Below, in pieces: positions 1 to 64,000 of a stretch of 64,000 bases of DNA. How positions within the stretch are numbered: position 1 is the stretch's first letter; every line of letters starts with the position of its first letter. Source of the DNA: Strobilurus pachycystidiatus (Eukaryota > Basidiomycota > Agaricomycetes > Agaricales > Physalacriaceae). The stretch spans positions 124,001 to 188,000 of the forward strand of contig JAHLMK010000001.1 in NCBI GenBank assembly GCA_019915135.1, read 5' to 3'. The position numbers and the translations under genes are program-made. A model generated the notes under the pieces. It saw only the letters and a program-made list of their open reading frames with translations, searched no databases and was not told where the DNA came from.

Positions 1-281
1 GCCTGTCCTGCAACTGATGAACTTCTTTGCTGAGCTCCTCGACCTCGTCAGTTTTTTCGGCCACCTTACGACGGGCCGCATCGCGCTCTTTGAGACCGTT
101 GTCGCGTTGTACAATAAGATTCGCATTACGAACTTCCAGGTATTCAATATAGACACGAAGTGCATCTATAAGATGTTAGAAGAAACAGATTTGAGGCGAC
201 AAAGAGCCTACTTGGATCATGCAAGTCGTCAGTGAGAAGAGCATCAATTGCCTCTTGTGAGTCTGTTTGCGAGTCGTTCAT
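1..281 (-). CDS. 5' part of an unrecognised coiled-coil protein gene (runs off the left edge)
   Basis: The ATG is at 281-279. Exon 1 (281-212) encodes an acidic start (MNDSQTDSQEAIDALL). A 46-bp intron (211-166, GTAGGC to TTATAG) follows. Exon 2 (165-1) stays open to the window edge and is rich in Glu, Lys, Arg and Leu with heptad-like spacing (for example KVAEKTDEVEELSKEVHQL), so a coiled coil is likely. I do not recognise the family; a retroelement gag-type or TE-associated accessory protein is possible given the surroundings. It is divergent from the gene starting at 645, with a 363-bp gap between the two start codons. The intron was chosen because the unspliced frame stops soon after the donor, while splicing gives a continuous frame into the coiled coil. 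Confidence 0.5.
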
Positions 282-644
282 GCCTCCCGGAGCATAGGAT
301 CTGCTGAGACTTGTGAGACATCAGCAACTGATTATTCTGATATGCCCACTTTGAGATTGAGTGACGAGCAATGGCTGCTGAAGGCCGTACACACCGTGGG
401 GATAAAGATCGCTCACGACGTGTCCCAAGTCGCCCCCAATGTTCTCGTTCGTACTTTGCAGCAACGTAAATCTGTCTGCTAGAACGAAGGTCATTGTCTT
501 TTGTCTCCTGGTCCAGCTGTGACTCCTCGAAACTATCAGAGGATGGATGGTAGCCTTGAGAGGACATAACGGCAATTGTAAAAGAGAAACCGTCAAGCCG
601 CGGCATCGAATTTAGATTTCGATCACTCTTATTTTTCTTCCCCC
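282..644. other. Intergenic spacer between divergent genes
   Basis: 363 bp between the start codons at 281 (-) and 645 (+). Open frames here on both strands are short and overlap each other, with no recognisable domain. It probably holds both promoters; no clear TATA box or repeat was seen. Confidence 0.3.
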
Positions 645-2252
645 ATGGCAGCGCAGCTGCCGGCTGGTCCAACCACAGGCCAGCGAGAACGATTTCTGGC
701 ACGGCGTCAGCAGCAACTGTCTGGTAGTGGACTGGGCAATGAGAACTTAGACCCGTCACTCGCAGGTGCTGGTAGCGCCACTGGTGGCGAGGTGTCGTCG
801 TTTCCAAGAACACCTGCTCGTTCTGACTCTGCAACACGCACATTTGGTACACCACTCGATCCGTGAGTGCTTTCAGAGTCCAGGAGACGATACTGATATC
901 CAACAGAAGTGGCCAAAGTACACCAGCCCCCACAGCCAGCATTTTAGGACGGCGACCACGACCAGAAGACGCCTCTGGACTGGCTCTCTGGGCACCACCC
1001 CAAAAGAAGCAGATCCTGGAGTTCAGCAGTGGTCTTGCATTACGGCTGGGGGTCCCACTCGAGCAACGTGAAGAGTTTGTAGAGCAAGCACAGGTATGTC
1101 GACAAAGAGTACCTCGGCCAAATCTGAGTTTGTTACTTGCGTCACAGCTACCCATGCACCTACTCCTTATCACCGTCCTTGGTATGATGTACAGTGAACG
1201 AGGAGAAGAGAAGAAGGCAGCAATGCAGACTTATATCCAGTCACCGAGCTTCCGTGTTCGTCTGTGTAATCTCTTGGTGGAGAGTCCAGCACTCTGACGT
1301 ATAGTCCCTTCCAGGAGGATGTCGTAGGTCGACTTCGTGCTATCTTAATGGATCCGGAGATCACGTCGTATAAGGAAGAAAGAGCTGCTCGCATTCAGGT
1401 CTGGCTATCAATCTCTATGCTTCCGGAGTGATGCCGACTGACATTTTGATTAGCGACACATTCGTTTAAACCCACTCCGGTATCGCATTCCTGTCAACCT
1501 ACACAGTGAGGTCACGGCGAATGCATTCGGAACCGCCATTGGTGACGCACTGACCACGGCTCGGGCAGAGTTAAAGCGCAAGGTATGTGGAAATCATACC
1601 GAAATTGACAATTCTGATGCATGAGTCGTAGCTGAATACTCACTGGAGCAAAAAAACAGACATCTACAAGCTTGTCAAGGCCCTCTCATGGAACGCAACA
1701 CAGGAGATGACCGACGCCGTCTGGGCGCGTTGGGCGTGGATGGTGAGTTTTGACACAATTGTTTCGTCAATATGGCTTATGGATGATGCGACCATCAGCA
1801 ACTCGAGTTGGTCAAGTTCAATGCACTTGTTGCCGAGAAGGAAGTGGTTGACGATTTCTGGGCATATATCGACTCCCAGCTGGCTGAGATCCGAGGCGCC
1901 AATGAGGATCTGTTGTCAAATGAACGAGCAGAGATTGAGAGCATGTAGGTTGTTGCCTTTCCGTTTGTATCCCAGATTGAGCTCTCGTCTACACAGGGTC
2001 TTTGCAGACGCATTAACGAGCCATCACCGGGAGTGTCCACCCGTCAAGAAGCTCAAGTCTACACCCACACATCAGATTCCCGCATGGCAGAAGGCAATCA
2101 CGGAGGCTTGCACCGAGATGGAGGAGTACACACAAGCACAGCTTGCCGACGAGGTTGACGACGAGGAAGAGGTGCAGGACACGGATGCTCCGGACGAGAC
2201 TGGTGCCGCGAGCAATGGCGAGGACCTGGACGAGCTCCCCGCCAATCCGTGA
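645..2252 (+). CDS. Unrecognised multi-exon protein with an acidic C-terminus, possibly decaying
   Basis: Likely exons are 645-862, 907-1093, 1148-1255, 1315-1398, 1454-1582, 1660-1742, one starting about 1798 and a last one from about 2000 to 2252. The first two join cleanly in frame; the donor at 1256 (GTTCGT) is weak, and the join 1582/1660 needs one extra base, so a frameshift or a missed exon boundary is likely. The protein has a Ser/Gly-rich N-terminus, then a helical region including ALTTARAELKRK and ALSWNATQEMTDAVWARWAW, and an Asp/Glu-rich tail (QLADEVDDEEEVQDTD). I recall similar multicopy hypothetical proteins in mushroom genomes but cannot name a domain. It lies just outside the left arm of the helicase/DUF6589 element and is probably a TE-associated or host gene of unknown role. 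Confidence 0.45.
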
Positions 2253-2554
2253 AATCATGTTCTTATACTATACTGTCTTCTAATACTATGCTATGATTGA
2301 CACACACACAATATCCATTGCGATTGTCGAGCTCGCCTGAAAGCCAGCGGATATCTGCCTCAAGCTGCAAATGGTGTTATTACCATCGAATGTCGTTGTG
2401 TTACGGTGAATCGTGCTACGTAGTATTGACCCTATGGTGATGCAAGCATATTATTTCCCAAACAAGACAATCTAGGCGTCTGAGCATCAAGGTTGCGTCG
2501 ACCTTGGGGAGTTGACCTCTGATTTGACCAACTTCCTTATTGGGCTACGCTACA
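2253..2554. other. AT-richer spacer, nothing recognised
   Basis: Holds the 3' flank of the upstream gene and the outer flank of the inverted arm that starts near 2555. No open frame or repeat of note was seen. Confidence 0.3.
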
Positions 2555-2810
2555 GGCCGACGCCCTGGGTCCCAGGTGGCAGGCATGCGGCGGTGTAACC
2601 CCGCTGTTCCACTAGGCTCGCGACCACCTCGGTCCACAGCACGTGCTTCGCTTTACATACTGTGAACCGGCTGGAAACGAATGAGCCGGATTTGGCGGAT
2701 GCTGCCAAATCATCCTCCGCACTTTTGTTCGACGAGGGGTGTTTCCTTGTAAAAAATGTCAAAAAGTTCAGTAAATGAAAAGTGCTCATTTTCGCATTTT
2801 AAGTCGATCT
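2555..2810 (+). repeat. Left inverted arm of the helicase/DUF6589 element
   Basis: The sequence matches the reverse complement of about 15165-15480 with scattered mismatches and gaps. The shared core includes a block ending in CCAAATCATCCTCCGCACTT on the left, whose right-arm counterpart (on the complement) reads CCAAATCATCCGCCGCACTT. Confidence 0.6.
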
Positions 2811-5409
2811 AAATACATGAGAAATTTTTTTTTTTTTGAGAACTTTGAATGTCGGACTTGACGCAGCTTGGATTCACAGGGACTTCCATTTCGGGAATAC
2901 CTTCCCCGCACTCGATCCACCACAAGTCCTTCGCGTCCACTGGCATGGCTCGCTCTCTTGGCTGTACTGGCTGATCACACTGCTCAAGGTAAGATATAAT
3001 TTATTTGCTATGAGTGTTTTTGACGGAATAAAGCCTCTCCCCGTGCTCTTAGCTCATTCTCTCGTGCTACTGCCTCCTGCTCAAACAACGCCTTGTTCTG
3101 AGCCGCAACTTCCTCGTCGGTGAACTTGGCACCTCTCTTTTTCCTTTTTGGTGGTGGTGGAGCGGTATTGGATGAGGGAGGGATGGTTGAAGAAGAAGCC
3201 ACGGGTAATGAGTTCGGTGTTGAGTGGGAAGCAGGTACGTTGACGCGAGGACCTCTTGCAAGTGTTTCGGCTCTGACTGTGGGTTGACCAGAGACTGGCA
3301 CGACTGAAGATGAGGCCTGCACAGACGACACAACAGTCGCCCGCGATCTATACCCGTCCCCGAGATATAGGGCAGCAAAATCGATTCCTGGATTGGCGTC
3401 CACTTGGCTTGTGTTCGCGGTCGCGGCATCATCAGCAAGAGCCCTCTTTCCTCCTCGCAGCCTTGACGGAATGGGTACCATCTCCGCAACGTCCAAGCTC
3501 CCCATTAGCTCGACTAACTCTCGCCCATACCTCTCCAACCATATCCAGCTATCGCGTAGGCACTCCTTCAGCTCATTGACAGATTCAATGGGTCCAACGG
3601 CAGCTAGAAGATCGAGGGTCTCTTCGCTCATGATCACGGCTGCCGAGATCAGAGGCGAAGGGAAATCGCGTCGCTTGACACTAGCACGCCACTCGCCAAG
3701 TGCGTTTCGGACAGTGAGGTCAACGACGCCGGTCTTGACTTTCTTAGCGCGAGCGGGCTTCTTCAGACTCCCTGGACGTGTTTGGTTGAGTAGTTCGGGG
3801 TTGCAAATGTCGCAGCAGGGCACGGTAGGATCTATTGTACCACGGTCAGTATTGATCGCATAGTTGTTCCGAATTGTACTTACTGGCAGGTTGATTTTTA
3901 TAGATCTCCGTCAAGATGGCACGCCGACAAGTGCATGCCTGGACAAAGACATGCAGTCCTTCGTCTGTTGCCTCTGGATCAAGCGTCGCAGCTGTGTGGA
4001 GGTAGATTTCATCGAGCAGAGGATCGGTTCCGCCACGCTGAACGCCGTGGATTTTGGCGTATGATTTTGCTAAGGCAGCGCGTGCCTTTTTTTCCAACTC
4101 GCTCTCAGCATCATTTCCCTTTTTTGCTTTCTTTTTCTTTGTATCCTTCGCTCTGGTGCGGCCTTCTTCACTCTGATCAACTCCGTATGCACTCGGCTCA
4201 ACCAGCAATATCGCTAGTCCCGTCCGGCCAGCGCCACGAGCGGCGCGTCCTGCACGCTGTACGAACGACGAGATCGAGACGGGGAGTTTCCATTGAACAA
4301 CGACGTCGATGTCAGGTATGTTGCATCCCTTCATTAAGAGGTATGAGTCTGATGCAAATCAACCATAGATGTCTTACCATGCCTGCGGCGTCTGTGCAAA
4401 CAAGAATCCGGATACGACCCGCTTTGAACTCTTCCATCAGAGTCTCGCGACAACCCTTGGATAGAAGAGCGTTATATGGGCGAATGATACCCAGAGCCTG
4501 GAGTTCCGGCAGAAGAAGCAATGTGAGATGGTCGATGATTTCAGTGCCGGTTTCTATGCTATCGGCGTAGATAAAGGTTTTTAAGATTTCTTCGGCTGTC
4601 TGTGCATTCTTGTTGATGGTGAAGTCCAGGTCGACATACGAGCTCATAGCGTGTTGTATCGCTCGGACAATCAATGAAACATTAGGGCGATCGTTCCCAA
4701 CGTCAATCGAGAGATAATCCCTGCCAAACTGAAGCTTGCTGAGAACGTCTGCGCGAAGTTTGCTGGGTAGTGTAGCTGACATCGCGACCCATGGGGTGCC
4801 TTTTGGAAGAAATGCGCGCAGGATGCCAATCCGTCCGTACGCCTTGCGAAACTGGGCGCCCCAGTGGGACACGACATGGGCCTCGTCGACAACTACCGAG
4901 AGAACGCGCTGGCTGAATTCGGAAGCCTTGAGGACCTGGGTGATGAATCGTTGTGACAGGGCCATCTCCGGGGAGAGCAACACAACTTGATGATCGCCTC
5001 GAACGATTGCCTGGTATGTTTGTTTCAAAACATTCTAATAGCAGTAAGATTCGATGCTTACTTGTAATCTCCCAGGGGAGCAACCCCCGTTGGCGCTATT
5101 GATGGCGGTTGCGCTCAGCTTGAACTCTTCACGAAATGTTTTGAGCTGGGTATTCATAATGGTAAGCTTTTCAGACGATGTGCTGAGGTTGATACTGACT
5201 TGCTCATTGTGTAGTGCAATTAGAGGCAAAATAACAAGAGTCACCTTGCCTTGACTGCTTGGATGTGCATGCGGCCCTGCTACAATGGTCGTCTTTCCCT
5301 GCCCAGTTCCGGCGTGAACGAGGCAATCTTTCATCTGCAGTTGCGCCTTGATACTTTCCATCTGGAAAGGCCGCGATCGCCTCTCTTTGGCCCACTGGAA
5401 GCGCGCATT

Positions 5410-5828
5410 TGTCAGCGTCGGGCCTATTCGTCTATAGCGAGGGCGCACGAGGCAACGACTGGAGAGCGGTGTAAAGGGTGGTGTATTGAATCCCGGGGGA
5501 AAGACAACGGTTCTCTGAAGAACTACTCTACTGACTACTGACTCTTTTATACAGTTCCCGACGCCCGACGCCCGATGGGCGCGGGTGCGCCCCTCTGACT
5601 CATTCCCGAGTCATCGCACGAGTCATCGCGCCATCCCGCCCGTGATTGGTCGGGAGCGCGCCCTATCCCGCCCGATCCCGCTTTCCCGTCGGCCGAGCTC
5701 CGCCACCATGTGCTACCGTCGGACGGCCGTCGGATAGATCCCGACGATGGGCGCGATACCGTTGCTCCCGCCCGCGCAGGCGTCGTCTTCGATCGGCTAG
5801 GCGTCGGTGGCGCAGTCAAGTCATGACA
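5410..5828 (-). repeat. 3' LTR of Gypsy-1
   Basis: 419 bp and apparently identical to 10975-11393. The pol frame runs into this LTR and stops at 5547. Confidence 0.95.
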
Positions 5829-8800
5829 ATATCCCCTCTTCAAGGCGCATGTCCCCATGGCGCAAATCTTAGCGCGACGCTGCGATCGGGACTGACTCCC
5901 TGCTGGTAGAACGTCGGCTACGATCCCTTCGCTCTTCTTATAAGCCCGGAGAAGGGCCGGTGCTTGAATATCCGCTTCGTACGTCCAAGTGTTCTCCTCT
6001 AGGGGGTATCCTTTCCATTTGAGAAGGTATTGGGTCCGTCCACGGAACTTCTTGTGCCCCACGATTTTCTCGACTTCCCATTGTTCCTCGTCATCCACGA
6101 TGACGGGATCGGGTCGCGTATAGGTCTGGTGAGGGAATCCTTCGATGTAGGGTCGGAGGTAAACCGTGTTGAAGACATTGTGTATCTTGAACGAGGTAGG
6201 GAGTTGAATGCGATACGATGCCTTACCGATCTTCTTCAGGACTTTGAAAGGCCCGTATCGTTTATCGGCGAGTTTCATAGAGGGACGATCGATCTTGAGA
6301 TTGGTGGTCTCGAGAAGTACTTTGTCCCCGACTTTATAGTCCGGATCCGGTCGTCGTTTCTCGTCGTAAAACCTCTTCATAGTGGCGGCGGCGGCCGTCA
6401 GGGCGGCGCGAGCTTCCTCCCGAGCCCTGTCCAGGCGAGTGACGAACTCGTCCGCACTCTCGTTCCGGGTGGCGGTGCGGGGTTCCGTGCCTCGAAGCGG
6501 GTTGATGCCATACATCAGTTGGAAGGGGGATTTCTTCGTAGACGAGCTGGCTTTGTCGTTATAAGAGAATTCCGCTTGGGACAGCCAGGATGCCCAGTCG
6601 TTTTGTTGGTGATTGGTGAAGACGCGGAGGTACTGTTCCAGTTCCTGATTGATACGTTCCGTCTGTCCGTCTGTCTGTGGATGGTACGCGGTGGATGCTC
6701 GCTGTTTGACGCCAAGTCCTTGGTATAGTGCCGTGGTGAACTGGCCCACGAATTGGCCTCCTCGATCACTGATGACACTTATCGGGAATCCGAAGTCCTT
6801 CCAGACGTGATCCTGGAACAGCCTCGCTGCTCCTTCTCCCGTAATGTGAGTGGTGGTGGGCATGAACCTTGCCATCTTCGTAAATCGGTCGACCACTACC
6901 ATGATGGAGTCGTATCCGAGGGACTCGGGGAGTTCGACGATTAGGTCGACGCTGATATGCTGCCAGGGCGCCGAGGGGATCTCATTAGGTTGCAGTTGTC
7001 CGACTTTGAGTTGTCGGGACGATTTGGTCCTCTGACAGTCGAGGCATCCGTTACAATAACGCGCCACGTCTGCGTATAGTCCGGGCCACCAATAGTTCCG
7101 TAGCACTAACTCCGTGGTTCGGAATCGTCCAGGGTGGCCCGCTATTGCGGTGTCGTGATGTTGCCGCATGATTCGTTGGCGTAGTGTGCGGTTGGCCGGG
7201 ACGTAGAGTAGTCCTTCTTTGGTAAGGTATCCTCCCTTATCTTCTACGGTCTTCCCGACCATCTTCTTCACTTTCTCCTCCCACTCGTCCTTCGCGGCGA
7301 TTATTCGGTCCATAAAGTCGTTCCCTTCGGTGGCGATCGTGACTTCATCCATTGCCCGAATATGGTTATAATCGTCGATCGAGATCGGCGTGGCGAAGAT
7401 GCGGCTGAGATATTCCTTTTTGAGTAATACGGTGTCGCGGTTGTCGTCCGCCCCCCTCTCATGTCCTTGTCGTCTCGACAAGAGATCGGCCTTTTTGTTC
7501 TGCGCCCCCGGGCGGTGAACCAGCGTGAAGTTGTATTCCGCCAGATCGAGTGACCACCGTGCCTGGCGGCGATTAAGCTTCTTGGCCTGCATGAAAACTT
7601 CGAGGTTCTTGTGATCCGTCAGGATGAGGGTTGGTTCCGGTGCTCCGAGAACGTAATGCCTCCAGTCGGCCAGGGCTCTCATGATGGCCAACATCTCCTT
7701 GTCGTGTATGTCGTAGTTTCGCTCCGCGGGACTCAGTGATTTGGACATGAATGCGATGGGGACCGTCTTGCCGTCTTGCTCCTGGCTTAAGACGCCGCCC
7801 GTTGCGAATTCCGATGCGTCCACCTCGATGCGGTAGCGACCCGTTTGTGTTGGGAAGTGCAGGATGGGTTCCGAAGTGATTCGTTCCTTCAGATCCGCGA
7901 AGGCTTCCTCCTCCGCGTCTCCCCATCTCCAGGGGATATCCTTCTTCGAGAGGGAGTGGAGGGGCTTTGCTACCTGTGCAAACCCCTCGATGAACCGCCG
8001 GTAGAAGTTGGCGAATCCGAGGAAGGATTGGACCTCTTTGACGGTTCTGGGTGTGGGCCACGCCCTAACACCCTCGACTTTGACAGGATCCATACGGAAC
8101 TGTCCGTTCCCCACAATCAGTCCCAAGTACTCCACTTCTGATTTCTCGAAATTGCATTTGGATCCTTGTACGCTGAGATTGTTGTCTTGAAGGATGCGTA
8201 GGACCTCCTTCATAACTTGTCGATGTTCATCGATGCCCTCGGTGAACACCAGGATGTCGTCCATGTATACGATCACCTTGCCGCGCAAGATCAAATCGTG
8301 GAACAGGTCGTTCATCATGGTCTGGAATGTCGCCGGACTATTCGTTAGTCCAAAGAACATGACTAGAGGCTCAAAGAGTCCTCGGTTGGTGATGAAGGCG
8401 GCTTTATGTTCGTCGCCTTCGACGATGCGGACATTGTTGTATCCCCACCGAACGTCCAGTTTGGAAAACAGCTTCGCGTTTCGTAGTTTGTGAAGGACGT
8501 CGGAGAGGAGGGGAAGGGGGTACGAGTTCTTCACCGTCATGGTGTTGAGCTGGCGATAGTCTTGGATGGGGCGGAGGCGCCCGTCTTTCTTCTTGACGAA
8601 GAAGAATGGAGAGGCGTAGGGGGATTTGGAGACGCGGATTCTCCCTGACTGGAGGTGTTCTTCGATGAACTTGTCGAGTTCCACCTGTTCGGAGGGGGCG
8701 AGGGGGTATATCTTCCCCTTGAACTCCGTTGCGTCGGGTTTAAGTTCGATAGCGTGGTCCCACTTCCTACGCTCCGGCAACCGATCGAACTCGGTTTTCT

Positions 8801-9842
8801 CGAACACCCGTCGGAATTCCTCTAAATATTGCGGGGGAACGAGTTCTTCTAAGGGCGCCTCGCCCTTAGCTTTTGCTTGGTCCCCCGCTAACTGGGTCGA
8901 TTTAGTGGCGAAAGCGCGGATTCGTTCCGCGTCGAGCTTTCTTTGCCCGTACCGATTCTGCGGGACGTCCCACATCTTCACGACTAGAATTCGATCTCCC
9001 TCCTCGAGATCTTCTTCATCTTCTTCTCGCCATGCGCGGCGAGCCTGGCGTCGTTGACACTCTGGCGGACACCTCGTGAACGCCAGGGTTCCCTTGACCC
9101 AGTCGACCTCGGGATTATGCTTTTTCAGCCATTCGTATCCCAGGATAATGTCGACGTCCCCGGTGTTAGTCACTGCGAACGTGAAAACATCTTCGTGTTC
9201 GTTGTCGGTTACGACCCGCAGATCCACGATCTGCTCTATTGGCCCGTTATTGTTGGGGGTTCCGTCGACGTTGGACACCGCGATGGGGCGTGGCAGTCGT
9301 TGGGTGTCCATTCCTTCGTTTTCGGCGAAGTCTCGATTGACATAGGCTCCGGTAGCTCCGGAGTCGATGAGGGCGACCACAGTGAGGGCCTTGCCACTAT
9401 TCAGGAATTTGAGGGTGATGGGGATTTTCATACAGCGCCCCGGGCGTGTAGATCGAATCCAACGACGAGGTTGTCGGAATTCCTGGATAGCTGCTTGGGC
9501 GTGGCGGGAGTCCAGGCCCAAGATGTCCTGGACCGCCTCCTGGGTGACCTCGGACTCCCTATCAGTCCGAGCGTATTTCCGGAGTACTTTGAGAGCTTGG
9601 CGGGGGTTAACCTGCATTTCGTGCCAGATGAAAGGGAGGGTCCCGCGGACGTGCTTGATGGGTTTGATCCGCGAACTTCCCTTTTTGGCTATTTTGTTCT
9701 TTCTTTCACGCGAGGGTTTTGGTTCGTCGAAGTCCATGGGATCGGATTGTTCGTTACTACTGTCACTGGCTTCAACAAGTAGACTACTGAATCGATTGGT
9801 CCATGGACCCGAGGAAGGGGGACTGGAAGACTCGCTCTTCAC
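5547..9842 (-). CDS. pol: Gypsy-1 Pol polyprotein (protease, RT, RNase H, integrase, chromodomain)
   Basis: About 1431 aa. Domains in order: aspartic protease with ALIDSGATGAYV (about 155-165), reverse transcriptase with the catalytic YMDD (KVIVYMDDILVF), RNase H (IEVDASEFATGG through LTDHKNLEVF), the HHCC zinc-binding part of integrase (HDTAIAGHPG to CNGCLDCQ), the DDE catalytic core (SVDLIVELPE, VISDRGGQF, QTERINQELEQY), and a C-terminal chromodomain (WEVEKIVGHKKFRGRTQYLL). The chromodomain would direct integration to particular chromatin. The frame starts at a GTG overlapping the gag stop, one base back, so expression by -1 frameshifting is likely. The last 130 or so residues are low-complexity and read through the 3' LTR, which supplies the stop codon. 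Confidence 0.95.
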   Translation of the reverse strand: MKSESSSPPSSGPWTNRFSSLLVEASDSSNEQSDPMDFDEPKPSRERKNKIAKKGSSRIKPIKHVRGTLPFIWHEMQVNPRQALKVLRKYARTDRESEVTQEAVQDILGLDSRHAQAAIQEFRQPRRWIRSTRPGRCMKIPITLKFLNSGKALTVVALIDSGATGAYVNRDFAENEGMDTQRLPRPIAVSNVDGTPNNNGPIEQIVDLRVVTDNEHEDVFTFAVTNTGDVDIILGYEWLKKHNPEVDWVKGTLAFTRCPPECQRRQARRAWREEDEEDLEEGDRILVVKMWDVPQNRYGQRKLDAERIRAFATKSTQLAGDQAKAKGEAPLEELVPPQYLEEFRRVFEKTEFDRLPERRKWDHAIELKPDATEFKGKIYPLAPSEQVELDKFIEEHLQSGRIRVSKSPYASPFFFVKKKDGRLRPIQDYRQLNTMTVKNSYPLPLLSDVLHKLRNAKLFSKLDVRWGYNNVRIVEGDEHKAAFITNRGLFEPLVMFFGLTNSPATFQTMMNDLFHDLILRGKVIVYMDDILVFTEGIDEHRQVMKEVLRILQDNNLSVQGSKCNFEKSEVEYLGLIVGNGQFRMDPVKVEGVRAWPTPRTVKEVQSFLGFANFYRRFIEGFAQVAKPLHSLSKKDIPWRWGDAEEEAFADLKERITSEPILHFPTQTGRYRIEVDASEFATGGVLSQEQDGKTVPIAFMSKSLSPAERNYDIHDKEMLAIMRALADWRHYVLGAPEPTLILTDHKNLEVFMQAKKLNRRQARWSLDLAEYNFTLVHRPGAQNKKADLLSRRQGHERGADDNRDTVLLKKEYLSRIFATPISIDDYNHIRAMDEVTIATEGNDFMDRIIAAKDEWEEKVKKMVGKTVEDKGGYLTKEGLLYVPANRTLRQRIMRQHHDTAIAGHPGRFRTTELVLRNYWWPGLYADVARYCNGCLDCQRTKSSRQLKVGQLQPNEIPSAPWQHISVDLIVELPESLGYDSIMVVVDRFTKMARFMPTTTHITGEGAARLFQDHVWKDFGFPISVISDRGGQFVGQFTTALYQGLGVKQRASTAYHPQTDGQTERINQELEQYLRVFTNHQQNDWASWLSQAEFSYNDKASSSTKKSPFQLMYGINPLRGTEPRTATRNESADEFVTRLDRAREEARAALTAAAATMKRFYDEKRRPDPDYKVGDKVLLETTNLKIDRPSMKLADKRYGPFKVLKKIGKASYRIQLPTSFKIHNVFNTVYLRPYIEGFPHQTYTRPDPVIVDDEEQWEVEKIVGHKKFRGRTQYLLKWKGYPLEENTWTYEADIQAPALLRAYKKSEGIVADVLPAGSQSRSQRRAKICAMGTCALKRGYCHDLTAPPTPSRSKTTPARAGATVSRPSSGSIRRPSDGSTWWRSSADGKAGSGGIGRAPDQSRAGWRDDSCDDSGMSQRGAPAPIGRRASGTV

Positions 9843-10939
9843 TCCAGTCCCGCGCCAAAACCCTGCTCCTGCAGCGTCTGAGCGAGATCCTCTCGTTCTT
9901 CGTTGCTAAGACCTTCTACGAGTCCCTTGACGGATTCGCGTCTCTCCGTGCAATTCCTCGCGAAGTGCCCGGATTTCCCGCAGTTGTAGCATTTTAACGA
10001 GGCCGCGCCTCGCGTTCTGTCAATGCTCATGGGTTCGCCTTTTCCTCCGTAGGTGATTCCGGTGGCTGGGGGATTGTTGATTACTGTCGTAGTACTAGGA
10101 CGCGGGAAGTTTTTGGAAGCGAAGGGGGCAGGGTTCTTGTATCCCTGGGTGGGGGCCGTGCCTCGATTAGCGTCGAATCGAGTGGCGAACTTCTTGTACG
10201 CATCGTAGGTCTCGGGGATATTCTCCATTTCGGTGATGCGTTCAACCAGAGAGGAGTCCAGCTGGTGGCGTAGGAGGGAGATGAGGGCATCGTCGTTGAA
10301 ACCTGTGTCGGCTTTGTACTCTTCGAAGTCGATGAAGAAGGATTGGGCGTCCTGTCCTTTCTTCTGTTTCAATTTCTTGATCTCCTCCTGGGCGATCGTC
10401 TTCGAGTTGGTCCCTCCGAAGGCTCTTTTCAAGGCGTCCTTGAAGTCCGTATAAGTCAGGTATGGCTCCTCTCCTTTCTCGTAGAGGGCGGTCTGCGTGC
10501 TGGCCCATTTGATAACAGCGGGCCCCTCGGTCATGTACGATAGCGCGGCGAACACTCTGTTGCGCGCGGTCTCGTAGGCTCGAGGTTCGGAGGCGAAGAG
10601 GATGTGGAGTTGGGAGAAGAACGGCTCGATGCCGTCCGACTTCCCGCTAAACTTGGCCGGGGTCCCGAAGCGCGCCTTGGATGCGCGATGTTGCGCGGCT
10701 TGCGCCTGTGCTTGGGACGCGGCCAGCTGGACGCCGCTGAGCTCGCTGATACGCTGAAGAAGTTGAGCGTGGAGGTTCGCCACCTCGTGGCTCCTGTTGA
10801 TTTCGTCCTGCGCGATGGTAGTGATGCGCTGGTTCAGATTGTCGAGGGCCGTCCCTATGCCACTGAACATGCTATGCAGCTCTCTCTGCTCGTTGGTGGG
10901 CTCGGTGGCCGGGGCCATGGGGGCGTCTTCGGTGCTCAT
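9839..10939 (-). CDS. gag: Gypsy-1 Gag (capsid/nucleocapsid)
   Basis: 366 aa. A helical capsid-type region is followed by a CCHC zinc knuckle (CYNCGKSGHFARNC) near the C-terminus. Gag forms the particle that packages the element RNA. The start ATG lies 36 bp inside the 5' LTR edge at 10975. The stop TGA overlaps the start of the pol frame. The 366-aa length is matched exactly by the Gypsy-2 copy once its KDZ insert is removed. Confidence 0.93.
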   Translation of the reverse strand: MSTEDAPMAPATEPTNEQRELHSMFSGIGTALDNLNQRITTIAQDEINRSHEVANLHAQLLQRISELSGVQLAASQAQAQAAQHRASKARFGTPAKFSGKSDGIEPFFSQLHILFASEPRAYETARNRVFAALSYMTEGPAVIKWASTQTALYEKGEEPYLTYTDFKDALKRAFGGTNSKTIAQEEIKKLKQKKGQDAQSFFIDFEEYKADTGFNDDALISLLRHQLDSSLVERITEMENIPETYDAYKKFATRFDANRGTAPTQGYKNPAPFASKNFPRPSTTTVINNPPATGITYGGKGEPMSIDRTRGAASLKCYNCGKSGHFARNCTERRESVKGLVEGLSNEEREDLAQTLQEQGFGAGLE

Positions 10940-10974
10940 AGTCGTTGGGTCGTCGAAAGGGGAGAGAACCGTAT

Positions 10975-11393
10975 TGTCAGCGTCGGGCCTATTCGTCTAT
11001 AGCGAGGGCGCACGAGGCAACGACTGGAGAGCGGTGTAAAGGGTGGTGTATTGAATCCCGGGGGAAAGACAACGGTTCTCTGAAGAACTACTCTACTGAC
11101 TACTGACTCTTTTATACAGTTCCCGACGCCCGACGCCCGATGGGCGCGGGTGCGCCCCTCTGACTCATTCCCGAGTCATCGCACGAGTCATCGCGCCATC
11201 CCGCCCGTGATTGGTCGGGAGCGCGCCCTATCCCGCCCGATCCCGCTTTCCCGTCGGCCGAGCTCCGCCACCATGTGCTACCGTCGGACGGCCGTCGGAT
11301 AGATCCCGACGATGGGCGCGATACCGTTGCTCCCGCCCGCGCAGGCGTCGTCTTCGATCGGCTAGGCGTCGGTGGCGCAGTCAAGTCATGACA
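10975..11393 (-). repeat. 5' LTR of Gypsy-1
   Basis: 419 bp and apparently identical to the 3' LTR. It contains a TATAAAAG box on the minus strand at 11116-11109, suitably placed for the element transcript. Confidence 0.95.
11109..11116 (-). promoter_or_regulatory. Likely TATA box of the Gypsy-1 5' LTR
   Basis: TATAAAAG on the minus strand inside the 5' LTR, upstream of gag. The same box recurs in the Gypsy-2 5' LTR at 57761-57754. Confidence 0.5.
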
Positions 11394-11583
11394 GCATTCA
11401 TCAACTCCTCGAGGCCCGTGAGTTTCTTGTCCGGAATTGGTTGGCGTCCCGGAGGGTGCGCACCGTGGCGGCGCGCAACTTTACTCCTCTTGTGGCGTGG
11501 TAGTGGTGGCATAAGGTAAGACTTTTCTCGATCACTGGTGACGATGGTCTCAGCCATTCCTGACAGGTTCATAATCAACTTCC

Positions 11584-14500
11584 ATGGAGTCGTCGTCTCC
11601 AGACATCCCGCTGGCGACACTTCGACAGCAAAGACTGGCACGCCAGCGCTCTAAGACGCCTGAATCTCCGACACCCAACACACAATCCCTTCCTTCTGAG
11701 GACATTCTGTCCTCTTCGGACATTCCTCTCGATCTTTGGCCAGTGTCCAAGGAACAAGAACGCCATCACAGCATAAAATCCTCGACTCCTACCCCGTCTC
11801 ATGAATGTGTACCACTTCCCGCTTCGTCGCCACCGTCTCATGGCAGCTCGCCTATCTTTGTTCGGCAACGCTCGCCTATCCTTGTTCCGCAACGAGATCC
11901 CAATGTGCTCGATAGCGATGACCGAGCATTTCTCAACGCTCAGTCCAGCCCTTGGCTTGGAGAGAAGCACGCCAGGAAGATGAAGGAATTGGGAGAAGCA
12001 CGGCGACTCGAGGCATTTCGTCTCAATCGTATAACCGAAGAAGAGGCAACAGAGTCGAGGAGGGAAGCATTATACACGGCGATTCTGAAGCAGCTCGAGG
12101 AGGAAGGGCTTGACTTGGGCGATCTTCTATTCCACGTTCTCGATCCGGACCAGAAGCAGGGCGATATACACTTCTCCCTGTTTCGGCAAACAGGCTTCAT
12201 GACCCGCCTTCTCGACAATCTCTCACAGGGCAACGACACCATGAAGATGCAGCTAAAGGAGTGGGCAACCGCCTTTGTCGCCAAGGCTGTTCATCGGGAG
12301 GCTTGCGAGATCACCGGGACGAAGGACTTGCAGGCGAGTGGGAAGACTATCGACTCCCACTTCTTCGAGACTTTCCAGATGAAGTACCAACACGACTATC
12401 TCTGTAATCGCGCCCCAACTTTCATGGAAATCACAAGCAGCTTTGCTACTGCCAGCGCTCGTGTCATGAGTCCTCTTCGTGCTTTCAAGAAGCTTATGGT
12501 ACGCATCTCACTAGCACTCTTCAAGGGAGATCTGCTGACGGTACTTACGTAGGTCTTGACTTCCAGTGCCCTTGGCCTTCTACGCGAGCACAGTCGAAGG
12601 AATAACCTCATGCAGAAAATCAATACTCTATATCTGTATGCAAGTGGTGCTCAGCGACAGGTCATCTCCGTACTGTCGTCTCTCGGGATAACCGAAAGTT
12701 ATACGCAGCTCACTCGAAAACTTGTTACCATGACTCATCATCCCCGGAGACCGCCACTTTCAAAGTTCATAGATACCAATACTCCGCCACGCCCGCCGCC
12801 TACACCGCTGGATCAGATACCAGAGTACACTCTTGACATCAACGCTGTCAATGTCAAGTTGGAATCACTACAATACATTCTGCAGGGCACGCTATCGGAG
12901 CTCTCCAATTCAGCGCGTACGGCCTATCGTTCGGTTGCACAGACAAGTCTATTCGGTGGTGTCTATGACAACATCAATTGGGTTAGCAAGTCACCCGAGC
13001 AGATTCTTGGCCGCTTAAGTAGGTGTCTCCAGATTTTCTTTGGTTGTTTGTATCCTAATTGACGATCTACTAGCCGCTCAAGAGAACGGAACCTGTTCAA
13101 CGATCTGGAAACTCTGGAAAGCATGCATCGAGCATATGCAAGTTGCCGACCTGAAAGCCAGCTTCAATGCAGCCCCACCTCTATCCTTGATGGACCTCAT
13201 GCATACACCTGACAAAGCCGCCTTTACGGATAGATGTCTGCGCCACTGTATCCTGCGCATCATCGTCGACCGTGGCGGTGCAAAGTATGAGCAGTTTCGA
13301 GACCGCCTCAACCGTACACAGCCAGTAACCGGTGATCAGATAGAGTTGCATCGTACAGTTCTGCATCCGCTGACGGGCTGGCCTATCGACGAATCAACCA
13401 TCGCTGGAAACGGTGATGTTGTTGTTGCAATGTCCGACGAGCTTCGACTATCATCATTTCCCTTCCTCGCATCTATCATCCGACTTCTTGGCGGCGACCA
13501 ACTTTCCATCGCTCGCTTGCGCGCTCTTATGAACATCCGTGCTGGCCACGAAACAGGCTTTCCAAGCTTTGACTGGGGTGTATGGATTACAGGTCTATTT
13601 CATGGGAAGGTAGCGGACATGCTTGGACTTCTGTTGACACATCTTGGTATCCCTAATCGTGGTACTCGCGATCCTGGATCGCTTCACTTTCACAACACAT
13701 TGTTGAACCGCACACCCATTGTTGAATCATCCCTTCCTCCCTTCCGCACCTGTCGTGACCTCGCCTTTGTCTCGCTGTACGCCCGTGTACTCCACTGCCT
13801 GAAGCTTGTGTGCGAGCAAGATACACTGGACGAGTGCGCGGATGCCATCAATGGCTGGGATGATCTTGTCTTGTGCACTGGGCTGATCTACGAGCGGTAT
13901 GCAGGTGCAGAGATAGTTGGAGAGCTGCGGGAGAAGCGACACCAACACAACCAGGAGGAATCTATGGGTGACATACCCGGGGACATGATCTTTGAGAACG
14001 CGGTCCTTTTCATGCGCGACGGTCTCCTTTCACGCGAGTTTAGTGATGCAATCAAGGCAGGCGATTCAGGACGTGTTATGCTGGTCCTCAAGCTGTTTGC
14101 CTTCGGATTTCGAGGCAGCGGTCGAACCAAATATGCGCATGAGATGCTTCACCTTATACATAATCTGACACATGTATGGCCACCAGCTGTTGCGTATGTC
14201 TGAGCTTTATTCTGACTTCTTGAAGCTGATTTCAATGGACAGCAAAATCGTGTTAAATAACTGGCTGCTGAACCCGACCGGAAATCCAAACTCGTTTGTC
14301 GAGATAGACCTAGTACAAGAGCATATGAACTTTTGGATCAAGGTACCGTACTTTTTGTATCTGTCTATACAATTACTGACACCTCCTAGACCTTCTATCA
14401 GGTGCATGGAAGCAACGCTTCGTGGGAGTGGATTCAGATGATATCACCTTGTGTATCTGTTCTTCGTGATCTCTCTCGGATGATGCGAAATGTCCTTGGT

Positions 14501-15133
14501 TCAGATATCGGCACAAAGCACCATCCCGTCGACCTCACTTACGACATAGCCACTCTGATGGACAGCCTTGACGAGCATAACGTCTATAGTATCTTGAACC
14601 GAACATTATCGCAGGAGGATGGAGTCGCACGCGCCGATATCATTGCCACAGGTGCTATCGCTTCTGGGGAACCATTGGCAAACTACAACAAGGCATTCAC
14701 AGCACTTCAACGTCGTCGACGTCTCCCACCAGTTGTACCATATGTTGCACCGGCCACAACCACCATTCCGACTACGCCCACTCCACTTATCGCCAATAAA
14801 CCCAATTCAAATGCGACAACCGGGGACCAAGTCGAGCGTGTTCCCGAGCATGACAGCAGCGGTGGAAGACCTAGTCAGGACGACTGCGAAGAGGATCAGG
14901 AATGGATGCTCTGGGCTGACCTGAAAGTGACAGCCCATCTCGCGGAGGATGATGAATTGACCTTGGCCCGGGACAGGGCTGAGGATGTTGCACTTGATAT
15001 GGACGTGGAAGACGCTGGATTTATCTTTGATGATGCGGAAGTCGATGATTTCGACGATGCAGCTATGCGGTTTGAGGACGGGGCCGACCTAGATCGAGAA
15101 ATAACAAGTTTCGATCTTACCTCTGTCGAATGA
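11584..15133 (+). CDS. DUF6589-type protein, candidate transposase or accessory protein of the helicase element
   Basis: Exons 11584-12498, 12553-13018, 13074-14193, 14243-14342 and 14390-15133 total 3345 nt, giving 1114 aa with all joins in frame. The N-terminus is Ser/Pro-rich, followed by a charged helical part. The conserved core (about 440-850) holds motifs I recognise from DUF6589 proteins of basidiomycetes: NINWVSKSPEQILGR, ENGTCSTIW, GGDQLSIARLRAL, FDWGVWITGLFHGKVADM, SLPPFRTCRDLAFVSLYARV and KIVLNNWLLNPTGNPNSFVE. The C-terminus is strongly acidic. The molecular function is not established; acting as the recombinase of the flanking inverted-arm element is my inference. Its ATG is only 11 bp from the possible helicase ATG on the other strand. 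The gene looks intact. Confidence 0.85.
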
Positions 15134-15164
15134 GTAATACTACTTCAAAAAAAAAGTCAAAAAA

Positions 15165-15480
15165 TTGCCTATTGAAATAGTCTTAGAATTAAAAAATAAG
15201 CAACTTTCATTTAGTGAACTTTTTAACTTTTTTTACGACCTACAGTCGAAAGCGAATGAAAGTGCGGCGGATGATTTGGGAGCATCAGCCAAATCCGGCT
15301 TCACTGCGACCAGCCGCTTTGCCAGAGTGACAAGCGCAGCCACGTGGCAAAGCGGATGGTCACGAGCCTACTGTTCCACCCAAAACGGTCGACCGTTTAT
15401 ACCACGTGTGCCGAGGTGCCGACGGATTGACCGTTCGAGTGCAAGCGTTCGAGTACAGGCCAGGCCAGGCTCTACTAGAG
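15165..15480 (-). repeat. Right inverted arm of the helicase/DUF6589 element
   Basis: Imperfect reverse complement of the left arm at 2555-2810. It begins about 30 bp after the DUF6589-type stop codon. Confidence 0.6.
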
Positions 15481-15821
15481 AAGAAATTTCACGTACATTC
15501 TTTCAATACTTAGTCCATCGGCATATCTCCAGCGCAAGTCGGGCAAGACGATTTCTATATTCAATAACACTTAATACTTCCAAATACTACTGAGGCGCGG
15601 CGCGCGTCGCGTATTCCAATCTAGTATTGATGGGATCAAAATGCATCTTGCTGCTGACGGCCACCCTCCTCCTGCCCTCCTCCAAGAATCCACGAACAGG
15701 CTCTACCGGAGATGTCCTACACACGGAGTCGCCCCACCTCAACCTGTGTTGACTGGCTGAGACCTGTCACCCTTATCTGTCAATCAGGTCTCATATTCGC
15801 TGCCTACTCAATACACTCAAG
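15481..15821. other. Upstream region of gene H
   Basis: 341 bp between the right arm and the start of gene H. Contains a GC-rich stretch (about 15593-15610) and a pyrimidine-rich stretch before the ATG. No gene seen; it probably carries the gene H promoter. Confidence 0.3.
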
Positions 15822-16198
15822 ATGGAACAGACCCCCGATGGATGGCACGTGCTACCGCCGTTGAAATTCAAGGATCTATGGCTGGCGGATGATGCATGGA
15901 GGCTGGATAGCACATTGGGACTGCCAGAGGAAGAGATGACAGGTACATCAAGGTGCGCCGGCGTCTGTTTCTCGGCAGTACAGACTTACGATCCTCAGTT
16001 CTGCCTCATACATTGCACTACCATCTCCGCATCGGGCTCGTCGTACGCCCAATCCCACACCACCATCCTCGCATCGGTCCCATTGCACGCACAATCCACT
16101 GACCTTCAATTGTACCTGGTGTGGGCGCGGCCTCTCTTTCAAGACGGCACCATTTCCCGTCTGGCCCAAGCCCTGCAAGCCTTCGATTCTTCACCCTC

Positions 16199-16547
16199 TG
16201 TAAGACGCGTCCGATGTGGACGAGCCCGGTACACGAAGTGTGAGGGCGACGCGACTCACGAATCAAACAAGTCACTGAGAACGAAGCTGGTATTGAGGCG
16301 GGGTAAGCCAAAAGGCGGGTACGGAACGTAAGGTGTGAGATAAGTGGGGGACAGGAAGTGGGGGGAAAGTCGTGGTAAGAGGGCAAGAAGCGCTGCTGTC
16401 TCGAGAAGCGAGCTGAGAATAAACTCTACGTACGTGATGTGGCTGGAGCTACCATAATGTGTCTATATCTGGTATGTATGTTGGTATGTAGTGATGGCCG
16501 AGGTTGCCGAGTGTCGTGCCGAGTAGTTGTAAGGCGATCGCCTTACA
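16199..16547 (-). repeat. 3' LTR of Gypsy-4
   Basis: 349 bp, TGTAAG...CTTACA ends. About 99% identical to 23212-23560. Confidence 0.95.
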
Positions 16548-19500
16548 CTCTCCCCTCCCCAGGAGGCAGAGCATTGGGATGGAGCTGCCACACGTCGAGC
16601 GCTTCACAGTCTTCCAAGTCCCGGCCGGGCAGCCATTCGTCGTGATCCGTACCGTAACCGTGCCAGCGGACCAAGTATTGTCTCCCACGCCCGCGACGAC
16701 GTTCATCTACAATCTTTTCAATGACATGCTCCATGAGACCGTCCGCGGTCAGGATCGGACCTGGCTTCAGATGTTCGCGCTGCGGAAAAAGTTCCGGGTC
16801 GTTAGGCACAAACTTCCTCAGTTGGTCCACGTAGAACGTATTAAACTTGGAGCCCGGTAAGTCAATGGTATACGAAGAAAGTTCGGAGTTAGCGTGTGTG
16901 ACCGTATACGGTCCATCTTGGCGAGGCATAAATTTCGCGACCCGATCCTTATGACCGGCCTTGTAATCACGCCTCCGATTGAAAGTGGTGAGCATGACCT
17001 TGTCACCGACGGCAAAGACGGGTGGATCACCGCGGGAACGGTTAGCGTAATGCGCCTGTTCCACTTTCGCGCGCAGCAGGTTGTCCTTAGCCTCCAGTGT
17101 ATCCAGCGATAACTGCTGTATGACTTCAGCGGCCGTAATAGTTTCTACAGTGTCCGAAGGGGTCGCAGTGACAAAAGGCGGCAACAGACGAGGCGCGCGG
17201 CCGAGACGTAGTTGAAATCCGGAATAACCAGTGGACGCATTGACCGTGTTCATGATACCAAAACGGATGCGAGGCAGCGCCCGAACCCAACCTGTCTGAT
17301 GCCTGTCAACATGGTAGCGAATAGCCTGATTTATTGTTTTATTCAAACGCTCCGACAAACCGTCTGTCTGTGGGTGGAACGAAGAAGACATCGCCAAACG
17401 GACGCCAGATAGCTTTTGTAAGGCCTTCCAAAATTTAGAGACGAACAATTTATCGCGGTCAGAAACGATAATGTCGGGCAAGCCGTTCTCGCAATACCAA
17501 TTGTCAAAGAACACGCAAGCGCACTCTTCAGCATTCATGCTCATGCGAATTGGGATGATGCGGACGTCAGATCCCAAAGCGTCGGTCATAGACATTATTC
17601 CATTGTACCCATTATCCTCTGGCAGGGGACCGACAAAATCAAAAGCCACGGAGGAGCCGCGATTGTCAGGGATGGGTAGCGGGTGTAAGGGCCCTGTAGA
17701 ACGTTGTGTGGAAGATTTGTTTCTTTGACAGTCTTCACAGGCAGGGATATACGCCTCTTCAAGGTCACGACGCATGTTAGGCCAATAAAATGAGTGCCGA
17801 AGGTTTTCGTAACATTTAGCAGAACCAAAGTGTCCGAGCGCGTCATGCGCCAGGTGAAAGAGATCCTCGCGAATATTACCAACTCTCGGTATCAGTAGGC
17901 GATCATCGATGAACCATAGACCGTCCCGTTCCGCCACGGAGGGCAAAATACGGTGACCGGAAACAAACTTTTCGCAAAACTTATCATTCTTATAACCGTC
18001 TTTAATTGCGGTTAGTAAACGCGCGTCAGCACTCAATTTGACGGTGGTCTGGACTGCGTTAATAGAGCATCTATCGAGCCAAGCCTGCCAGCACGGGATT
18101 TCCTCAGGGTCATAGTCAAGGACGGGCGTATTATCCGGCGGTAGCCGTGACAGGGCGTCTGCGACGGTATTATCCTCCCCGCGGATGTACGAGATAGTCA
18201 TATCATATTGAGACAAGGCCTCAAGCCAACGGGACTGGCGTCGAGATAGATGCCTCTGCTTGTCAAAGTTTTCCAACGTTTTATGATCCGTGTAGACCTC
18301 GAATTGTTCACCCAAGAGATCCACGCGCCATTTTTCACACGCGCGGACAATTGCCAGCATCTCCTTCTCGTGCACCGCGTATCGGAGTTGGGCTCCTTTC
18401 AACTGCATGGAGTCATAAGCCACCGGGCGGGCTGATTCCCAAGTAGGGCCCCAAGACAGTACAGCACCTGTCCTGAGATCACTGGCATCTGTGGTAACCC
18501 AAATCTTGTTGTCCCCAGGGGAGTCGTGATCAATGACAGTCAGGCAGTCTGCAGAGAGTACCAATCGTTTAACGGCAACAAACGCGTCGTTAAGGTGGTC
18601 AGTCCATACGGGCCACTCGTCGTCCTTCAAACTCGTAAGAGGCGATAAAACAGCCGTGAACTCCGCAAGATTTTTCAGAAACACAGCAAGATACTTAACA
18701 AGACCCAGGAACGATTTAACGTCACTAGGAGACTTCGGTTCAGGCCAAGCAACAATACGAGCCACCTTGGAATCGTCCGGCTCGAGACCGTCGCGGGAGA
18801 AGCGGTGACCAAGAAAGGAAACCCGCAACACAAAGAATTCGGATTTCTTCTCATTGCAATATAAACGATGGAGTCGTAACGCTTCGAGGATCAGACGGAC
18901 GTGCTCCTCATGTTCATCCTCTGTTTGAGACCAAATGATGATATCGTCAAGGTATATGTGACAGAACTTGCCGATGAACGGCTGCAGAGCGGCGTTCACG
19001 CGACGCTGGTGGACAGAGGGGGAATTCTTCATTCCTTGCGGCATGACTAGCCACTCGTATAAGCCGAATGGGGTGTTAACAGCGGTGAACTTGACCGACT
19101 CGGGGTGCATCTTGGTATGAAAGAAGGAGTCCGTCATGTCCAATTTGGACCAAATCTTGCCCTTCACTGCATCAGCCAGGATATCATCCACTTGAGGTAA
19201 TGGGTAGCGATCCGTTTCTATGCCTGCGTTTAACTGCCGGTAATCATTGACCCAGCGAGGCACGGCGGTCGGGTCCGCCTTCGGTACCAAGAAGGACGGC
19301 GAAGCGTAGGCGCTCTGTGAGGGCTGTATACGGCCTGCGTCAAGGTGATGCTTGATAAGCCCTCTCCAGGCATCTTTATACTTTTGGGGACACTGGTAGT
19401 TCCGATTGGCAATGACAAGATTAGCGTCCTTCAGCTTGATCTCACACAGTACGTCCGCGGGCATGTCGTCAATGTGTGGGAGCGGCTGAAAGATGTCAAT

Positions 19501-22500
19501 GAAGTCGCGTTTAACATTCAATCCACGGGCGCGCAGTTTCTCCTCATACGCGAGGTCAACAATACGGTCTTTGATAGAAGCAATGCAGTTGAAATCAATG
19601 ACATTCTCACATGTGCTGTCAACAAACACGCGACGGGCAGCACACGTCTTTTTGAGTTCCAACAAGAATTCCTTGAAGTCCTTTTTGGTGTCTCGAACTG
19701 CCAATACAAGGGCCTTGAATTCACCATGACGACGTTTCTGTTCATTAAAAGTTGTACAATAATCAGGCGGTAAAGGAATACAATGCGGTTGTGGCTGAGT
19801 ATCTAACAAATCAAACTGAGTTTCAAACTGGCGTGCAGTACGGAGGGCGGCGTCGACGACGATATGGTTATGCGAAAGAAAAGGGAGTCCAAGTATTACA
19901 TCCACGCACAGGTTCGGGGTCACGACGGCCTTGACGGTCTTCGAGGCCCAGTAACCGTTGGGATCACGGCATCTAAGTTTAACAAAATCGGTAAGAACGG
20001 AACTTGAGTTTACGGACGAGGTAGCGGTTTCAATTTTGATCGGGTTCTTGAGCTTACGGCGGCGGAGGTTCAGGCGATTGGCCAAGGTATCTCGAATCAA
20101 GACTAATGGGGAACCATGGTCAATCATTGCTTCAATAACGGCAGGGCCAGTAGCGCCAGCAGAGAAATCATCCAGGGCGCAAGACCACAGGAGATGGGGA
20201 ACCGAAATCGGACCGCCGACAGCGGCAACGTAGACATGAGCACGAATGTCGGATATTTTCGGATATTTCAATTATATTCGTATCCGACATCCGAAGATAT
20301 TCGGATGTCGGATGTCGGATACCTCTCGGATGTCGGATGCCTCTCGGATGTCGGATGTCCACTTTCTGAGCAGACATCCGAGACATGATAGTGTGGGCTG
20401 TAGTATATGAGTGTTCTGTGTTAGCTATGTGACTCTAATTGACATTTACACACAGTGTAATACCATAACTTCATAGTAGGTATGGTTTCAGGCTGCTCTT
20501 GATGCAATATTATGCCAATACTCATGGATATTCAGATATATTCGAATATATTCGGATGAATATTCACAAATATTCGGATATTGGACAATTATCTCGGATG
20601 CAATGTCGGATATCCATCCGAATACGAATATCTGGGTTTGAGGTGCACATATTCGTGGTTCGGATGTCGGATACATCCGAATAGACACTCGTGATCATGT
20701 CTACGGCAACGGGCAAAACAGCAGCAATATGGGCCGTACTCACCTCGGAGGCAGCCTCATAATCTACAACGTCTTCCAAGTCACCGGTGGCGGCATCAGC
20801 ATGGTCCTCGGCGTCCTCGGCACCTTCAGCAGGATCGGCAACTTCTTCGTTGATAAAGGCAGGCGTCGCGCCAGTAACCGCAGATGAAGGGCCAGCGATA
20901 GGCATGTCAACCTGCACGTAAGCGTTCGCAAGCAGGTCGATCTTCTCGGGGACCTCCCATTCTTCCAAGTCCTCGTCATCGTCATCGCTAGGCGCGGCGG
21001 GCATACGCAACGTTTGACCACCCATGGACTGCACGATGCGGCGGCGGACATCCTTTGAACGCGTCCTGCGAACGGGAGAAGTGTTCATTTCGCGACGATC
21101 AGGCACCAATAAGGCGGACGGTTGTAGATCCCCACGGGGACGAGACCGCGAACGCGAGTTGAGACGGTGTTTGGCTCTGGCACGAGAGCCGTCGCGCGAC
21201 TTTGTACGGTGGATGGAGGGCGGCCTGGAGGCGCGGGCGTCATTCATCAGTCGTTCAATAGGGCGTTCACGAGAACCAGCGCGTAAGTTTGAGAGCGATC
21301 GCGTGTTGACGACACCGATTTTCTGAGAGCGGCCGCGGAAATTGTCCCGCTCGATTGTTGGAGAGACGTACTCCTTCTGGCGGACGTTGCGTTGAGGAGG
21401 CGAATATCCGTCTTCAGAGGACGAAAAGTCATCGACAGGATCATACCGAAAGTTCTTCAAGCCAACAGCGGAGACGGCGAGAGGTGCACGGTGAAGGACA
21501 GCGGCGACGGGTACAACATTTGAGGTGGAATGAGCGGCGGTGGGTCTATAAGCATTGTGGGAAGAAGCGAAGGCACGTTTGTTGGAGGAGGCATCGGCGA
21601 CTTCGTACTCGATCTCGGAAGGCCAGATACCAATGGTCTCGCTGTATTTGCGTTTGGCATAGGCTAGGTCCGGAAGGTACGAGCGCGTGATAGGAAACCC
21701 AGGACGTCGGTTCTCTTTGCCCTGAGGGTTCTCGCGCATCCATTCGATAAAGAAACGGAGTGTGCGAGGAACGTAAGAGACTGGATCAGGGAAGTCGCAA
21801 ACACCCTCTTTCGACTGATGATCCTGCCAGGGATCGCGACAGGTTCGACACATGTGGAAACAGTCTCCGAGCGCCCTCTCCTCGTCAGTGAGCTTTGGTA
21901 GGGTGCGAACGGCACTGGGGGCACCACTATCGACGTAACGGAAACGGTTGTTGGGCTGTCCGTATCCCTTGTTTGTAGCGGGAACGTAAGCTTGGCGAGC
22001 GGGAGGAGGCAGCGAGCTAGACGGGCCGCTGGTGGTGACGGCGGCAACAGTGTTGGCGTTGGGGTTGGAGCCCATGATGAGCCGTAACTCGGCGCGCATC
22101 TCCTTCTTCCGGTTGACGCGTTGCCTGCGGACCTCCTTGTCAATTGCTTCGACGGCCTCAATCCAAGAGTCCAGCGTCTCGGTTGCCGCATCGTTGGTGC
22201 CGTTCATGAGTTTCGATCCGATAACACGCGTGGGTTTATGGATGACGGTGTCCTTCAGCTCGCTACGCGTAGTCGGGTCCATATTCTCAAGGAGAATGGT
22301 CGTGAGGCGAGCGTCAGGCAGCGGCGTCTTGCAGAAATCGTTATTGGCAATCAGGGTCTCTGCGAAGTCTGCGAAATGTTCATCATTCACAAAATCCTGC
22401 TTCGCGCGGGCAATCTCCTCTTGGAAGTCGTCTTCCCATTCAGGACCGAGGAAGCGGACGCGGATGACATCGATGAAAGCGGCGAAAGTGAGGCGATTAA

Positions 22501-23122
22501 GCGCTGCAGGCCGCTTATTGTAGTAGATGTGTAAGGCCGTGTTAGCCTGGAAACCGGGAGCGAGAAGAGGAATGATATTGGTCGACGTCTCAATGTTGAC
22601 GGTGGCGTGGTGCTGCTTCACGTAGTTTGAGACAGCGGTGGCGTAGAACTTGTACAAAGGGACGTCCCTCATTGTACCCTCCGAAATCCCGGGCGGCGTG
22701 TGGCGCGAATACGCAGTGATTCGCGAGGTGGAGGTCGGCATGATGATGACAAAAGAGTCCTCTGAGTCAGAAGAGGTCGGCGTTTGGGCAGACGGTGGGT
22801 TCGACGGCGGCGGTGACGACGGCGGAGGCGCAGGAGTGGTAAGGGAAGGGACTGTTCGTGTCGGCTTTGAAACCACCTTCCGCGTAGCAGCTGAGAGAGA
22901 GATATCCTCTGCTGGTGCACGGGACGAAGGAGCCGGCTTGCGACCAGGGAGAGTCGTCGCTTTTGGTGGTGCAAACAGCTTGCCTGCGACAGAATAAGTC
23001 AAATTCACAAAAGGCGAGATGGTCAAAGACCTTCTGTGAACAGAAAACGGCGGTAGGCAGCACGATTCAGCAAACGGCGGCAACACGGCGGACGACGGCA
23101 GCGGCAGCGGAGAGGGAGGCAA
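16543..23122 (-). CDS. gag-pol: Gypsy-4 Gag-Pol polyprotein, interrupted by a MITE
   Basis: A single frame of about 2032 aa when the MITE is skipped. The Gag part has a Pro/Ser-rich start, a capsid-like helical region, and a non-standard Cys/His cluster (CFHMCRTCRDPWQDHQSKEGVC) rather than a classic CCHC knuckle, then an Arg/Ser-rich and an acidic part. Pol has a protease with DHGSPLVLI (His in place of the usual Ser or Thr), RT with YLDD (HIYLDDIIIW), RNase H (TTDASDLRTGAV), integrase zinc finger (HDALGHFG to CEDCQ) and DDE core (DFVGPLPE, IIVSDRDKLF, SERLNKTINQ), and a terminal chromodomain (VDERRRGRGRQYLVRWHGYG). The stop codon lies in the first bases of the 3' LTR. The MITE breaks the gag-protease junction, so this copy is probably no longer autonomous. 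Confidence 0.93.
20231..20703. mobile_element. hAT-like MITE in Gypsy-4
   Basis: 473 bp with terminal inverted repeats beginning TAGACATGAGCACGAATGTC on the left and TAGACATGATCACGAGTGTC on the reverse complement of the right end. Flanked by an exact 8-bp duplication CGGCAACG (20223-20230 and 20704-20711). It has no coding capacity. TIR style and 8-bp duplication fit hAT-type non-autonomous elements. Excising it fuses the gag and pol frames. Confidence 0.85.
20308..20356 (+). repeat. 18-bp tandem repeat inside the MITE
   Basis: Three units of TCGGATGTCGGAT spaced by ACCTC/GCCTC. Related CGGATGTCGGA motifs recur in both orientations across the MITE, and may act as subterminal transposase-binding repeats. 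Confidence 0.6.
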
Positions 23123-23211
23123 CGGTCAACGGTGGCAATACGGTATTTGTTTGGTACGGCTACGGCAGCAGCAATCAATAAACGGCTTCGTTCGACAGTG
23201 AAAAAAAAAAG

Positions 23212-23560
23212 TGTAAGACGCGTCCGATGTGGACGAGCCCGGTACACGAAGTGTGAGGGCGACGCGACTCACTAATCAAACAAGTCACTGAGAACGAAGC
23301 TGGTATTGAGGCGGGGTAAGCCAAAAGGCGGGTACGGAACGTAAGGTGTGAGATAAGTGGGGGACAGGAAGTGGGGGGAAAGTCGTGGTAAGAGGGCAAG
23401 AAGCGCTGCTGTCTCGAGAAGCGAGCTGAGAATGAACTCTATGTACGTGATGTGGCTGGAGCTACCGTAATGTGTCTATATCTGGTATGTATGTTGGTAT
23501 GTAGTGATGGCCGAGGTTGCCGAGTGTCGTGCCGAGTAGTTGTAAGGCGATCGCCTTACA
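23212..23560 (-). repeat. 5' LTR of Gypsy-4
   Basis: 349 bp partner of the LTR at 16199. Gag starts 90 bp downstream on the minus strand. Confidence 0.95.
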
Positions 23561-23772
23561 CCCTCCTTCCGCGCCAGACACCCGCAATCAGTCACCGACT
23601 TTTGTGTCAGTCTGGGTCCTTGGATGTGGGCACCTGCTCGGTACTTGCTGCATCCACGCGATCCTTTGGCCGGCCATACGAGACAACTTTTGCATCTTTG
23701 CGTTAGCGAAGGAGCAGCACAAGAAGCAAAGCGACATCATTTGCACCAAGAAGTCCTTCAAGTGTGGGTTTC

Positions 23773-24171
23773 TGTTAAGAATGTTGGGTAAGCGCGTGCT
23801 TAAGTGCGTGATCGGTAAATGGTGCCGACTTCGCGGGTTCAATCGCGGTACAGGGTGATGAGGTTAGAAGTTGGATAGAGTCGCGTAGCTGTCAAACTTA
23901 GATGTTGTTCCGACGCGAAGTAGAGAGAAGTAAAATGAGATTGAGAGTGAGGTGAGAGTAAACAGTAAATCGAAATATGTGTTTAGTTGTCTGCAGGTAA
24001 GGTGGTCTTCTAAATGAGAGATACTCTAGTATTTATACGGAAAAAGGGCTTCGTGCTGCGCAACGAAGTAGTCATAGTGAGTCAATAGATAAGTACGGGA
24101 TAGAATAAGGAACTGTATGAATAAATATTAGGAAAATAAATACTTGCGATGCTAGGTAGAGATCCATGACA
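23773..24171 (-). repeat. 3' LTR of Gypsy-3
   Basis: 399 bp, about 99% identical to 62784-63182. The three CpG-context differences are CpG to TpG/CpA changes. Confidence 0.95.
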
Positions 24172-26291
24172 TAGCCCCCCTTGCATGCAGTTACTTGTTG
24201 TTCAGGCACGTCCGTCGTCGCGTTGATAACGCTGCCTATAGCCGCTGCGTCAGGATCCCTGTCGGGACGCCCAAACACGGTGTTTGGATCAGTCGCGGCA
24301 ATGACCACCGCATCATCGGAGCAGTTGGTGATGAGACTTTCCTCAGAAGAGGACACCGGCAGTAGTCCGGGCATGGAGCTGTATCCCGAATCGTCGCTCT
24401 CGATGTCGCTTTCATAATCCGTGAGATCGGAAAAATCACCGATAGAGGAAGGTGGCCTGGGCGGCGGAATGTTGAAGTCGAAACGTCGTAAGTATTCGTC
24501 GCGGTGGATTAGACCCGAGAAGAGAGCGCTTGGACTCTCCTCACTGTTGCTAGAGTTGTCAAAACTGTCGCCGTGTGGGAGAGGACAGCGGGTGAACAGA
24601 CCACGCGGAGTAGCATGCAGATCAGCTACCCGTGGCGTACTCTCGACCGAAGAGTAATCCGATTCCTCGAGGTTCGCAAAGTGATCAAGGTTAGGAAGAG
24701 AGAAATCCGGAAAGCTTTCTCTGGATGCGGATTGACTCGCAAGGAGCTGATCCACTGAGACGTGATGACTGACCGCCATGAACGGCTCAGCCTCTGGGTT
24801 ATGAGCGCCGATCGCGGTTGGATGGTAATACAAAGGGTCCATACGACGCAATGAACGCGGGGATGAGGGTTCGTTGTTCTCCAGAGACCAGTCTGAGCCT
24901 TGGTCCGCGTATTCGGACTCAGAATCCGAAGAATCGTCGAGGAGAGGAGGTGACGGTTGCTGGAAATGCCAATCCAATATATGCAGGTTCTCCATGTTCA
25001 GAGCAATCTGATTGAACACGTGCTTGAGGTTTGGCAACGGGTAGACGCGTTCCATCCTAGACGGTGGTGGAGCTGCTGGCGCATGCAGGACAGCACGAAG
25101 ACTGCTAACTGACAAGCCCCGTCGAGCTGCTTCAATCCATACCACGTCAGGAGCAATGGCCGCGAGACAATCAAAGCCGGTCCAGTTTTGACGACTGAAA
25201 GATAGTCCCCAGATCTCTTGGGTGTCGTCCTCAACCGTAAACTCCAGAAGGAGAGAGAGCGCCATAATCATACGGCTCATGGCCGCGTTCATATCGACGA
25301 TGTGGTCAACGGCTTCTTCCATCGTTGGCCAAGTGAAGTGCTGACAGCTCTTAGCTCGTGAAGAATCAAACATAGTGTAGAGATGTCCACGAATATATAT
25401 TCGAGTATATTCTTATTCATGCACACGAATAATCCCCCCTCCAAGGGTCATAATTGTTATTCATGAATATACTCTTAATCTTATTTGTCAACTTAATCTT
25501 CACTGCGAATATTTCGCTTTTATTCATGAATATTCACGAATATACAAGTATAATCATCTCAATGTCACTCAAAATCACAGTTAAAGTTATTGAATGAACT
25601 ATAAATCATTCAAACAGCATCTAAATTTATCATAAACTTGTCTTCAGTACTGAGAATTCAGTATTGTCAGACACTCATGAATGAGTTGAGGATTATGTGA
25701 ACTTGAAGGTTCATATTCTATATTCGTCAACTTATTCTTATTCACAAATATAATATATTCATCATATTCATATTCATGAATAAGATTAGGAATATATTCA
25801 TGAATATTCTCCTTTACTCCTTATTCGTGGTCATGTCTAACATAGTGTAGAACTTACTAGAGAAACTTTTGCACCGTCAATCTGAATACCTCTGAGAGCG
25901 GATTCAAAAGAGCCGAAGGACATGATAGCGTCGCGACTGTCGAGTTGGAATAGTCTTCGCGCAACTTCGAGCAGCATGCCACCTAGAGTTTAAGTCAAGT
26001 CGTGGTCTTGTAGTGCTCATGTATCCTGACGTACAAAGGAACAAGTACCCTTGAAACCGTGATAGCTTGATGCTGAAGGCCAGATCGTATCGCCCGTTAC
26101 GAAGAACGATGTCGGCGAGGGAGAGGTTGGCGAGCGCTGGATCCACAACATATTCCATCATGTCTCGGATGGAGGGTTTGCGAGAGGAAGCGAGGGTAGT
26201 CATGAGTGGATCTTGGAAATGATTGACGTCGGACGTAGGAAAGGATGCTCTCGCGAGTAGTGGTGTCAATGAGGGAGATTGAGGAAGCCAT
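24072..26291 (-). CDS. Unrecognised intron-containing gene carried between Gypsy-3 pol and its 3' LTR
   Basis: The frame starts near 26291 (MASSISLIDTTTRESILS), needs one frameshift near 26240, and continues through SIRDMMEYVVDPALANLSLADIV. A 66-bp intron (GTACTTG to AACTCTAG, about 26049-25984) follows. The next exon (QLDSRDAIMSFGSFESALRG) ends at a GTAAGT donor near 25853; the intron after it contains the MITE at 25378-25839. The last exon (from about 25345) has a helical part (MEEAVDHIVDMNAAMSRMIMAL), a central WGLSFSRQNWTGFDCLAAIAP, and a long Ser/Asp/Glu-rich tail. The frame crosses the polypurine tract and stops inside the LTR at 24072. Function unknown; it could be a captured host gene or an additional retroelement gene. 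Same-strand introns are unexpected in a sequence that passed through RNA. Confidence 0.45.
25378..25839. mobile_element. hAT-like MITE in an intron of the Gypsy-3-borne gene
   Basis: 462 bp, very AT-rich, with inverted ends TAGAGATGTCCACGAATA and (reverse complement of the right end) TAGACATGACCACGAATA. Flanked by the 8-bp duplication ACATAGTG (25370-25377 and 25840-25847). It is full of ATTCATGAATATTC-type short palindromic repeats. It shares its end sequence with the MITE at 20231, so one transposase source probably mobilised both. Confidence 0.8.
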
Positions 26292-27267
26292 GATGAATCC
26301 GGTGCCCGACTCGACTACTTAAAGCATTTCTGAGTTGGCAGCGAAACTTCTCGTGCTAAAGTCGCAGCAGAGCTGAGTCATTCGTGGATCTAAATGAACA
26401 GGGAAGGAAATACGCGAAGACTTACGCGGATAGCTTAAAGGACGGCGCGCTGAAAGGGTCTAGTCTCCCTAGTCAGCCCAAAATACCAACTTTTTTTTTT
26501 TGAGAGACGGAGGGAAAAAATTTGGATATATGGTCTGATTTTGATCGCGCATAGAAAGCCGTAGGTCTCCCTTCGGGCATCTCGGTTCTGAATTAGGCAG
26601 TTGGCTCGATGGGGATGGCACTCAAACTGTGCATTTCTGGCAGCAGGTCGTTTTCTCGATACAACAGCAAGCATCTCCCGCACGCCAAGCCTGTCAAAAA
26701 CCCTCAGATATGTGCTTGGCTACTAGACAGAACATTTACTGTCATGGAACAACACAAAACATAGTAGGGAGCGACGAGTCGACGACCCAAACAGACCTCC
26801 CCCAAATATACAACAAGTGGTAAGGCAAATATTGTACATGTAGAATTGTTTTGAAAGACGCCCATGCCATTCTACATTGGCTTAGATCCATCACAGGTAC
26901 CAAATTGTACCACAGCACGTTCAACAGCTCAGCAAACACACAATTGTCGCGTCAGTGGGAGCAAATCCAACATCACGTGGGAAGTCCGAATTGGGAAGGG
27001 AGACCTACGGTTCCGAGTTGACAATAAAATACAGACTAGAAAGGGTCCGTGCTGATCAAAATGAAATATCTCGGAGATAGTAAAATAAAATGAAGGAGAG
27101 GCGCCTCGTGTCGGTCTGGTGCTCGGGAGATCGAATAGACTGTCCATTTCCCAGTCAAAAAGAGGGCTTTGTTTGAGGCTAAGAGGGTGTCCTAAAGCTG
27201 TAATCGTCGGAGTGTTAATGTAACCGTGAATTTATTCGAGATTGGCATTGCCGGCCTACTGATTGGC
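26292..27267. other. Non-coding part of Gypsy-3 between pol and the extra gene
   Basis: About 980 bp with a poly-T run near 26491-26501 and no convincing frame. It probably contains the 3' end of pol transcripts and the promoter of the minus-strand gene starting at 26291. Confidence 0.35.
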
Positions 27268-28996
27268 TTACGCGGTGTTCTCGGATCGTGTCTTAATCCA
27301 TTCTTCCAGGGCATAAGGCGCGTTCTTGAGCTCCTTCGCGCTCTTCCACTTGTCCTGACTAGGATCTTGGTTTTTCCATTGCACTTTATACTTTCTCACT
27401 CTCTTGTGCTTTCCCTTCCCTTGGAATAGCCGTTCTGCAACGATCTTGTCAACTTCAGTTTTGTCGTCCAGTCTGTCCAAGTCTGACGCATCGAATCGCT
27501 TCGTAGGGCGCTCTCCGAATTCGGGAGGAGATACTTTGTACTTCTCCAGACGTGCGATGTTTAAGACTGGATGAATGCGACTGTCTGCAGGCATCCTGAG
27601 CTGGTATGTTACCGGACTCAACTTCCGGACAATTTTGAATGGTCCGTCGTACTTGGGTAAGAGTTTCTTACCACGTGTAAGGATGCTACATCCTTACGTG
27701 ATCGTGCATGATCACCGTCCCTTTTCTTCCTTTTTCAGAAGCTCTAGGCTGTGGGGATTTAGGACGACGAAATCGCCTTCTTTGAATTTGATGAGTAACC
27801 GTCCATTATTATAGACTTTCTCTTAGAAGGCTTTACTAATGGTCAGTGCCTCTTTAGCGAACGTTCTCTCCGCTTCAAATCTTTCGGCCATTTCTACCAC
27901 AATCTCATCCTCGTAAGCCTCTCTTATCTTGTCCTGCTTGCCCCCCTTGTTCACGAGTTCCTTGGTAGTTCGTGGAATGAAATCGGGATCACTTATAAGA
28001 GTGGCTTCTGTGATTGGGTGGAAGCCGTATAGTAGGTAGGCTGGTGAGTACCCAGTGCTCGTGTGCGGAGTGCTATTGAATGCTAACATTAGCTTGTCGA
28101 GGTGTAAATCCCAGTTGTTGCGAGGTGGACTAACATACGCTCTTAGAGCAATCTCGAGTCCCTGATTGACGACTTCCGTCTGACCGTCAGCTTGTGGGTG
28201 ATGAGATGTGGTAAGTGACCGTTTCATCCCCATGAGCTGACATAGCTCTTTCCAGAACGCGTTTCTCCAGCGGGTATCCCGGTCGGTGATTACCTGTTTA
28301 GGAATCCCATACCTGGCAATGATTTTGCGAAAGAACAGCGCCGCCGTTTCTTCGGCTGTAATTTTCACAGTACACGGTGCAAAGTTTACATACTTGGTAA
28401 GCTTGTCAACTATTACCAGCACGTTGTCGTACTTTCCCAATGAAAGAGGTAATTCCGGAACGAAATCCATGGTCACCACCTCGAATGGTCTAGTAGGTAC
28501 CGGTATGGGTTGCAGAAGTCCCACAGGTCCGTGCCGACGCGGTTTGATCTTTTGACATATATCACATGTACTAACGTAGCGTTTCAAGTCTCTAGACATG
28601 CCAGGCCAGTAATGGGTCATAGCTAACTTGTTGTAGCAACGATGGTAACCAGCGTGAGCACTCTCAATTGGTGAATCATGAACTAACTTCATAACTTCCA
28701 ATCTCAGTGTTTGAGGCACGCATAACCTGTTATTTCCGTTGGCGTCTTCGAAAAAAAATAAGACCTGAGTCCGCGTAGAAGTACTGCGGGAAGCGAGCGT
28801 GAGTCTCCTGCGGAGTGTCCTGTCGTGACTTGATGACGTCTTGAAAGTGCGCATCTAACAAGTACGCATCTCTCCATCTTTGGATCTCGTCCTCGAGCAT
28901 TATAGCATCGACCGAGTACGTCGCACTACAGCTTACTGGAATAATGTCTTTGTCTCGTTCAACTTCGGCAAGTACTATGCGTGAGTCATTGGTTTC
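27268..28996 (-). pseudogene. pol: Gypsy-3 integrase and chromodomain, frameshifted
   Basis: Two main open parts, 28854-27823 and 27621-27268, are joined by frameshifts; another shift lies in a run of T near 28752 and links to the RNase H part upstream. Visible features: integrase zinc finger (HAGYHRCYNKLAMTHYWPGM to CDICQ), the DDE core (TMDFVPELPLSLG, VITDRDTRWRN, QTEVVNQGLE), and a chromodomain-like C-terminus (VDKIVAERLFQGKGKHKRVR then YKVQWKNQDPSQDKW). The frame breaks make it non-functional in this copy. Confidence 0.88.
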
Positions 28997-31898
28997 TTAT
29001 AAAGACTCCACGTAACTGCTAGCTACGGTGAGTAATCTTTCCTCGAATCGATGCCCTAGCTCTTGATACATGTTCCGAAGAGCGTCTTCGCTTCGCCGAG
29101 TTAAGTCTACAGAAAGTAAAGTATCTGCTTTAGGTCCTGATTCAGGTGGAACTCTGCGTCGCAGTCTTGAGATCGGATCCACGTTGGAGTGAACACGCCC
29201 GGCTCGATGCACAATATTGAGGTTGGGAAAAGCGGCAAATACCGTGCCCCAAGTTAAGAGTCGCCGATTCACGTTCTGGAAAGTGCGACTCCACGTTAGG
29301 GCAGCGTGATCCGTAATTGCCAGGATAGTGCCGCCTTCTATCAGAGGTTGAAACTTGATAAGTGCTTCCTTCAAGGCCAGTGCTTCTCTTTCGGTGGGTG
29401 AGTAGTTCCTTTCGGCTGACTTCAGCACTCTTGACCAGTAGCTGACTACTCGTTCCACGTAGACCTCGGTTTCTTTGAATTCCTTGGACCATTCACCAGG
29501 CTCGGGTACGTCATTATTCTCTTTTGAGATACTCGCCACTAGCTGTGGTATTGGCTCCCCTGCCTCGAAGGCGCGCTTCAGTCGGTCATACATTCGTGTG
29601 CCTCTCAGATCCCTGATTGCTATCGGTTGAACTTGCTGTAGGATACCAGCTAACCCGTAATCACAGGAGTCTGTATACACACGATACGGACGACCCGCCA
29701 TAGCATATGCACGAACTGGGGCATTCGATAAGACTTGCTTACACAGTTCGAAAGCTTCATCGTGCAGCGGTTGCCAATCCCATTCCGTTTCCTTCTTGAG
29801 AAGCTGAAACAACGGCTGAGCAATCCACGCGTAAAAGGGAACATAGGACGAGAAATATACCATCATTCCAAGGAAGATGTGAAGTTCCTTGACGTTGCGA
29901 GGCGTTTCCAACATCAGTATAGCTTCCACTTTCTCACGATGCGTAGACATTCCGAGTCTAGAAACCTTCTGCCCTAGTAATAGCAGTGACTGAAATGCAA
30001 AGTTGCATTTAGTGGGTGACAGTGTGATTCCCGACGACTTGATAGCGTTCAAGACTTGGTCGAGATGTAAGAGGTGTTCCTCAAAGCTCAACGAGAAGAT
30101 CACGATGTCATCAATGTATACTAGAGCGAAAATCCACAAGAACGGCGCTAATACTTCCTGCATAACACGCTGAAAGACGCTGGGACCGTTCCGGTAGCCA
30201 AACGGCATCCGAGCAAAGCGCCAAAGTCCTCTATGACAACGAAAACTTAATGGATCCTGAGAGTCCTCATGTACTGTAAGCTGAGTGAAGCCCGAAAGAG
30301 CGTCCAACGTGGTCAACCACTGTGCTCCGTTGAGGGCTTGTGTGATGTCCTCTTGTCGTGGTAAAGGAAATTCATCTGGGATTACCATAGAGTTCAATTT
30401 CCGATAATCAACAACCATTCGCGGCTTTCCGTTACGGTACACAATGAATGTCGGAGCAGCCCATGGACTCTCTGATGGCTCAATGACTCCTAGCTGGATC
30501 CACGAGTCCATTTGCTTATCGATAACCTCGCGATTGGCAGGTGACGCCGGAAACGGTGGTAGAGATACCGGTTTCGCATTAGGTTTCAGTGAGATTCGAG
30601 CAAAAGTATCGTGGTTGCCTAGACGTCCGTCTAGTCCAAACGCGTCACGGTTCTTCTCAAGTACGCGTTCTAGCAGAGTACGTTGATCGGGCAATAGATC
30701 CGGCGAAATTGTTACAGCTGATAAGAATTCCTTTGACGAAGTAGGGTCCGGAGCCGTGTCGGCTGTCTTAGGCCCTCCCTCTACGGGCTCTGTAGCAGAT
30801 GGGTCGTTCGGCTCAGTCGCGTTGCGTTGAGTTTTCGAAGTGATCTCGCTCTGACTAGTAATCATTCCAGTTCGGATCTCGGTCCCGATCGCCGCTTCTC
30901 TCGCTTTGACTGCCATCGTGCGTACTAGAGACGCGTACCCTCGTTGCTGCTTGGTTACAGCGGCGTCCTTTGATGGCTTATCCAACCAATTCCGAGGACT
31001 GAACGCCTTGGCTACGACTTGTCCGGCTGCTATAACGACGGGGCTATCCGAGAAATTAGAGATATGCAGAAATGCTTGATCTCTGCGGATTAGCGAATCA
31101 GGTGAGCCCCAGAAATTTCTGCCATTTGAGTCCTGTTGAATCGATTTCTCAATGAATAAGCTATCCGACTTCCCTGGGAACAGTGCTACTACCGGAACTT
31201 TGACGCAAGTTTCCGGACCTATCACTGTTTGTGTTTGGGCGCGTACTTCATTACGATTGACGCGTTTACGGAGCTGAGCCTTCTTCTTCTGCGATCTTTG
31301 ATGCAACTGACTGCGATTTAGCGATGTCTCGGAGTTTGCACTGGCGATACAAGTTTGAACTGAGAAAACCTGTCCGTCTTCCATGGTCCGGGGGTTATTC
31401 AAGGAATTCTGGACTTTGATTTCTCGTCCAGTGTCTGAGAAGTTGATGAATGTCCGAGAATCTCTCCGGATGGTTGATAGCGAATACTGGTCTGCGAAGT
31501 CGTTTCCCAGGATAAATGGTGAGCTCATTCCCTTGACAATATATGCGTCAACTCTCATTTGTACTGGACCTTTGTAAGTGTCAAAGTACAGGTCAATTTG
31601 TACGTAGCTGGAGATTTTGGATGCACCCGTGACCTGGATGAGGTTGATTTGTTGACCTTGACGCGCCTTTGGGTAAGTGGCAAGCTTTTTTCAAGCTGAC
31701 TCTGAGATTAACGTGATGTCAGAGCCTGAGTCCACATTAATTGGATCTGCGTTCAGCGTATCCACTCTAGCTTCAGTTTGCGTAGCTTTACTGCCCAAAA
31801 ATGAGCATCCCGGCGGTCTCGCCATGATTCGTTTCAGCTCCAGAAGCGGTCGACTTGGGTGTGTCAAGGGATCGTCCTTGATTCTATAGCTAACAGCA
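28997..31898 (-). pseudogene. pol: Gypsy-3 protease, reverse transcriptase and RNase H, with a premature stop
   Basis: The protease motif NVDSGSDITLIS lies near 31730-31695 and is followed four codons later by TGA; the same frame then continues into the 853-aa open part 31558-28997. That part has a LGNDFADQYSL stretch ending the protease, RT with KPRMVVDYRKLNSM and the catalytic YIDD (ALVYIDDIVIF), and RNase H (RVYTDSCDYGLAGILQQ through LAITDHAALTW). In relatives I recall a Trp codon at the stop, so a TGG to TGA transition is the likely lesion. Confidence 0.9.
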
Positions 31899-32540
31899 TC
31901 AATCTTCCTTGGCCGGTTTTTCATAGAATGCGGCACATGCTCGAGCGCTGCGTGCCGGAGACGCGTATGCATTTCTCGTTGGTGACAAGTCGGCGAAAGG
32001 ACTTGTAGATTCCGAATCCTTACTAGGTATGCCCCCCGAGTCTCTTTTGTCCGACTCGTTGTCTAACTGAGTAGTTCGAGAGGCATCTTCAAAATTTGAA
32101 TCCAAATCTAATTTGTCCCCCAAGAAGCGATCTAGTTCGTCCAAGACGTCACAATACAAGTCGTCATATTCATCAAGAGCTTCTCGTAAGTCCGAGTCAG
32201 TTTGTGCTAGCCGTGTCCTTGCCGTTCTCATGGCCTTGTTAGCATACTTGCACTCTCGATCCCAGTGCATCGCACTTCCGCAATGCCTGCACGGTCGCGC
32301 ACCTTTAGCTTTCGGTGTCAAACCTTTTGTAGTGACATTTGAGTCGTCTTTCGGGAAAGCGGGTGGCGGAAGCTTCTCTGATGCACCGACCAGATTAACT
32401 CGTACGTTCCGTTCGCGCTCCCTTGAGAATCGATCTTCAAAGTGTTGTCTCCGTGGTAGACATTTGAGGAGAGCTTCCTCATGGAATCGGATAGCACGTT
32501 GCAGATCAACTAGACTCTGGTATAGGTGAGTTGTCAAGAT

Positions 32541-33390
32541 TGTTACGACCTGATCCCGCCGTGACAAGGACTCGCTCATGAGAGACTACCCCTGTAGTCA
32601 ATCCATAGCTTTCCTGCGAGCGTACCACGTACATCCTCGTATTGTGCTTGACTGGTCGTACTGTACCAGTCATAGGGGCCCTCGATGGTCGCACATCCAT
32701 CTCGCCAGAGACCGTGATACCGTAGGAACCTAATCCCAAGGTACAAGGCTCGCCGCCGGACCTAGTCCCAGGTGTGGCGTCAGGGAGCCTTCTCTCGTCG
32801 GAGTCAACGACGTTGGCGGAGGTATCGAAGGGAGACATGTGGGTGAGTCCTACCACGGAGAGCTCAGAGTGCCCAACGGAGTTGTATGGGGGAAAATTGG
32901 TTAAGGACGAAGTCTGAGTAGCTAGTACAGCGCTGTCTCTGTATTTATACTAATCCCATGCTTGCTCATCGTTCCTCTTCTCGAAACTTCTACCACATAC
33001 TCCCGATGCGTCGGGAATGGTCCGACGCTGCGGATGACGGAGATCCCGACATCCCGATGGTTGCCCGACAGATCGATGGCCGCCCATTGGTCGGGAAGGC
33101 GGGTTTGATCGGGTACCGACTCCCGCCTGACTCACGCGGCCTAAGTATATTCCCAGGGCGTCTTACACCATGTGTGCTCGCTCCAAAGTGTATCCGGGAG
33201 GGCGGGAAGCCCGACAAGGGCGGGACTTCAGGAACCCGGTTCTGTCGCCATAAGGGATCAAACTCTCAACCCCTTGATATATCTCTCGGCATCTTCCGGT
33301 GTGGCGCTGGTTCGTGTAGCCGTAGTATCAGGACGCCAAAGTGTGACCAAAGTGGAGGGCCTTGATCTACGGTGAGGCCACATCATGACA
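32541..33390 (-). repeat. 3' LTR of LTR-5
   Basis: 850 bp, full-length form. It includes about 115 bp (roughly 32952-33066) missing from the other LTR. Confidence 0.9.
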
Positions 33391-35746
33391 ATATCCCCTT
33401 TTTAAGTTTCTCGTCCCGAGAAACGAAAGAGTGATCTCCTTTATGGGCTCCTACGATCGCGTCGATGCTTTCTACAAGACTCCCCGAGCCTTGTTAGAGC
33501 CAAAGTGTAGTCGCGACAGAAGGCGTGATGGCTCGGAACCTGCTACGGGAGGGCCGAGACGCGTTTTCCTCGATGAAGACGTGTTTGGAAAGATTTCTGA
33601 GTAGACAGAAGTGTTTGTATCGTAAAGACGATGTTTTGTTGTCCGGGTCACGTGATCGATTTTGTGTGGCGTATATTTTCGATACTCGTCCTGAGATGTC
33701 CTCGAGAATGCGCCTCTGATCGTACAGAAATTGGTTTTTTCATTGCCGCCGGCATCGGTCATGATTTCGTCGTTTGAGCTCCCCGAGCTTTGAATAGTAC
33801 CCGCGCCACGCGCTCGGTACCGTGGTTGTGTCTTCTCCGGGCAATCAGGACTCCTTGCGAGTCAAAACCCCCATCTGAGTGCTCAAGACCCCATATCTGT
33901 ACCCTCAGATATCCATCTGAGGTACAGATCCCAGGGTCTCGCGGAATGATCTGCAGAATCATTCAAGTGAGTCTATTCTCTGGACCCAGGTGCGCTTCTT
34001 GAAAGCCTATTGCTGATATCCCAGAAGTCCCAGAGATTGGGTGTGGGAACGAGCGCTTGCGCGCTGATACGCAGGGTACTATTCCAGTACTAGAAACGGG
34101 GAATTTTGCGATTCCTGAACAGCCCAAAGACCTTAGGAACCTCCAGTCAAGTACTTAGGATAGAGCACGCAGGAGTTACTGCCTTGACGCGGGCAAGCCT
34201 CCAGGACAAGGTCCAGGCGCCTTAACAAGTCCTTTAGGACAGGCGCGATCGAAACCTTCGATCACCTTCATCCGAATATCCTTATCCGCGCGTTGGATCC
34301 CTTTCAAGATCCCGTACCTTTGCGTGTACCTTGTACTACAGACGATGTGCTATAACCATTCGCACCCAAGGAGGGTCCAAAGGTCTCCAGGCGGTTCAGT
34401 TCGAGCGACCCAAGACCTGCGCACCTCAACCCAAAGACCTGGAAGGTCCCGAAATAGTTCAAGGACGTCACAACCCTTTTGGGGAAACAATATTCGGAGC
34501 TGTCAAGGACTCCGAACCGACGCCTTCCGCTATGCCGATCGATCATGATCCACGATCAAGGACCACCCCGAAAGCAGGGTGTATTACCACTTTAAGAAAG
34601 CACTCCCCTGTAGTTTCTGCGCTCGAAAGGACGTTCCTAACAATCTCCATCCAACCTATCCACAAGAAAGCAGGTGTCCGTAGGACCTTGCAACATAAAG
34701 ATACCTAAGGATCGAAGTCCTTATCGGACCTTGATCTCCTGGGCACAAGGATTGTACCATACCGCCAAGGTGGCGTATATGGCTAAAGGACCAAGCGGCC
34801 TGTCCGCAGTTGTTTCGACCAGGGATAGCCAATAAGAATCCAGCACTTGTATGACTCGAAAGTCCGATGTATCCGATCCTAGAATAGATGCTTACTCAGT
34901 AGGAACCCACCAGTAGTATAAAAGGGCCCAAAGGACCCATATTTCGGTAGCTTAGAGCCCCCTCCAGTAGCCGCTAGTCAGACGCAGCCATTGTAGTGAA
35001 TCTATCTCGAGTTTCGACTCATTTCTGCAAAGTACACAAAGACCCCAAAGACCTTTCCAAGATTTAAAGACATCAGGTGTTGCCAAACTCCTTGAAAGAC
35101 TCGAAAGAACCTTATTCCGACGTACCAAGTCAAGTACCAACGAATCTACTTGGTGTTAGAACCTTGTATTCGCAAGAAGGCCGGTTTGCAAGTGGTTCTG
35201 CCCTGCACTCACGCTCTTTCGTGAAGTACTTCCCTTTGAGGAATAAGTCGAGTTTGAACGAGTGTTGTCAACGTCTGAGACACCTTTCGGAACCTTTGGT
35301 CCCGGTGCAAGACACTAGAAGTTTGGTTTAAGTGCAAGAAGGAGTCCTTATCGTTAGCAGTCCAGTGGCGTAAAACCTGCGGTAGCGGCCTGACGATTCC
35401 AAGACAAAGTCCTTGTACACCAGAGCACTTGATAGGTAGAAGCTACATTGCCTCGCGCTGTTTAAGGTCTTCATACGTCAAGAGGTTCGGCCTACGACTT
35501 CAAGGTTTTCTTGTGTCATTTCGATCAGAATCCCTACACCCCCAAAAACAACTCGTAGTTTAACTACAGCGATTCGGAATACATCTCTATTTCTCCATTA
35601 CCCAAAAGCACCTTGTTCTCTCGAACCTTTGTGCACCCCAGCTCCCTTACAAGGAGTACTAGTTGTGATAAGGATTGATAGTGTGGTTAGACGATAGCTT
35701 CTTTTCAGAGGTCTATTCCGAACTTGCACATCAGCGCGCAGCTATA
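33391..35746. other. Non-coding interior of LTR-5
   Basis: About 2.3 kb with no supported gene on either strand. It begins with the polypurine tract next to the 3' LTR. The middle (about 34000-35300) is rich in short AAGGACC/GGTCCTT-like motifs in both orientations. Confidence 0.5.
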
Positions 35747-36409
35747 ATGGCGCTGCCCCGGCGATGTTGCCCCAGAACCGCTCTCCTACGCCCCTCGACG
35801 ATGCCCACCTCACTTCTTGCTCTGATCACGCGTCGTTCGACAGCCGCGCCGTCTGACGCCGTCCTGGTGGTCAATCATCGCGGCTTTTGTATCAACGCGC
35901 GCCCTGCGCGAATCTCGGGCCTCGTTCTGGAAGAGTGGATACGGTGTATTGTTGCCGTCGACGATGGTTTGGCGAATAACAATTCGTTCGGTCTTGAACC
36001 TTTGTCGCCATCGGAGTGGCTGGCCTTGGTAAGTTGTCGAATTATTCCGCGCCGAGGCTGGTTGACTGGACGTCTGGGGTTGTGGGTGCGTTTTTCCTTT
36101 TAGTTTACTCTTCTGCGCGCCGCACTCGTTCTCGTGAAGGACGTCGAGTTCCTTCCTCCGCCGGCGTGGCGACGTCTTTCGCTCGTGCCGCCCCAGGGCA
36201 GTGAAACTTCATGCGCGTTGGCCGTATGTGCGTGGGCACTCCTGTTGCCTCCTGGTGCGCCCGTCCTTTTATTTCTTTTTTGCGTTCGCCTGACGCAATG
36301 GAACCAGTGGCCGAGGAACTCCCTCCTGCCGTCATTATTTGAGGGAATGTCGACTTCCACCTCCCACTTCGACTTTTCTGGCGGTATTCGTCCCGTAGGG
36401 ACATTGTGA
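35747..36409 (+). CDS. Possible spliced gene antisense to LTR-5, unrecognised
   Basis: Exons 35747-36028 and 36104-36409 (282 and 306 nt, both whole codons) joined over a 75-bp intron (GTAAGT to CCTTTTAG) encode 195 aa. The first half includes SDAVLVVNHRGFCINARPAR and SFGLEPLSPSEWLALV; the second half is hydrophobic (SCALAVCAWALLLPPGAPVL), possibly a membrane segment. I do not recognise it. It runs opposite to the LTR-5 transcript, which would explain how an intron survived in a retroelement. An overlapping minus-strand frame exists, so this is a weak call. Confidence 0.3.
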
Positions 36410-36864
36410 CGGCGTTCTGGGCGTCGACAGAGGGGGAGGAGGGGAAGCGATGGGAGGAGAAGGCGAAGACAGAGGGCCTGTCCGAGATGGGGATGGCGAG
36501 CGAGTGGGAGGAGGTAACCGAGGAGTGGTGGCTTGGGGCGATGGACTTTGTTCGATAGGATGTCGATGAGAGTTGTCTTGGATTTTATTCCCCGTAGTTT
36601 GAGTACGGATGTATACCCCTTCTTGTTGTTTGATACCCAACTCCAGAGAGTTTTTTGGTTGCGTTGTTCGCTATGCTCAATGCGTTGCGTGTGTTTTAAC
36701 AAACACGTACTAGTGGTGACGGATGATGTTCCTGATTTGCGTGATGGTCGATCGTTCCCGGGGATATTCTGTCGTCTGACTTATCCTTTAGGATCAGGCG
36801 TCCGGATGATGCGAGTGCTCGTTTCGGAGGTGTTCCTGCGGGCATGCCGATGGGTGATGGATGC
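36410..36864. other. LTR-5 interior left of Gypsy-2
   Basis: About 455 bp with no supported gene. It ends at the TCGCC target duplication (36865-36869). Confidence 0.4.
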
Positions 36865-36869
36865 TCGCC

Positions 36870-37288
36870 TGTCAGTGTCGGGCCTATTCGTCTATAGCGA
36901 GGGCGCACGAGGCAACGACTGGAGAGCGGTGTAAAGGGTGGTGTATTGAATCCCGGGGGAAAGACAACGGTTCTCTGAAGAACTACTCTACTGACTACTG
37001 ACTCTTTTATACAGTTCCCGACGCCCGACGCCCGATGGGCGCGGGTGCGCCCCTCTGACTCATTCCCGAGTCATCGCACGAGTCATCGCGCCATCCCGCC
37101 CGTGATTGGTCGGGAGCGCGCCCTATCCCGCCCGATCCCGCTTTCCCGTCGGCCGAGCTCCGCCACCATGTGCTACCGTCGGACGGCCGTCGGATAGATC
37201 CCGACGATGGGTGCGATACCGTTGCTCCCGCCCGCGCAGGCGTCGCCTTCGATCGGCTAGGCGTCGGTGGCGCAGTCAAGTCATGACA
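36870..37288 (-). repeat. 3' LTR of Gypsy-2
   Basis: 419 bp, about 99% identical to 57620-58038 and to the Gypsy-1 LTRs. Confidence 0.95.
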
Positions 37289-40200
37289 ATATCCCCTCTT
37301 CAAGGCGCATGTCCCCATGGCGCGAATCTTAGCGCGACGCTGCGATCGGGACTGACTCCCTGCTGGTAGAACGTCGGCTACGATCCCTTCGCTCTTCTTA
37401 TAAGCCCGGAGAAGGGCCGGTGCTTGAATATCCGCTTCGTACGTCCAAGTGTTCTCCTCTAGGGGGTATCCTTTCCATTTGAGGAGGTATTGGGTCCGTC
37501 CACGGAACTTCTTGTGCCCCACGATTTTCTCGACTTCCCATTGTTCCTCGTCATCCACGATGACGGGATCGGGTCGCGTATAGGTCTGGTGAGGGAATCC
37601 TTCGATGTAGGGTTGGAGGTAAACCGTGTTGAAGACATTGTGTATCTTGAACGAGGCAGGGAGTTGAATGCGATACGATGCCTTACCGATCTTCTTCAGG
37701 ACTTTGAAAGGCCCGTATCGTTTATCGGCGAGTTTCATAGAGGGACGATCGATCTTGAGATTGGTGGTCTCGAGAAGTACTTTGTCCCCGACTTTGTAGT
37801 CCGGATCCGGTCGTCGTTTCTCGTCGTAAAACCTCTTCATAGTGGCGGCGGCGGCCGTCAGGGCGGCGCGAGCTTCCTCCCGAGCCCTGTCCAGGCGAGT
37901 GACAAACTCGTCCGCACTCTCGTTCCGGGTGGCGGTGCGGGGTTCCGTGCCTCGAAGCGGGTTGATGCCATACATCAGTTGGAAGGGGGATTTCTTCGTA
38001 GACGAGCTGGCTTTGTCGTTATAAGAGAATTCCGCTTGGGACAGCCAGGATGCCCAGTCGTTTTGTTGGTGATTGGTGAAGACGCGGAGGTACTGTTCCA
38101 GTTCCTGATTGATACGTTCCGTCTGTCCGTCTGTCTGTGGATGGTACGCGGTGGATGCTCGCTGTTTGACGCCAAGTCCTTGGTATAGTGCCGTGGTGAA
38201 CTGGCCCACGAATTGGCCTCCTCGATCACTGATGACACTTATCGGGAATCCGAAGTCCTTCCAGACGTGATCCTGGAACAGCCTCGCTGCTCCTTCTCCC
38301 GTAATGTGAGTGGTGGTGGGCATGAACCTTGCCATCTTCGTAAATCGGTCGACCACTACCATGATGGAGTCGTATCCGAGGGACTCGGGGAGTTCGACGA
38401 TTAGGTCGACGCTGATATGCTGCCAGGGCGCCGAGGGGATCTCGTTAGGTTGCAGTTGTCCGACTTTGAGTTGTCGGGACGATTTGGTCCTCTGACAGTC
38501 GAGGCATCCGTTACAATAACGCGCCACGTCTGCGTATAGTCCGGGCCACCAATAGTTCCGTAGCACTAACTCCGTGGTTCGGAATCGTCCAGGGTGGCCC
38601 GCTATTGCGGTGTCGTGATGTTGCCGCATGATTCGTTGGCGTAGTGTGCGGTTGGCCGGGACATAGAGTAGTCCTTCTTTGGTAAGGTATCCTCCCTTAT
38701 CTTCTACGGTCTTCCCGACCATCTTCTTCACTTTCTCCTCCCACTCGTCCTTCGCGGCGATTATTCGGTCCATAAAGTCGTTCCCTTCGGTGGTGATCGT
38801 GACTTCATCCATTGCCCGAATATGGTTATAATCGTCGATCGAGATCGGCGTGGCGAAGATGCGGCTGAGATATTCCTTTTTGAGTAATACGGTGTCGCGG
38901 TTGTCGTCCGCCCCCCTCTCATGTCCTTGTCGTCTCGACAAGAGATCGGCCTTTTTGTTCTGCGCCCCCGGGCGGTGAACCAGCGTGAAGTTGTATTCCG
39001 CCAGATCGAGTGACCACCGTGCCTGGCGGCGATTAAGCTTCTTGGCCTGCATGAAAACTTCGAGGTTCTTGTGATCCGTCAGGATGAGGGTTGGTTCCGG
39101 TGCTCCGAGAACGTAATGCCTCCAGTCGGCCAGGGCTCTCATGATGGCCAACATCTCCTTGTCGTGTATGTCGTAGTTTCGCTCCGCGGGACTCAGTGAT
39201 TTGGACATGAATGCGATGGGGACCGTCTTGCCGTCTTGCTCCTGGCTTAAGACGCCGCCCGTTGCGAATTCCGATGCGTCCACCTCGATGCGGTAGCGAC
39301 CCGTTTGTGTTGGGAAGTGCAGGATGGGTTCCGAAGTGATTCGTTCCTTCAGATCCGCGAAGGCTTCCTCCTCCGCGTCTCCCCATCTCCAGGGGATATC
39401 CTTCTTCGAGAGGGAGTGGAGGGGCTTTGCTACCTGTGCAAACCCCTCGATGAACCGCCGGTAGAAGTTGGCGAATCCGAGGAAGGATTGGACCTCTTTG
39501 ACGGTTCTGGGTGTGGGCCACGCCCTAACACCCTCGACTTTGACAGGATCCATACGGAACTGTCCGTTCCCCACAATCAGTCCCAAGTACTCCACTTCTG
39601 ATTTCTCGAAATCGCATTTGGATCCTTGTACGCTGAGATTGTTGTCTTGAAGGATGCGTAGGACCTCCTTCATAACCTGTCGATGTTCATCGATGCCCTC
39701 GGTGAACACCAGGATGTCGTCCATGTATACGATCACCTTGCCGCGCAAGATCAAATCGTGGAATAGGTCGTTCATCATGGTCTGGAATGTCGCCGGACTA
39801 TTCGTTAGTCCAAAGAACATGACTAGAGGCTCAAAGAGTCCTCGGTTGGTGATGAAGGCGGCTTTATGTTCGTCGCCTTCGACGATGCGGACATTGTTGT
39901 ATCCCCACCGAACGTCCAGTTTAGAAAACAGCTTCGCGTTTCGTAGTTTGTGAAGGACGTCGGAGAGGAGGGGAAGGGGGTACGAGTTCTTCACCGTCAT
40001 GGTGTTGAGCTGGCGATAGTCTTGGATGGGGCGGAGGCGCCCGTCTTTCTTCTTGACGAAGAAGAATGGAGAGGCGTAGGGGGATTTGGAGACGCGGATT
40101 CTCCCTGACTGGAGGTGTTCTTCAATGAACTTGTCGAGTTCCACCTGTTCGGAGGGGGCGAGGGGGTATATCTTCCCCTTGAACTCCGTTGCGTCGGGTT

Positions 40201-41302
40201 TAAGTTCGATAGCGTGGTCCCACTTCCTACGCTCCGGCAACCGATCGAACTCGGTTTTCTCGAACACCCGTCGGAATTCCTCTAAATATTGCGGGGGAAC
40301 GAGTTCTTCTAAGGGCGCCTCGCCCTTAGCTTTTGCTTGGTCCCCCGCTAACTGGGTCGATTTAGTGGCGAAAGCGCGGATTCGTTCCGCGTCGAGCTTT
40401 CTTTGCCCGTACCGATTCTGCGGGACGTCCCACATCTTCACGACTAGAATTCGATCTCCCTCCTCGAGATCTTCTTCATCTTCTTCTCGCCATACGCGGC
40501 GAGCCTGGCGTCGTTGACACTCTGGCGGACACCTCGTGAACGCCAGGGTTCCCTTGACCCAGTTGACCTCGGGATTATGCTTTTTCAGCCATTTGTATCC
40601 CAGGATAATGTCGACGTCGCCGGTGTTAGTCACTGCGAACGTGAAAACATCTTCGTGTTCGTTGTCGGTTACGACCCGCAGATCCACGATCTGCTCTATT
40701 GGCCCGTTATTGTTGGGGGTTCCGTCGACGTTGGACACAGCGATGGGGCGTGGCAGTCGTTGGGTGTCCATTCCTTCGTTTTCGGCGAAGTCTCGATTGA
40801 CATAGGCTCCGGTAGCTCCGGAGTCGATGAGGGCGACCACAGTGAGGGCCTTGCCACTATTCAGGAATTTGAGGGTGATGGGGATTTTCATACAGCGCCC
40901 CGGGCGTGTAGATCGAATCCAACGACGAGGTTGTCGGAATTCCTGGATAGCTGCTTGGGCGTGGCGGGAGTCCAGGCCCAAGATGTCCTGGACCGCCTCC
41001 TGGGTGACCTCGGACTCCCTATCAGTCCGAGCGTATTTCCGGAGTACTTTGAGAGCTTGGCGGGGGTTAACCTGCATTTCGTGCCAGATGAAAGGGAGGG
41101 TCCCGCGGACGTGCTTGATGGGTTTGATCCGCGAACTTCCCTTTTTGGCTATTTTGTTCTTTCTTTCACGCGAGGGTTTTGGTTCGTCAAAGTCCATGGG
41201 ATCGGATTGTTCGTTACTACTGTCACTGGTTTCAACAAGTAGACTACTGAATCGATTGGTCCATGGACCCGAGGAAGGGGGACTGGAAGACTCGCTCTTC
41301 AC
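37007..41302 (-). CDS. pol: Gypsy-2 Pol polyprotein
   Basis: About 1431 aa and nearly identical to Gypsy-1 Pol: protease ALIDSGATGAYV, RT with YMDD, RNase H, integrase zinc finger and DDE residues, chromodomain. A handful of substitutions separate them (for example E to K in the protease region, D to N nearby), several traceable to CpG transitions. The frame ends inside the 3' LTR at 37007. It still looks competent, but its gag is interrupted upstream. Confidence 0.95.
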   Translation of the reverse strand: MKSESSSPPSSGPWTNRFSSLLVETSDSSNEQSDPMDFDEPKPSRERKNKIAKKGSSRIKPIKHVRGTLPFIWHEMQVNPRQALKVLRKYARTDRESEVTQEAVQDILGLDSRHAQAAIQEFRQPRRWIRSTRPGRCMKIPITLKFLNSGKALTVVALIDSGATGAYVNRDFAENEGMDTQRLPRPIAVSNVDGTPNNNGPIEQIVDLRVVTDNEHEDVFTFAVTNTGDVDIILGYKWLKKHNPEVNWVKGTLAFTRCPPECQRRQARRVWREEDEEDLEEGDRILVVKMWDVPQNRYGQRKLDAERIRAFATKSTQLAGDQAKAKGEAPLEELVPPQYLEEFRRVFEKTEFDRLPERRKWDHAIELKPDATEFKGKIYPLAPSEQVELDKFIEEHLQSGRIRVSKSPYASPFFFVKKKDGRLRPIQDYRQLNTMTVKNSYPLPLLSDVLHKLRNAKLFSKLDVRWGYNNVRIVEGDEHKAAFITNRGLFEPLVMFFGLTNSPATFQTMMNDLFHDLILRGKVIVYMDDILVFTEGIDEHRQVMKEVLRILQDNNLSVQGSKCDFEKSEVEYLGLIVGNGQFRMDPVKVEGVRAWPTPRTVKEVQSFLGFANFYRRFIEGFAQVAKPLHSLSKKDIPWRWGDAEEEAFADLKERITSEPILHFPTQTGRYRIEVDASEFATGGVLSQEQDGKTVPIAFMSKSLSPAERNYDIHDKEMLAIMRALADWRHYVLGAPEPTLILTDHKNLEVFMQAKKLNRRQARWSLDLAEYNFTLVHRPGAQNKKADLLSRRQGHERGADDNRDTVLLKKEYLSRIFATPISIDDYNHIRAMDEVTITTEGNDFMDRIIAAKDEWEEKVKKMVGKTVEDKGGYLTKEGLLYVPANRTLRQRIMRQHHDTAIAGHPGRFRTTELVLRNYWWPGLYADVARYCNGCLDCQRTKSSRQLKVGQLQPNEIPSAPWQHISVDLIVELPESLGYDSIMVVVDRFTKMARFMPTTTHITGEGAARLFQDHVWKDFGFPISVISDRGGQFVGQFTTALYQGLGVKQRASTAYHPQTDGQTERINQELEQYLRVFTNHQQNDWASWLSQAEFSYNDKASSSTKKSPFQLMYGINPLRGTEPRTATRNESADEFVTRLDRAREEARAALTAAAATMKRFYDEKRRPDPDYKVGDKVLLETTNLKIDRPSMKLADKRYGPFKVLKKIGKASYRIQLPASFKIHNVFNTVYLQPYIEGFPHQTYTRPDPVIVDDEEQWEVEKIVGHKKFRGRTQYLLKWKGYPLEENTWTYEADIQAPALLRAYKKSEGIVADVLPAGSQSRSQRRAKIRAMGTCALKRGYCHDLTAPPTPSRSKATPARAGATVSHPSSGSIRRPSDGSTWWRSSADGKAGSGGIGRAPDQSRAGWRDDSCDDSGMSQRGAPAPIGRRASGTV

Positions 41303-41775
41303 TCCAGTCCCGCGCCAAAACCCTGCTCCTGCAGCGTCTGAGCGAGATCCTCTCGTTCTTCGTTGCTAAGACCTTCTACGAGTCCCTTGACGGATTTGCG
41401 TCTCTCCGTGCAATTCCTCGCGAAGTGCCCGGATTTCCCGCAGTTGTAGCATTTTAACGAGGCCGCGCCTCGCGTTCTGTCAATGCTCATGGGTTCGCCT
41501 TTTCCTCCGTAGGTGATTCCGGTGGCTGGGGGATTGTTGATTACTGTCGTAGTACTAGGACGCGGGAAGTTTTTGGAAACGAAGGGGGCAGGGTTCTTGT
41601 ATCCCTGGGTGGGGGCCGTGCCTCGATTAGCGTCGAATTGAGTGGCAAACTTCTTGTACGCATCGTAGGTCTCGGGGATATTCTCCATTTCGGTGATGCG
41701 TTCAACCAGAGAGGAGTCCAGCTGGTGGCGTAGGAGGGAGATGAGGGCATCGTCGTTGAAACCTGTGTCGGCTTT

Positions 41776-42106
41776 CACCTGATTGTCCCATCAAACCAAC
41801 CTAATTAGGTAGCATACTTCCATATGGGTACTGTACCTAACTAGGCTGAATCGACCGCATATGCCGGTCAAGCACTAGCAAGTCATTAAATCCCGGTGAA
41901 ATGCACTTGTCAAATATGAATCCTGAGCTCTCCGGGCGGGTACTGGGCGGTCCCGCTGGCCGAGCGTCCATGCGCTCATTCCCAATCCGGCCAAGTCGTC
42001 GCTCGCACTTTCCCGCGGCTTCGTCATCACTCGGACTGCGGTCCGTCATGCCACCACTACCCAATCGGGATGTCCGCTGTTGATCCCGCCCCTCTGCTCA
42101 CTGCAG
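41776..42106 (+). repeat. Left TIR of the KDZ transposon
   Basis: 331 bp, reverse complement of 56622-56952 with about five differences. Begins CACCTGATTGTCCCATCAAA. Confidence 0.95.
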
Positions 42107-42214
42107 GTCCTTCAAAGTCACTTAAAAGAGGGCGCATTTTCAATAAATAAATACATAGTATAATATGCTAGAGATAGACACTATATAATTGTTTAAATCA
42201 GCCAAAAATCAGTA

Positions 42215-44362
42215 CTACAAGTCGTCTTCAAGCTCATCGATCTCCTCATCGGAATCATCGCCGGCGCCAGCGGTCGGAGGTGCGAAATCGTCCCCGTCGT
42301 CGAGTCCGCCATTGGCGGCGGCGTGAGGGCCGTCGTCGTCGTCTTCTTCGTCGCTGCTCTCAATCAACTCCTTGCTCTTTGGAGGGAGAGTCTTCCTCAA
42401 GGCAACCGCCTTGGCCGCCCTTGACTTTGCCTGCCCGCCGGCAAGCTCTCTGCCATGGGCGTCTGGGGCTGTCGGTCCTGCCGCTGCTGTTGCCGGTGTC
42501 GAAGTTGCCGCCGCCGCCGTTGCTGTTGATCCTGCTGCCTTTTTCGCGGGGCCTGCGGACTTCTTCTTCGCCGCCTTTCCCTTCTCCTTCTGCGCCTTCT
42601 TGTCGGCCTTTTCCTTCTCCTTCTGCGCCTTCTTGTCCGCCTTTTCCTTCTCCTTTGCCGCCTTCTTGTCCGCCTTTTCCTTCTCCTTTGCCGCCTTCTT
42701 CGCAGCGGCGTTCATGGTCGTGGTCGTTGGCGCTGAAGTCTTTGCCCGCTTCTTGGGCCTGACCTCGTCCTCGTCCTCTCCGCTATCGTTGTCGTCGTCG
42801 TCATCCTCTCCGCTTTCCTTCTCGCCCTCGCCCTCGTCCTCGTCCTCGTCTTCTCTACTACCGGACTCGTTCTCCTTCTCACCGTCTTCCTGACGAGCCC
42901 GCTTCTTACCCTTGTCAGATCTTGTGGCCCTTCCCTTCTTCAACTCGCCCGCTTTGACACGCTCTGCAACTTCTGCATCGTGCTTCTCGCTGTCCGACTT
43001 AGACATCACCGCCCAACGACACGCCCCAGCGCGCCAGAGGTCCACAAGTCGGCGCAGCTCCTCCGGGGTCATATCAGCGCCTGGTCCGAACTTGATATCC
43101 TCCGGCCACCCGATGACTTTGACGTGGTACCTGCCTACAACGTCGACGTCGTAGCCCGTATATGACATCTTGACCTTGTCTCTGTTCGTAGCCCGTCCTG
43201 ATAGAGAGTCGATGAGGAAGGTGAGGGTGAAGCATGGGCATACGTCGACTTACGAAGTCCCAATGTGATTGTAGTACTGAGCTCTTCACGAAGCCTTTTG
43301 CGGGTATCTTTGAGGCCGATCGCCGCTGTTGGTATCATGAGAGCCATGGCATATACACATGATGGAGAACTTACTCGAGGATGCTAAGACAGAGTAATTC
43401 TTGAACCAATCCAATATCTCGAAGACCGATTTATTGAGGACGGCGGGGAAGAAGTCCAACGCTCCGGGTGTTTCGATGACAGTGGGAACCATGGAATCAT
43501 GCGCGTTAGAGCCCGCGAAGAAGGCAAAGCCCCACGTTCCGTGACGTGAGTTGAATCGATTGAGCTGGGGGATGAAGATTAGCCTACATTTAGCTACAGG
43601 CAAAAATGAACGCACCTCAGTCTGGAACGCGCCTATAGTGGCTACATAGTCCATATTGGCGGCCTTGTTGTTGGCGCGCGCTCCCGTCTTCTTGAGGGCT
43701 CGGTGGGCGAGAAGATCGTTGATGAGCTCCTGTTTGTCGTCAGTGCTGAGGTTGGCCCAGGTGCTCTCCTCGTCAGAGATCTTGGCGAGAATGTCTCGAA
43801 GACGAAGCCGCTCGCCCTTGGGAAGGTCTACAAATCGGACGATGATTACAATGCAAGCGAGGCGGTTACTGTTGCTAGAAGGCTCACCTTTGTTGAGCTC
43901 CTTGGAGCGCGCATGAGTAATCGCATTCGCCAAGTTTGGGGCGCGTTCCTTCTTGAAGACACTGGTCTGAGTACACCGCATCCGAATGACCTCGTAGGAG
44001 ATGTCGTGGGCCTTGGCGATGGCCTGCATCTTCTCCTCTGCCTCCAAGTGGAATGCGCTGATGGCGGCATCGAGGGCGGCGGATTTCTCCTGCCTGGTCT
44101 GACGGCGGAGAGCAGCGTCTTTGTCGGTCGATGCTTTGTACCGTTCCTCCCTCGGGACTAGAGGAATGACGCCTTGTGTGGGATGCCTATTGGCGTGAGT
44201 TGTATTCTGGGCGATGGCGGGCGAAAGGAAGTCGCCGTCACTCGCGTCAGCGCCGGCTCCCGTGCCCGAGATTTCCTGGGGAAGCCCTCCAGGCAATGCT
44301 CCAGTGGTTGGCGCGGGTGAGGACTCGACAAAGGACGAGGTGACGGTAGGTGTACTAGACAT
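42215..44362 (-). CDS. KDZ cargo 1: Lys-rich, probably nuclear protein with a conserved GWP motif
   Basis: Exons 44362-43888, 43827-43616, 43564-43375, 43307-43254 and 43197-42215 total 1914 nt, giving 637 aa. The N-terminal third is Ser/Pro-rich, then a charged helical segment (AALDAAISAFHLEAEEKMQA, RMRCTQTSVFKKERAPNLAN). Around 320-375 a compact region, YDVDVVGRYHVKVIGWPEDI, then LRRLVDLWRAGACRWAVM, resembles a block I recall from many unnamed mushroom proteins. The C-terminal half is highly charged: an acidic run, a repeat of KEKADKKA-type units (about 430-480), an Ala-rich part and an acidic end (DSDEEIDELEDDL). Basic runs suggest nuclear location and nucleic-acid contact. Function unknown. 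All exon joins keep frame, so it seems intact. It is divergent from cargo 2 with 340 bp between starts. Confidence 0.75.
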
Positions 44363-44702
44363 TATTGCTCAGACAAGTGCGAGGAGGCAAGGAGGAGCAA
44401 ATCAACGAACTCACCCTGCATTCAAATTTCAAGCGTGAAGTATTTGTCCGCAGAGGGTGCGACGCATCGCAGCAGCGAGCATCGTTGAATGTAGATGATG
44501 AACGAAGGAGGGAGAGTCAGGTAGCGAAGTGCATTCCAAAACGGGAAGTGTTGCGCCGCCCTCTCTCCCTCAAACTACCATGGACCGCTCCTCTCATCGC
44601 TGCTCTTCCGCCTTCCGTACGGCGTACGCCTATGCAGTTGCCGACGGCCACAGCGACCGCGTGTGTAATTGGCAATAGGAGCTAGGTGGCACCAAGGCAC
44701 CA
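44363..44702. promoter_or_regulatory. Likely divergent promoter region of KDZ cargo 1 and 2
   Basis: 340 bp between back-to-back start codons (44362 on minus, 44703 on plus). No clear TATA box; contains a pyrimidine-rich stretch near 44556-44575. Confidence 0.35.
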
Positions 44703-46117
44703 ATGGCTCTCAGGGTTGTCTTTCCAACCATCTCCCGCAGCGTCTCTCACCTCCTTGCAAGCAAACGTATGTACTTATGCACACGCCTTAGCAATGCCCA
44801 GTCTTATGCCTTTAACAGAAACTAAATGTCTGATTCTCATATCTTTCAAGGCAGGCCTCATGCTGGTACGCAAGTTACCTATTCTCCTGTTCATGTATTT
44901 CATAGCTCTCTCTCAGCAGAGACAACGACGGCTCAGCTCAAGAAGAGCCTCGCTGCGCGAAGAGCCTCCACCGCACCATCTCCGCGCAAGGATCATTCTA
45001 TCGGTGAGTCGATTCTCTGAGATCTCGTATGCCTGTCCCGCTAACTACGCTCTGCTCAGCTCTATCAACGGACGCACGCCTCAAACCAATCGAAGAAGCC
45101 CCGGTCCAGAAGGCGAACAAGCCAAGTGCGTAGTCTTTCTATTTCTTATTTTTCTTTTGTGAATGAGATTTTTAGGACTATCGTACTACGGCGATAGTGA
45201 TGTTTACGCCTCCGATCCCGACGAATTGACTGGAAGCTACGCCCGACCGCGGCGCCTGCTGCCTATGGCGAATTCGCGGTCCAGTCGAGCAGACCTCAAG
45301 CTCAAGAGCTTCGGTCCTCAAATCTCGGTGACCAGAACAGCCGCTGCGCGCCAGTCTCGCAGCCTCTCTCCCACCAAGAAGCCACCGTCCGCCGCCATTT
45401 CCCCATCGTACACGACTCCCATTGCTCCTCCGCCTCCTACCCCTCGTATACGCTCCTTGTCGCCCAAAAAGAGAAGAACGACCATCGTCGTTCACCTATC
45501 GGACAGCGAAGACGACGCTCCCTCTCTCGCATCGTCTACAACGATACCGGCATCTTCTCTCTCTCGGACAATCCTACCGCCCGCTCCTGCCGCGCATCCC
45601 CGCGTATCTGAAGGTGATGTTTCTATTCCGTCTTCCATGACGGACTTCAGCATCGGCGACGATGTGTCTTCGGTATCCTCGTTGACGGCGACTACCGTCT
45701 CCACCTCCATCGGCGACAATCTGGCAAGTTTTGAGGACATAAACCCAGGCGTGGAGGGGCACGGGCATGCTCCTCCCAAAGAGCATCATCAAACGCCGAC
45801 GGATGACCGGCGCGGCCGCATCGAGGAATGGCGTCAAGGGGAAGTACAACTTGGACGGCCCACGTTTGGTTCCATGGAGCGCTGGAATCCCAGCGCATCT
45901 GGGTCAGCAACGACGACGTGGGGCTCACCAGGTTGGCCAGACGCCGTGACCACCGACTGGGATGGAAATGAGCGCGTTTGGAGTCGCCGCAGCTGGGCGA
46001 GAGGTGGCGGCGGCGGAGGCGGAGGTGGCGGCGATGACGGAGATGACGACGGCGACGGCGACGGCGACGACGACGAACCTGCACGCCCTTCCTCCTCCAG
46101 CCTTGGCTGTCAGATTA

Positions 46118-46161
46118 ATATATGAAATAAGCCCAATGGGCTGAGTTTCTCAATACATTAT
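46118..46161 (+). repeat. Left TIR of the TA-site element
   Basis: About 44 bp with near-perfect match to the complement of 49922-49965. Confidence 0.8.
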
Positions 46162-47071
46162 ACAGTCCAAATAGGCTGGTTATCAAAATGGCAGGCGAGC
46201 TGGATGTGACTGGCTGTGACCACTGTATCGAGCAGGTAGGGGATGGGCTCATCACTGGCACCCGCTCTCTGCTCACTGTCAAATCCCGCCTCCTGGCTGT
46301 TGGGGGCGGGATTGATTATATTTTCTTATATAATAATCTCATTATCTGGGCGGGTCGGGTCCTCCGACTTGGATATCGTTTGCGGATTGTACAGGGAATT
46401 TTCCCACCATCCCAAATGGGTAGATCACTCATTTGGGCGGGTGGGGGACATTAATCGCGGGCGGGATGGGTTTCCGCGGGCTCAGAATGTGGCGCACTGC
46501 CATACGGGCCTTCATAGATATATTTGGGATTTCTTGATACCCTCAGCGGGGCAAACAAAGTGTGGCGGGGGCTGGATGGGACCCGCCTTGCTTGGATAAA
46601 TCTGAATATAATCTTGCTGCTCTCAGTTTCTGTTTAGGACACAGTAATATGATATTATTAGAGTCTACATTGCTGCTATATAGACATTTTGAAGGATAGA
46701 GGGCGGGAAGAGCTGGATGCGCACCCAGCACCTTGGATGTCGGTGGGGGCGCACGGCATTCGGAACCGCAACTTGGGTGACGTCATGTTCGAATTAGAGC
46801 CGAGGGGTCTGCACGCACGCCCGCTAATACTAGGATAATGGCGGAATGTGATAGGTTGTAAACATTGATACCCCCTCGGAGGACTCGAACCTCCCGAGGT
46901 TCCAATTTCAGGGGGTGTTGGGTGGGCGACGTCGCGTGCAAACCGACCCGGATCTAGCAAAGACTGTTGCGGCAGTGGCTGACTGTATGTGATTGGGGTG
47001 GGTGGTGGGAATCCTCCTCGCGTGTGGGATCATCTCACTATCGTCGGAGTCGCCATCGTCCGCGCCGTCGT

Positions 47072-47129
47072 CACCGTCGTCTTTGGGTCACCGTCGTCGT
47101 CACCGTCGTCTTTGGGTCACCGTCGTCGT
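47072..47129 (+). repeat. Two tandem 29-bp units
   Basis: Copies at 47072-47100 and 47101-47129, each built of CACCGTCGTCTTTGGGTCAC followed by CGTCGTCGT. They lie within a CGTCGT-rich stretch of the TA-site element. Confidence 0.75.
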
Positions 47130-49921
47130 CGCGGCCCTCTGTAATGTCCGGCGACGAGTAATTGGTTGGATGGTGCGGGGGTGCCGAGGTCGCCGTCGCC
47201 GTCGTCCAGGCTTGTAAAGAGTGTGGGGAGGAAGATACTAGATACCCTTACCTGCTGACCCCGCCCTGTCCTGCGCGCCCCGGAGATTGCGTCTGCGCCG
47301 TCCTAACCCGTCCTGCCCTTAGCCATCATCGCCGTCGTCGTTGGTAGGCGTGATCGCGAGGGCTTAGACGAACGGCAGCCTCGTCGAAGGAGGGCTTACG
47401 CGGGCGAGACGGTTCCAGCGTCATCCACACCATTTGCGAGGCGTGGAAAAAGAGCCGGCTTCCAAATCGGCCAGGAGTCGGAGGAGAGAGGTAGAGAGCG
47501 GCCCCAGACATGATTCCTGGGGCTGGATGCGGTGTTCTCGCCATCCTGCTGTGGTGGCAGGAGGCAAGGAGCGAGCACGATCGTTGCTCGGACGATCGGA
47601 CCGGTGAATCCGATCGTCGAGCTCGTCGACGTCTACACGTATTGTACGCGTTCAACTTGCTCTGACGGCCCAAATTTTGCCCAAGGTGGTCTGTAATTAT
47701 ACAATCTGTTATCCCTGTGGGACTTGAAGTACCTCAAATGATGCAAGGGACTCTTGTTGAGTGTTTGAGTGGTCACCGTGCAGTCTGTCCTTGGCAATGA
47801 GCGCGACGGCGGTACTAATAAGAATTCAAGAATATGAGAACATGAGGCGTCTTAGAATGGTGCCCACTAGGCATCTACAGATTTCCATGTCAGTTCGAGT
47901 TGTGTGGAAGATGTTAAATTCTGTCTTACCATCGAACAATGCATTGAACATATGTATTGCGAACATGTATACGATGTCGTGCTTACCAGGTACAGATCTC
48001 AGACAATCTTCACCAGCGATTTTGTTTACGATCCTATGTAATCTCTGCTATATTTTATTCGCCCCGCCTTCGTCGTTCGGTCGCTACGACGTCTTGAACG
48101 ACGTCCGGAGATTCGGTCCGAACGATCCGAGCAGCGATCGAACGCTGTTCGGAATCGTTCTCTCTCATTCTCGCCACCACCATGTCACGGTGACCTCGCT
48201 GCCTGCCCACCAATCACCGGCAAACTCGACGCGCTGCCTTTGAGCGCTGTCTTTCGCCGTTCCCAGCTCGCAGAGCCCCGGATTCGACCCGGACCTGGAC
48301 GACCGCGTAAGCCCCCGACAACGGGCAGCAGCTCGCGGAAAACAGGCGCCGTCGACCATTGGAGTCGACGCCAAGTGGCGCCAGCCCCGTTGCAACCCCG
48401 GAGCGGCTCTGCAAGAACGGCGGCCGTTGGATGCCGCGCTGCTCGTCTGCTGGCGAGCAGGGCGTGCAGGTGCGTATTTTTTTCGTCCTTTTCAATTCTT
48501 CCGAGGCCCTGTCGATTGGCCAGTTGGGGCCCAGCTGCGCGAGCGCCGTCGCAGCGCCCGTGTGGGCTACCATTCTTGGGCGGCGGCGGGATACGGTGCG
48601 CTGTGGGCGTAACGAGTCGACGCCAAGCGTTTCCAGCCCGGGCGCAAGCTCGGAATTGGGCTCTGCTCTGCACGGACGGTCACCGATGAATGTGGCGCTG
48701 CTTTGCTCGCGAGCGGCGCCACCCAGTCATTCCTGGTCTCTTTCATTCATTTGCCGCAGCTTCTGCTACCGGAGATTGCATTACTGATTCTTTCTTAGGT
48801 CACACGTCGTGGACGATCCCTGAACGGGGCCTTGGCTCGCCGGCACCTTCAACGACACCTGCCCCCCTCCCCCCCTCCCTTCCAACCCTCCTAGCCTACG
48901 CAGGCACTCTCGCATAGCCCAGTACGCGATGGTCCGCCCTTGGACCAGCGGAAGAGCCGGGGCGACCGTGTAGCGGGGCTGGTGGGAGTGTTGCCAGGCG
49001 ACAGGGCGACGGCAACGACGATGAGGACAACGACGGTGCCACCACTGTATCAATGGCGAATCCGATTTGCAGACCGCCTAATCAGCGACGACGTTCGCGG
49101 ATTACGCTTGCGCGAATCCCTTCCAATTCTCCTCCCCTGTGCCGTCTCATTCCCCCCCTCATCTCCCTTATGCTGTTTCTCCCCTCCATTCTCTCTCCAA
49201 CCCCACTCCCTTACCCCTCGGCTCCTCCCCCTCCCCTTGTCCTCTTCCCTCTGTCTTCGTTGACGGAGGATTTCATGCCGGGTTGACGCCCCGCGCACAT
49301 TTGTGTGCGGGTGCTCGTCCTGCATGATCCAGAATTCTGTGCCCTAGGCACAAACACTAAGCGCTGATGGCTCTAGTCCGGTCATCTCGGGGATAGGTAC
49401 ATCCAAACCCCATCCACGCATCCAGCCATTGCTGCGCCACAAGTACTTTGATTTTTGTATATACTATCATGATGTACTGCAGTATTGTATATACAAGAAT
49501 TTGAGTCCAACGGAGCCCGGAATCCCGAGCAACGAATGCCAAATGGCGGGTGATCCAGTTTCCTAATTGGGAACGGTATCCGAAGTGAACCCGCCCCATC
49601 CAGCTCACGCCACACTCTAATTGCCCCGCTCGCCTGCTCAAATAATATAAGACCCTTCTGGGTATGTGCGCCTGCAAATGCGCTCCCATCCCGCTCAAAA
49701 TTGAGGGCGCTAGAGCCCGCTCAACTATTTGATGGGTGATTCTGAGCCTCCTTCCCGAAAGGGAATTCTCACGCACAGCGCCCACCAGACAGCGAGCGGG
49801 GCACATCTATTCCCGCCACATCACAGTGAGCACAGCTGGAGCGCTCACCATCCACCCCCCGCCCCCTACAGAGAGGTGACATTGGGTGACACTTTTTTTG
49901 GCTGGAGCCCTTTTGGGCTCA

Positions 49922-49965
49922 ATAATGTATTGAGAAACTCAGCCCATTGGGCTGATTTCATACAT
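49922..49965 (-). repeat. Right TIR of the TA-site element
   Basis: Inverted partner of 46118-46161. Confidence 0.8.
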
Positions 49966-50346
49966 TATTGGGGCGCCCACAGGTGCCTCCTCCGACTACG
50001 ATTCCAGATTTCCGTACCCCAATTTCGATCAGGATCACGAGGAGGTTGAAGAGGTATACTGGGTCGTTCTGCAGGGCACGGAGCCGGGAGTTTACTACGG
50101 GCGAGAGGCCGCGGTGCGCGCGAATCCGACTCTGCGTCAGACGCCGTATGGATCGCGTACCCAAGTCGAGGCAGATCGACTTTTCGCCCTTGCCACCGTC
50201 CGCCATTTTGTTCATCGCTTTTCGTAGATGTAATCGTACCTGTACCACCCGTTGTTTAGTGTATCAAATTCATTCTATGCATCATCATGTTATTGTGCAA
50301 GTAGCGTAGTATTGAAGGGAAACATTGTTCAATATATGTAAGGTAG

Positions 50347-51071
50347 TCAGAGGCATGAGGGTGACTGTTGATATAACAGCTGCCTCTTGGATCGAGCTGC
50401 AGCCAGTCCATCGTGTAGTTCGGCGCTCTTCTCTTGCATATCTCGAATATAGGATATCAGTCTTTCCAGACGTCTGTGAATATCTTCGGCGTCCTGCGAA
50501 TATTGTGTAGCTTGCCCCGCCGTCTCCAAGATGTCATCCCAGATATCCCGCACCTTCCGACGCTCTTGGTCCCATCGCTCGGCAAGAACGTCGAGCGCAA
50601 TGGCCTGAGGGCAGGTGGATGGATCATCCCACTCGTTGCTCCCTAGGTTGTGATCTTTGTACGTCTCAAACAGACCCTCGCAATAATTGGGCAAAGAATT
50701 GTACGTCGCAACGCGCATCTCCGCGTCGATATGCCTTGCAGGACGCATGAGTCGAATAAGAGACGAATGGTCAATATCACTGTAGAACAGTCATTAATGT
50801 GGGGAGGTGGTGCTGAACTGCAACGCACTTTATGCTTGGCTCGATAGCCACGCGACGTGCTCGGCCGTCCCGAGCAGCTCGAGCCTCATAGCTAGCCTTC
50901 ATCTTCTCCAAATGCTTGTCTCGATGTCTGAAGTGAAAGAGAGGAAGAATCTGCTTAGTGTTTAAGTTGTAGCAGAAGCAATGTTACGCACTTCCAATGC
51001 CAACGCATTTTGCGATCTTTCTCTGCCTGTCGCTTTTCCTCGGGCGTACGATATTTAATTTGACGAGGCAT
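50347..51071 (-). CDS. KDZ cargo 3: small basic plus coiled-coil protein
   Basis: Exons 51071-50992, 50927-50829 and 50779-50347 total 612 nt, giving 203 aa. The first 60 residues are strongly basic (MPRQIKYRTPEEKRQAEKDR, then RWHWKHRDKHLEKMKASYEA), like a DNA- or RNA-binding helix. The middle has TYNSLPNYCEGLFETYKDHN, and the C-terminal half is a likely coiled coil (AEDIHRRLERLISYIRDMQE). The basic-helix-plus-coiled-coil layout recalls bZIP-like or transposase-helper proteins, but I cannot assign a family. It sits between cargo 2 and the dioxygenase, on the same strand as the latter. Confidence 0.65.
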
Positions 51072-51373
51072 ATCGAAGGGAGGAAGACAATCTAATGCCT
51101 AGGCAAGGTGGCGGAAGAGGTGTGAGGTCGTGATTTTCAGAGGGATGTAGGCAGTTGATGGGGCGAAGCCAAGCACAGGACATGATCACAATTCGCATAT
51201 GCATATACCTCTCAGAATGAATTCATTAGACTTTTTCATTAGACTTTTTCATTACACCATATTTCGCTACCTCAGACACTCCAAAACCTAGTGCAGATTA
51301 TGGCTTTACATGCTTAAAGTGATTTCGAGTAAAGAAAGTGGCGGAAATAAAAATAAAAAGACTATAATTTCAT
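51072..51373. other. Spacer between KDZ cargo 3 and the dioxygenase gene
   Basis: About 300 bp holding the promoter side of cargo 3 and the 3' flank of the dioxygenase. A short tandem repeat (ATTAGACTTTTTC, two copies at about 51225-51251) is the only visible structure. Confidence 0.4.
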
Positions 51374-53016
51374 TTATGGTTCTCGGTCCAACAAGTCCTC
51401 TAATTTGGAATACAGTGATAGCCCCATCTCCCATCGTGTACTCTTCAGAGCATCCAGGCGACGGAACTCTGCACGGTTCTTGCTCTTGAGCTGTTTATCG
51501 TTCTTGAAGCCGTTATCAACATAACGGAACAACGCGCCAGCAGCAAACTGTGTGAAGGAAAGCCGCTCGTCGCCTTCAGCGGGCGGAACATTCGAGTGCT
51601 CGACGGTGGCGGAGGGAATGAGGATAGTGGAGGCGTGCGGAAACTCGATGACCATTCGGAGATTCCATAGGATGATATGCCCTCCGAGTTTGGGGCGAAA
51701 TCCCTTTTTCGCAAGTGCGCAGATGGCGCACCAGCCAAAAGAAATGTTCGCGCTGTCGCGATGCCTAAACGACCACGACCTTCGAGAGAGATTGAAGGCG
51801 GCGCACGGAAAGACTGACTTTGAGAAGTTGAGTCCAAGGCTTGGGTCGTGATGGTGCAAAGCGTCCATGTGTTCCTTGTAGTAATTGAATAGGTTGGGGC
51901 TCCATCGCTGAAAGGCGGAGCTGGCGAAAGTGGCGAGGCGATTGATAGAGTGATTCCCAAGAAGGAGCTCGTTGACTGCGGCGTGCGTACCGGCGCTGAG
52001 GCGCAAAGGTCCGGGCTGCCCCTTGCCAGCAGTAACGCCGACGTTATGGGCGATAAATAGCCCCCGCCGGTGCTTCTTCGTCTCTTTCTCGAGCCATTGT
52101 TCCTGCTCGCCAACGGAGGCCATCGTTTCAAAGGCCTTGTCGGCGTCCTCGACGTAGGAAGTATCGCGCGGACGTCCAGCAAGAACTGCGAAGATCACGC
52201 CGTTTTCATCGCAGATGGGAATGGGGGTTCTGTTGATGAGATGTTAGGACATGGAGATAATCTACGGAGGGCGCCGTGCTTACATGCCGTCCCAAGCTAT
52301 ATAAGTGAACCCCATAGCATGGAGCTCCTCCAGGGTATACTCTCGGTCGTAGTCGATGATTTCGTCCCTCTGTGGCTTGGCAAAGTAGGCGCCGTGGGCC
52401 GCCGGAAACTCGTGTGTGTCCACGTCGCTGACTACCGGCGGAGCAGCAGCAGTTTCGAGAAGGGAGGCGGTGCTTCCGGGGGCGGGAACGTGACCGACCT
52501 CCTTGATTGCCGCCGAACGACTCTTGGCGCGTTTAGCGTGCCGGTAATTGAACTTCCCGTCTGAGGGCGCATGGCGCTTTGAGCTCGAGGATTCTTCCCG
52601 CGGCGGGCGCAAAGTAGACGACGAGGGCGCGGAGTCTGGGGGTGCAGCGGTCGCAGAAGGCAGTGGCCGTGCGTTGCCAGAAGAATGAGGGGGCGGTGAG
52701 GGAGTGTGGTGGCTTGGAGATGGAGGGGTGTGATGAGTGGCGGCGCCGCGCAGAGGGATGTTGTTCGGATCCGGGGGCGGTGAGGGGGGAGCGTCCTGAT
52801 GATCTGGGGCCATGAGGTAGGCAATGGTAATGTCCTCGGCAATCTGCAATGATTCCTTCAACTTGAATTTACGCGTCGTGCGCAGCGGCTCGATGCGCTC
52901 CCCAGCAGGATGCCCCCCGCCCGCAAACTCCTTGCCACTGCGAAGCTACCAATATAAAGAGTCAGAAACATAAGCGGACGAGCTCAGTCACTCACTTGAC
53001 GCGTAAACCAGACCAT
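51374..53016 (-). CDS. KDZ cargo 4: TET/JBP-type 2-oxoglutarate/Fe(II) dioxygenase
   Basis: Exons 53016-52996, 52945-52284 and 52229-51374 total 1539 nt, giving 512 aa. The first 190 residues are disordered (Pro/Ser/His-rich, with a basic patch near KRHAPSDGKFNYRHAKRAKS). The catalytic double-stranded beta-helix follows: iron ligands HRD (about H384 and D386, in FRHRDSANISFGWCAI), GGHIILWNLRMVIEFPHAST, the distal His (about H439, in SATVEHSNVP) and a likely 2-oxoglutarate-binding Arg (about R450, in DERLSFTQFAAGALFRYVDNGF). This signature is that of the fungal TET/JBP family, members of which oxidise 5-methylcytosine in DNA. The role here, demethylating or marking the element or its target, is inferred. 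The gene is divergent from the transposase. All key residues are present and it looks intact. Confidence 0.85.
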
Positions 53017-53270
53017 GAGTGGCGCGCCCTGTGAAGGGAGTCAGCGATTTTGTCAATATGGTAGACGCGCAAGACGCTTCTTGCACGACGCTCAAGATCA
53101 GAGAAGCGGATCTGATATGGCCCCAGGGATGATTCCAGTACCAGACGGCCGCCATCCTCTCTTCAACGCCGGCAGAGAGCGCGTCTTGCTATATGAAATT
53201 GCTTACCTTGGGGGTCAGGAGCAAGTTGGTTGAACGTGACTGTAACAAGTCACGTACCTGTTATTGCAGC
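53017..53270. promoter_or_regulatory. Bidirectional promoter region of the dioxygenase and the KDZ transposase
   Basis: 254 bp between the start codons of the two divergent genes. No clear TATA box. An intron-like CAG just before the transposase ATG leaves open a short 5' exon within this interval. Confidence 0.45.
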
Positions 53271-56200
53271 ATGGTTGGCGTTAAGGCGGTCAAGACTCGC
53301 TTCCAACCAAAAAAAAAGATCAAGGCCGCGGTCATCAGCTCTTCCTCGGGTCAAGGACAACCTTCCATTCGACGATCTCTCACCAAAGCTGGAGCCCGCC
53401 GTCACACCGACGAGACGATCCAAGACCTTCATGCTCGCGTTCATACGCTGACGCGAGCTCAGCGGCTTGAACTGCACGCCATTTCCGCCGCACCTGCGCC
53501 TCTTGCTCCGCTGGAGTCGGAGGATTTTCCAGGCGCCGATGGCTTTGCGGACGACGACGACGATGTCGAGATGCTAGATGCCGTGCTGGGCGGAAGGGCG
53601 AGGATGCAGGGGATGTCGCACGAGGGAGGGGAGTTCCAAGAAGTGTTAGCTGAGCTTGTGGACGAGCAGCGAAAGGAAGCAGAGTGCGTTGAATTCGCTA
53701 GCGTTATTCACATTACTGATTTCAGTCATAGGGCTCAAGCGAAAAAGACCAGGGGAAGGGACAGGAGGACACGACGCGACCGTACAGAACGGCGCACACA
53801 GATTCTCCGCGCTCAGCTCCCCGACTTTGTCGAGGCCTATCTCAACTGGTCATCTTCGAGAGGTGCGGATGCGCTGGGCAACACTGCGCCATTTCCCGCC
53901 ACGCCCTCTTCGCCTGAGTCAGCCTGGCCTCAGCGACATACCGTTGGCGTAATCGACCTCTTTTGGCGTCGACAGGTGCACATAGAGTTGGCGGAATCCG
54001 ACCAGACAACGGCTTCAGCCCTCATCCGCCAGGGCCTCATGCCCATCGCCGCCCTTTACCATACCTACGCGATCAGCATCCGCACTCTGGAGCTCTTCCG
54101 CGTAACACGACTCCGCTGCCCTCAGCTTTCGATAGAGGCGTTTGTACGGAGCCTCAACGATTTGCATCTGGTCAGTGCGCCGCCCCACAAAAAGCTTTCC
54201 GAGTCCTGATGTTAGACACGCAGGTTCCTTCGCGTACCACTCTGGCAGAACAGTTTTCGATTGCGTACGATCTCTACGAGGAGATCCTGCTCGCTGTGGA
54301 CAAACGAGTCGCACGCGCTCTTCAACGCGACGGGATCAATTATCGCATCAAGCACGCCTGCCCGTGCTGCATGTACAAGCTGGAAGGCGAGCCCGAACTT
54401 CTTTATCAGATGCTGTTCTGCATGGATGGCAACGATTCTCTCAAGCGCGTCTTGCGCAGGGTTCACAAATCGGACGTGGACGACCCCACCCCCGCAGAAA
54501 GCAGCGAGCGCAAAGATACGCGCGGCGATGGGATGGACTATATGCTCTCTCGCGACAAGGTGGACAAATGGACCAAGGAGCTGATTGAGTCAACGGCAGG
54601 ACCGCCTCAGGTATGCACGGTATCAAAGATGCAGAGCCTGTGCTGACCGAATTCTAGGACGATGACGACCCGAATTGGTGCGAGGACAGATGGGAGAATA
54701 TGAAGAACGAGATGGCGGCTCGGATGTGGGGAATCTTCGATGAGACAGGGATCTTTTTGGCTTTGTGCCGCCACGGCTTTGTCCTCATCGCGGCGGACAT
54801 GATTCGAAGCGGCGAATTGTCAGTCAAGCCCACATTTACTCCCGTATATACTAACTCCTTCCCAGGGCAAAGTATCCACTTGCCATTGTCGAGCATCTCC
54901 TGGAGACACTGGATGAGGGGCGACTCGGCGGCGGCTACGACATAGGGTGTAAATTCGGGACGACTCTCCATCGCAGCCCTCTCGGCCCTCTAGCCAAAAA
55001 GTTACGATACACCTCATTGGTCGGCCTATTCCACGGGCACGCGCACAATCGCCTTTGCCAGACGCGCAACCTAACGACGTACTGTGACGGCGTGGGATTG
55101 GAGGATCTTGAGGGCTGTGAACGCTTCTTTGCGAGGACGAATGCCATCGCCGGGGTAACGCGTTATGCCAGCAAAGTCCATCGTCGGCGACTCATCGCCC
55201 AAGTGTTCCGGCGGAAGGACGTCGATACCTACGAGCAACTTAGTAAGCGCACTCGCTATGGATGTGAAGAGTTCTACTAACAAAGCCCAGGTAAATTTCT
55301 TGTAGACAACTATACGCAGGCGTTGGAGCTCCTGGCGGGGGAGAGTACCTTAAAAGGAACCATGAAGGCAAAGGGCGTCGCGAGCGCCGACGTCTTCAGG
55401 CTCTGGCTTGAGGAGGAGCGCGCACATCTCCTCCAGCTCAAACGTGAGCCCGCCGAGGAGACTCTGCAGATGGAGTACCTCCAGAAGCTTGAGGTCATGG
55501 CGCAGCTCCAAGCCCAGCTTCAACGAGCCCAGGATGCGTTCCGAAACTTGAACGCCAGCAACATCCACCGACGGGACGATACGCGCGCCGTCGAGACTGC
55601 GCAGCGCCATGCCGGAGAGAAGCTGGATCGAGTGATCAACGACGTTCAGCTACTAGAGGAACGGCTGGGTATTGAGATCCGTTGGAAGCCGCAGGACAAA
55701 GAATGGGTAGAGGTATCTGCCATGCTCAAGACACGGAAATACCGTCGCGCCCTCGATGTATTGGAAGGCCTGGTCATTGCCCGCCTGTTTGAGCTGACAA
55801 AAATGAACCAATCCCAGACTGGTTGTCCTTCATTTGATTATTCATGACTCACGCTGATCTATTCACAGGATACAAGCTTCGCAAGCACATTGCCAACGCC
55901 TTGAAGACGCGTTCCCATGCCATCAGTACAGCACTCGACAAGTACAACGCCGCCGCCGCCGCATTCGCTCCTCGTAAGCCAGAGCTGAAGTGGGCTCAGG
56001 TTGTCGAGTACGCCTTTCTAGCCGACTTCGATCTGTTGAGGGAATCGCGGACCGACATTCGCGACAAGCCGTGGGCCCAGCCGTGGGGCCGCCACATTAT
56101 GGATCAACACTTCAAGATCGAGCGCGCACGGGAGGAGATACAACGGCTCAATGTCGAGATCCGCCGTCTCGTCACGTTCATCCGCGACGAGGACGCAGAC

Positions 56201-56554
56201 TTGGAGAAGAGGCGGGGAGAATGGCAGGAGAAGGACCCCCGGATCGCCTTCCATATCGACGTATACCGGCGCTCCAAGGCTAGGTTCAACGGCAAGCACA
56301 TATCGCGCTTTGCGGACCTCGCAAGGATGCCTGGCTTTACTGGAGACGTCACCCCCGGCGCGCACATCCCGACGGTCGATGAGCAGACGGCGGTCGATGC
56401 GGAGATACAGGAAGATGAAGCCGCCGTCATCGTCGATGGCACTCCCGAAGACGACGACGACGACGCCGACGATGCCGCCGAGGTCGCCAACCTTGACACT
56501 GAGGCACAGTTAGCACATCAATTCGAACTCTTACAGGTCGTTAGTGACATGTAA
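53271..56554 (+). CDS. KDZ transposase (Kyakuja-Dileera-Zisupton family)
   Basis: Exons 53271-53683, 53726-54170, 54224-54610, 54658-54818, 54866-55242, 55291-55821 and 55869-56554 total exactly 3000 nt, giving 999 aa. It should cut and join the TIR ends. The N-terminus is basic (FQPKKKIKAAVISSSS), with an acidic patch after it. The cysteine cluster HACPCCMYKLEGEPEL lies at about 331-346. Likely catalytic acids of the RNase H fold: D354 (FCMDGNDSLKR), D494 (GGGYDIGCKFG) and E551 or E554 (GLEDLEGCERFFARTN). Also typical are GLFHGHAHNRLCQ and RYASKVHRRRLIAQ. The C-terminal third has long charged helices and an acidic end (PEDDDDDADDAAE). An in-frame upstream Met exists at 53193. No stop or frameshift was seen, so it may be active. 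Confidence 0.93.
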
Positions 56555-56621
56555 AATAGTCTATTATAATGTTGTTTACTATGTCTGTATTTTGTAGCAT
56601 ATTTCAATTGGTATTTTTCAT

Positions 56622-56952
56622 CTGCAATGAGCAGAGGGGCGGGATCAACAGCGGACATCCCGATTGGGTAGTAGTGGCATGGCGGACCGCAGTCCAAGTG
56701 ATGACGAAGCCGCGGGAAAGTGCGAGCGACGACTTGGCCGGATTGGGAATGAGCGCATGGACGCTCGGCCAGCGGGACCGCCCAGTACCCGCCCGGAGAG
56801 CTCAGGATTCATATTTAACAAGTGCATTTCACCGGGATTTAATGACTTGCTAGTGCTTGACCGGCATATGCGGTCGATTCAGCCTAGTTAGGTACAGTAC
56901 CCATATGGAAGTATGCTACCTAATTAGGTTGGTTTGATGGGACAATCAGGTG
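56622..56952 (-). repeat. Right TIR of the KDZ transposon
   Basis: 331-bp inverted partner of 41776-42106. Starts 67 bp after the transposase stop codon. Confidence 0.95.
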
Positions 56953-57619
56953 TCGGCTTTGTACTCTTCGAAGTCGATGAAGAAGGACTGGGCGTCCTGT
57001 CCTTTCTTCTGTTTCAATTTCTTGATCTCCTCCTGGGCGATCGTCTTCGAGTTGGTCCCTCCGAAGGCTCTTTTCAAGGCGTCCTTGAAGTCCGTATAAG
57101 TCAGGTATGGCTCCTCTCCTTTCTCGTAGAGGGCGGTCTGCGTGCTGGCCCATTTGATAACAGCGGGCCCCTCGGTCATGTACGATAGCGCGGCGAACAC
57201 TCTGTTGCGCGCGGTCTCGTAGGCTCGAGGTTCGGAGGCGAAGAGGATGTGGAGTTGGGAGAAGAACGGCTCGATGCCGTCCGACTTCCCGCTAAACTTG
57301 GCCGGGGTCCCGAAGCGCGCCTTGGATGCGCGATGTTGCGCGGCTTGCGCCTGTGCTTGGGACGCGGCCAGCTGGACGCCGCTGAGCTCGCTGATACGCT
57401 GAAGAAGTTGAGCGTGGAGGTTCGCCACCTCGTGGCTCCTGTTGATTTCGTCCTGCGCGATGGTAGTGATGCGCTGGTTCAGATTGTCGAGGGCCGTCCC
57501 TATGCCACTGAACATGCTATGCAGCTCTCTCTGCTCGTTGGTGGGCTCGGTGGCCGGGGCCATGGGGGCGTCTTCGGTGCTCATAGTCGTTGGGTCGTCG
57601 AAAGGGGAGAGAACCGTAT

Positions 57620-58038
57620 TGTCAGCGTCGGGCCTATTCGTCTATAGCAAGGGCGCACGAGGCAACGACTGGAGAGCGGTGTAAAGGGTGGTGTATTGAA
57701 TCCCGGGGGAAAGACAATGGTTCTCTGAAGAACTACTCTACTGACTACTGACTCTTTTATACAGTTCCCGACGCCCGACGCCCGATGGGCGCGGGTGCGC
57801 CCCTCTGACTCATTCCCGAGTCATCGCACGAGTCATCGCGCCATCCCGCCCGTGATTGGTCGGGAGCGCGCCCTATCCCGCCCGATCCCGCTTTCCCGTC
57901 GGCCGAGCTCCGCCACCATGTGCTACCGTCGGACGGCCGTCGGATAGATCCCGACGATGGGCGCGATACCGTTGCTCCCGCCCGCGCAGGCGTCGCCTTC
58001 GATCGGCTAGGCGTCGGTGGCGCAGTCAAGTCATGACA
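57620..58038 (-). repeat. 5' LTR of Gypsy-2
   Basis: 419 bp. TATAAAAG on the minus strand at 57761-57754 as in Gypsy-1. Confidence 0.95.
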
Positions 58039-58043
58039 TCGCC

Positions 58044-58199
58044 CTTGTCGGAAGGTGGCGTAGCGTTTTTATAGTGTGGGGATTTTGCTATTGGCGAAGG
58101 TGGTCGTTATTTTGACCGGTGGATCCAAATTTTTATCACGACAGTCCTCGACTGTATTTCTCTTTCGAAGAGAATGAGCTACGCTGCTTGGCTCGAAAC
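58044..58199. other. LTR-5 interior right of Gypsy-2
   Basis: Short non-coding stretch continuing the interior of LTR-5. No gene recognised. Confidence 0.4.
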
Positions 58200-58831
58200 C
58201 TATTTTCTCGGTCTTTCCACTGCTAGTTTCCATTTCACGTCAGGACCCTCCTCCACGAGGAGATCCATGGTATTGTCTGGGTGGTTTATTCCTGGTTCGT
58301 GCGGAAAGGCTTTCCGTTGTCGGAATAGAGTACGGGGTGTCGAAAGAGAATGAGTCCTCGATCCGAGGGTTGGATGGGGTTCGTGGATTTCTCGAATTCC
58401 ACTCCGTATAGGAGACGTAGGTGGTGCGGGGTGTTGCAAGTTTGTTTTGCGCTGTGTAGGTGCACGGCCCAGGGGTCTAGGGTGAGGGAAGGGGGGTGGT
58501 AGAACGTTGCGAGATCTAGGCGTGGCTCGGTATAGAATGTCGGGATTCGTATACGTCGTAGTGGCCCTCGTAGATATCTTGCCTGAAGAAGGCATAATCC
58601 TTCCTTTGTGTATCGAGATAGATGTTGGGGGGTTCTCCACAGAACTTCCATACATCGTGCCATGATGGGGATATGTCCGTTCACCAGAGACCGAAGAAGA
58701 ACCCAGTCTTCCTCTAGTCCCAGCAACCTATAGACCACGTCTATGACCCATGCAGCTCTGCCCAGAAGGCTCCGGTATTGAGTAGGACCTGATCGTACTG
58801 TTGGTTTGAATTCCGCGATGTGGATGGTCAA
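58200..58831 (-). pseudogene. Frameshifted unrecognised ORF in LTR-5
   Basis: Starts at 58831 (MTIHIAEFKPTVRSGPTQYR), continues for about 180 aa (including SLLGRAAWVIDVVYRLLGL and PPSLTLDPWAVHLHSAKQ), then near 58300 an overlapping frame continues as INHPDNTMDLLVEEGPDVKW to a stop at 58200. It lies just downstream of the LTR-5 5' LTR, where gag would sit, yet shows no capsid or zinc-knuckle signature. It may be a captured or fast-evolving gene. Confidence 0.35.
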
Positions 58832-58991
58832 CTCCCTAAGGAGGGAGAGTACTCAATGTTCGGTTCTGCGAGCTTGTACAAGGGGGGGATAGTGTCGGAG
58901 GTTGTGGTGATTGGAGGCGTTACCCCAACGCCGGGGGAGGGGGGAGGTTCCGATGTAGTGGTACGTGGGCAGTATGGAGACTTCGTCCTAT

Positions 58992-59726
58992 TGTTACGGC
59001 CTGATCCCGCCGTGACAAGGACTCGCTCATGAGAGACTACCCCTGTAGTCAATCCATAGCTTTCCTGCGAGCGTACCACGTACATCCTTGTATTGTGCTT
59101 GACTGGTCGTACTGTACCAGTCATAGGGGCCCTTGATGGTCGCACATCCATCTCGCCAGAGACCGTGATACCGTAGGAACCTAATCCCAAGGTACAAGGC
59201 TCGCCGCCGGACCTAGTCCCAGGTGTGGCGTCAGGGAGCCTTCTCTCGTCGGAGTCAACGACGTTGGCGGAGGTATCGAAGGGAGACATGTGGGTGAGTC
59301 CTACCACGGAGAGCTCAGAGTGCCCAACGGAGTTGTATGGGGGAAAACTGGTTAAGGACGAAGTCTGAGTAGCTAGTACAGCGCTGTCTCTGTATTTATA
59401 CTGACAGATCGATGGCCGCCCATTGGTCGGGAAGGCGGGTTTGATCGGGTACTGACTCCCGCCTGACTCACGCGGCCTAAGTATATTCCCGGGGCGTCTT
59501 ACACCATGTGTGCTCGCTCCAAAGTGTATCCGGGAGGGCGGGAAGCCCGACAAGGGCGGGACTTCATGATCCCGGTTCTGTCGCCATAAGGGATCGAACT
59601 CTCAACCCCTTGATATATCTCTCGGCATCTTCCGGTGTGGCGCTGGTTCGTGTAGCCGTAGTATCAGGACGCCAAAGTGTGACCAAAGTGGAGGGCCTTG
59701 ATCCACGGTGAGGCCACATCATGACA
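58992..59726 (-). repeat. 5' LTR of LTR-5 (with internal deletion)
   Basis: 735 bp partner of 32541-33390, with about ten substitutions and a deletion of about 115 bp. Confidence 0.9.
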
Positions 59727-61222
59727 AAGATCATATTCCATTGGCTTGGTACGCCGGACATGACTTCACTGATCATCTCTGAGTCGTCAAAGTTGTATGC
59801 GGTGGATAACAAATCCGTTTTGCGAATGAAATACCCGCTAGGAGACTCTCTAGTATGTCCTGTTTCACAGAATTTCACATCACCCGCGCGCTTACGGAGC
59901 TTCTCCCACCATTTTTTGGTCATGTAGTATCCTGCGATCTCATTTTGCAACGAGACCCAGTTCACCTCAACTGTTCTTCAATGATCGGGAGGCATAGACC
60001 AGTACCAATCGCTCGCAGCTCCGGTAAGTCTTTTTGGAACTATCTTCCCGAGCTGTGTTCTCATGCAAGTACTCATTTTGGGCAGGTCGTCCATCTTACG
60101 GAGCCACTGAATAATTGTATCAGTGTTTCCATCCCATTGCTCAACGTCACTTAGTTTCAGTTTCATGTCGAAATGTGGTTCAGATGCTCGGTTACCATCA
60201 GGATTCAAACCGCCCGTTCCGTTACTAGACGGATCACCATCGCCTCCGCCTCCGCCTGGATTGCCGCCACTAGGAGGACCATTGCCGCCGCCTGCCGGAG
60301 GTGGATTTGAGGATCCGTTCCCTCCTGGATTTGGATCATTAGGTGGTCCTCCGCTACCCCTGTAAGGTGGTCCATCACCTCAATTTGGCGGTCTGTTACC
60401 TCCAGGAAATCCTCCTCCGTTTCTGGACCCTTGATGGGGAATGTTATCGTCCAGAGGTAGGGGTTTGTGCCCATTTGGTGCGTTGCTTATTGTGAATTCT
60501 CCCGTATGTGGCGCCGATGAAGCGTATGCTGGGGCTTGGCTGTAGGGTTGTGAGGACGTGGGTGCAGTCTGCCTGCCAGGTCTGCCCGCTAGAATCGGAT
60601 TGTATTGTGGTTCCTGGAAAATGCGACTAGACATGGTTGCAGGTCGCCCTGAAAGACTTGCCAATTGTCTGAAAGCGTCCGACTGAGAGGGAAGAGATGT
60701 TCTCTCTATCGGTGGACTCGCAAAAGGGCCTTTTCCAGCGACACTAGCACCCCGAGTAGCATATTGTACTGGCCTGAATTGTGCTTGAACAGGCTCACTA
60801 GACTCATGCACTGATGTTGGCTCAACGCAATCTGCAGGGGTAACAAATTCAGGAGCCGGGTTTGATGGTTTGATAGGTTCGTCGATCCGCACACGCCTTC
60901 GCGAAGCTAGATGACTCGAGATAGACGCATCTTCCCGCGCCATTTTGGGCATTTTGGCTGCTGCTGGACTGAACTTAGGACTCCAAGGAGCAGTCGGAGG
61001 TTGTAGTGTTGAGGCAGTGGCTTGATACTGCTCTACGCGAGACTGCAAGGTTTGGAAATCCGAATCAATCTCACCTCGAGCCGGCGCGCCAGTATCCCAG
61101 TCATGATACTCGCTCAAAGTAGCCAAAATATCTTCGCATTGTACAATGAATGCTAGTACAAAGACTTTGTAATCGGCTTCAAACACCCATGATTCAATGT
61201 CGTTGTCAGGTCCCCATTTCGG

Positions 61223-61848
61223 TTAGTGATCTGCTGGCTCTGGCTTCAAGCCAGGCCAGCCGTGGGCCAGCCGTACCCAGGCCAGAGCCAGGCCGGGCCG
61301 TAGCGACGGCTTCATAAAGCCCATGGCCTGGCTTGGGATCCTGAAAGCCGTAGGCCAGCCGTCGAGCCGTGGCTCAACACCGTGTCAGGTATCGAATGAA
61401 ACATGCTGCAAGACTTCACGAGAGCTCCACTTCGGCCAGAACGTAGCGTCTAGTTGCTATTGGCAGGTTCTTTGGGATTGTTTATTCAGTCGGGCAGGTG
61501 GAATCTAGGTCGCGCGGTGGGTGATTTCCAGATCAGGAAATGCAAGACTTGTAAGTTGTCAGCTCTCACTCAACATTACTCGACGCTCAGGTGCCCACTG
61601 TATGAATCTATCAATGAGATATGTCACTCGTAGTGCGCAAGGTCAAAGTCTTACCATATCACACCCCCGCCGCACCGCCCGCCGCATCCCGCCGCATCCC
61701 GCCCCAAGCCGTGGCTCAAGCCGGAGCCAGGCCAGGGCCAGCCGTGACTGACGGCCTTGGCCTGGCTTGACATTTCGGTGAGCCGTAGCCTTGCGAAGCC
61801 AGGCCAGGCCGGCGGCTTCAGGCCAAAGCCGGGCCAGCAGATCACTAA
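61223..61848. mobile_element. Small GC-rich TIR element inside Gypsy-3 gag
   Basis: 626 bp with matching ends TTAGTGATCTGCTGGC on the left and on the complement of the right end. Subterminal regions are packed with GGCCTGGC/GCCAGGCC-type repeats in both orientations. Flanking bases are near duplicates (CCGGAA and CCGAAA on the minus strand), not an exact target-site duplication. No coding capacity. The superfamily is uncertain. Confidence 0.65.
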
Positions 61849-62783
61849 TTCCGGTAGCCGTAGTTTCTTCCTACCAAAGATAGCCAGAGATCCGGCAGCT
61901 ATGTCGATTCGTCGTTGAAGTTTTCTGAATCACGCGTTGGTAGATTTCATGATTTGGACAATAGCCATGAATGATTCCCTCATCATCCTGCATGACTTCA
62001 GGGTGCCAAATCATCTCCGTCAACAACCCCACATCTTTAGCATAAGTTTGATTAATCTCAGGCAGGGACAACGTTTTGAGGGTGGGATAGTGAAGGCTGT
62101 CTTCGTCACAAAGTGATTCTAGTGCAGTTATTCGACGGTCCAGCCACTTCTTGAGGTCTGACTCCGCCCTCTCTGGGTTTGCGCTAAATCTTTCTCTGAC
62201 ATACCTGAGTATCCCAGCTTTTGGTTGGAAATGAATTGGGGCGGGGATCTCAATAACTTCAAAGACTAAATCCTTCCAGTTCAGGGTATCCTGTGTTTGG
62301 AACTGCCCCCGAATAGTCGGTCTGATTGGAGGTGCTGAATTGATGTCTAATGCCCAGTCCTCGAACACTGTCTCTTCGTCGGGTGGCACATCGATGTATC
62401 CCTTACCTCGCCCCCTCGGAGCTTTGTTGACGAAGGCATCATCCAGAAGTGGCGTCGGAGGCTCGACTGTCGGTGTCCGGATCCTCGTGTCTGCTTCTTG
62501 TGATCCGGATCCGGGAAGATCATTTGTGCTCGATCCAGGGACCGGAATCGGAAGAGGGTTCGGGGAATTGACTGGCTGCGGAGAGCGATGCGGCGAGCTA
62601 GCCTTAGGAGCCGAGCCTGAGTCAGGCTGTAGAGATGAAGACGCTTGGGCTGTGCCCCGCGGCGAATGCTGTGCTGATGCGGAATGGGCCATGGTATGAA
62701 TGGATTTGTGTAGATATAATTGATGGGTTGTGGTGAATAAAGTGAAGCACTCTGCGTGGCGATGGCAATAATGTGTCCACCAG

Positions 62784-63182
62784 TGTTAAGAATGTTGGGT
62801 AAGCGCATGCTTAAGTGTGTGATCTGTAAATGGTGCCGACTTCGCGGGTTCGATCGCGGTACAGGGTGATGAGGTTAGAAGTTGGATAGAGTCGCGTAGC
62901 TGTCAAACTTAGATGTTGTTCCGACGCGAAGTAGAGAGAAGTAAAATGAGATTGAGAGTGAGGTGAGAGTAAACAGTAAATCGAAATATGTGTTTAGTTG
63001 TCTGCAGGTAAGGTGGTCTTCTAAATGAGAGATACTCTAGTATTTATACGGAAAAAGGGCTTCGTGCTGCGCAACGAAGTAGTCATAGTGAGTCAATAGA
63101 TAAGTACGGGATAGAATAAGGAACTGTATGAATAAATATTAGGAAAATAAATACTTGCGATGCTAGGTAGAGATCCATGACA
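62784..63182 (-). repeat. 5' LTR of Gypsy-3
   Basis: 399 bp. Gag starts 92 bp downstream on the minus strand. Confidence 0.95.
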
Positions 63183-63478
63183 GTTTCCAGGCTGCACGTA
63201 CACCTTTGCTGTCGTTCCGCACAACCCAAGATCTTTGGAGGGGATACGTACATTCAATGTATCCGCTTGGCGGTTTGTACCGCCTCCTTGCCCATATAGC
63301 TCTAGATTCGGAAGTCTGGAGGATCTCCGCAGGGCAGGCTACGATACATTAGATCTACTTAGCCTATTCAACGATCTGTACCTACCAAGACCAGATCGTG
63401 TTGCCTATCAGTATGAAATATCATAGTTTTCGCTTCACCGGAGGCCTCCGTTTATACAGTATCCAGATATAATCAAAA

Positions 63479-63733
63479 CTATACATCAGTGACTGTATCG
63501 AGGCAATGTAGACGAAGACGAGTAACAATATCCGAACTCGAGTCCTTTCTAAATAGATGGTCAGGAAGATTGCGCGTAACAAAGCTATTTGTAGGAAGAA
63601 AAGATAGCTTCAGATACAGGTCACCGTCAATTTCCACCCTGTTCTCAGCCAGAAGATTTATGAATGCATATTCTTCTGCTGAGGTCTCGCTGGGTCCAGA
63701 TTCAGAAGTTACTCGTTCAGCAATCCCTCGACT
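63479..63733 (-). CDS. Last exon of an unrecognised minus-strand gene
   Basis: An 85-codon open exon starting after a TTTAG acceptor (intron side at 63734) and ending with TAG at 63481-63479. It encodes ETSAEEYAFINLLAENRVEI, then DGDLYLKLSFLPTNSFVTRN, with balanced composition and no ATG of its own. It converges on gene H, with only about 50 bp between the two stop codons. Upstream exons would lie beyond 63734 or past the window end. Family unknown. Confidence 0.35.
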   Translation of the reverse strand, partial: SRGIAERVTSESGPSETSAEEYAFINLLAENRVEIDGDLYLKLSFLPTNSFVTRNLPDHLFRKDSSSDIVTRLRLHCLDTVTDV

Positions 63734-64000
63734 CTAAACTCGAGAGCGACAACCTTCTTGTCACCCGTCAATAAGGTAGAGGGCGTGGGAATACCGCACC
63801 CCTACTAAGCATGTGACATGTGATGTGACAGTGCCAAATTCGGGCTGGCAAAAAAAACAGAAATTGCGCCACAAAGCCTTGGGGGTCCCGACATGTATAT
63901 TATGCAGTTTCTAAGTAATAGATGCTATAATTTCTTGAATTAGAGTAGGAGGTAGCATTCTATGGCCCTTGTATTTGGTCTTAACATATCTGAGCTGGGT
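63734..64000. other. Right-end sequence, nothing certain
   Basis: Contains a poly-A run near 63850-63857 and possibly introns or exons of the minus-strand gene ending at 63479. No frame could be supported. Confidence 0.25.

Follow-up and report, generated by a model that had tools for sequence, protein, structure and literature searches.

A KDZ transposon of Strobilurus pachycystidiatus with a TET/JBP-type dioxygenase gene between its terminal inverted repeats

Do transposons use erasers of DNA methylation of their own? This question is raised by a locus of the mushroom Strobilurus pachycystidiatus at which a KDZ transposase gene lies beside a gene for a TET/JBP-type dioxygenase between one pair of terminal inverted repeats (TIRs). 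The locus was analysed in a window of 64,000 nucleotides (contig JAHLMK010000001.1, positions 124,001 to 188,000) from a genome of 51.8 Mb in 61 contigs, and the nearest protein relatives of the window in searches came from mushrooms, among them Hymenopellis, Mucidula and Mycena. Expansions of TET/JBP genes linked to KDZ elements in basidiomycetes were reportedly described by Iyer et al. in 2014, as a linkage of genes and not, as here, in a finished element with ends, target duplication and empty site. That work is reference 21 of Kojima 2025 (PMC12730594). According to the available text of the latter, complete structures of such elements were unknown at the time of the earlier report, and TET-bearing DNA transposons occur in eleven lineages, Kyakuja and Zisupton included, and are proposed to escape silencing.

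The answer that we favour, with a probability of about 0.6, is that the locus is a five-gene cut-and-paste KDZ transposon in which the dioxygenase is a standing cargo of the clade and would delay silencing by oxidation of 5-methylcytosine (5mC). The copies described below are finished and datable (ends, duplication, empty site, identical TIRs) and belong to a transposon that may resist epigenetic silencing; because such copies exist, the opening question is directly testable.

Structure of the element, its target site and its sister copies

The features of the element are listed in Table 1. The two TIRs align without gaps in the window (E 1e-170), near-perfect repeats of about 331 bp as had been described from the sequence-only reading, and their five mismatches are all transitions, one of them at a CpG. 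The exact 8-bp duplication claimed in that reading, on comparison with an uninterrupted sister gag, was also recovered: the flanks joined with a single TCGGCTTT match an uninterrupted Ty3 copy (10166-10457) over 292 gap-free columns with 98.97% identity, and therefore the KDZ element landed in a Ty3 gag with a duplication of 8 bp. The interval had furthermore been taken for a complete KDZ transposon within one TIR pair, which holds as regards a KDZ element with its own TET/JBP-type enzyme but not as regards a single clean unit, given that a nested insertion breaks gene B in the window copy. This insertion is missing from both sister elements, in which gene B is open (stop-to-stop frames of 434 and 373 aa), and since it is a separate later insertion, the 15.2-kb interval is made up of this insertion and an element of about 11.3 kb. 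The inserted family is multicopy, with seven left-end matches in the genome (74-100%, the window's own counted) and one further copy spanning C18:139007-142841.

Table 1. Features of the KDZ element, its target site and the insertion within it (positions in the window)
Feature	Position	Strand	Remarks
Target site duplication	41768-41775 (left), 56953-56960 (right)		TCGGCTTT
Left TIR	41776-42106	+	331 bp, starts CACCTG
Palindromes within left TIR			CCTAATTAGG at TIR position 25, CCTAACTAGG at TIR position 61
Gene A	42215-44362	-	spliced, approximate intron model; lysine-rich, acidic tail
Gene B, 5' piece	45163-46115	+	conserved in both sisters; cut by nested insertion
Nested insertion	46116-49967	.	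outside the KDZ element proper; 3.85 kb; 60-bp TIRs (90%); TA at both edges
Gene B, 3' piece	49985-50227	+	encodes candidate RNase H1-type hybrid-binding domain
Gene C	50347-51071	-	accessory gene with introns
Gene D	51374-53016	-	TET/JBP-fold dioxygenase, 512 aa; exons 53016-52996, 52945-52284, 52229-51374
D-E start-codon interval	53017-53270	.	254 bp, head to head; candidate shared promoter
Gene E	53271-56554	+	KDZ transposase, 999 aa; seven exons
Gene E exons	53271-53683, 53726-54170, 54224-54610, 54658-54818, 54866-55242, 55291-55821, 55869-56554
Right TIR	56622-56952	-	326/331 identical to left TIR

A search of the genome with the TIRs, which copies with too diverged TIRs would escape, gave six matches pairing into three elements, one in the window and one each at C2 and C13; none of these dioxygenase-bearing elements had a second near-identical copy among the matches. 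Whether other copies with the same TIRs keep the dioxygenase had been put forward as a test, and all three TIR-bounded elements carry it as an open frame, together with an open transposase frame; over the last exon, the sister dioxygenases are 88% and 79% identical to that of the window. The sister elements are 11.3 and 11.0 kb long. In the C13 copy the TIRs are identical (327/327) and an exact 8-bp duplication, CCTCTCCA, is present; in the C2 copy the TIRs are nearly identical, about 17 bp are missing at one end and there is no target duplication, making exact 8-bp duplications in two of the three copies. Judging by sequence, at least the C13 copy is one that moved recently. The aligned DNA blocks of the three elements follow the same order and are about 65-73% alike (short TIR or simple blocks up to 87%), for which reason the elements are regarded as separate lineages.

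The dioxygenase and its linkage to the transposase

Exon models of the transposase and the dioxygenase were built by comparing the three element copies. The transposase covers the whole KDZ domain profile (PF18758, positions 1-217 of 217, E 1.5e-75), and its spliced model has the candidate catalytic acids D354, D494 and E551/E554 exactly where they had been placed in the open 999-aa frame, with the same motifs in both sister proteins. Likewise, the HxD, distal His and Arg previously noted in an open 512-aa dioxygenase are H384xD386, H439 and R450 (the Arg for 2-oxoglutarate) of the three-exon model, and the catalytic H, D, H and R are kept in 94, 95, 94 and 89 of 100 aligned rows. Its TET/JBP assignment, first resting on motifs alone, is now backed by fold comparison: among solved 2-oxoglutarate oxygenases, the modelled fold of the last exon, the part that was matched to TET enzymes, comes nearest to TET/JBP; in the fold alignments its sequence is 10-16% identical to TET-family structures that have been solved. 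In the model, the TET fold of gene D keeps its Fe(II)/2-oxoglutarate site intact. The H+5 residue (Asn389) is Asn and the position of Cys395 is Cys, each in 95 of 100 rows, and these two were matched by spacing to Gly331 and Asp337 of CcTet, the enzyme of Coprinopsis cinerea. The pocket is predicted to be 5mC-selective and, if this prediction holds, the domain would be a compact eraser of some 285 residues.

A Pfam search of the window dioxygenase detected no family, PF12851 (Tet_JBP) included, and 12 of the 44 alignment members (alignment A1 used 43 of the 99 homologs) match PF12851 weakly, the best with E 1.3e-4. The gene D family has 66 merged loci in the genome, fragments and broken copies included, against 13 weak genome-wide matches of the Tet_JBP profile, none above the cut-off and seven on gene D family loci; PF20515 matches at three places. 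If TET-like genes of this genome were counted with the Pfam Tet_JBP model, most of the family would probably be missed. Between the window and C2 copies, the pair for which dN/dS is given since other copy pairs are saturated at synonymous sites, the ratio is 0.127 for the dioxygenase (bootstrap 0.086-0.168) and 0.080 for the transposase (bootstrap 0.054-0.105). At the level of substitutions, purifying selection on the dioxygenase is thus shown.

Linkage of the two genes extends beyond the TIR-bounded copies. Among transposase relatives that are about 44% identical or more over their main stretches, seven of seven loci lie beside a dioxygenase (7/8 if the fragment C2:1247063 is counted apart), against one of ten weaker relatives within 10 kb (Fisher P 4e-4). 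That fragment, 20.7 kb from the nearest dioxygenase, was taken as a displaced part that continues the interrupted element C2:1219480, because its residues begin where those of C2:1219480 end. Two older relatives, C1:19544 and C2:1216068, have genes A, B and D in common with the element and the transposase head to head; the former stands outside the seven loci, as the query was the C-terminal part of the transposase and C1:19544 has the N-terminus. Gene A matches in its own genome at five elements of this clade and one more place. Over the seven loci the identity ranks of transposase and dioxygenase agree (rho 0.96, on identities hand-picked from the main stretches), and across species co-divergence was not significant in six pairs with three other species (rho 0.6; 68/720 permutations). 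Consecutive locus tags join the pair in Tricholoma furcatifolium, Arthromyces matolae and a Termitomyces (H0H92_000527/528, H0H93_007996/007997 and C0992_000143/000144; contigs equally long). A tree was built from 25 loci of this genome and 20 of the 99 homologs, less one removed by a length filter (44 sequences); the five members of the clade form a group with a Hymenopellis protein at a support of 1.0, deep nodes being weakly supported.

For the genome as a whole, 249 first-look KDZ candidates, of which 150 were scored, gave 174 matches, and the 150 listed merge into 120 loci; because this list is partial, the linkage counts are lower bounds and the class not near a KDZ is a soft one. Of the 66 dioxygenase loci, at least 23 have a listed KDZ locus within 10 kb (expected 4.8%, P 2e-14) and 43 are not near one; conversely, 26 of the 120 listed KDZ loci have a dioxygenase of the gene D family within 10 kb. 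The other 94, repeated-spacing gene C families included, have none nearby, and therefore KDZ elements also spread without it. In the two sisters the D-E interval is 256 bp and 271 bp long. Of the 23 pairs, four are head to head (2.08-2.37 kb between matches), two convergent and 17 on the same strand; among these 17, the dioxygenase is upstream in 12, at a distance of 1.5-2.3 kb in 10 cases, and downstream in five. As the other pairs are mostly same-strand where the layout can be read, a shared promoter cannot be taken as the rule for such pairs.

Gene C matches at 21 places in the genome, at least 20 of them within 10 kb of a KDZ locus (counted over all 150 listed matches), and in 16 places it is on the same strand as the transposase and upstream of it. 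Its spacing to the KDZ match repeats exactly, 4720 bp in four copies and 4099 bp in three, which points to multicopy KDZ families. A dioxygenase of the gene D family lies within 10 kb at six of the 20 gene-C-linked KDZ loci and is absent from 14, the repeated-spacing families among them; since most of these loci have no dioxygenase, gene C seems to be a partner of KDZ elements in general.

Methylation and the possible role of the dioxygenase

A substrate for the enzyme is plausible on sequence grounds. DNA methylase family matches occur at seven places in the genome, although exons of one gene may count repeatedly, and the two Ty3 copies in the window differ by 30 transitions and two transversions, with 18 of the 30 transitions at CpG (32% expected, P 0.002), an excess that would be a trace of CpG methylation. 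In the three element copies CpG observed/expected is 1.07-1.11, that is, there is no CpG loss, and most other loci measured are similar. This ratio did not differ between 10 KDZ loci with a nearby dioxygenase, sorted by eye, and 20 without (P 0.37). Because CpG content is alike in both groups there is no sign of a protective effect, and the removal of methyl marks that the sequence-only reading ascribed to the enzyme is a step that we still infer. In that reading the enzyme might also help the element to choose its target sites.

The ends, target duplication, empty site, open frames and conserved cargo of the KDZ element are matters of direct observation, and it is reasonable to suppose the following course of events. 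The dioxygenase and the transposase would be switched on jointly from the short interval between them, while host methyltransferases would place 5mC at CpG sites on the element. The dioxygenase would then oxidise this 5mC, in cis or genome-wide, and the oxidation would delay silencing, so that promoter and TIRs stay usable until transposition can take place.

An unlikely though serious alternative is that the dioxygenase is selfish cargo acting in trans on the whole genome, non-specifically, and favours its own element no more than others. The presence of 66 dioxygenase loci in a single genome, of which 43 have no listed KDZ nearby, would fit such an action, as would the speculation that AG-type enzymes of Agaricomycotina act in a non-targeted way (available text of PMC12730594) and the oxidised cytosines reported at transposable elements of Laccaria and Coprinopsis (available text of PMC8889193). 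A benefit to the element itself nevertheless fits better with the clade-specific retention beside the transposase (7/7 vs 1/10), with the head-to-head layout kept in three copies and with the selection on the gene. Somewhat more doubtful is that the enzyme is no 5mC eraser, its product being a stable modified base or its substrate being 6mA, RNA or something else. Low identity to the solved TET-family structures leaves room for this, one TET-fold enzyme, CMD1, produces a glyceryl base (PMC12730594, as available), and CcTet acts on 6mA too (PMC11040006, in the part available); the prevailing Asn at H+5, however, is the equivalent of Asn1387 of hTet2, reported to contact N4 of 5mC and to clash with 6mA, and the 6mA-permissive Gly331/Asp337 pair of CcTet is absent.

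It is scarcely credible that a dioxygenase gene was caught by accident between the TIRs and is decaying. Such genes are common in this genome, which speaks for a chance capture, but this one has the same place and orientation in three TIR-bounded copies. Two older relatives also have it there, next to genes A and B and with the transposase head to head, and it has open frames with dN/dS well under 1. A more elaborate scheme appears improbable to us: an unlisted 5mC-selective TET sub-type, co-expressed head to head with the transposase, would be guided to nascent transcripts of its own element by an RNA/DNA hybrid-binding protein from gene B and demethylate in cis, the whole forming a self-protection cassette. 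If this were true, the window copy, with its gene B split, would depend on the gene B protein of a sister.

Relation to known TET-bearing transposons

In searches of the open-licence literature we found no report of the gene D sub-type, of its Asn/Cys pocket or of a hybrid-binding partner gene, and the available text of PMC12730594 has no genes like A or B. With respect to solved enzymes, CcTet (7vpn, 7w5p, 8jkk) shows 13% identity to gene D, which has no Gly331/Asp337 pair, and gave no match up to E 1 when PDB sequences were searched with a gene D profile. Human TET2 and Naegleria NgTET1 are 14-16% identical to gene D, which, in contrast, rides on a transposon, and human TET2 has Thr1393 where gene D has Cys.

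The following comparisons are with PMC12730594 as far as its text is available. The TET-bearing Zisupton and Kyakuja elements of Agaricomycetes, with AG-type TET, combine a KDZ transposase and a TET/JBP dioxygenase in one transposon, as here. Kyakuja ends are CA..TG, as in the window element, but Kyakuja duplicates 7 bp and lacks TIRs, so that the 8-bp duplication and 331-bp TIRs speak against a Kyakuja identity. Zisupton makes 8-bp duplications, as the window element does, and from this duplication and its long TIRs the latter looks Zisupton-like. Kyakuja AG-type enzymes keep Asp337 and Gly/Ser331 of CcTet, whereas the equivalents in gene D are Cys395 and Asn389 (Cys and Asn, each in 95 of 100 rows), and the AG type was rejected. 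The PE-type TET-bearing elements of Agaricus bisporus are likewise from Agaricales, have Zisupton among their carriers and encode enzymes recognised by structure and not by sequence; the PE type is marked by HxE and gene D by HxD (D in 95 of 100 rows), on which description the two are set apart and the PE type was rejected, a sister relation being possible. In the terms of that available text, a KDZ transposon with a TET/JBP enzyme is a known kind of element, and the idea that it escapes silencing is already in print (PMC12730594).

Gene C and the terminal repeats of the KDZ element

At 20 of the 21 places in the S. pachycystidiatus assembly that match gene C, an accessory gene of the element (its copy in the window plus 20 others), a listed KDZ transposase lies at most 10 kb away, and this proximity occurs both with and without a dioxygenase. 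Comparison of gene C with Pfam returned no significant family, and we regard it as a candidate general KDZ accessory gene. In all three copies, the terminal inverted repeats (TIRs) of the element (window 41776-41876 and the equivalent stretch of both sister TIRs) carry a palindrome, CCTAATTAGG, at TIR position 25, together with a second, related palindrome at TIR position 61-62. These palindromes are a candidate transposase binding site.

Features and their coordinates
Feature	Location	Details
Gene C	window 50347-51071 (-)	
Nested insertion, 3.85 kb	window 46116-49967	60-bp TIRs, TA edges
Further copy of the insertion family	C18:139007-142841	about 3.83 kb
Interrupted Ty3 copy	window 36870-58038	
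Second Ty3 copy	window 5409-11393	
Older KDZ relative	C2:1210694-1247445	fragmented
ORF	L018 332-1069	

Other dioxygenase loci and an older relative

Six loci (L016, L017, L018, L019, L021 and L022) form a distinct dioxygenase family, two of them being 99.95% identical across 3,876 bp, and none is close to a KDZ transposase among the KDZ matches listed. The ORF at L018 may be part of another transposon type. The Pfam Tet_JBP model gave 13 weak matches in the assembly, none above its cut-off, seven of which fall on loci of the 66-locus family matching the element's dioxygenase, and PF20515 matched at three different places. In the older relative of the KDZ element on contig C2, about 26 kb separate one run of transposase residues from its continuation; a further piece lies on the opposite strand.

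Nested insertion and Ty3 copies

The left end of the nested insertion has seven genome matches at 74-100%, including the window's own. The two Ty3 copies are more than 99.4% alike, and nearly all of their differences are transitions, with enrichment at CpG; between the two LTRs of the interrupted copy there are four differing sites, all of them CpG transitions.
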